Source: Eubacteriales Family XIII. Incertae Sedis bacterium
Lineage (GTDB): Bacteria > Bacillota > Clostridia > Peptostreptococcales > Anaerovoracaceae
DNA: 36,108 nucleotides
NCBI GenBank assembly: GCA_031261395.1
Contig: JAISJT010000090.1
Coordinates: forward strand, 1-36,108
Reading direction: 5' to 3'
Both the position numbers and the translations under genes were made by a program. Position 1 is the stretch's first letter; each line of letters begins with the position of its first letter. The notes beneath the pieces were generated by a model. That model searched no databases and was not told where the DNA came from. It was given only the letters and a program-made list of their open reading frames with translations. This document shows, piece after piece, positions 1 to 36,108 of the stretch.

Positions 1-172
1 CAAATCCGAATTTGCCAACACTTAGTGAAAGAAATGCATTTCTGTTGTTGAGAATGACGGCAATTCGGGTTTCGACCATATTTTGCACTGCAATTCCCGA
101 ACTGCCGAAACTTTGAGCAGGAAAAAGCCTGTTTTCGTGCTGAAAATTGTTCGGGTTTGGCGCCATTTCGTA

Positions 173-354
173 GCAAAGTACGCAAAATAGATGGCAATCA
201 ATAAACCTATCTCGTCAGCCAACAAAGCTGGCCAGCCGTCACCGCTTTTTAGAAATGGAAATCAAGGGCGCGAGCGCAGCGAGGGCCTACCCTAATACAT
301 TAGCGGAGCGTCCCCCGCCGCAGGCGGCACTGCGTTTTGCAAGCGGAAACATTC
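173..354 (+). repeat. Left copy of ~182-bp dispersed repeat; inverted copy at 35710-35892
   Basis: Hand alignment of 173-354 to the reverse complement of 35710-35892: about 9 substitutions and 1 indel. Begins GCAAAGTACGCAAAATAGATGGCAATC, ends GCAAGCGGA[AG]ACATTC. Confidence 0.95.
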
Positions 355-379
355 GAATTTATCAGCGTCATACCCTCTG

Positions 380-434
380 TCATTCCCGGGCGGCGGCGAA
401 GCCGACGGTGACCCCGGGCTTGACCCGGGGATGA
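380..434. repeat. GTCATTCCCGGG...CCGGGGATGAC palindromic repeat element
   Basis: gtcattcccgggcggcggcgaagccgacggtgaccccgggcttgacccggggatgac: complementary ends GTCATTCCCGG / CCGGGGATGAC. Confidence 0.75.
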
Positions 435-631
435 CAAGGGGTGCAAATTCGAATTTGTCGGGATGCGCTGAAAATTTGCAAAGTACGCAAAAACGTAAAT
501 CTCGGCGCAAAAATGGCGAAATTTCCGCCCAAAATGACGTTTTTGCGTACTTTGCTCAAAACAAGACTGTTTTGGATTCGCGTGTTCGCGCTGCTTGTAG
601 AATAGCAGTGAAAATGTTAGGATAAAGTACT

Positions 632-1579
632 TTGGAAACGATTACTTACAAACAAATACGCGAATTGTTTTTGACGAGACGGCCGAGAGATGCACACAAG
701 GGCGACTTCGGGCATGTGCTTGTCGTAGCCGGCAGCAAGGGAATGGCCGGCGCCGCTGTACTCTGCGCGCGCGGAGCGCTCCGTGCAGGCGCGGGTCTTG
801 TCACGGTCTCGGCGCCCGACGAACTGTTCGCCATCATACAGACAGCCGTGCCGGAAGCGATGTGCATAGGCCGCAGCCTTGAGACGGACCTTTCGGAAAG
901 CGCGCTACGGCGATATGATGCGGTCGCGCTTGGCCCGGGGATTGGCACAACGGCAAAATCCTATGAACTGGTTTCCTGGCTTTTGCAAAAATACACGGGA
1001 CAATTTGTCATCGATGCGGACGCGCTGAATATCGTTGCGGTCGCAAGCCGGTCTGACAAACAGTGGTTTGCAGGTTTTCCGACGGTACCGCCGCAGAGCA
1101 TCGTCACGCCGCATCCGGGTGAGGCTGCTCGGCTGCTCGGCGTCAGCTCGGAAACGGTCATCGGGAATCGCGCCGGGGCGCTCGCGGCGCTCAAAGCGCA
1201 GCTTGGCTGCGTAGTCTGTCTCAAAGGCGCCGGCACGCTCGTGTCGATGCCGGTCACCTTGTCTGCCGAATTTAAATTTGATTCGGCTCCGCAGAACCCG
1301 GATCCGGAAGGCCCGAAAGCGACCGACGGCTACATCAACACGACGGGCAATCCCGGCATGGCTACGGGCGGCGCGGGAGACGTGCTGACCGGTGTGATCG
1401 CGTCCCTCCTCGCGCAGGGGATGCCGCTTGAGACGGCTGCCCGGGCGGGCGTCTATATACACGGGCTCGCCGGGGATCTCGCGGCGAGTGAGAGGGGCGA
1501 GCACGGACTCACCGCCGGAGACATTGCGGAATATGTTGCTTATGCTATTAAAAAATTAGTAAATGAGTCTATATTGTAA
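632..1579 (+). CDS. nnrD: ADP-dependent NAD(P)H-hydrate dehydratase (YjeF C-terminal domain type)
   Basis: 315 aa; motifs KGDFGHVLVVAGSKGMAGAAVLCARGALRAGAGLVTV, VIDADALN, VTPHPGEAARLL, TGNPGMATGGAGDVLTGVIASLLAQG. TTG start. Confidence 0.93.
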   Translation: METITYKQIRELFLTRRPRDAHKGDFGHVLVVAGSKGMAGAAVLCARGALRAGAGLVTVSAPDELFAIIQTAVPEAMCIGRSLETDLSESALRRYDAVALGPGIGTTAKSYELVSWLLQKYTGQFVIDADALNIVAVASRSDKQWFAGFPTVPPQSIVTPHPGEAARLLGVSSETVIGNRAGALAALKAQLGCVVCLKGAGTLVSMPVTLSAEFKFDSAPQNPDPEGPKATDGYINTTGNPGMATGGAGDVLTGVIASLLAQGMPLETAARAGVYIHGLAGDLAASERGEHGLTAGDIAEYVAYAIKKLVNESIL

Positions 1580-1583
1580 ATGG

Positions 1584-1652
1584 ATCCCGGGTCTGAGCCC
1601 GGGATGACAGGTGATTGCCCGGGATGACAGGTGATTGCCCGGGATGGCAGGT
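1584..1652. repeat. CCCGGG hairpin plus 20-bp tandem repeat (GGGATGACAGGTGATTGCCC)
   Basis: ATCCCGGG-TCTGAG-CCCGGGAT hairpin at 1584-1605; exact 20-bp units 1601-1620 and 1621-1640 plus partial 1641-1652. Confidence 0.85.
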
Positions 1653-1670
1653 AAACAAAGGAGCGAGAAA

Positions 1671-3344
1671 ATGAGTGAGATCAAACTGAACAGCGACAAG
1701 GTGAAAGGCGGGGCTTCGGGCGCGTCTACGCGGGCGCTTTATTATGGGATGGGGTATACGCGGGCCGAGATCGACCGGCCGCTGATCGGCGTGGTCAATT
1801 CGCAAAACGACGTGGTGCCGGGGCATATGCTGCTGGACCGCATTGCTTCGGCGGTGCGCGACGGGATTTTGATGAGCGGCGGGACGCCCATCGAATTTCC
1901 GGCGATTGCGATTTGCGACGGCATCGCGATGGGGCATGAGGGGATGAAATATCCGCTCGCGAGCCGCGAACTCATTTGCGACTCGATCGAGGCGATGGCC
2001 ATCGCGCACCAGTTTGACGGACTCGTGATGATCCCCAACTGCGACAAGACCGTGCCGGGTATGCTGATGGCGGCGGCGCGGCTGAATATTCCGACGATCC
2101 TCGTCAGCGGCGGACCGATGCGCGCGGGGCGCGGGAACGGAAAAGCGCTCGACTTCAATTCGATTATGGAAGAGATCGGAACCTTCCGCGCGGGCAAAGC
2201 GACGGCGGAGGAACTCGAAGAGGTGGCGCTGAATGCCTGCCCCGGCTGCGGGTCGTGCTCGGGGCTGTTCACGGCCAATTCGATGAACTGCCTGACCGAG
2301 GCGCTCGGCATGGGGCTGCCGTACAACGGCACCGCGCTGTGCGATACGGGGGAACGCATCCGCATCGCGAAGACGGCGGGCGTCAAAATCATGGAACTCG
2401 TCGCGAAGGATCTCAGACCGCGCGACATCTTGACGGAAAAGGCTTTCCGCAACGCGATGACGGTCGATATGGCCATGGCCGGGTCGACGAATACCGTGCT
2501 GCATTTGCCGGCGATAGCATATGAAGCCGGACTGAAACTCAGCCTTACGGACTTTGACGCGGCGAGTGCGCGCACGCCTTACATCGCGAAACTCAGCCCG
2601 AGCGGCGTCCATCATATGGAAGACCTGCACTGGGCGGGCGGCATCCCGGCCATTATGAATGAACTTTCGAAAAAGGACTTGATCATCACGGACATCCCGA
2701 CCGTGACCGGTTTCACCGTCGGCGAAAATATTGCGTCAACCCCTGTCGTTGACAACGACGTCATCAAGCCGATTGACGCACCCTACCGCGACCGTGGCGG
2801 ACTGGCCATTCTTTACGGAAATCTGGCTACCGACGGCGCCGTCGTCAAAGAATCAGCCGTCGCGCCCGAGATGCTCAAGCACTCCGGGCCGGCTGTGGTC
2901 TTCAATTCCGAGGATGAAGCTACCGCAGCCATCAACGGCGGCAAGATCAAGGCCGGCGACGTGGTCGTGATCCGTTACGAGGGACCGAAAGGCGGCCCCG
3001 GCATGCGCGAGATGCTCGGCCCCACCTCGACCATCGCGGGTATGGGGCTCGATAAGGACGTCGCCCTGCTGACGGACGGCCGCTTTTCCGGCGCGTCTCG
3101 AGGCGCGTCCATCGGCCACATCAGCCCCGAGGCGGTCTCGGGCGGCGCGATCGCCATCGTGAAAAACGGCGACATCATCGACATCGACATCCCCGGTCGC
3201 AGCCTGTCCGTGCGCATCCCCGACGAAGAAATCGCCGCGCGCCAAGCCGCGCTCGTACATCCCGAGCCGCGCGTCAAAACCGGCTACCTCGCAAGATACG
3301 CAAAATTAGTACAATCCGCCAACACCGGCGCCGTACTGATTTGA
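1671..3344 (+). CDS. ilvD: Dihydroxy-acid dehydratase
   Basis: Start [14 protein letters not shown] at 1671 after [78 protein letters not shown]. Confidence 0.96.
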
Positions 3345-3383
3345 CCTAATGTGAGCAAAACCATATATTTACAAAAAAGCAGG

Positions 3384-3411
3384 TTGACATTCTGTGACTG
3401 TTTGATAAAAT
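3384..3411 (+). promoter_or_regulatory. Candidate promoter for antitoxin antisense RNA
   Basis: TTGACA (3384-3389), 16-nt spacer, TAAAAT (3406-3411); expected start near 3418. Confidence 0.7.
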
Positions 3412-3417
3412 AAAAGC

Positions 3418-3502
3418 ACAAGGGGCTTCCGCTCGCGCGAGGCGGTTACTCCTCAAATTGGAGATACCGTCTGATTCGCAACATCAGGCGGTTATTTTTT
3501 TT
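3418..3502 (+). ncRNA. Candidate antisense RNA antitoxin (type I TA), about 85 nt
   Basis: Lies downstream of the 3384-3411 promoter, ends at a hairpin plus U-tract, and is complementary to the 3' end of the small toxin ORF transcript. Confidence 0.6.
3466..3502 (+). terminator. Rho-independent terminator
   Basis: ACCGTCTGAT (3466-3475), loop TCGCAAC, ATCAGGCGGT (3483-3492), then TATTTTTTTT. Confidence 0.85.
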
Positions 3503-3563
3503 CATCTCGCAGAAAAAGCATGATGACAATCATGATAACTGTCAGCCATTCTATCGTGCTCAA
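3492..3563 (-). CDS. Putative holin-like / TxpA-BsrG-type small hydrophobic toxin, 23 aa
   Basis: Manual translation: MSTIEWLTVIMIVIMLFLRDEKK* (TTG start) after GGGGAGGTGATATA. Single hydrophobic segment with a charged tail. Below the ORF-track length cutoff. Confidence 0.75.
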   Translation of the reverse strand: MSTIEWLTVIMIVIMLFLRDEKK

Positions 3564-3657
3564 TATATCACCTCCCCACTGCGGCGCCCTTTTGCGCTGC
3601 TTCGAGTTCTAACGGTGAGTTTCGCCGCCTTGGGGTTTCCGCCCCTTGCTATAAAAC

Positions 3658-3686
3658 ACAATACATTATTTTTACATTGATGTCAA
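3658..3686 (-). promoter_or_regulatory. Candidate toxin mRNA promoter
   Basis: On minus strand: TTGACA (3681-3686), exact 17-nt spacer, TATTGT (3658-3663); followed by a structured leader GGGGCGGAAACCCC. Confidence 0.65.
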
Positions 3687-3711
3687 ATATATCTTGTATA
3701 TTTTTCCCTTT

Positions 3712-5709
3712 TTAACTGTGGACGGGTTTGATGTCTCCGTTGCGGTAGGCGTGCAGGAGCATTTCTAAGCTCTGGATCTCGTCTTGCAGCAGCGCGCCGG
3801 TGTCCGTGTCGCGGATGAAGATACGCTCCTTTGCGGGCGCCATGAAACGCAGCTCGCTGATGATGTCCGTGCCGTTGGCCACCGCATCCTCGATCGAGGT
3901 GAAAGGCTCGTGCATGATGAGGTTCATGCCGTGTGAGTTGAAGGTGAGCGTGCAGCCGGCTTGCCCGGTTTCCGGCTGATAGGCCTTTGAAAATCCGGCG
4001 TCGATGCAGATGATCTTTCCGCCCGCCTTGATTGCGGACTCGCCCCTCCCGTAGCGCACAGGGATATGACCGCAAATCAAGTGCGCCGTCTCCCTGTCCA
4101 AACCGAACTCCGCAAAAACACGATCCGCCATATCGGCGCTTTCATAGTTTTGATAAAACGGACCATAGCCCTCGTGATGCGTCTCTTTTTCATCGATAAA
4201 ATACCGCTCAAACGTCGCCATCTTGTCCTTGCCAAACAGCGGAGATTCGGGGCCGCACCACAGATACCAAAAGATATCCTTGCCTTCGTCTTCCGAATCG
4301 TGATAGGCGCGCCTCACCTCGGCGTCAATGCGGTCGAGCAGCGATCTGCCGGCATAGGCGCCGCGTGCAAAATGCACCGGCTTGAACGTCAGGTCCTCGT
4401 GCATCGGGATACCGGCATGAATGAGCAAATTGTTATTCATGATCCTGTACATGCTGCCGCGATCCAAAAGGAAACGTGCGTGTTCGCGCAGCTTTTCGCT
4501 GGAGATGAAGGAGCTTTTCAGCGAGAGGATGACCTTCTCCTCCTCAGGCGTCAGCGCGAAAGGATCCGCCAAATCACCCGCCAGCGTTGGCAGGTACGCC
4601 GTATTCAGCGCATACTGCGTGCCATTCACGAGTACGGTATTCGTAGCTCGGTCGTAGGTCGAAAGGATGATGCGGCCCGTCATCCCAAGCTCAGGATTGC
4701 GCCGGCAGGCTGCGTCCTCGAGCTTGAACTGGATGACCGCGATCGCCTTCTGCATGCGCGCCATGAGCAATTCGTCCATGTCGGGGATCTCGTCCGTGAT
4801 CTTCGGCAGGAAACCAGCGAGATCGGGATCGTCCGCATATTCGCTCAGGGCAAACATCGTGAGCGGCAGCAGATTGACGCCGTAGCCGTCCACTAAGATA
4901 GAGGTGTTCGCATAACGCAGACAGATCCGCACGGCATTTGCGATGCAGGCGAGATTGCCGCAAGCCGCGCCGATCCACAAGATGTCGTGGTTGCCCCACT
5001 GGATGTCAATGCTGTGCTGCGCCATGAGCTGATCCATGACGAGATGCGGGCCGTTGCCGCGGTCGTAGATGTCGCCGACGACGTGCAGGCGGTCGATGCC
5101 GAAGCGCCGGATCGTGGCGGACAGCTTGATGATGAAATCGTCGGACGCCCCCGTGGCGACGATCGTATTGACGATCTCGTCATAGTAATCAAGGCGGTCG
5201 CCCGCGACGTCCGTCTTGAACAGCAGCTCCTGCACGATATATGCGTAGGTCGGATCAAGCCCCTTGCGGATCTTCGAATGACTGTATTTGTGCGACACCA
5301 CGCGGCAGAGGACGATGAGCCGAATGATGGCAATGCGATAATAACCGGCATTTAGCCGACCTTCGCCGCGCAGCCGGCCCAGCATGGCGATAGGGTAATA
5401 GATCAGCGTACAAAATTCACGCAGACCGTCTTCCGTCAGCCGAAGTTCCTCGTCGGCGCAGCTCTCACCGAAGGCCTCGATAGCCTTTTCGCGGATCGTG
5501 CCCGAGCAGTTGCGCAGCACATGGTTGAAGGCCTCAAACTCTCCGTGGACGTCCGAGATGAAGTGCTCCGTCCCCTTGGGCAGATTCAGGATCGCATTGC
5601 GGTTGACGATCTCGGCGCTGACCTCGGAAATCGTGGGGTATTTTTCCGCCAGCAGACGCAGGTAACGCAGATCTTCCGCGCCGATATTTTGCTCGTTTTG
5701 TATATTCAT
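3712..5709 (-). CDS. fbp: Fructose-1,6-bisphosphatase class III
   Basis: 665 aa; LPKGTEHFISDVHGEFEAFNHVLRNCSG, VVGDIYDRGNGPHLVMDQL, WGNHDILWIGAACGN, LICGHIPVRYGRGESAIKAGGKIICIDAGFSKAYQ. Confidence 0.95.
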   Translation of the reverse strand: MNIQNEQNIGAEDLRYLRLLAEKYPTISEVSAEIVNRNAILNLPKGTEHFISDVHGEFEAFNHVLRNCSGTIREKAIEAFGESCADEELRLTEDGLREFCTLIYYPIAMLGRLRGEGRLNAGYYRIAIIRLIVLCRVVSHKYSHSKIRKGLDPTYAYIVQELLFKTDVAGDRLDYYDEIVNTIVATGASDDFIIKLSATIRRFGIDRLHVVGDIYDRGNGPHLVMDQLMAQHSIDIQWGNHDILWIGAACGNLACIANAVRICLRYANTSILVDGYGVNLLPLTMFALSEYADDPDLAGFLPKITDEIPDMDELLMARMQKAIAVIQFKLEDAACRRNPELGMTGRIILSTYDRATNTVLVNGTQYALNTAYLPTLAGDLADPFALTPEEEKVILSLKSSFISSEKLREHARFLLDRGSMYRIMNNNLLIHAGIPMHEDLTFKPVHFARGAYAGRSLLDRIDAEVRRAYHDSEDEGKDIFWYLWCGPESPLFGKDKMATFERYFIDEKETHHEGYGPFYQNYESADMADRVFAEFGLDRETAHLICGHIPVRYGRGESAIKAGGKIICIDAGFSKAYQPETGQAGCTLTFNSHGMNLIMHEPFTSIEDAVANGTDIISELRFMAPAKERIFIRDTDTGALLQDEIQSLEMLLHAYRNGDIKPVHS

Positions 5710-5765
5710 AATCTATATTATTGCACGAAAGGGTCACGGACTCAATCAAATCGAAATCTGCAAAT

Positions 5766-5795
5766 CGCGCCAAATGCGCGCCATCATTCGCGCCA
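5766..5795. repeat. Triplet direct repeat of CGCGCCA (downstream copy, overlapping fic stop codon)
   Basis: CGCGCCA at 5766, 5777, 5789 (spacing 11, 12 bp). Confidence 0.85.
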
Positions 5796-6824
5796 CCGAT
5801 AGGCCGTGCTTTTCCCGGCACCGGATGGGATCAAGAACCCGGCATCCACCAAATTTTTCAGTCTCCGCTGCACCGTCCGTTTTGGAACAGTTCTCAGGAT
5901 GTCGCACGCATCGGATACCGTTAATTCTCCAAACTGCTTTGCATAACTCAGCAGATCGGTTTCTTCTAAACTAATACGTTTTTTTTCGTCGCCCGGTGCA
6001 ATCAAACGAATGATGGTCAATTCGGCGAAGAGCACTTTGGCAGAGGAAAGAAACCCCTCGGTAAAGTATTCGATCCACGACGAAATATCTGCCCCCTCTT
6101 GGTACTCGCTGCCTTGACATTGATGTAAAGCGGCATAGTATTCTTGTTTCTCTTCGGCGTAGTACGAATCCAGCACGATCGATGAATTGAAGTCATACGC
6201 CTGTAGTCCAAGATAGAGCATGGTTGCCAGTCTTGCCGTCCGGCCATTGCCGTCGGAAAAAGGATGGATCGTCACCAACTGATAATGTAAGATTCCCGAG
6301 GCGATACAGGGGTGAATGTTTGCGGCCTTCGCGGAAAGCCATAGCATCAAATCATTCACAAGCTTGGGCGTTTTCTTCGCCGCCGGTCCACGATACTTCA
6401 CATTTTCATCTTGATCTACAATATAGATATCGCCCTTTCGGTAAGCGCCGGTCTTATCTTTTGGAATCAATTCCGACATCGCGAGCGCATGGAGCTTCAA
6501 AAGGTCCTCCCCCGAAAGCGGTTCGCCGGTCAGTTTTCGTTTTTCAATAAAATCCAGCGCTTTCTTATAATTGCGCACTTCCAGCACGGCATATTCATGC
6601 CGCGTAAGCGTACCATCCGCAAAGACCGCTTCCACCTGCTTGCGCGTCAACCGATTGCCCTCAATCGATGTAGAATTGTACGTTTTTTCTACCGTTGCAC
6701 GATAGCGCATTTCGATCTGCCGCTCCGGCAAAACAGATGCGTGCATAGCCGCCCCCCGAATCGCCTCGATTTGCGCGATCCGGTTCAATATTTCATTCGT
6801 GATCGTATATACCGGTTCAAACAT
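5784..6824 (-). CDS. Fic/DOC family protein with N-terminal inhibitory motif and C-terminal winged-helix-like region
   Basis: Core motif HPFSDGNGRTAR; N-terminal STSIEGNRL resembles the [S/T]xxxE[G/N] inhibitory helix; C-terminal tail ELTVSDACDILRTVPKRTVQRRLKNLVDAGFLIPSG resembles a wHTH. Confidence 0.93.
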   Translation of the reverse strand: MFEPVYTITNEILNRIAQIEAIRGAAMHASVLPERQIEMRYRATVEKTYNSTSIEGNRLTRKQVEAVFADGTLTRHEYAVLEVRNYKKALDFIEKRKLTGEPLSGEDLLKLHALAMSELIPKDKTGAYRKGDIYIVDQDENVKYRGPAAKKTPKLVNDLMLWLSAKAANIHPCIASGILHYQLVTIHPFSDGNGRTARLATMLYLGLQAYDFNSSIVLDSYYAEEKQEYYAALHQCQGSEYQEGADISSWIEYFTEGFLSSAKVLFAELTIIRLIAPGDEKKRISLEETDLLSYAKQFGELTVSDACDILRTVPKRTVQRRLKNLVDAGFLIPSGAGKSTAYRWRE

Positions 6825-6843
6825 ATCGTTATTCTATCACATT

Positions 6844-6873
6844 CGCGCCAAATACGCGCCAAGTTTCGCGCCA
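6844..6873. promoter_or_regulatory. Triplet direct repeat of CGCGCCA upstream of fic (candidate operator)
   Basis: CGCGCCA at 6844, 6855, 6867 (spacing 11, 12 bp), 20-50 nt upstream of the fic start codon. Confidence 0.7.
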
Positions 6874-7092
6874 AGCAGAATCTTACATGCCTATTAGTTC
6901 TACCAAATTTCCGTATTATCCGCGATGAAAACTTATGAAAAACTACGTTCGGAGACCGGCGGCCCATTCTTAGCACAGCAATAGCCTTCGGTTATTTATA
7001 GTATTGCCGAAATTTGAATAGACGATGTATGCCATTCTATATTATTATGTGCATTGAGCCTATTTGCTTTGTATCGTTTTGGAGGATGATGG

Positions 7093-7506
7093 ATGGATAT
7101 TGAATTTGTGCGGGAGTATTTTCGGGCCGACCGCTACTTGACGCTTACCGACGTTGTAATTGAGGAGATCGGCGAAGATTTCTGCCGCTGCCGTATGGAG
7201 GCGGCGCCGAAACATCTCAATGCCGCGGACAGGGTGCAGGGCGGCGCGATTTATACGCTGGCCGACTCCGCTTTTGCTGTGGCCTGCAACGTAGGGCATC
7301 TAAAGCGCGGGGAAGACCTGATCACCGTCAGCCAGTCCGCGACCATCAACTACCTGCGCGCTGTGCAGGGCGGCACGCTCTACGCCGAGGGCCGAAAGAT
7401 CGGCGGCGGCAAGAAGATGGCGCTCTACCGCATGGACGTCACGGACGAGAAAGGCCGCCTCGTCGCCACCATGAACGGCAACGCGTACACGGTACCCAAG
7501 CGCTGA
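7093..7506 (+). CDS. PaaI-family hotdog-fold thioesterase
   Basis: 137 aa; HLNAADRVQGGAIYTLADSAFAVACN and ATINYLRAVQGGTLYAEGRKIGGGKKMALYRMDVTDEKGRLVA are typical of PaaI/4HBT; SD TTGGAGGATGATGG. Confidence 0.92.
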   Translation: MDIEFVREYFRADRYLTLTDVVIEEIGEDFCRCRMEAAPKHLNAADRVQGGAIYTLADSAFAVACNVGHLKRGEDLITVSQSATINYLRAVQGGTLYAEGRKIGGGKKMALYRMDVTDEKGRLVATMNGNAYTVPKR

Positions 7507-7529
7507 ATTTATCAGTCAATCATTGGCGG

Positions 7530-8741
7530 TCAACTATCTGCGTGCAGTTTCACTCCCTGCGCTTTCAGGCGTTCCTGGAGTTTGCGGACGTCGAGATTCG
7601 GAAAATCGCTCGTCAGCGAGGCTGCGGTGCCGGCCGCTTCGCCCGTCACGGCGCACGGCGGGATGACGCGCGAGATATCCCACATCGCATCGGTCACAGA
7701 GATGCAGCGCCCCGCCGCCAGCAAATTCGGAACTTCCGGCCCGTATAGCAGGCGGTACGGCAATTCGTAGGCCGGCCCGCGCTTCCGCCAGTCGCCCGTC
7801 ATGCCTATGCTATCCTCCATGAAGACGCGGCTCTCCGTATCGTCCATCACATAGGCGCCGGAAAGCCGCCGCGACATGCGCACCAGCGGGATTTGCGAGA
7901 TCGTGACCGGCACGAAATCGGACACCGCCGCCTTGTGTTCCAAAATATCCGCATACATAGTGCTGTGGGCCTCGATGACCGCGCGGCTCAGCTCCTCGCC
8001 GTCAACGCCCGAAAAGCGCAGATTCCCGATGCTCTCGACCATCACATTGTCATAGTCCGCATCCTCGTCCGGGATGACGTCGGCCAGCCCAAACATCTTC
8101 AGCTTGACGATTCCTTCCGAATAATAATAATACCAGCTTGCCAGGCCGTTTCCCCCGGCATGGAGCGCCGTTCCGGCCCCGGACAGATGGCAAAGATCAG
8201 CGTCGCCCGTGCAGTCGATGTAGGATTCGGCACGCACCGCCGAGCGCCCCGACTTGTTTTCGATCAGAACCGCAGAAATGAGGTCTGCGTCTTTCAAAAC
8301 CCCGCAGGCCAACGTACCATAAAGGATCCTGACCCCGAGATCGGTCAACAGGCGCTCCGCATCGATCGCAAACAAATGCGGATTGAACTGGACGACATAG
8401 CGATGCTCGATCTTCTCTTCGCGTGTCCCGCCCTCAAGCCAGGCCTTGGGATAATTGGCCTCCGCCCCATGCTTGATGGAGAGATGCAGCAGTTCTTCAC
8501 CCAGTCCGTATATGACTTGATTGCCTTCGCCGTCGTCAAGCGGCAGATAGATCGTGATCAGGCCAAGCGTAGCCATACCGCCCAGACCATACTCCCGTTC
8601 AAGCAGGATCACGCTCTTGCCGTTCCTCGCTGCTGCCGCCGCCGCCGCGATCCCTGCGATCCCGCCGCCGGCCACGAGGACGTCGCACGAAAAACGGATC
8701 TCTGTCTGGCGGCCTTCTTCAAATACCGTATTGCTTCCCAT
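7530..8741 (-). CDS. FAD-dependent oxidoreductase
   Basis: CDVLVAGGGIAGIAAAAAAARNGKSVILLERE dinucleotide-binding motif; ESYIDCTGDADLCHLSGAG. Preferred start MGSNTVFEEGRQ at 8741 with SD CCGGAGGAATAT (ORF track extends to 8861). Confidence 0.9.
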   Translation of the reverse strand: MGSNTVFEEGRQTEIRFSCDVLVAGGGIAGIAAAAAAARNGKSVILLEREYGLGGMATLGLITIYLPLDDGEGNQVIYGLGEELLHLSIKHGAEANYPKAWLEGGTREEKIEHRYVVQFNPHLFAIDAERLLTDLGVRILYGTLACGVLKDADLISAVLIENKSGRSAVRAESYIDCTGDADLCHLSGAGTALHAGGNGLASWYYYYSEGIVKLKMFGLADVIPDEDADYDNVMVESIGNLRFSGVDGEELSRAVIEAHSTMYADILEHKAAVSDFVPVTISQIPLVRMSRRLSGAYVMDDTESRVFMEDSIGMTGDWRKRGPAYELPYRLLYGPEVPNLLAAGRCISVTDAMWDISRVIPPCAVTGEAAGTAASLTSDFPNLDVRKLQERLKAQGVKLHADS

Positions 8742-8943
8742 ATATTCCTCCGGATCAGGCGCTAAAAAAAGTACTGAGTAAATTATATCAGCACGGCCGC
8801 CCAAACCGTCATATATCGTTTGTGTTCCGCTATTCCATGTATATATCCCCGGAATATTCAAATGTCACTATTCACCTGCCGCATTACCAACTATAATCAA
8901 TTCATGAGCATATCACACGAGCCAATCAATAGAGGTCACGCGC

Positions 8944-11259
8944 ATGAATGAGCAGTTAACCGCAGACGTGAAAGCCTACTGCCGAAAACTCGGCGCCGAT
9001 ATCGTGGGCATTGCCCCGGCAGAAAGATGGGCAAACGCTCCCATCGAACGCTCGCCGCTGGGCCTGATGCCCGCCGCCAAATCAGTAGTAGTATGCGGCT
9101 TTCACTATCTCGACGCCTGCGTGGAGCTGAGCGAAAACGACGACATTCGTCTGCCCGGCGCCTCGGTGTCAAACCATGTTGCCTCAGGCCACGCGATGTG
9201 GACGATGTTCAAACTTGCAAAAAACCTTGAACGCCGGGGATACAAAGCGATCCCGATAGCCGTGACACTGTGGTGGAATTACCGCACGAGTCCCGGCGCG
9301 GCGCGCGGATTTTCCTCGGATCTCACACACTATTATGCGGCGGTGGCCGCCGGTCTCGGCGAGATCGGCTGGTCAAATATTTGTCTGACGCCGGAATACG
9401 GCCCCCGGCAGAGGTTGATCTCACTGATCACGGACGCTCCGCTCGCGCCCGATCCGCTATACACAGGAGATCCGCTGTGCGATGGCTGCCTGCAGTGCGC
9501 CAAGCGCTGCCCGACGCAGGCGTTTACAAAAGAAGTAAACGGCATGCTCACCGTAGATTTCGGCGAGCGCCAATTCACCTTTCCGAACAAGAATCTTTGG
9601 CGCTGCGCCGCCGGGGAAAATTTCAACCTCGACGTCCTCGCAGACTGGCCCGAAGAGATCGACGAAGCCGTCGTTTGCTCATTTGGCCGCCGTGCCGCCA
9701 TAGAAGACCCGGGCCTGCGCTACGGATGGAAGATGGGTCTGTGCCTGAAATACTGCGTCCCCAAGAGCCGTAGGTATTACGACAAAAACTACGCCCCCTC
9801 ACCGAGACGCAGGCGGGATGCCGTAAGGGATACGGGCGAGGCCGCACTCGCGGAAACATGGCAAAAAATCACGGCTCATGCGCAGGAAAACGGCGTGGAT
9901 TTCCTCGCGATCACGGATGCAAATGCAATCAAAGCCTCGGGCGCCGATCCCGGTGACTATCTGCCAAACGCCAAAAGCGCCCTCCTCGTCGGGCAAAGTT
10001 ATTCGGAAGGGAACGAAGGCGATTCATTCCGCATGGCCGGACGGAATGCGCTGTGGATAGCCAAGATCCTGCAGGATACCTATGGGTTTGACACGCTGAT
10101 CGAGTCGGGGGTCGACGCAGAAGCCGTTTCCAAAGCGGCCGGGTTTGAACCCGGGAGTGAACGCTGGTGTCTCGCGTCCATTCTGACCGATATGCCCTGC
10201 CCGCAGCCCGCCGCAGGCGAGCGCAGAGGTGGCGGCAGCGGATTCCAAACCGTGCAGGCGAAAACCCTGTATTCTCCCACTGACCTGAAGCAGCGCCTGC
10301 ACGAACTCGCGACCGCCTCCGGCGCCGACCTCTTTGGCGTCGCCCCGGTCTCCCGCCTCGACGCGATCGCGGATCAGCTCACCTCCGTCTTTGGCGGCGC
10401 CGAGTATTTCTGCGCCTATGAACAAGGCTGGGGGCCCAAATCCGAGCTGCCGACCGATATGCGCGGCAGGCCGGCCAATCCGGGTATCCGCGACGTCAGC
10501 CTGACGCCAAAGCGCGCAGCATCCTATCTGCCCGGCGCCACAGCCAAATCGGTGATCGTCATCGGACTGGCCCTGCTCAGCGGCAGCGTCGAAAATGCCG
10601 GCAAGCCACCCGCGCGCAAAGCGGGGCATTTCGGCGCCTTCATACATCAGGAAAGCCTAAAACAAAACGACGAGATCGCACTGAAAATCGTGAAGGCTCT
10701 CGAAGCAAACGGACACCGGGCGAAGATCACGCGTGATCTCGAAGGCCTCGCCTCCGAAAACGCAGGTACCCTGATGCCGGATCTGAAAGCCAACCGTTTC
10801 CCCGCCATCGCCGCCGGGCTGGGCGAACCGGGGAGGAACGGCCTCGTCCTGACGCCGGATTTCGGATCAAAAGTCCGCTTCGTCGCGGTCGTCACGGACG
10901 CCGAACTTCCGGCCGACGACGTTTACAGAGGCAAAGCGCTTTGCACAGGCTGCGGCAGCTGCGTGAATGCCTGCCCCGTGCAGGCGATCTCAGCCAATCG
11001 CGAATACGAAATCGAAGCCGAAAACCGCCGTTTCAAGTGGAGCGAACTCGACCTGCTGCGCTGCGACTGGGCCATGCGCTACGGGCTCGTCGGCGCAGAG
11101 GGACCCGCCTATATCGGCTCTTCAAACGACTTCCCGCCGCCGGAAAAAATCACAAAAGACAGCCTGATCTCAGCGATCAAAGCCGCCGACCAAATTCAAA
11201 AAGTGGAATATTGCCCGATAGTAGAGCGCTGTTTCACGGAATGCCCGCTTAACCGATAA
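8944..11259 (+). CDS. Multi-domain QueG/reductive-dehalogenase-like 4Fe-4S protein (two ferredoxin-bearing modules with a degenerate module between)
   Basis: 771 aa; cluster motifs CDGCLQCAKRCPTQAF and CTGCGSCVNACPVQAI; repeated GADIVGIAPAERW / GVDFLAITDANAI / GADLFGVAPVSRL and LMPAAKSVVV / YLPNAKSALLV / YLPGATAKSVIVI. Confidence 0.85.
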   Translation: MNEQLTADVKAYCRKLGADIVGIAPAERWANAPIERSPLGLMPAAKSVVVCGFHYLDACVELSENDDIRLPGASVSNHVASGHAMWTMFKLAKNLERRGYKAIPIAVTLWWNYRTSPGAARGFSSDLTHYYAAVAAGLGEIGWSNICLTPEYGPRQRLISLITDAPLAPDPLYTGDPLCDGCLQCAKRCPTQAFTKEVNGMLTVDFGERQFTFPNKNLWRCAAGENFNLDVLADWPEEIDEAVVCSFGRRAAIEDPGLRYGWKMGLCLKYCVPKSRRYYDKNYAPSPRRRRDAVRDTGEAALAETWQKITAHAQENGVDFLAITDANAIKASGADPGDYLPNAKSALLVGQSYSEGNEGDSFRMAGRNALWIAKILQDTYGFDTLIESGVDAEAVSKAAGFEPGSERWCLASILTDMPCPQPAAGERRGGGSGFQTVQAKTLYSPTDLKQRLHELATASGADLFGVAPVSRLDAIADQLTSVFGGAEYFCAYEQGWGPKSELPTDMRGRPANPGIRDVSLTPKRAASYLPGATAKSVIVIGLALLSGSVENAGKPPARKAGHFGAFIHQESLKQNDEIALKIVKALEANGHRAKITRDLEGLASENAGTLMPDLKANRFPAIAAGLGEPGRNGLVLTPDFGSKVRFVAVVTDAELPADDVYRGKALCTGCGSCVNACPVQAISANREYEIEAENRRFKWSELDLLRCDWAMRYGLVGAEGPAYIGSSNDFPPPEKITKDSLISAIKAADQIQKVEYCPIVERCFTECPLNR

Positions 11260-11269
11260 TACATTACGG

Positions 11270-12382
11270 TCAATCGATATACGCTGCCCGGAAGCCCAAA
11301 TCCGGGTAGACATACTCCCGCGAATCGCGCAAATACGTATCCCACAAACCGCCCACATAGCTGTCGTACCAAGACCCGCCGCGCGCCGCATAGCGCTCGC
11401 CGTAGTTGCGGACGAACAGATAGACCGGATCCATATCCGGCGATACCGGATAGAGCCCCAGCTCCTTCAGCAAGATATGCACAGGCACCCCGGGCGCCGC
11501 CGCCATATTGCGAAAATACATATATACATAGGCGTAGCTTGCATCCGCCTCCGGCCCCGTATACTGCGGCCTTTCGACCGAGGTACTCAGACAAACGCCG
11601 CCCGGCACGCCCGTGATGCTCGTATTGTCGTCGTTCCCCTCGTTCACCCCATCGTATTTGTAAGTGCCGGGGCTCCCTGGCGACACAAGCCGCCCGTCCG
11701 TACCGATCGCCCGCCACAGCGGACTGTCCGGACTTTCGTCCACATTCAGCGCGCTGTCGTTGTCCGCTATGATCTGCAGCTCGCCATCCTTCACGCGCAG
11801 CCCCGCCGTATGATCCCACATATTGCCGTGCAGATCGCAGATCCCCGCCGAAGTCCCATCATGCGTCCAGGACACCGGCCCGGTCCCCGTCAGCGTCAGT
11901 TCCGTCTTTTCCGGCTCGATCATGAAGGCGCCGGTCGCCCGCACCCCCGCCTCGTGCGAGTGCAGGATATCGTGGCCAAACTCATTGTTCCCGCGCGGCA
12001 GCGTCCCGTTTTTCCGGCTCCAGTGCGCGACCGCCATCCACTCCGCATTCGTCAGCAGATGCCAGCCGGGCCCCTTCTTCGCGCAGGCCTCCCGCGCCTC
12101 GTCGATAGTCATATAGTTCGCAGGCGTCCGCGCAGGCAAACTATACGCCCGGCCCGACTCGATCACATTCAGATACTTGCTGATATAGATGCAGTCCTTG
12201 ACCTCCCCGCCCACAACAAAGGCCGAGCAAGGCGCATTCTCACCGCCATCAAGCACATCGCACCAGCGAAACCGCGGAATGCGCACCATGACGGACGGCA
12301 GTCCGAGGTCGTCAGTGAGCAAAGTATTACGGCCGCCGGTCGCGGCTTCAAGCGCCAGCCTAACGTCGTCAAATCGTCCCAT
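11270..12382 (-). CDS. FGE-sulfatase/C-type-lectin-fold protein resembling a DGR variable protein
   Basis: 370 aa; PARTPANYMTIDEAREACAKKGPGWHLLTNAEWMAVAHWSRKNG, GICDLHGNMWDHTAGLRVKDG, C-terminus ARGGSWYDSYVGGLWDTYLRDSREYVYPDLGFRAAYID. Confidence 0.82.
   Translation of the reverse strand: MGRFDDVRLALEAATGGRNTLLTDDLGLPSVMVRIPRFRWCDVLDGGENAPCSAFVVGGEVKDCIYISKYLNVIESGRAYSLPARTPANYMTIDEAREACAKKGPGWHLLTNAEWMAVAHWSRKNGTLPRGNNEFGHDILHSHEAGVRATGAFMIEPEKTELTLTGTGPVSWTHDGTSAGICDLHGNMWDHTAGLRVKDGELQIIADNDSALNVDESPDSPLWRAIGTDGRLVSPGSPGTYKYDGVNEGNDDNTSITGVPGGVCLSTSVERPQYTGPEADASYAYVYMYFRNMAAAPGVPVHILLKELGLYPVSPDMDPVYLFVRNYGERYAARGGSWYDSYVGGLWDTYLRDSREYVYPDLGFRAAYID
11276..11380 (-). other. Candidate DGR variable region (VR)
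   Basis: RGGSW...DLGFRAAY context as in FGE/CLec-fold DGR targets; Y/D/S codons (TAC, GAC, AGC, TAT, GAT) sit where adenine-rich AAY codons would be expected in a template repeat. Confidence 0.55.
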
Positions 12383-12385
12383 GAT

Positions 12386-12715
12386 CTATCCCTCCCACGC
12401 CCAAAGCGTCAGCACGACCTGCTCCGTATCAAGCGGCTCCGTCGTCCGGACCGCCTGCACAATGCCCAGATCGTCAGCCGAGCCCTTGAAACTCAGCCCG
12501 TTCACCCTGGCCGGTATGTCGATCTCGGCCACATAGCGATGCGCGGGCCCCGTCACCAACCGCCCGCCCGCATCCGCGCTCACATCGATGTGCACCGGAT
12601 AGCCGGCCTGCTGCGCCGCAAGATCGATCTCAAGCGCCCCGCCCCGAAAAGTCAGCACGCTCCCTTTTTGTTCATAATCGATATAGGAACCTTCCTGTTT
12701 CCGTTTCACAATCAT
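12386..12715 (-). CDS. Small conserved-looking hypothetical protein (DGR-target/tail-like operon partner)
   Basis: 109 aa MIVKRKQEGSYIDYEQKGSVLTFRGG...; packed 3 nt after the upstream gene and 3 nt before the FGE-like gene. Confidence 0.75.
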   Translation of the reverse strand: MIVKRKQEGSYIDYEQKGSVLTFRGGALEIDLAAQQAGYPVHIDVSADAGGRLVTGPAHRYVAEIDIPARVNGLSFKGSADDLGIVQAVRTTEPLDTEQVVLTLWAWEG

Positions 12716-12717
12716 TG

Positions 12718-12972
12718 TCAGCGCCCTCCAATCACTGCATAGCCGAGTTTTGTATTTTTCGCCGAGCCCGTATACCCGACTTTGAAGCCGTTGACCGCCT
12801 TGGCTGTGACTTCCACATCCCCGACCTCGCCGTCGGCATGAAGTACTTCCGTGACCACCAGATAGTCAGGATCCGGCTGTTCGATCTTCAGCGCGACGGT
12901 CTGTACCGAATCGTTGAACGGGTAGACCTTGGTGTTCGTGAGCGCGACGCGTCCTGTTTCCGTGATTCCCAT
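12718..12972 (-). CDS. Small hypothetical protein, phage structural/receptor-binding-like
   Basis: 84 aa MGITETGRVALTNTKVYPFNDSVQTVALKIEQ...VNGFKVGYTGSAKNTKLGYAVIGGR; SD AGAAAGGAAAATCG before ATG. Confidence 0.75.
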   Translation of the reverse strand: MGITETGRVALTNTKVYPFNDSVQTVALKIEQPDPDYLVVTEVLHADGEVGDVEVTAKAVNGFKVGYTGSAKNTKLGYAVIGGR

Positions 12973-13006
12973 CGATTTTCCTTTCTGTTCTCCTGTTCTT
13001 CTGCAG

Positions 13007-13951
13007 TCAGTGAATCGTAACACAGAGGCCCAGAGCCTCAAGCTGTGATTTGCGGGCCTGTATGAGCTGATCCGTCGGCGGAGCCGCCTCTACCCTTGGG
13101 CCTTCCCTGTCAAGCCGTTCCCATTTGATAGCGCCCAGACTGTGGTACGGCAGCAGCTGTGTCATCTCCACGGCAGCGCCGAGGTCCGAGATAAAGCGGC
13201 CTGCCGCGTCAAAATCTTCCGTACTGTCGTTGTACATAGGTATGACAGGGATGCGAATCTGCATTTTCCCGCCGGCCGCCGCGATTTTGCGGGCATTCTC
13301 AAGTATGCGCTCGTTTGGCACGCCGGTCCCGCGCGCGTGCTTCGCGCTGTCCATATGCTTGAGATCGTACAAAAACAAGTCCGTATAGGGCAGGATCCGT
13401 TCGATCACAGACCAATCGGCATAGCCGGTCGTGTCGACCGCCGTATGTATCCCTTCGGCCTTGCAGGCCGTGAGCAGCGCGAGCAAAAAATCGGGCTGGC
13501 ACAGACACTCGCCGCCCGACACGGTGACGCCGCCGCCCGAACTATCATAAAATGGCTTGTCGCGCCGGACCTTTTCCATCGCCTCGTCCACCGAAAGATC
13601 CGTGCCGCAAAGATACAGCGCCTTTGAAGGGCAGACCTCCGCGCATTTTCCGCAGTCGTTGCAAAGCGTGCGGTCCACGCGTACGAGCGTGATCTCTCCT
13701 TCGCCGGCCAGAGCCTTCTTCTTTCGTCCGGGTTTTACCGCGCCAGTGGGACACGCGGGCAGGCAGCGCCCGCAGGTTTCGGTCCCCGTGCATTTGACTT
13801 CCATACGGTTGAGTTGGGTCGGAAACGCTTGTGATTCAGGGCTATGGCACCAAAGGCAGCGCAGGGGGCAGCCCTTGAGAAACAGCGTCAGCCGGATACC
13901 CGGTCCGTCATGAACCGAAAACCCTTGGATGTCGTAAAATTTTCCTTTCAC
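13007..13951 (-). CDS. Glycyl-radical enzyme activating protein (radical SAM, ferredoxin insert)
   Basis: KFYDIQGFSVHDGPGIRLTLFLKGCPLRCLWCHSPES (CxxxCxxC); CTGTETCGRCLPACPTGAV and CNDCGKCAEVCPSKAL. GTG start overlaps the GRE stop codon (GTGA). Confidence 0.95.
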   Translation of the reverse strand: MKGKFYDIQGFSVHDGPGIRLTLFLKGCPLRCLWCHSPESQAFPTQLNRMEVKCTGTETCGRCLPACPTGAVKPGRKKKALAGEGEITLVRVDRTLCNDCGKCAEVCPSKALYLCGTDLSVDEAMEKVRRDKPFYDSSGGGVTVSGGECLCQPDFLLALLTACKAEGIHTAVDTTGYADWSVIERILPYTDLFLYDLKHMDSAKHARGTGVPNERILENARKIAAAGGKMQIRIPVIPMYNDSTEDFDAAGRFISDLGAAVEMTQLLPYHSLGAIKWERLDREGPRVEAAPPTDQLIQARKSQLEALGLCVTIH

Positions 13952-16389
13952 ATCGCCAGTTCGGTACGCCGGATCAGGTCTTCCTGACCCTCCGCCTGAA
14001 GCTCCACAAAGTACGCCGAGAAACCCGCGATCCGGACGACAAGATTTTTGTAATCCTCGGGGTTTTTCTGCGCGGCCCTGAGCGTTTCGGCGCTGACCAC
14101 GTTGATCTGGATCTCCATGCCGCCGAGTCCGAAGTATGCGCGGATCAAATCCGTCAGTTTGCGAATGCCGCCTTCCCCGTTCAGCGCATTGGGATGGAAT
14201 TTCATATTGAGCAGCGTCCCGTTGGGATACTGCACCTGATCGATGCTTGAGACCGACACAAGGATGGCCGTCGGGCCGTTCGTATCCATCTGCTGGACAG
14301 GTGAGATGCCGTCCGCCAAGGGCTCGCCCTTGCGCCGGCCGTCCGGCGTCGCCGCCGTACCGCGCCCAAACATCAGATTGGTAGTCACCGGATAAAGGCC
14401 CGCGCTGTAGCGCCCTCTCGGCCCCGTGCACGCATTGCAGGCGTCGCCGAATACCTTGGCTGCCCACTCCGCAAAGATATCGCATTCGCGCAGACCGTTC
14501 CCGTAGTGAGGCGCTTCATTTCTGATATAGCTGAGCAGATCTTCATAGCCGGCCCAGTTCGCCACAAGCGCGTCATACAGCTCGCGCGTAGTGCATTTCC
14601 CGGTATCGAAACACAGGTGCTTGATCATGCTCAGCGAATCCGCCACATTGCCGATGCCTACGCCCGACATCCCGGTGGAATTGTACTTGGCTCCGCCGCT
14701 CATGACGTCTTTGCCGCTTTCCATACAACCTTCGATGGTAGCCGAGACCGTCGGCTGAGGCAGCATCTCCCGCGCGATATAATCAAACGAATTGATATTG
14801 ATGGCCTGCCAGCGTACAAAAAATTCAAACTGTTTTTTGACCGCTTCGAGTACGTCGTCGAAGGTCTTCATTTCATACAGATACCCGGTCGCCGACCCCT
14901 GACGCTGAGGGAAGGGAATCGGCTCGCCCTCTTTCACCGCGAGGCGCTTGTGCAGCGGATAGTGTCCGTCGTTGATCCCAAGCCACAGTGCATTGACGAG
15001 ATTGAGATAGCTCTCTGTACCGTTACCGCCGGGACAACACCATTCGTTGCCCGTGCCGCTTGGCTCGACGCAGCCGATCAGACAATAATTTCTTGCATCC
15101 TCTATCGAAAGTCCTCGGCCCATCAGGGCGGGGATGATGACGTCGTCGTTTTCAAAGGTCGGCACACCGCCCGAGATCTTCGTCGTCTCGATCGCCGCCT
15201 CCCACAGAGCCTCCGGCGTATCCTTGTGGATGCGCAGCGCCTGAGGCGGATCGTGCAGGACCAGACGGCCCATGGTCTGAAGCATCATATAGGTCACAGG
15301 ATTCGTCGCATCCGTGCCGTCTTTCTTGACGCCGCCGAGCGTCATCAGCATACTGCTGACATAGCCGGGATTGGACTGGGTATGAAAATACCCCCAGGGC
15401 TTGTTGAGCTCCGCGACCTTCAGGTAAAACAAATCGAGTATCTCCTGCGCATAGGCCTCCGTGATCCGCCCTGCCCTGATATCCTCTTCATAATACCCGA
15501 CGAGATACTGATCGATACGCCCAAAACTGATCGCATGCATATTGGCGTCGAGGCACATGCAGGTGTGATACATAAAGAGCGTCTGTACTGCGTCAACATA
15601 GCCGCGTGCCGGCTTTTCCATACAGTGATTCAGAGTATCCGCCATCGCCTCGAGTTCGCGCTTGCGTGCGGGGTCCTGCTCCGAAGCCGCTTGCTCTGCG
15701 GCCAGCGCCGCATAGCGTTTGGTCAGCGTGATCATGCCCTCGCTGACGATAGCGACCGCCCGGTAAAAATTGTAGCGGTCGACCGAATCTCCCGGCATGC
15801 CCTCTTCGATGATCCTGGCCTTCTGTTCCTCGGCCTCGGCCTTGATAGCGGCAAAACCTTTGTGCATCGCCGTTTCATAGCCTGCGATGAAATGCCCGAC
15901 CGGCGACTGAGCCTGATTCCTTGCATTGAACAAAAGGACGCCGTTGTCATCATATTGGAAATACTCATCGGCGATCTGCGCATCGCTTTTGGCGCTCATA
16001 CACTCGCCCATCCAAAAGTCGATAGTACCGAGGACATAGTCCTTGTCTTCGTCTGAGATGATATAGGGGTCGATGTCACGCGTCTGGATCGTTCCGTCGC
16101 CGATCTCCTGTTTGAGCCAGATGGCCGAATTTTCGGGATACAGCGCACAGGCGCGGTATTTTGCGGACTGCGCCCCCACGATGACTTCGCCGGGATCGAT
16201 ACGGACCGGAATATTCTCGCAAATATACCGGAACGCTTTTGCCCTCCGCAATATCCCCTCGAGTTCAGGATGCGCCTGATAGAAATCCGTCAGCAGACGA
16301 TACCTTGCCGTACACATTTCCGGCCGGGTATCCCTGTATTTCCTGCGCATCTCCTCAACGCGACCGGTGATCGGTTTCAACTCATACAT
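13948..16389 (-). CDS. Glycyl radical enzyme, dehydratase-type (PFL-like superfamily, substrate unknown)
   Basis: 813 aa; active-site loop NYCLIGCVEPSGTGNEW (Cys-x-Glu); glycyl motif VVRIAGFSAYFVEL near the C-terminus. Confidence 0.95.
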   Translation of the reverse strand: MYELKPITGRVEEMRRKYRDTRPEMCTARYRLLTDFYQAHPELEGILRRAKAFRYICENIPVRIDPGEVIVGAQSAKYRACALYPENSAIWLKQEIGDGTIQTRDIDPYIISDEDKDYVLGTIDFWMGECMSAKSDAQIADEYFQYDDNGVLLFNARNQAQSPVGHFIAGYETAMHKGFAAIKAEAEEQKARIIEEGMPGDSVDRYNFYRAVAIVSEGMITLTKRYAALAAEQAASEQDPARKRELEAMADTLNHCMEKPARGYVDAVQTLFMYHTCMCLDANMHAISFGRIDQYLVGYYEEDIRAGRITEAYAQEILDLFYLKVAELNKPWGYFHTQSNPGYVSSMLMTLGGVKKDGTDATNPVTYMMLQTMGRLVLHDPPQALRIHKDTPEALWEAAIETTKISGGVPTFENDDVIIPALMGRGLSIEDARNYCLIGCVEPSGTGNEWCCPGGNGTESYLNLVNALWLGINDGHYPLHKRLAVKEGEPIPFPQRQGSATGYLYEMKTFDDVLEAVKKQFEFFVRWQAININSFDYIAREMLPQPTVSATIEGCMESGKDVMSGGAKYNSTGMSGVGIGNVADSLSMIKHLCFDTGKCTTRELYDALVANWAGYEDLLSYIRNEAPHYGNGLRECDIFAEWAAKVFGDACNACTGPRGRYSAGLYPVTTNLMFGRGTAATPDGRRKGEPLADGISPVQQMDTNGPTAILVSVSSIDQVQYPNGTLLNMKFHPNALNGEGGIRKLTDLIRAYFGLGGMEIQINVVSAETLRAAQKNPEDYKNLVVRIAGFSAYFVELQAEGQEDLIRRTELAM

Positions 16390-16406
16390 AGCTGCCGTCC
16401 TCCTGC

Positions 16407-16814
16407 CTACTTTTCTTTTTTTGTAATTTCAATATAGCCCTCATCCGCGTTCACAAATACAGTATCACCCGTCTCGATTACTGACAAGGGGTCTGTTTCA
16501 AAATCAGTCATAGCCGGTACGCGCGCGCACATGATGCAGGCGTCGCTGAGCGTATTGCCCCTCCTATGGACATAGGCAGCCGGTATTTTGCCGGTTCCGA
16601 ATTTCATGAAGCCGCCCGACCCGCGCGGAGACGGGAATACTAGTATCTTTCCCTCATAGGGGATCTTGAACAAGGGGTGATACCGCTCGGTGATATAGCC
16701 GTGAACGTCGTCCACGTTGGCAAATCCCTCTATCGGAATCGGCGAAACCAACGCTTCCGCCGTGACCTTGCCCGGCCATTCCGCCCGGCCTTTGATCCTG
16801 ATCGTTTCACTCAT
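16407..16814 (-). CDS. Aconitase X swivel domain/small subunit (DUF126)
   Basis: GFANVDDVHGYITERYHPLFKIPYEGKILVFPSPRGSGGFMKFGTG; adjacent to the catalytic subunit gene. Confidence 0.9.
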   Translation of the reverse strand: MSETIRIKGRAEWPGKVTAEALVSPIPIEGFANVDDVHGYITERYHPLFKIPYEGKILVFPSPRGSGGFMKFGTGKIPAAYVHRRGNTLSDACIMCARVPAMTDFETDPLSVIETGDTVFVNADEGYIEITKKEK

Positions 16815-16820
16815 GTCAGT

Positions 16821-18101
16821 CTACCTCCATTCCCCGCGCCATACGCCCGTCAGGGCGGCGTCTACGCAATCATCCTGTGTGCCGTAGAAGACGTCGAGAT
16901 GATCGTCCGCTTCGGGGAAGAGTCCCGAAATATAATAGGCCTGTTTTGCTGCGTCTACAGCCAAAGCGCGGATCCCGCCCGGTACACCCGCGATCGCCGC
17001 AGGACAGGTGCCGCTCAGCAGTACAGCTCCGGCGTCCTCAAAGATCTTCTTGTAGCCGAGTTGCTCAGCCGTATGATAGAGAGCCGGCACCGTCATGATC
17101 CAAACCGGCACCTTTACCTTCTTGCCTTTCAGCTTGCGCGATAGCAGCATGAGGTCTACCAAATTGTAGTGCGGGCAGCCAAGCGAAACCATCTCAACGG
17201 TATCGCCCCTGTGGTCATTGAGCTTTTCGTAGGTTTTCTTCAGATGCGCTTCGTCAAAGCGCACTTCGCGCGCAGGCTTCTTGCCGCCAAGCGCCCATTC
17301 GAGCGTCGGCGCTTCCGGCGTCGCGCCGGGCACATGATACATCGCGATGCTGCCGCCCGTATTGGCGGCGGTATTGAATTTCTGGTATTGCGTCGTCGTC
17401 GGCTTGGCCGTATGGATCAGCGCGGGCACGTCGAGTCCGCACTCTTCCCCGACAGCAAAGCCGAGGACGTCCCATTCGACATCCGTCTGAATCAGGCGCT
17501 CCGTGTCGATCACGACGGTCGCGAGACGGTTTTCCGGCACATGCATCCCGGAGTATGGCGCTTTGGCGAGAAAGGACGAGGCGAAGCTGCCGTCGATATT
17601 GGACCGTCCGCCGAGTACGGCGTTGCAGTAAGGCACGGCGGAGCTTTCGTTCCACGCGCAGTGCTGGCCCACGGACGGCCAGTAGGATGACGCCAGATAC
17701 GAGGCGCACGAGTAGGTCGTGATCAGCCCCATCCTGACGTATAGCTCCATCCAGTCCGGCTGCATGGCCTTCGCATGGTGCGCCGGGTCGTTGTGCGGCG
17801 GGTAGGCGCAGCCTTCCCAGCCATCGACAAAAGTTGCGCCGTAGAAAGGCGCCTTGTTGGCAAAGGTCGGCGCCTTGAAGACGGCGCCTTCATCCACTAT
17901 TTTTCGCAATTCTTCGATCGGGAACAGATACTCGGGGACCAAAGCCGTCGTCGGTACATGGAAATCCGTCGTCCCGTCAAGGTCTACCATCCGCTCCGCG
18001 CCGGACACTGTCGCCAACTCAACCAGATACGCCATGCAGCGCTGCCGAACAAATCCTTCCGCTCCATCCAGCAAGCGCTTTTCGTCATCTGACAAATACA
18101 T
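16821..18101 (-). CDS. Aconitase X catalytic subunit (DUF521)
   Basis: MYLSDDEKRLLDGAEGFVRQRCMAYLVELATVSGAERMVDLDGTTDFHV..., FVDGWEGCAYPPHNDPAHHAKAM, VSLGCPHYNLVDLMLLSRKLKGK. Preferred start 18101. Confidence 0.92.
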   Translation of the reverse strand: MYLSDDEKRLLDGAEGFVRQRCMAYLVELATVSGAERMVDLDGTTDFHVPTTALVPEYLFPIEELRKIVDEGAVFKAPTFANKAPFYGATFVDGWEGCAYPPHNDPAHHAKAMQPDWMELYVRMGLITTYSCASYLASSYWPSVGQHCAWNESSAVPYCNAVLGGRSNIDGSFASSFLAKAPYSGMHVPENRLATVVIDTERLIQTDVEWDVLGFAVGEECGLDVPALIHTAKPTTTQYQKFNTAANTGGSIAMYHVPGATPEAPTLEWALGGKKPAREVRFDEAHLKKTYEKLNDHRGDTVEMVSLGCPHYNLVDLMLLSRKLKGKKVKVPVWIMTVPALYHTAEQLGYKKIFEDAGAVLLSGTCPAAIAGVPGGIRALAVDAAKQAYYISGLFPEADDHLDVFYGTQDDCVDAALTGVWRGEWR

Positions 18102-18309
18102 TTTTTGCTCCGTTCCTCTTCGTGAAAATCTAACTATCCACATCTAATTTAATGGTCAACACAGCCACTTGTAAAATATCGTTTTTCACTCAAGCATTAC
18201 CTCAATGTAATGGCACGGGTTGAAAAACCATTTGCACCCTACCCACGGTTTGGCTGATAATGATATTGTTATTGCCAAAGCAATTCCGAATCGCGCAAAG
18301 GAGAACACT

Positions 18310-19008
18310 ATGTCTGAAAATTCAATGTCCCCTTATCAAATCATTCAGATCGCTCCGGATGCCTGGCGCATCGAAGAGGAAGTCGTTCGTTTCTTCCTGT
18401 TCGCGGGCCCGGAAAAATGCCTCGTGGTCGATACCGGCTTCGGCGGCAGCAATCCGCTCATAGCCGTGCAGTCTCTGACCGACGTCCCGGGCCTGCTCGT
18501 CAATACCCATGCGGACGGCGACCATACCGGCGGAAATTCGCATTTCAAAAGCGCATATCTCCACCCTGCCGAGTTTGCGAACTATCTCCAATCGGCGCCG
18601 GATCATCAGGCCCTGCCGCTTTGGGAAGGCGACGTCATCGACATAGACTCCAGGCGTTTTGAAGTCATACTGATCCCGGGACATACGCCGGGGAGTATCG
18701 CCCTGCTCGACCGCGAAAACCGTATACTCATCGCCGGTGACAGCGTTTCCGACGCCCCCGTATTCATTTTCGGTGAAGCCCGCAGCCTGCCTGCGCTGAT
18801 CGCTTCTCTGAAAAAATTGGAGTCCATGAACGACGAGTACGATGTGATCTATCCGTCACACGGCAGTTTCCCGCTTCCAAAGGAAGCCGTTTCCGCGCAG
18901 CTGAGAGCCGCGCTGCTTTTGCAGGCCGGTGAACTGGCAGGCGCAGAGCCGCCGTTTGAAGTACCGGCCCTCATGTACGTACACGAAGGCGCATCATTCC
19001 TTTTGTAG
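18310..19008 (+). CDS. MBL-fold metallo-hydrolase
   Basis: LLVNTHADGDHTGGNSHF, VILIPGHTPGSIALLDRENRILIAGDSVSD; SD AAAGGAG before ATG at 18310. Confidence 0.92.
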   Translation: MSENSMSPYQIIQIAPDAWRIEEEVVRFFLFAGPEKCLVVDTGFGGSNPLIAVQSLTDVPGLLVNTHADGDHTGGNSHFKSAYLHPAEFANYLQSAPDHQALPLWEGDVIDIDSRRFEVILIPGHTPGSIALLDRENRILIAGDSVSDAPVFIFGEARSLPALIASLKKLESMNDEYDVIYPSHGSFPLPKEAVSAQLRAALLLQAGELAGAEPPFEVPALMYVHEGASFLL

Positions 19009-19040
19009 GTGAAACAAAGCAGAGAGTAGGAGGCTATACC

Positions 19041-20300
19041 ATGTCCAGAAATGCAATGATTGAATTCGGAATCCCGCAAAGACTGTATCAGGGATCGGGA
19101 AGCATCAAAAAGCTCCCGGAGATCCTCGCTTTAGAAAAATGGACCCGCGTCATGCTGGTCTGTGGGCCGACGCTTTACAAAACCGGCGTCATAGCGCCCA
19201 TCGAATCGATGATCAAAGATAGCGGAGCGGAGTACATCGTCTTCACGCATATCAAACCAAACCCCGAAATAGGCCCCATCGAAGAAGAGGCGCTTCCGGC
19301 CTTCCGCGAATTTGCGCCTGACGTCATCATAGCCGTCGGCGGAGGCAGCACCCTCGATACCGCAAAGGGCATCGTGATCAGCGGAGACTCCGGACGCCCC
19401 ATTCTGGACTTCACGATCGACAAACTGGCGCAGCATGACCGGCTCCCACACAAGACGCCGCCCATGATTGCCATCCCAACCACGGCCGGCACGGGCAGCG
19501 AAGTCGGCGCCAATGCGGTGATCGGCGACGAAAACGGACTCAAACTCGTCATCAGGCACGATGCAATCGTGCCTGCATACGCACTGCTCGATCCCGATCT
19601 GCTGGCCGGTCTGCCCTTTTCCGTAGCTGCCGCGACCGCTATGGATACCTTCGTGCAAGCACTCGAAACCCTGACCAACCAAAACGCCAACGATTTCACA
19701 AGGACCTGCTCCTTGCGCTCCCTTGAATTGGTCGGCGAAGCCATCCGCTCATTTGTCGCAGATCCTTCTCACCCCGTCTATGCCGACAAGATGAGCCGCG
19801 CCTGCATGTGGGCCGGATTTTCACTTGGCCTCGCCGGGATCGGCCAGGATCACGTGATCACGCATCCGATGGGCGAAGCGCCCTTTGATCTCCCCCACGG
19901 TGACGCCTGCGGCATGGTCCTGCCAGCCGTCATCGAATACAACGGCCTGGCGTGCAAAGACCTCTACCATCAGGCCTACGACGCCCTGACCGGAGGGCAT
20001 ACAGCGTTTTCGGATTTCGAAGTGCAGCAGCTGATAGACTGGTGTGTCGCCCTCAACGGCGACCTTCACATCGCAAAGGACAAGTCCTTTGAAGAATGGG
20101 GCTATGACGGAAAAGAGACGCTCGAACTGATGATGCGCCACCCGATCATGAAGATCGCGATCGCCCTCAACGAGCCCCAGGGTCAGACCGAATACCCCCG
20201 CCGCACCGGCGACGCCGAATACCGGAAAATCATCGAGCGCGTAGCTATCTACTCAAAAGCGCAGGCAGAGGCCGCCAAAGCCCGCCTGTCAGAGATCTAA
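19041..20300 (+). CDS. Iron-containing alcohol dehydrogenase
   Basis: DVIIAVGGGSTLDTAKGI, IPTTAGTGSEVGANAVIGD, ITHPMGEAPFDLPHGDACGMVLPAVIEYN. Confidence 0.95.
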   Translation: MSRNAMIEFGIPQRLYQGSGSIKKLPEILALEKWTRVMLVCGPTLYKTGVIAPIESMIKDSGAEYIVFTHIKPNPEIGPIEEEALPAFREFAPDVIIAVGGGSTLDTAKGIVISGDSGRPILDFTIDKLAQHDRLPHKTPPMIAIPTTAGTGSEVGANAVIGDENGLKLVIRHDAIVPAYALLDPDLLAGLPFSVAAATAMDTFVQALETLTNQNANDFTRTCSLRSLELVGEAIRSFVADPSHPVYADKMSRACMWAGFSLGLAGIGQDHVITHPMGEAPFDLPHGDACGMVLPAVIEYNGLACKDLYHQAYDALTGGHTAFSDFEVQQLIDWCVALNGDLHIAKDKSFEEWGYDGKETLELMMRHPIMKIAIALNEPQGQTEYPRRTGDAEYRKIIERVAIYSKAQAEAAKARLSEI

Positions 20301-20310
20301 CAATAGCGGA

Positions 20311-21096
20311 TCAATAGATATTCCCGCCGCCGGAGACTATCAGGGACTGGCCGGTCACGAAAAGATCCTGCTGGGCGAAAAACAGTACCGCGCGCGCGAT
20401 ATCGACCGGCTGCGCTATGCGCCCAAGCGGCGTGATGCTTTTCACGATATCAAACTCCTCAGGCAGGGAATCGTCCTTCATCGGCGTATTGACCAGACCG
20501 GGGAGGATCGCATTGTAGGTGATCCCGTAGCGGCCGTAGCGCCTGGCAAAGGCCTTGGTTTGCGTAATAGCGCCGGCCTTCGATGCCGTGTATCCCGGCA
20601 CCCCGTATGACCCGTCGAGGCCAAGTACCGAGGCGACATTGACGACACGCCCAAACCCCTGCTCCTTCATAGCGGGCAGGACGGCAAGATTCATGAGGTA
20701 GTGGCCCAGACTATGCACGCGGAAAAATTCAAGATATTCTTCCGGTTCCTGTGAATCGAAAAATTCCTCGTAGCGGCTTTGACCCGGTTCAACCTTTAAT
20801 TCGATACCGGCATTGTTGACCAAGATATCGATCCGCCCAAATGCATCTATCACAGCCTTTACGCCCTCTGTCACAGAGGCTTTGTCCGAGACGTCGACCG
20901 ACAGCGCGAGCACGCCGTCGGTGTACTTCAGGCATTCGTCCGTCGTTGCCTGAAGCGGCGCGGTCCGGCGTCCGAACAGAGCGACCTTTGCACCGCCCTT
21001 TGCCAGTTCCGCGGCACAGGAGGCGCCGATACCGGTACCCGCCCCCGTGATGATCGCTACGCGTCCGCCAAATCCATAATCCTCGTATTTTGCCAT
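20311..21096 (-). CDS. SDR-family oxidoreductase
   Basis: GRVAIITGAGTGIGASCAAELAKGGAKVALFGR; DILVNNAG; YTASKAGAI (YxxxK). Confidence 0.95.
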   Translation of the reverse strand: MAKYEDYGFGGRVAIITGAGTGIGASCAAELAKGGAKVALFGRRTAPLQATTDECLKYTDGVLALSVDVSDKASVTEGVKAVIDAFGRIDILVNNAGIELKVEPGQSRYEEFFDSQEPEEYLEFFRVHSLGHYLMNLAVLPAMKEQGFGRVVNVASVLGLDGSYGVPGYTASKAGAITQTKAFARRYGRYGITYNAILPGLVNTPMKDDSLPEEFDIVKSITPLGRIAQPVDIARAVLFFAQQDLFVTGQSLIVSGGGNIY

Positions 21097-21135
21097 TGTT
21101 TGAAAACCTCCTTTGCGCTTTTGGGAAGCGCTTCC

Positions 21136-22155
21136 CTAAGATATCGCCCTATCCGTCAAGGCGACTTCATCTTCCCTCGTGATGGTGACCGCCCGCTTGC
21201 TTTCCCAATCCTTCATCTTGATCACGGCGAACATGATGAGGATGATGACCAGACCCTGCGACAGTTCCTTCGCAAAGGCCGTATTGTAGCCCATCAGCCC
21301 AAGGCCGTTTTTCAGGATCGCAAAGGTAAAGCAGCCGAGCAGGAGTTTGGGCAGCTTCGTACTATAGCCGCCGGTGACCAGGATGCAGCCGGCAAAGATA
21401 CAGGCGATGACGTCCACTTCGAGGTTTTGCCCGATGGTATTGTTGGTCCCGCCGTTTCTGGCCAAATAGAAGAGTCCTGCGACGCCGGCCATCAGACCCG
21501 AAAGACCGAAAGCCCACAGCTTGACGTTTTTGATCGGTACGCCGACATTGCGCGCGACCAATTCGTTCTCGCCGATCGAGCGGCAGTAATGCCCGAATTT
21601 GGTATGCGTCAGCACGAGATAGACGACCACGATGAGCGCCACGAAGAGCGGATACTTCACAAAACTCTCTTTCAGCAAAAGCAGCGGACCCGCTGTCTGA
21701 TAATACATGGTCGGAAAGAGCTCTTCAAAGACCTCTGTTTGCGTGTAGATGATCATGCCGCGGATGCCGAGCAGCCAGGCAACCGTCACCATGAAGGACG
21801 GCACCTTCAGGCGCCCTACGAGGACGCCGTTGATCAGCCCTATGCCGAGAGCCGCTGCCAGCGTGACGGGTATCGCCGTCCAGTCCACACCCCAGATCGT
21901 CGCAAGACTCGTCCCGATGATACAGGAAATACCGAGATTGGCTCCGATCGAAAGGTCGGCGCTGCCCATGGCGATGACAAAGAGATAGCCGAGACCGGCG
22001 ATGATATAGATGATTGAAGAATCGATGATATTTGTCAGACTGAATTTCGAAATTTCATTTCCGCCCGTCAGGAACAGAAAGACCACGAAAATACCGACCA
22101 TGAGGATCACCGAAGTCAGCATGCTGACATCCATTTTTGCCCGCCGTATTTTCAT
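21136..22155 (-). CDS. Ribose-type ABC transporter permease (system 1)
   Basis: GSADLSIGANLGISCIIGT; multiple TM segments; overlaps the ATPase gene by 4 nt. Confidence 0.93.
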   Translation of the reverse strand: MKIRRAKMDVSMLTSVILMVGIFVVFLFLTGGNEISKFSLTNIIDSSIIYIIAGLGYLFVIAMGSADLSIGANLGISCIIGTSLATIWGVDWTAIPVTLAAALGIGLINGVLVGRLKVPSFMVTVAWLLGIRGMIIYTQTEVFEELFPTMYYQTAGPLLLLKESFVKYPLFVALIVVVYLVLTHTKFGHYCRSIGENELVARNVGVPIKNVKLWAFGLSGLMAGVAGLFYLARNGGTNNTIGQNLEVDVIACIFAGCILVTGGYSTKLPKLLLGCFTFAILKNGLGLMGYNTAFAKELSQGLVIILIMFAVIKMKDWESKRAVTITREDEVALTDRAIS

Positions 22156-23660
22156 AGCATCACCTCAATAATATTGTCTTCCGTAAATTCGTCGCCGCGT
22201 TTCAATTCGCGTGCGATCTCTCCGTCTTTGACGACAAAGATCCGGTCCGCCATTCCGAGGACTTCCATCAGTTCATCCGAAATCAGGATCATCCCCAGGC
22301 CGTCCGCCTTCAGGCTTTTCAGCAAATTGTAGATATAGGCCTTCGCCCCGACGTCCACGCCGCGCGTCGGACAGTCCAGCACCAAGCAGGACAGGTCCTT
22401 GGCGATCCAGCGCCCGAGATTGACCTTCTGTTTGTTGCCGCCGGACAGGCCGCCCATTTCCTGAGCGATGCTATTGCATTTGACCGAGAATTCCGAAACG
22501 GCCTTGTTCGCGGTCTTGTTGAGAGCGCCGTTCCAGACAAACCCTGCCTTGCTTTTCAAATCATCAAGGCCCGGCAAGGTGATATTGTCCCGGATATTGG
22601 CCTGCATCATGAGGCCTTCCCAGTCACGTTCTTTTGGAACATAGGCCATACCTTCGTGAAGCGCTTTCTGTGATGAATCGATCAGCGCTTCGTTTTTCCT
22701 GAGCCTGACCTTGCCCTTGGCCTCATCCGACAGTCCGTACAGCGCTTTGCCGATCGTGTGGATGCCCGAGCCGGACAGACCGCAAAATCCGACGATCTCC
22801 CCGTCGTAAATATCGAAACTCATATCTTTGACTTCATCTGTCACCGAAAGGTTTTCCACGGATAGCGCGATTGATTCCCGGCGTGAGGGTTCGTTGTCAA
22901 CCCTGTAATACTCGCCCTCCATCTCGCGCCCTACCATCATGCGCTTCAGATCGTTCATCGAAATCGCCGAGGTCTCTACGGTATCCACGACACGTCCGTC
23001 CCGCAGGACCGTCAGCCGGTCGCAGGTAGCCATGATCTCCTCAAGATCGTGGGATATCATGAGGATCGAGCGGCCCATCGCTTTGAATTTTTCTATGATC
23101 GCATAGAGCCGCCTGCGGTTGTCGTAGGATAACGCCTGAGTGATCTCATCGAGGATCAGTATCTCGGGATCCACGGCGAGCGCGCGAAGCAGTTCCACCT
23201 GTTTGCGCGACTCGACGTTCATGGCGCCCGCGAGCTTGTTCAGAGGAAGATCGCCAAGATCCCACTCCTTCGCGATTTCCCTGACCTCTTCATTGATCTT
23301 GGTCGTATTCACGATCCCAAATTTCGTAAAACGCTGTGTGCGTCCAATAAATACATTGACGCCGGCGGGGACATTGCCGATCACTCCGAGTTCCTGTACG
23401 ACGATGCCGATACCATGATCATAAGCGTCAAGCGGAGAATGAGGTTCGTATACTTCGCCCTGTAGTTCGATCCGTCCGGAATCGCTCCCGATGATACCCG
23501 CGATCTGTGACAGCAGCGTGGATTTTCCGGAGCCGTTTTCGCCGACAAGCCCGTGAACCTCGCCGCGGCGCAGTTCAAAATCTACGTCGATATTGGCCTT
23601 TGTCGGCCCGAATGTCTTGCATAGTTTTTCGGTTTTGAGAATGATCTCGCCGGCCATCAC
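22152..23660 (-). CDS. Ribose-type ABC transporter ATP-binding protein, two NBDs (system 1)
   Basis: GLVGENGSGKSTLLSQIAG; LSGGNKQKVNLGRWIAKDLSCLVLDCPTRGVDVGAKAYIY. Confidence 0.95.
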   Translation of the reverse strand: MMAGEIILKTEKLCKTFGPTKANIDVDFELRRGEVHGLVGENGSGKSTLLSQIAGIIGSDSGRIELQGEVYEPHSPLDAYDHGIGIVVQELGVIGNVPAGVNVFIGRTQRFTKFGIVNTTKINEEVREIAKEWDLGDLPLNKLAGAMNVESRKQVELLRALAVDPEILILDEITQALSYDNRRRLYAIIEKFKAMGRSILMISHDLEEIMATCDRLTVLRDGRVVDTVETSAISMNDLKRMMVGREMEGEYYRVDNEPSRRESIALSVENLSVTDEVKDMSFDIYDGEIVGFCGLSGSGIHTIGKALYGLSDEAKGKVRLRKNEALIDSSQKALHEGMAYVPKERDWEGLMMQANIRDNITLPGLDDLKSKAGFVWNGALNKTANKAVSEFSVKCNSIAQEMGGLSGGNKQKVNLGRWIAKDLSCLVLDCPTRGVDVGAKAYIYNLLKSLKADGLGMILISDELMEVLGMADRIFVVKDGEIARELKRGDEFTEDNIIEVML

Positions 23661-24619
23661 TTCACCACCTCCTTGGTTCCTCTTTGTGCGATGATGCCAA
23701 AGACGATGATAAAGAGCGCCAACATGAATTCAGAGATAGTGCCGGACGGTATGCCGACAAGGCTCAAAACGTTATAGCAGATATATATGATTACGGCGCA
23801 AAGCGGCACCGCGATGATCATATTGATCCACCTGCTGATGACCTGAGCGATAAAGATCGCCGCAAACGGCGGAAAGATCACGGCCAGACTCGACAGACTC
23901 GAGGGAACATTGACGAGCAGCGAATAGCTCTCCCTGAGAAAGCCGGCACAGCCGATGAATATGCCGCATACCACGCCGGTCAGGATCAGTGTCTTCGTCA
24001 CATTGATCCCCATCGCCTTCGCAACGGCCTGATTGCTTCCGACCGAGCGCGCGTTCAGCCCGAGCGACGAGCGGTTGTAAAGAATATAGGCGAGGATGAT
24101 GCCTATGATGAACATGACATAGATCAGCGGCGGCCGCCCGAGGATGCCGTACTCCGACTTCAGCATGACCAGATTGGCGCCGACGCTTTCCTTGTAGCGC
24201 TGATAAACAGAAATGATTGCTTCGTAGATGAGCGCAAGGCCAAGCCCCGCGACCCAGGACGGAATCTTCAAAAATGCAAACAGGGAAAAATTAAATGTCA
24301 TAACGACAACACCGACTACGATCCCGGCGATCACGAGTCCGACCGGCCCCAGGATATTCCCGAGTTCGCCGGAGGCATAGACACAGAGCATGATCACGGC
24401 GCCGATGGAAAAGTCCATATAGTTAAGCGCGAAGACAAAACAAAAGCCCCAGGCAATGAAAGACGCCAGGATGGAATTCGTAAGAATCTGATTGATATTG
24501 GAACCGGTCAGAAATTTGCCGTCACAGGCAATGTTGAAAATGAAGGCAAATGCAACGATTACAAGCACCAGGATCAGAATAGAAATCACCATCTTTTTGA
24601 GATTTCCGGTTACATCCAT
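23657..24619 (-). CDS. Ribose-type ABC transporter permease (system 1, second permease)
   Basis: Hydrophobic; NYMDFSIGAVIMLCVYASGELGN, GLNARSVGSNQAVAKAMGINVTKTLILTGVVCG. Preferred start MDVTGNLKK at 24619 with SD GGGAGGAG. Confidence 0.92.
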   Translation of the reverse strand: MDVTGNLKKMVISILILVLVIVAFAFIFNIACDGKFLTGSNINQILTNSILASFIAWGFCFVFALNYMDFSIGAVIMLCVYASGELGNILGPVGLVIAGIVVGVVVMTFNFSLFAFLKIPSWVAGLGLALIYEAIISVYQRYKESVGANLVMLKSEYGILGRPPLIYVMFIIGIILAYILYNRSSLGLNARSVGSNQAVAKAMGINVTKTLILTGVVCGIFIGCAGFLRESYSLLVNVPSSLSSLAVIFPPFAAIFIAQVISRWINMIIAVPLCAVIIYICYNVLSLVGIPSGTISEFMLALFIIVFGIIAQRGTKEVVK

Positions 24620-24701
24620 ATTGCTCCTCCCTCTCCCTCTCATGGCGGGAATCGCCCGCAGAGGCGATTCCCGTATTGAATTTGTATAGAACCGAGTTTG
24701 T

Positions 24702-25916
24702 CTAGAACTTCGACTTGGCGTCCTGGAACCAGTCTACCGCGTAGTTGTCCGCAAAGTCCGTGAAGTCCGCATAGGTGACGTCCGGATTGTATGCATAGAG
24801 ATAGTTCTTGAACATGGTCTCGCTGATCGGATGATTGCTGATCCAGTTGTCAAGTACTACTTTTGCATTCGTCTGGTCGACTAAGAGCGGCTTCATCCAG
24901 TCGATGACCGGCGCCTGGCCGGCGTCGTCCTTGATGGGATGTCCGTCAAGGAAATTGATGAGCAAAGCCATACCCATGACCCACTCAACGGAAGCGCCCG
25001 CATCGCCGGCCTTGATCTTGCCGTCGGCAACCATCTGCGTCAGGTCGGGATCGAGGTCCGAAGAATAGAAGGAAAGCGTCATGCCGGCCTTCTCCGCCGC
25101 GCTGATGGAACCGAGCGTATGCGCTCCGGTCGATCCGTAGATCACATCGCAGTCAGGATGCGCTGCGAGCGAGTCGGCAACTTTACCTTCGACTTCGGTA
25201 GGAAGCGTGGTAGTGATGGTGTCGAGGATCTCTCCGCCGCCGGCGATGAAACCATCATTGAATCCGTCGATCTTGCCGTTCATGTCGAGTGTACCCTTGG
25301 CGCCGGATGCGATGATGGCCTTTTTGAAGCCGTCAGCCGCCGCGCGCTCGCCAAGCTGGAATCCGGCCTGATAGAGGTCGGAACCGAAGTAGCCTACGAA
25401 CTTGTCATACTCGAGTACATAGTGCATGCTTTCCGGGAAGGGCGGCACGTGCGCGATCAAAAGCGCGGCGTCCGCACTCTTGCAGGCTTCCACGGTTCCG
25501 GGGAGCATATTGTCAAAATGAGCGTCATAGCAAAGTCCCTGCGCACCGCCGGCGAGCAGTTTCTGCACTTCGCCGGTCATGGTGTCGGCCATGTAGCCGC
25601 CATCAGCCTCGATGAAGTCATTGCTCGGATTGGCCCAAAGCGCAGCTTCCTTTGCTTCTTCCATGAAGCGGTTGAGGATCCAGTCGGGACCGAAATTCAG
25701 ATAGCCGATCTTGTAGGTACCCGAGTCGCCTGCCGGAGCAGCGGCACCGGCATCGGCGTCATCCGCAGGCGCCGCCGCGCCGGAATCACCGGCGGGAGCT
25801 GCGGGAGGGGCAGCCGTACTGCTGCCGCCGGAGCCGCCGCCGCACGCTGCCAGCGAAACCACCATCATCATACAGAGGATGACAACGGCTACGATCCTGA
25901 TTTGTTTCTTTTTCAA
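24702..25916 (-). CDS. Sugar ABC transporter substrate-binding lipoprotein (system 1)
   Basis: Signal plus lipobox LAAC (MMVVSLAACGGGSGG) and low-complexity PAGDSGAAAPADDADAG linker; periplasmic-binding-protein-like body. Confidence 0.9.
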   Translation of the reverse strand: MKKKQIRIVAVVILCMMMVVSLAACGGGSGGSSTAAPPAAPAGDSGAAAPADDADAGAAAPAGDSGTYKIGYLNFGPDWILNRFMEEAKEAALWANPSNDFIEADGGYMADTMTGEVQKLLAGGAQGLCYDAHFDNMLPGTVEACKSADAALLIAHVPPFPESMHYVLEYDKFVGYFGSDLYQAGFQLGERAAADGFKKAIIASGAKGTLDMNGKIDGFNDGFIAGGGEILDTITTTLPTEVEGKVADSLAAHPDCDVIYGSTGAHTLGSISAAEKAGMTLSFYSSDLDPDLTQMVADGKIKAGDAGASVEWVMGMALLINFLDGHPIKDDAGQAPVIDWMKPLLVDQTNAKVVLDNWISNHPISETMFKNYLYAYNPDVTYADFTDFADNYAVDWFQDAKSKF

Positions 25917-25941
25917 TTTTTCTTTCCTCCTTTAATATACT

Positions 25942-27084
25942 TTAATATCCCGGTACGTAGATTTCTTCGTAATCTTCCGGAGTGACCATTGTTCCGATGA
26001 TCATAGCAACGCCATAATCCTCGCCGGGCGCCTTGTAGTCAACGAGGACGTCTTCCGGGGCCTTCCCTTCATTGATCATTTCCATGAGCGCTTCCACGAC
26101 GTATTCCGCATACATCAACGCATTGAAGTAAAGTTCCGCAACCCAGTACTCGTTGACTGACGGATCCGCGATCCACTCGGGCATGGCGCGCTCGCCGCCG
26201 CAGGAGATCATCTTTGCCGTAGACTGGAGATTGTTGGCTTCGATCGCGCGTGCGATGCCGACGGCATAGTCGTCAACAGACGCGTACACGAGCCATTTTT
26301 CGATCTGAGGATTGGCCGTGAAATTGGCCATCGCCTGGTTGAAAGATCCTTCCGTATCGTCGGGACGGTTCGGATCGGCCGCTACGTCATTGACCACGAT
26401 GTTCGCTGCCGGGAAATCCGGATACTTCTCAAGGAAGACCCTGCGGTATTCGACCGCGCGGTCATCCGTCGGCGGGAAGATCGAGTTGGTGCCGAGCATC
26501 AGGCCGGTTTTTGACCAATCGGTCGGATCAAAACCGAGATCCGTGATGTGTTCGATCGTCCACTCGGCCGGGATGCGGCCCATGCCGATCACGTCGGAAA
26601 GGACGCCGGGAGCGGCATATTTGCCGTCGGCATTTTTGACCGCCATCGTTTCAAAAGCAAAGGGAACGCCGGCGGCGTTCAGGCGCTCCGCTACTGCGGG
26701 GCCAAGGCTCTCGTCGGTCAGGAACATCGTCGCGCCGTCGATACCCTGATCGATCAGCGTATCGATTTGCGAGAGCATCTTGTCGCCATCCCACTCAGCA
26801 TCGGTATTGATGACTTCAAAACCATTCTCTTCTCCGAGCTCATTCATCGCCTTCAGGATGTTTTGCAGCCAGGTCGCCTGCATACCACCGCCGAAATAGG
26901 CGATCTTCAGTTTTTCGCCGCCCGTGTCTGCCGGGGTATCCGGCGCCTCAGGTGCAGTAGCCTCAGCGCTTCCGGCATCTGCCGGCGGCGGCGTGCTGCC
27001 TGCGTCATTCGTCTTGCCGCAGCCGGCAAGGGCGAAGACCATGACCGCAACAAGCGCGATCGCTATGATACTTCTTCTCTTCAT
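25942..27084 (-). CDS. Sugar ABC transporter substrate-binding lipoprotein (system 2)
   Basis: Lipobox LAGC (AVMVFALAGCGKTNDAG); KIAYFGGGMQATWLQNILKAMNELGEENGFEV...DTLIDQGIDGATMFLTD. Confidence 0.92.
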   Translation of the reverse strand: MKRRSIIAIALVAVMVFALAGCGKTNDAGSTPPPADAGSAEATAPEAPDTPADTGGEKLKIAYFGGGMQATWLQNILKAMNELGEENGFEVINTDAEWDGDKMLSQIDTLIDQGIDGATMFLTDESLGPAVAERLNAAGVPFAFETMAVKNADGKYAAPGVLSDVIGMGRIPAEWTIEHITDLGFDPTDWSKTGLMLGTNSIFPPTDDRAVEYRRVFLEKYPDFPAANIVVNDVAADPNRPDDTEGSFNQAMANFTANPQIEKWLVYASVDDYAVGIARAIEANNLQSTAKMISCGGERAMPEWIADPSVNEYWVAELYFNALMYAEYVVEALMEMINEGKAPEDVLVDYKAPGEDYGVAMIIGTMVTPEDYEEIYVPGY

Positions 27085-27176
27085 CTTGTTCGTTTCCTCC
27101 TTAACTCACTATCAATTGTTTGCTATTTTCACGCGCGTGTCCGTGCGAAAAAGCCTATGGGCATATATTTTCGCGG

Positions 27177-28196
27177 CTACTGATTGTTTGCAACGGCCGC
27201 TGTGATCTCCGCGTCTGTGATCACCGATGGCTGGATATTTTTGCGCCGGACATAGTCGAAGATCAGTGCGGCGATGAGCAGTATGCCCTTGGCCACGACC
27301 TGCCAAAACGAATTGATGCCGAGGACGGTCAGGCCGTTGGCAAAGCACTGTATGATGAGCAGGCCGATGAAGCATCCCGCCAAATTGCCGCGTCCGCCGA
27401 TAAAGGCAACGCCGCCGAGTACCGCCGCCGTGATGGCGTCAAATTCCGAACCGCTGACCGCGCCCGGCATTGCCGAATGCATACGCGCCGTCACCAAAAC
27501 TCCCGCAAGGGACGCGATGCCCGCGCTCATCAGATAGCAAATGCTCGTCAGTTTTTTGGGCTTGAGTCCCGCCAATTTTGCCGCAGTCTCATTGCCTCCG
27601 ACCATATACACGCTGCGCCCAAATACCGTACGAGAGAGAATGAATCCGAAAATAATAAAGAGAATTATCATGATCACAACCGTATAAGGCATGCCAAACA
27701 GTTTGCCCTTTCCGACTGCTATCAAGGCCAGATTTTCGACCACGACCGCACGCCCCCCAGAAAGCAAATAGCTCGTGCCTGTACACACGGATGCGGTGGC
27801 CAAGGTGGCAATGAATGGCTGAAGCTCGAATACATTGACCAAGACGGCATTGAGAGCGCCCACGGCGAGCGCCACGCAAAGCGTGATTACAAAAGCAACA
27901 GGCCAATGCTCGATGGGCGTGTCGCGCAGGATCACGGCGCAGATCGCACCGGACATACCTGCGATCGCGCCGCAGGAAAGGTCGATATGACCGGCGATCA
28001 TCAGGTAGGTCATCCCGATGGATAGCAGGCCGATGATCGATGCGGCATACAGGATGTTCATCATATTGTTGAAGGAAAAATAATTGCTGTTCAGGAGGGT
28101 GAACAGAATGATGATAGCCACGACCACAATCAGCATCACCACATTGTTGTTTTGCAAAATGCTTCGTGCGTTGATTTTGTTGTGTCCGCTCTTCAT
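27177..28196 (-). CDS. Ribose-type ABC transporter permease (system 2)
   Basis: MTYLMIAGHIDLSCGAIAGMSGAICA; VYMVGGNETAAKLAGLKPKKL; FDAITAAVLGGVAFIGGRGNLAGCFIG. Confidence 0.95.
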   Translation of the reverse strand: MKSGHNKINARSILQNNNVVMLIVVVAIIILFTLLNSNYFSFNNMMNILYAASIIGLLSIGMTYLMIAGHIDLSCGAIAGMSGAICAVILRDTPIEHWPVAFVITLCVALAVGALNAVLVNVFELQPFIATLATASVCTGTSYLLSGGRAVVVENLALIAVGKGKLFGMPYTVVIMIILFIIFGFILSRTVFGRSVYMVGGNETAAKLAGLKPKKLTSICYLMSAGIASLAGVLVTARMHSAMPGAVSGSEFDAITAAVLGGVAFIGGRGNLAGCFIGLLIIQCFANGLTVLGINSFWQVVAKGILLIAALIFDYVRRKNIQPSVITDAEITAAVANNQ

Positions 28197-28220
28197 ATCA
28201 AAATGTCTCCTTCCTGCGCG

Positions 28221-29732
28221 TCAGCTTGCAGCCCGGTGTTCATGCATCGCAAGGGCCAGCACTTTTTCCTCGGTTGCCTCCTCGCGGTCGAGTATCCCTG
28301 TGATCTGCCCGTCGCAAATGACCACGATTTTGTCGGCAACATTCAGCACCTCGGGCAATTCCGAGGAAATAAAGATGATTCCGAGGCCTTTTTTGGCAAG
28401 GTCGCACACCATCTGATAAATTTCGGATTTCGCACCGACGTCGATTCCCTTCGTCGGTTCGTCGAGGATCAACACCTTCAGATCGGCTGACATCCAGCGG
28501 CCAAGGATCACCTTTTGCTGGTTGCCGCCGGACAGCTCCATCACGATCTTTTCCATCGAGTGGGTTTTGATATTGTAATTTTTGATCGAATTTGCGGCGA
28601 TCGCGCGTTCTTTGGAGAGATTGATCAGCCCTTTTTCCGCGATGGTATTCAGGATGGGGATCGTCGTATTTTCCCGGATGGTGCGCTCGAGCACGAGCCC
28701 CTCTTCCTTGCGGTCCTCCGGACAGAGCCCGATGCCGGCGTCGATGGCGTCCCTTGGGCTTTTGATATGAACCGGTGCGCCGTCAATCAGCACTTCACCG
28801 CTTTCTATCGCATCCACGCCGAAGATCGCCCGCATGATCTCGGAGCGGCCGGCGCCGACGAGTCCGGAAAAACCGAGCACCTCTCCCTTGTGCAATTGAA
28901 AACTAACACCCTTTACTTTTTCGTTTGTGAGATCCTTTACCTCGAGGACGATGTCGCCCTGCTCCGTATTTCGCGCGAGATTGTCAAAGATGTCGCCGAG
29001 ATCCCGGCCCACCATCAGCCGGATCAGCTCCGGCTCGGTCGCTTCTTTTGTAACAAGGGATTTGACGAAGCCGCCGTCTTTCAGGATGACAATGCGGTCG
29101 GTGATCTGGAACAGTTCCTTCAGACGATGCGAGACGTACAGGATCACCTTTCCCTCATCGCGAAGGCGGCTGATGACGTCAAACAAAACGTCGATCTCCA
29201 CATCCGAAAGGCTCGCAGTCGGCTCGTCAAAGGCGATGACCCGGCTGTTCCTGCGGTAGGCCTTCATGATTTCGACCATCTGCTGATGCGCCACGGAAAG
29301 CGTCCCGACATTGGCGGTCGCCTTGATCGGGATCTTGAATTCGTCGATGATACGCTGCGCCTCGGCGTGAGCTGCCGCAAAATCTACGATGCCAAAGCGT
29401 CCGCGCGGCAGGAAATCCATGAAAATATTTTCGGTGACGCTCAGATCTTTGAGCAATTGGCGTTCTTGATAAATGATGCTGACGCCGGCGGCGATGGCGT
29501 CCTGCGTCGAATGGAAAACGACTTCTTCGCCGTTCAATAATATCTTGCCGCTGTCCGGCGTTTGCGCGCCGCTCATGATTTTCAGCAGCGTACTTTTGCC
29601 TGCGCCGTTTTCGCCGAGCAGCGCACATACCTCGCCGCCGTTCGCACGAAAACTAATGTCCCTGAGCGCATGAACTCCGACAAAACGCTTGTCTATCTTT
29701 TGAAATTCGACGTACCTCTCCACGCTTTCCAT
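28221..29732 (-). CDS. Ribose-type ABC transporter ATP-binding protein, two NBDs (system 2)
   Basis: ALLGENGAGKSTLLKIMSG; VIAFDEPTASLSD; MELSGGNQQKVILGRWMSADLKVLILDEPTKGIDVGAKSEIYQ. Confidence 0.96.
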   Translation of the reverse strand: MESVERYVEFQKIDKRFVGVHALRDISFRANGGEVCALLGENGAGKSTLLKIMSGAQTPDSGKILLNGEEVVFHSTQDAIAAGVSIIYQERQLLKDLSVTENIFMDFLPRGRFGIVDFAAAHAEAQRIIDEFKIPIKATANVGTLSVAHQQMVEIMKAYRRNSRVIAFDEPTASLSDVEIDVLFDVISRLRDEGKVILYVSHRLKELFQITDRIVILKDGGFVKSLVTKEATEPELIRLMVGRDLGDIFDNLARNTEQGDIVLEVKDLTNEKVKGVSFQLHKGEVLGFSGLVGAGRSEIMRAIFGVDAIESGEVLIDGAPVHIKSPRDAIDAGIGLCPEDRKEEGLVLERTIRENTTIPILNTIAEKGLINLSKERAIAANSIKNYNIKTHSMEKIVMELSGGNQQKVILGRWMSADLKVLILDEPTKGIDVGAKSEIYQMVCDLAKKGLGIIFISSELPEVLNVADKIVVICDGQITGILDREEATEEKVLALAMHEHRAAS

Positions 29733-29784
29733 ATATCGAATTATATGCTATCAAGGCAAAGGTTCATTCACGCATTCATGTCAT

Positions 29785-29838
29785 GACTATAACATTTATA
29801 TTATGGAAAAGGACGGACATAGTTTCTTTGTTATAGTC
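29785..29838. promoter_or_regulatory. 9-bp inverted repeat GACTATAAC...GTTATAGTC in divergent intergenic region
   Basis: Arms at 29785-29793 and 29830-29838, 36-nt spacer, between divergent ABC ATPase and UroD-like genes. Confidence 0.4.
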
Positions 29839-29924
29839 GATATGAAACAGTTATTTTACTCACGGCGGGCGGCAAGAGGATAATGGGGGTGCCCGCAGAT
29901 TTTTGTGCAGAGAGAGGTACGACA

Positions 29925-31082
29925 TTGAACCCACAAGCCACCGAACTGTTTGCCGAGCGCAATGCGATCCGGGACGACCTGCTCGCCCTGAAGACGCCGA
30001 AACGCGTACCCGTATTCGCCCTCTTCACTCTGGAGGCGGCGGTCGGACTCACCGGCGACAGCCTGCTCGACTGCCATTACGATACCGCCCTTGCGGAAAA
30101 ATCACACGCAGCCGTCTGCGAAACGTTCTACTCGGATGCGCTGCCTACCTACAATAGCCGCTTCCCCTCCGTCTACGACATCCTTGGGTCAAAGAACTGG
30201 AAGCTCGGGTCAAACGGCGCGATGCAATACTCCGGATTTGAATTCATGTCCGAAGACGAATACGACGAATTCATCGCCGCGCCCTACCAGACGATCCTCG
30301 AAAAATTCATACCGCGCGTGTGCTCGGAACTCGATGCGGATCCCGTGAAGCGCAGCCTCGTCCTCGCCGAAGCCTTCGCGGAGTTTCGCCAGAAAAACGC
30401 GGAGCATTTTGCGATATACGGCAGGCTGATGGAGCGCTTCGGATATTCAGCCGGCGTCATCGCCGGGCCTACGACCGTCACGCCCTTTGATTTCATCGGC
30501 GATCAGATCCGCGGCATGAACGGCATCATGGGCGATATCTTCCGCTACCCGGACAAACTCGAAGAAGCCGTCCGGGCGGTCCTGCCATCGATGATCCGGC
30601 TCGCCGCACCGGGCGCGAGGACAGACGGCAGATGGTGTTTCATCCCGCTCCATTTCGCGCCCTACCTAAACCTCAAGGCATTCCAGCGCTTCTACTGGCC
30701 GCTGCTCGAACAGCTCGTCGTGGATGCGGAAAAACTCGGCGTCCGCAGCACTTTGTTTATTGAAAACAATTGGACACGATATCTCGATTATCTCGAAACT
30801 CTGCCGACATCTGCCGTTGGCTGGGTAGACGACGGCGATCCCGTGCAGTTCACCGAAAAATTCGGAAAGGATCATGTCTTCGGCGGTTTTTACGATCCGC
30901 TGATCACGCTCACGAAGAGCAAGGAGGAATGCATCGACGAAGCAAAACGTCTCTGCGACACCTGTATGAAGAGCGGGCATTTCTTCTTTACATTCAACAA
31001 GAGCGTCATGGACATCAAGAGCATCGATATAGGAAAACTTCAGGCCGTACTCGAATGGGTGCGCGACAAAGCGATATACTGA
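29925..31082 (+). CDS. Uroporphyrinogen decarboxylase (URO-D)/MtaA-like superfamily protein
   Basis: TPKRVPVFALFTLEAAVGLTGDSLLDCHYD, GVIAGPTTVTPFDFIGDQIRGMNGIMGDIFRYPDKLEEAV, HFFFTFNKSVMDIKSIDIGKLQAVLEWV. Start TTG 29925 (MNPQATELF) or ATG 29883. Confidence 0.82.
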   Translation: MNPQATELFAERNAIRDDLLALKTPKRVPVFALFTLEAAVGLTGDSLLDCHYDTALAEKSHAAVCETFYSDALPTYNSRFPSVYDILGSKNWKLGSNGAMQYSGFEFMSEDEYDEFIAAPYQTILEKFIPRVCSELDADPVKRSLVLAEAFAEFRQKNAEHFAIYGRLMERFGYSAGVIAGPTTVTPFDFIGDQIRGMNGIMGDIFRYPDKLEEAVRAVLPSMIRLAAPGARTDGRWCFIPLHFAPYLNLKAFQRFYWPLLEQLVVDAEKLGVRSTLFIENNWTRYLDYLETLPTSAVGWVDDGDPVQFTEKFGKDHVFGGFYDPLITLTKSKEECIDEAKRLCDTCMKSGHFFFTFNKSVMDIKSIDIGKLQAVLEWVRDKAIY

Positions 31083-31092
31083 GGAGGATACT

Positions 31093-31242
31093 ATGGAAAC
31101 CAAAGACTTTCAGCGGACTTTTGAAGACTATCTCGCGGACCATCCGGATATCAGTCCCGAGGTCGCGAAACGCTTCAAGCCGACATTTGAACAACTTGAC
31201 GACGAATTCTTTGCCTTCATCATGGCAAATGTCGTTTTGTAA
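31093..31242 (+). CDS. 49-aa hypothetical small protein
   Basis: Manual translation METKDFQRTFEDYLADHPDISPEVAKRFKPTFEQLDDEFFAFIMANVVL*; strong SD GAGGAGGA; lies between same-strand genes with small gaps. Below the ORF-track cutoff. Confidence 0.75.
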   Translation: METKDFQRTFEDYLADHPDISPEVAKRFKPTFEQLDDEFFAFIMANVVL

Positions 31243-31271
31243 GCAGCACTGAGAGAAGAGGAGGAGAACAA

Positions 31272-32408
31272 ATGAGGACAAGACTTGCATTGGTTCCGGG
31301 CTACGGTCCGGACGCGATCGACAAAATCGTGGTGGAGGAAGTCGAGCTTGCAGAGCCGGGCGACTATGACGTCCGTCTCAAGGTGATGACCTGTACCATC
31401 TGCAACAGCGACATCCTGGCGCTGACCGGCGAGCACGGCGAATACGACGGCCCCGGCGCTGCGGGTCATGAGACTGCAGGCATCGTCGATGCAGTCGGCG
31501 CGAAGGTCACCTACGTCAAACCCGGCGACCGCGTCCTGTGCTCGGAAGTCCGCGCGGGCTGCGGGCAGTGCGTCCAGTGCCTCAACGGCCGGCCCTGGTT
31601 TTGCGAAAATATTCCGCCGATGTCTTTCCGCGTTCCGAGTCCCTTCACGAGACTCAACGGAGAAGTCGTCACGCAAACCTGCTCCGGCTCCTCGGGCTTT
31701 GCCGATTATACAAATGCACACGAGGCGATGCTCTGCAAGATCGACGATGATATCCCCTTTGAGATCGGCTCCGCCCTGGCCTGCGGATTCATGAGCGGTT
31801 TCGGCGCAGTCCTCAATCGCTGCAAGGTGCAGCCCTGCGAAAGTTTTGCGGTCGTCGGCTGCGGCGGCGTAGGTCTCTCGGCCATCATGGGCGCCAAATA
31901 CTGCGGCGCCATCCCGATCATCGGCATCGACACCATGGACTCCAAGCTCGAAGCCGCGCTGAAGTTCGGCGCCACGCATGTATTCAATCCGAAAAAATGC
32001 GACGTGATCGCGGAAGTGAAAAAGGTCACGGGAGGATACGGCATCGACCAGTCATTCGTGGCGGTCGCCGGTCCCCATATCAAAAAGATGACGATCGATC
32101 TGACCGCCGAATACGGCCAGCTCACCGTCGTCGGACACGGACACCACAACCATGAGCATATGGATGAGATCAATTGGTTTGATTTGCTGCTCGGGCGCAA
32201 GCTGACCGGCTGCGTCATGGGAAATCTCATCCTGCGAAAAGACATCCCCAAGTATATGGATATGTACCGCAAAGGCATCGTCGATATCGACAGCCTGCTG
32301 ACAAACCGGTTCACGCTCGATCAGATCCACGAAGCGCTGGTCGATTCCACGCAGGGCGCTCTGAAAAACGTCGTCTATATTGGAGCGGCTATCCCCGCAG
32401 ACAAGTAA
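31272..32408 (+). CDS. Zinc-type medium-chain dehydrogenase/reductase (alcohol/polyol dehydrogenase-like)
   Basis: GAAGHETAGIVDAVGAKVTYVKPGDRVLCSEVRAGCGQCVQCLNGRPWFCEN; SFAVVGCGGVGLSAIMGAKYCGA; SD GAAGAGGAGGAG. Confidence 0.94.
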   Translation: MRTRLALVPGYGPDAIDKIVVEEVELAEPGDYDVRLKVMTCTICNSDILALTGEHGEYDGPGAAGHETAGIVDAVGAKVTYVKPGDRVLCSEVRAGCGQCVQCLNGRPWFCENIPPMSFRVPSPFTRLNGEVVTQTCSGSSGFADYTNAHEAMLCKIDDDIPFEIGSALACGFMSGFGAVLNRCKVQPCESFAVVGCGGVGLSAIMGAKYCGAIPIIGIDTMDSKLEAALKFGATHVFNPKKCDVIAEVKKVTGGYGIDQSFVAVAGPHIKKMTIDLTAEYGQLTVVGHGHHNHEHMDEINWFDLLLGRKLTGCVMGNLILRKDIPKYMDMYRKGIVDIDSLLTNRFTLDQIHEALVDSTQGALKNVVYIGAAIPADK

Positions 32409-33310
32409 ACTTCACCGGGAAGCGCCGAGATGAACTGTTTCGTCTCGGCGCTTTGGTCTTCCGAACGCCACGCAGCAACTACATATTTTTGATAGCCCGG
32501 CAAATTGAGCGGATAGTATTTGATAGCGCTTTCCTCATCGAACTGCGCAAACTTTCCGCAAATAGCGAGCCCCTTGTTGGCCAGCAATTTGTGGATCATC
32601 GTCTGGACATTCGGGAGAAATTCAAATTGTTTGGGCAGAAACCCGGCCAGGCGGCATTCTTTTGTATACGTTTCACGCGCATCTTCCTCGGGCGTATAGG
32701 CAACGCGGAAAAAGACCTCGCTTTCCAAATCTTCCGGTTTCAATTCGTCCGAAGCGGCCAGGGGATGGCCGACCGATACGGCGATATACATCGGAAAATC
32801 GGAGATGCGCTTGTAGGAAATATCCTTGAGCCCGTTCAGCACGAAATCCTGGACAATAGCGATATCCGCCTCGCCAAACTCAAGAGCATCCCTGAGTTCT
32901 CTGAATTCCCGAAGCGACTCCATCAGCACGATCTGCGGATAGCTTTCCTCAAATTTTCGAATGACATGCTTTGCCTCTTTGAAAATCTCCGAGATATCAT
33001 AGACCTCCGGCATGACGATACGTATGGTCTTTGACGGCATACTCGAAATCGTTCTGGCCGTTTCGAGCGCCCGGAGCAGACTGCCGTAGAGGGGCTGCAA
33101 AACGGAATAGAGATATGCGCCTTCCGGCGTCAGCACGACGCCCTGATTGCCGCGCGAAAACATACGGATGCCGACGCCTTCTTCAAACCTCTGCAGGGTT
33201 TTGCTGAGCGCCGGCTGCGAGATATACATCAGGCCGGCCGCCTTTGAGAGGTTTTGATATTTGGCGATCGTCAGGAACGCCTCGATTTGCTGGAAGGTAA
33301 TATTGTACAT
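32375..33310 (-). CDS. LysR-family transcriptional regulator
   Basis: N-terminal HTH NITFQQIEAFLTIAKYQNLSKAAGLMYISQPALSKTLQRFEEGVGIRMFSRGNQGVVLTPEG. Confidence 0.95.
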   Translation of the reverse strand: MYNITFQQIEAFLTIAKYQNLSKAAGLMYISQPALSKTLQRFEEGVGIRMFSRGNQGVVLTPEGAYLYSVLQPLYGSLLRALETARTISSMPSKTIRIVMPEVYDISEIFKEAKHVIRKFEESYPQIVLMESLREFRELRDALEFGEADIAIVQDFVLNGLKDISYKRISDFPMYIAVSVGHPLAASDELKPEDLESEVFFRVAYTPEEDARETYTKECRLAGFLPKQFEFLPNVQTMIHKLLANKGLAICGKFAQFDEESAIKYYPLNLPGYQKYVVAAWRSEDQSAETKQFISALPGEVYLSAGIAAPI

Positions 33311-34684
<1,374 letters not shown>

Positions 34685-34805
34685 TCATTATACTATACAT
34701 ATTTCAAAATTTATCGAAAAATCCCACCCCGATGAATTTCAGTTTATGTGCCTGATATGTCCTAAGTGGCGCCTTTCATGTCTTTCTTGTTGTATAATAA
34801 TGCAC

Positions 34806-35408
34806 ATGACTACAACGACACTATCCGAACTTCGGCTACAAATGTGCGATATCGCGGGTCTTCTTTGGCGACGCCGTCTGACCAATGCGTACGGCGGCAA
34901 TTTCTGCGCGCGCGTCAGCGCGGATTCACTGCTCGTCACGCCGTCGCTGATGGCCGAGGAGAAACACTGCCGGCTCGTCCCGGACGATCTGATGCTCGTG
35001 GATCTTGACGGCAATATCATTGAAGGCACGGGCAGGCTCTCGCGCGAAACGCATATGCATACGACGCTGCTGCGAGCCTTCCCGACAGTGAACGCCGTGA
35101 TCCACGCCCACCCCATGAACGGCATGGTCTTTGCCGCGGCCGAACGCCCCATCCCCTCCGTCACCGAAGCTACGGAACTGGCCGGCGAAGCAGGCCTCAT
35201 CGAATTTGCGCCGATGTGCACTCCCGAAATGAGCGCCGCCACCCTGGCCTATTTCGAAAGCAAACGCGCCCTCGCAGAAAAAATGCCGATCGCCGGCATC
35301 CTCCCGCGTCACGGCCTCGTAGTGACCGGCCAAAGCCTGAACAAAACGTTCACCATGCTCGAACTCGTCGAGACCGACGCCTACTGCGCCCTGCACTGGC
35401 CAAAATAG
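34806..35408 (+). CDS. Class II aldolase/adducin family protein
   Basis: LRLQMCDIAGLLWRRRLTNAYGGNFCARVSADSLLVTPS; FPTVNAVIHAHPMNGMVFAAAERPIPSVTEATE. Start at ATG 34806 or 34800. Confidence 0.93.
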   Translation: MTTTTLSELRLQMCDIAGLLWRRRLTNAYGGNFCARVSADSLLVTPSLMAEEKHCRLVPDDLMLVDLDGNIIEGTGRLSRETHMHTTLLRAFPTVNAVIHAHPMNGMVFAAAERPIPSVTEATELAGEAGLIEFAPMCTPEMSAATLAYFESKRALAEKMPIAGILPRHGLVVTGQSLNKTFTMLELVETDAYCALHWPK

Positions 35409-35435
35409 CACCAATAATATGTATCGAGATTTGCA

Positions 35436-35492
35436 CCTCTGTCATTCCCGCGAACCTCTGTCATTCCCGCGAAGGCGGGAATCCAGTTATAA
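35436..35492. repeat. GTCATTCCCGCGAAGGCGGGAATCC palindromic repeat with 19-bp arm duplication
   Basis: Exact 19-bp tandem CCTCTGTCATTCCCGCGAA at 35436-35454 and 35455-35473, then GGCGGGAATCC. Confidence 0.85.
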
Positions 35493-35709
35493 TTCATCCC
35501 GCATGAAAGGCGAAGCGCCGCCGCCGGCAAATTTGCCGGTCGGAGTGTACAACAAATGTTGTTATTTTCTTGTGATCCCCACGAATTCACGTTTTATTGT
35601 CTAACAGTCAGGAAGCTTTCTCTTGTGAACCCTTGATATTCACACATTAAAGCCTCTAAAATGTGATTTTGCATACATAACAAGAGAATTTACAAAGTGA
35701 GCCCCAAAA

Positions 35710-35892
35710 GAATGTCTCCGCTTGCAAAACGCCATGCCGCCTGCGGCGGGGGACGCTCCGCTAATGTATTACGGTAGGCCCTCGCTGCGCTCGCGCCCTT
35801 GATTTCCATTTCTAAAAAGGCGGTGATGGCTGGCCAGCTTTGTTGGCTGACGAGACAGGTATACGGATTGCCATCTATTTTGCGTACTTTGC
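35710..35892 (-). repeat. Right (inverted) copy of ~182-bp dispersed repeat
   Basis: Reverse complement matches 173-354 with about 9 substitutions and 1 indel. Confidence 0.95.
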
Positions 35893-35916
35893 CCGACAAA
35901 CTGAAATTTGCACCCC

Positions 35917-36027
35917 TGTCATTCCCGGGCGGCGGCGTAAACCCGCAGTCATTCCGTCGGTTGCGCCACGGTAAACCTTTAGCCCTCGGGCTTGACCCGA
36001 GGGGTAACCCTGGGAATCCAAGGTGAT
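35917..36027. repeat. GTCATTCCCGGG-type palindromic repeat cluster
   Basis: gtcattcccgggcggcggcgtaaacccgcagtcattcc...ctcgggcttgacccgagg; related to 380-434. Confidence 0.65.
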
Positions 36028-36108
36028 CATCCACCATAGATTCCCCAAGACTGCGATGGGGATCTTTGCGCAAAGTGACGACAATTCGAGTTTTTGCACT
36101 CTCTTATG

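Follow-up and report, generated by a model that had tools for sequence, protein, structure and literature searches.

RT-less relatives of DGR variable proteins with a fixed binding tip, probably co-opted by anaerobic catabolic operons of Clostridia

A group of variable proteins (VPs) from gut and rumen Clostridia has probably been frozen at a single specificity and recruited into anaerobic catabolic operons, where its members would act as fixed ligand-binding components; we assign this reading a probability of roughly 0.6. In DGR phage proteins, the binding tip is normally randomised by a mutating retroelement. The protein described here was encoded at 11270-12382 on the minus strand of the window, i.e., the whole 36,108-nucleotide stretch of DNA that was analysed. 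It was a 370-aa protein of the FGE-subtype C-type-lectin fold and an RT-less relative of the DGR variable proteins. The open reading frame, its coordinates and the RGGSW...GFRAA frame given in a preliminary description were all confirmed, and the C-terminal end of the protein was ARGGSWYDSYVGGLWDTYLRDSREYVYPDLGFRAAYID.

By descent, the window protein belongs to the DGR variable proteins, to which it is related over its full length. PHROG 2889 (phrog_2889) spanned the whole sequence (E 2e-110), and tblastn found full-length relatives in Faecalibacterium phage Lagaffe (38.6% identity) and Pseudomonas phage Bise (36.8%) as well as in Dulem virus 37, Vibrio phage VHML and others. As a single protein, it had only one sequence match in the PDB, namely TaqVP from Thermus aquaticus (5vf4, E 8e-69). 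Together with the 37-39% identity to the Lagaffe and Bise VPs, the PHROG and PDB matches bore out the earlier assignment to the DGR type. The AlphaFold model was confident (pLDDT 94.5, pTM 0.94) and Foldseek matched it to 5vf4 at TM 0.94. The full-length fold was common to TaqVP and the window VP (TM 0.94/0.91, 39% identity in the structural alignment; PMC6328139), the variable region (VR) was placed at the extreme C-terminus in both, and the nonvariable binding-site residue W349 of TaqVP aligned with W338 of the window VP. However, TaqVP belonged to a prophage DGR with reverse transcriptase (RT), Avd and template repeat (TR), whereas the window VP lacked all three and its tip was conserved. 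Similarly, the Lagaffe DGR target gp26 (PMC5883640) was related to the window VP from end to end and was preceded by the same gene order, gA-gB-VP, but Avd, TR and RT adjoined the Lagaffe VP while the window locus was a catabolic operon. Variation in the Lagaffe VR has been reported (PMC5883640).

The window VP also matched Pfam FGE-sulfatase (1.1e-6), that is, the PF03781 superfamily that it has in common with the formylglycine-generating enzyme (FGE) and EgtB. This match and the FGE sub-fold would suit an enzyme of that superfamily working in the pathway. However, the last hundred residues contained no cysteine, which ruled out the FGE cysteine site. Unlike FGE, the window protein had no catalytic cysteines, and the earlier opinion that it was not a catalytic FGE therefore stood. 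The structural match was weak as well (TM about 0.3 to FGE and to EgtB, versus 0.94 to TaqVP), and we regard an enzymatic role of this kind as improbable. A comparison with Mtd and TvpA had also been proposed. The FGE-subtype DGR variable proteins BPP-1 Mtd and Treponema TvpA did have the general C-type-lectin binding fold in common with the window VP, but they were distant (TM about 0.3, the value obtained with Mtd) and TaqVP was far closer.

Two small genes preceded the VP on the same strand. The gB gene (12386-12715, minus strand) encoded a beta-rich partner of 109 aa that was identified by phrog_8734 (E 1e-17) and a 62-member profile (E 2e-24); it had no match in the PDB despite a confident beta-rich AlphaFold model (pLDDT 92.5). 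The gA gene (12718-12972, minus strand) was a small phage gene recognised by phrog_9010 (E 6e-26) and a profile (E 5e-29), and its start, read from the sequence, was an ATG at 12972 behind AAAGGA. The spacing was tight: 34 bases separated the glycyl radical enzyme activase from gA, two separated gA from gB and three separated gB from VP. In phages, gA precedes gB, and this order was fixed across dozens of viral contigs. In four phage records, the TR and the reverse transcriptase came after the VP homologue and an Avd-like gene was present. Moreover, an alignment-based scan yielded 80 viral contigs with the canonical order gA-gB-VP-Avd-TR-RT wherever the contig was long enough; a viral-contig scan with a single sequence gave no match. 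The VR/TR pairs from the four phages and about 45 viral contigs differed almost only at TR adenines. Since gA and gB lay immediately upstream of VP, the window carried the first three genes of the phage block, and Avd, TR and RT, expected next, did not follow. The preliminary description had placed the protein in a metabolic rather than a phage setting. The neighbours were indeed metabolic, and no phage gene beyond gA and gB was found around the window VP, but 12386-12715 and 12718-12972 had been missed as genes of a phage block.

The absence of RT and TR, noted earlier for the window, extended to the whole genome bin (2.06 Mb, 145 contigs, 83% complete), in which neither RVT_1 nor a second VR-like copy was found. 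A 63-base VR pattern allowing "each base or A" and 3 mismatches matched only itself in the bin. A 20-base VR match in contig C43 was a chance match inside a chemotaxis receptor gene. Thus, the window VP had no nearby RT, Avd or TR, no remote RT or TR in the bin, and no hypervariation between species confined to template adenines. Around the other RT-less (orphan) loci, no RT or Avd was found in the DNA examined. An RT was encoded elsewhere in six genomes of the main orphan clade, where it resembled phage DGR RTs along parts of its length only (24-35% identity), and in a seventh (G004) a weak partial RT match fell below the family cut-off. The RTs of the six genomes were rejected as remote DGRs because the similarity was weak and partial and there was no TR-like repeat against their own VP. 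Five rumen genomes with orphan VPs (L055, L057, L058, L059, L062) shared an RT with the motif GIMAGTPLSAF(Y/C)ANLYL that was neither clearly of the DGR type nor of the group II type.

The positions that a DGR would mutate were located by mapping 42 phage-DGR TRs on the alignment. The VR equivalent corresponded to aa 334-365 of the window VP (11288-11383, minus strand), and the template-adenine (TR-A) codons were aa 337, 339, 340, 343, 350, 352, 353, 357, 359 and 361. The residues that had looked variable in the preliminary description did fall on template-adenine codons. Their proposed origin from AAY codons was not apparent everywhere, since V343 was encoded by GTG.

The orphan set consisted of the window VP and 15 further VPs from rumen, horse and other gut Clostridia bins, which were found by a genome-collection scan with peptide patterns outside the VR and by a family search. 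Every genome of the main orphan clade was a metagenome bin. At the TR-A columns, the mean entropy was 0.61 bit in the 16 orphans. When 16 of the 52 RT-bearing VPs were drawn at random 2000 times, it was 2.67 (minimum 2.38), and all 52 together reached about 3 bits. The remaining VR columns were similar in the two groups (0.75 in orphans, 0.84 in RT-bearing VPs). Conservation of TR-A residues among orphans ranged from 64 to 100% overall. S337, Y350, R352 and D361 were each present in 16/16 orphans and D340 in 15/16, positions 357 and 359 were aromatic, as was 339 nearly always, and 353 was an acid. Additionally, P360 (16/16) and W347 (15/16) were newly fixed. At 40-60% core identity, the TR-A residues were identical in 13% of cases for RT-bearing pairs and 64-68% for orphan pairs; at 75-90% core identity the values were 11% and 91%.

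The claim that the protein was a hypervariable target therefore failed the check proposed in the preliminary description itself: homologues at 50-59% identity kept the putative variable residues (9/10 in L010 and L016, both of the window's family, 5-8/10 in the other orphans), against a mean of 0.13 for RT-bearing VPs at equal divergence. Within the VR, pN was 0.00-0.13 over a pS of 0.17-0.58 in orphan pairs, and two RT-bearing pairs had 0.184/0.039 and 0.150/0.000. The core dN/dS of the orphans was 0.07-0.19, with the VR mostly under still tighter constraint. We are highly confident that the orphan VPs are fixed, selected, RT-less variable proteins.

These data also bear on whether the window VP is an active DGR target served by an RT and a template elsewhere in the genome. 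Its fold and mutable positions matched those of DGR targets, remote targets exist in other bacteria (PMC8867640), and a gap remained in excluding a remote RT or TR because the bin was just 83% complete. However, the bin had neither element, the RTs of the six other orphan genomes did not qualify, and the TR-A residues were conserved across genera, which makes active remote mutagenesis very improbable. Thus, of the two options offered earlier, a remote or an orphan target, only the orphan was retained.

The gB gene provided insights into what happened to the block in the host. It was a separate gene in the window and in L037, and L035/L016 and L027 had it fused to the N-terminus of VP. All that was left of it in the Oscillospiraceae clade from the rumen was a C-terminal stub (MEIIKTGxxDDxGFPVLKKVGEPEPV), also fused to VP. 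The short aligned stretch suggests that this stub derives from gB. Taken together, the fusion series points to remodelling of a retained gene rather than decay. A functionless, decaying prophage fragment that survived by chance would agree with the phage nature of gA-gB-VP and with a neighbourhood without any other phage gene. However, the frames were open at 50-59% identity across genera, the core was under purifying constraint as given above and the VR mostly tighter still, and new conserved residues, fusions and tight operon spacing were observed. We therefore give chance survival little credence.

A tree of 75 proteins (335 columns, VR left out, LG+C20+F+G4 PMSF, midpoint-rooted) placed the 16 orphans in one monophyletic group (support 100/99) among the VPs of Firmicutes phage DGRs. 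The nearest relatives of this clade were the phage DGR L076 and the baseplate-bearing contig L040 (88/92), apart from the long-branched RT-less L042. The VPs of proteobacterial phages fell across the midpoint from the orphans. Since the root was a midpoint, the direction of transfer is one that we infer: it would have been from phage to host, and the association of VP with the phage genes gA and gB supports this. The opposite history, in which the cellular clade was ancestral and phages acquired the scaffold from it, would be compatible with a tree that does not infer a root. However, the orphans fell together as one clade among the VPs of Firmicutes phages, and those of proteobacterial phages lay beyond the midpoint. 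The window also retained two phage genes, gA and gB, whose order did not vary across dozens of viral contigs. A cellular origin is thus hard to credit.

In the window, the block stood at the end of a cluster on one strand with the order ABC importer, short-chain dehydrogenase, AcnX, glycyl radical enzyme (GRE), activase, gA, gB and VP. The sugar-type importer (21136-25916, minus strand, like all genes of the cluster) comprised two BPD_transp_2 permeases, an ATPase and a Peripla_BP_4 binding protein, and was followed by the short-chain dehydrogenase (20311-21096; PF00106). The large subunit of AcnX was hydroxyproline-dehydratase-like (16821-18143; PF04412, 292 bits), and its small (swivel) subunit was encoded at 16407-16814 (PF01989, NF003046). 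The GRE (13948-16389, 813 aa) had Pfam PFL-like (561 bits) and Gly_radical (114 bits) domains but scored under the NCBIfam cut-off of all named GRE equivalogs. Its nearest solved relative by E-value was the B12-independent glycerol dehydratase (1r8w). The radical-SAM GRE activase (13007-13942; TIGR02494, 331 bits, cut-off 174) lay directly upstream of gA. Possibly, the GRE, AcnX and the activase form an unassigned pathway.

The opposite strand encoded an Fe-dependent alcohol dehydrogenase and a metallo-beta-lactamase-fold protein. Convergent with VP was a 771-aa protein (8944-11259, plus strand) with two tandem reductive-dehalogenase/QueG-like iron-sulfur modules (TIGR02486, 107 bits, below the cut-off of 160), which had no close match in three congeners. 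A search for the empty site through this iron-sulfur protein found the locus in none of the three. A Fic/DOC-family protein (5784-6824, minus strand) was separate from the catabolic cluster. No Rfam family was found in 7000-26500, and no terminator or promoter signal around VP rose above chance.

Most of the orphans adjoined metabolic genes (GRE, AcnX, dehydrogenases, sugar transporters), although the neighbourhoods varied by sublineage. A GRE immediately adjoined VP in L028-L030 (same strand) and in L034 and L038 (convergent), and GREs lay less than 10 kb from VP in L039 and L041. Since the orphan genomes had 5-29 GREs each, adjacency to a GRE alone was weaker as evidence. AcnX was near VP in L027 and L035; it was single-copy in the window genome and in those of L035 (G226) and L027 (G391), at 4.4, 3.3 and 3.0 kb from VP, respectively. 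Zn-dehydrogenase, amidohydrolase, URO-D-like and flavin oxidoreductase genes were among the other neighbours. No GRE or AcnX was found in the DNA examined around L026, L031-L033, L036 and L037. Several of these rumen and gut genomes carried more than 20 GREs, and in the L039 genome at least six GRE genes stood in a row on one strand (G402, contig C16, 72033-89558). Judged from gene neighbourhoods, the host function of the orphan VPs is probably tied to the catabolic operon.

A captured receptor-binding protein might also serve against phages, as a decoy or a superinfection block, or be a tailocin part, its metabolic position then being incidental. The descent from a tail-tip protein would allow this. 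However, no other tail gene was seen near any orphan (queries with phage baseplate and tape-measure proteins matched the separate contig L040 but none of the orphan loci), and catabolic placement recurred, with AcnX at 3-4.4 kb in three lineages and an aldehyde dehydrogenase with a sugar symporter in two genera. We consider an anti-phage or tailocin role unlikely.

The last of these placements belonged to another RT-less VP lineage (L164, L169, L165), found in G361, G362 and G122 from two genera of the window's family. Here, VP adjoined an aldehyde dehydrogenase gene (Aldedh), and an MFS_2 sugar symporter was within one gene. Pfam identified a TetR-type gene nearby in G122, and a TetR-like gene was recognised by eye in G361. 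No phage genes were seen near these VP loci. At 44% core identity, the tips of L018 and L020 agreed in 6/10 TR-A residues, a level reached by 1/905 RT-bearing pairs at 40-60% core identity. The tree separated the Aldedh/MFS_2 lineage from the main orphan clade, but a single origin had a p-AU of 0.215 and two independent domestications were thus not secured.

Within the same order, G405, G476 and G479 held an intact gA-gB-VP-Avd-RT, with adjoining baseplate genes in G405 and G476. In the window's family, G207 had three DGR loci with similar VPs (C9:580306, C9:1090312, C8:324395; L017, L022, L024, L025); stop codons interrupted one VP, and the VR accounted for most of the difference between the two intact copies. 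VP homologues were also present in Vibrio, Marinomonas and Shewanella (L044, L045, L048, L049), where no RT was detected in the DNA examined; V. ruber (L045) had two VP copies in tandem. These could be further frozen or remote targets.

The preferred reading, a frozen and co-opted VP, would imply the following course of events. An ancestral Firmicutes phage would have had the tail block gA-gB-VP-Avd-TR-RT, with a VP tip that bound host receptors and was diversified. The fragment gA-gB-VP would then have passed to the host with Avd, TR and RT left behind, so that the tip became fixed in a single set of residues (S-[YF]-D...Y-R-[DE]...[FY]-[YF]-D). The host would subsequently have retained the fragment in operons of anaerobic catabolism (GRE, AcnX, dehydrogenases, sugar importers). 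Fusion of gB to VP, or its trimming, would have come later. The product would be a cytoplasmic, soluble, non-enzymatic binding protein that may act in the pathway as a sensor, a carrier or an assembly factor. It is slightly more likely than not that the former variable face binds one fixed putative ligand, which might be a small molecule of the pathway or another protein, for instance the GRE or the activase.

In the non-subscription literature on DGRs (with GREs, exaptation, domestication and orphan targets), we found no account of metabolic operons that hold an RT-less VP family. DGRs were covered solely as active mutators by a review on the recruitment of mobile elements (PMC8987985). The DGR survey of Roux et al. 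(2021) was RT-first and stated that targets not adjoining an RT would be missed (PMC8144416). Since surveys start from the RT, RT-less descendants of VPs are invisible to them. More tentatively, DGR VPs may be a recurrent source of fixed-specificity binders, where hypermutation samples, loss of RT and template freezes the winner, and catabolic operons recruit it, at least once and perhaps twice. The formerly randomised positions of these natural fixed binders are known exactly, and the ligand and the selection are therefore directly testable. The orphan VP family shows a possible fate after loss of the mutator, in which the binding face stops varying and joins the more constrained parts of the protein. 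Moreover, it adds an uncharacterised component to the GRE/AcnX pathways of rumen and gut Clostridia. If the proposed reading is true, new ligand-binding proteins would arise in nature by a route of "diversify, select, fix".
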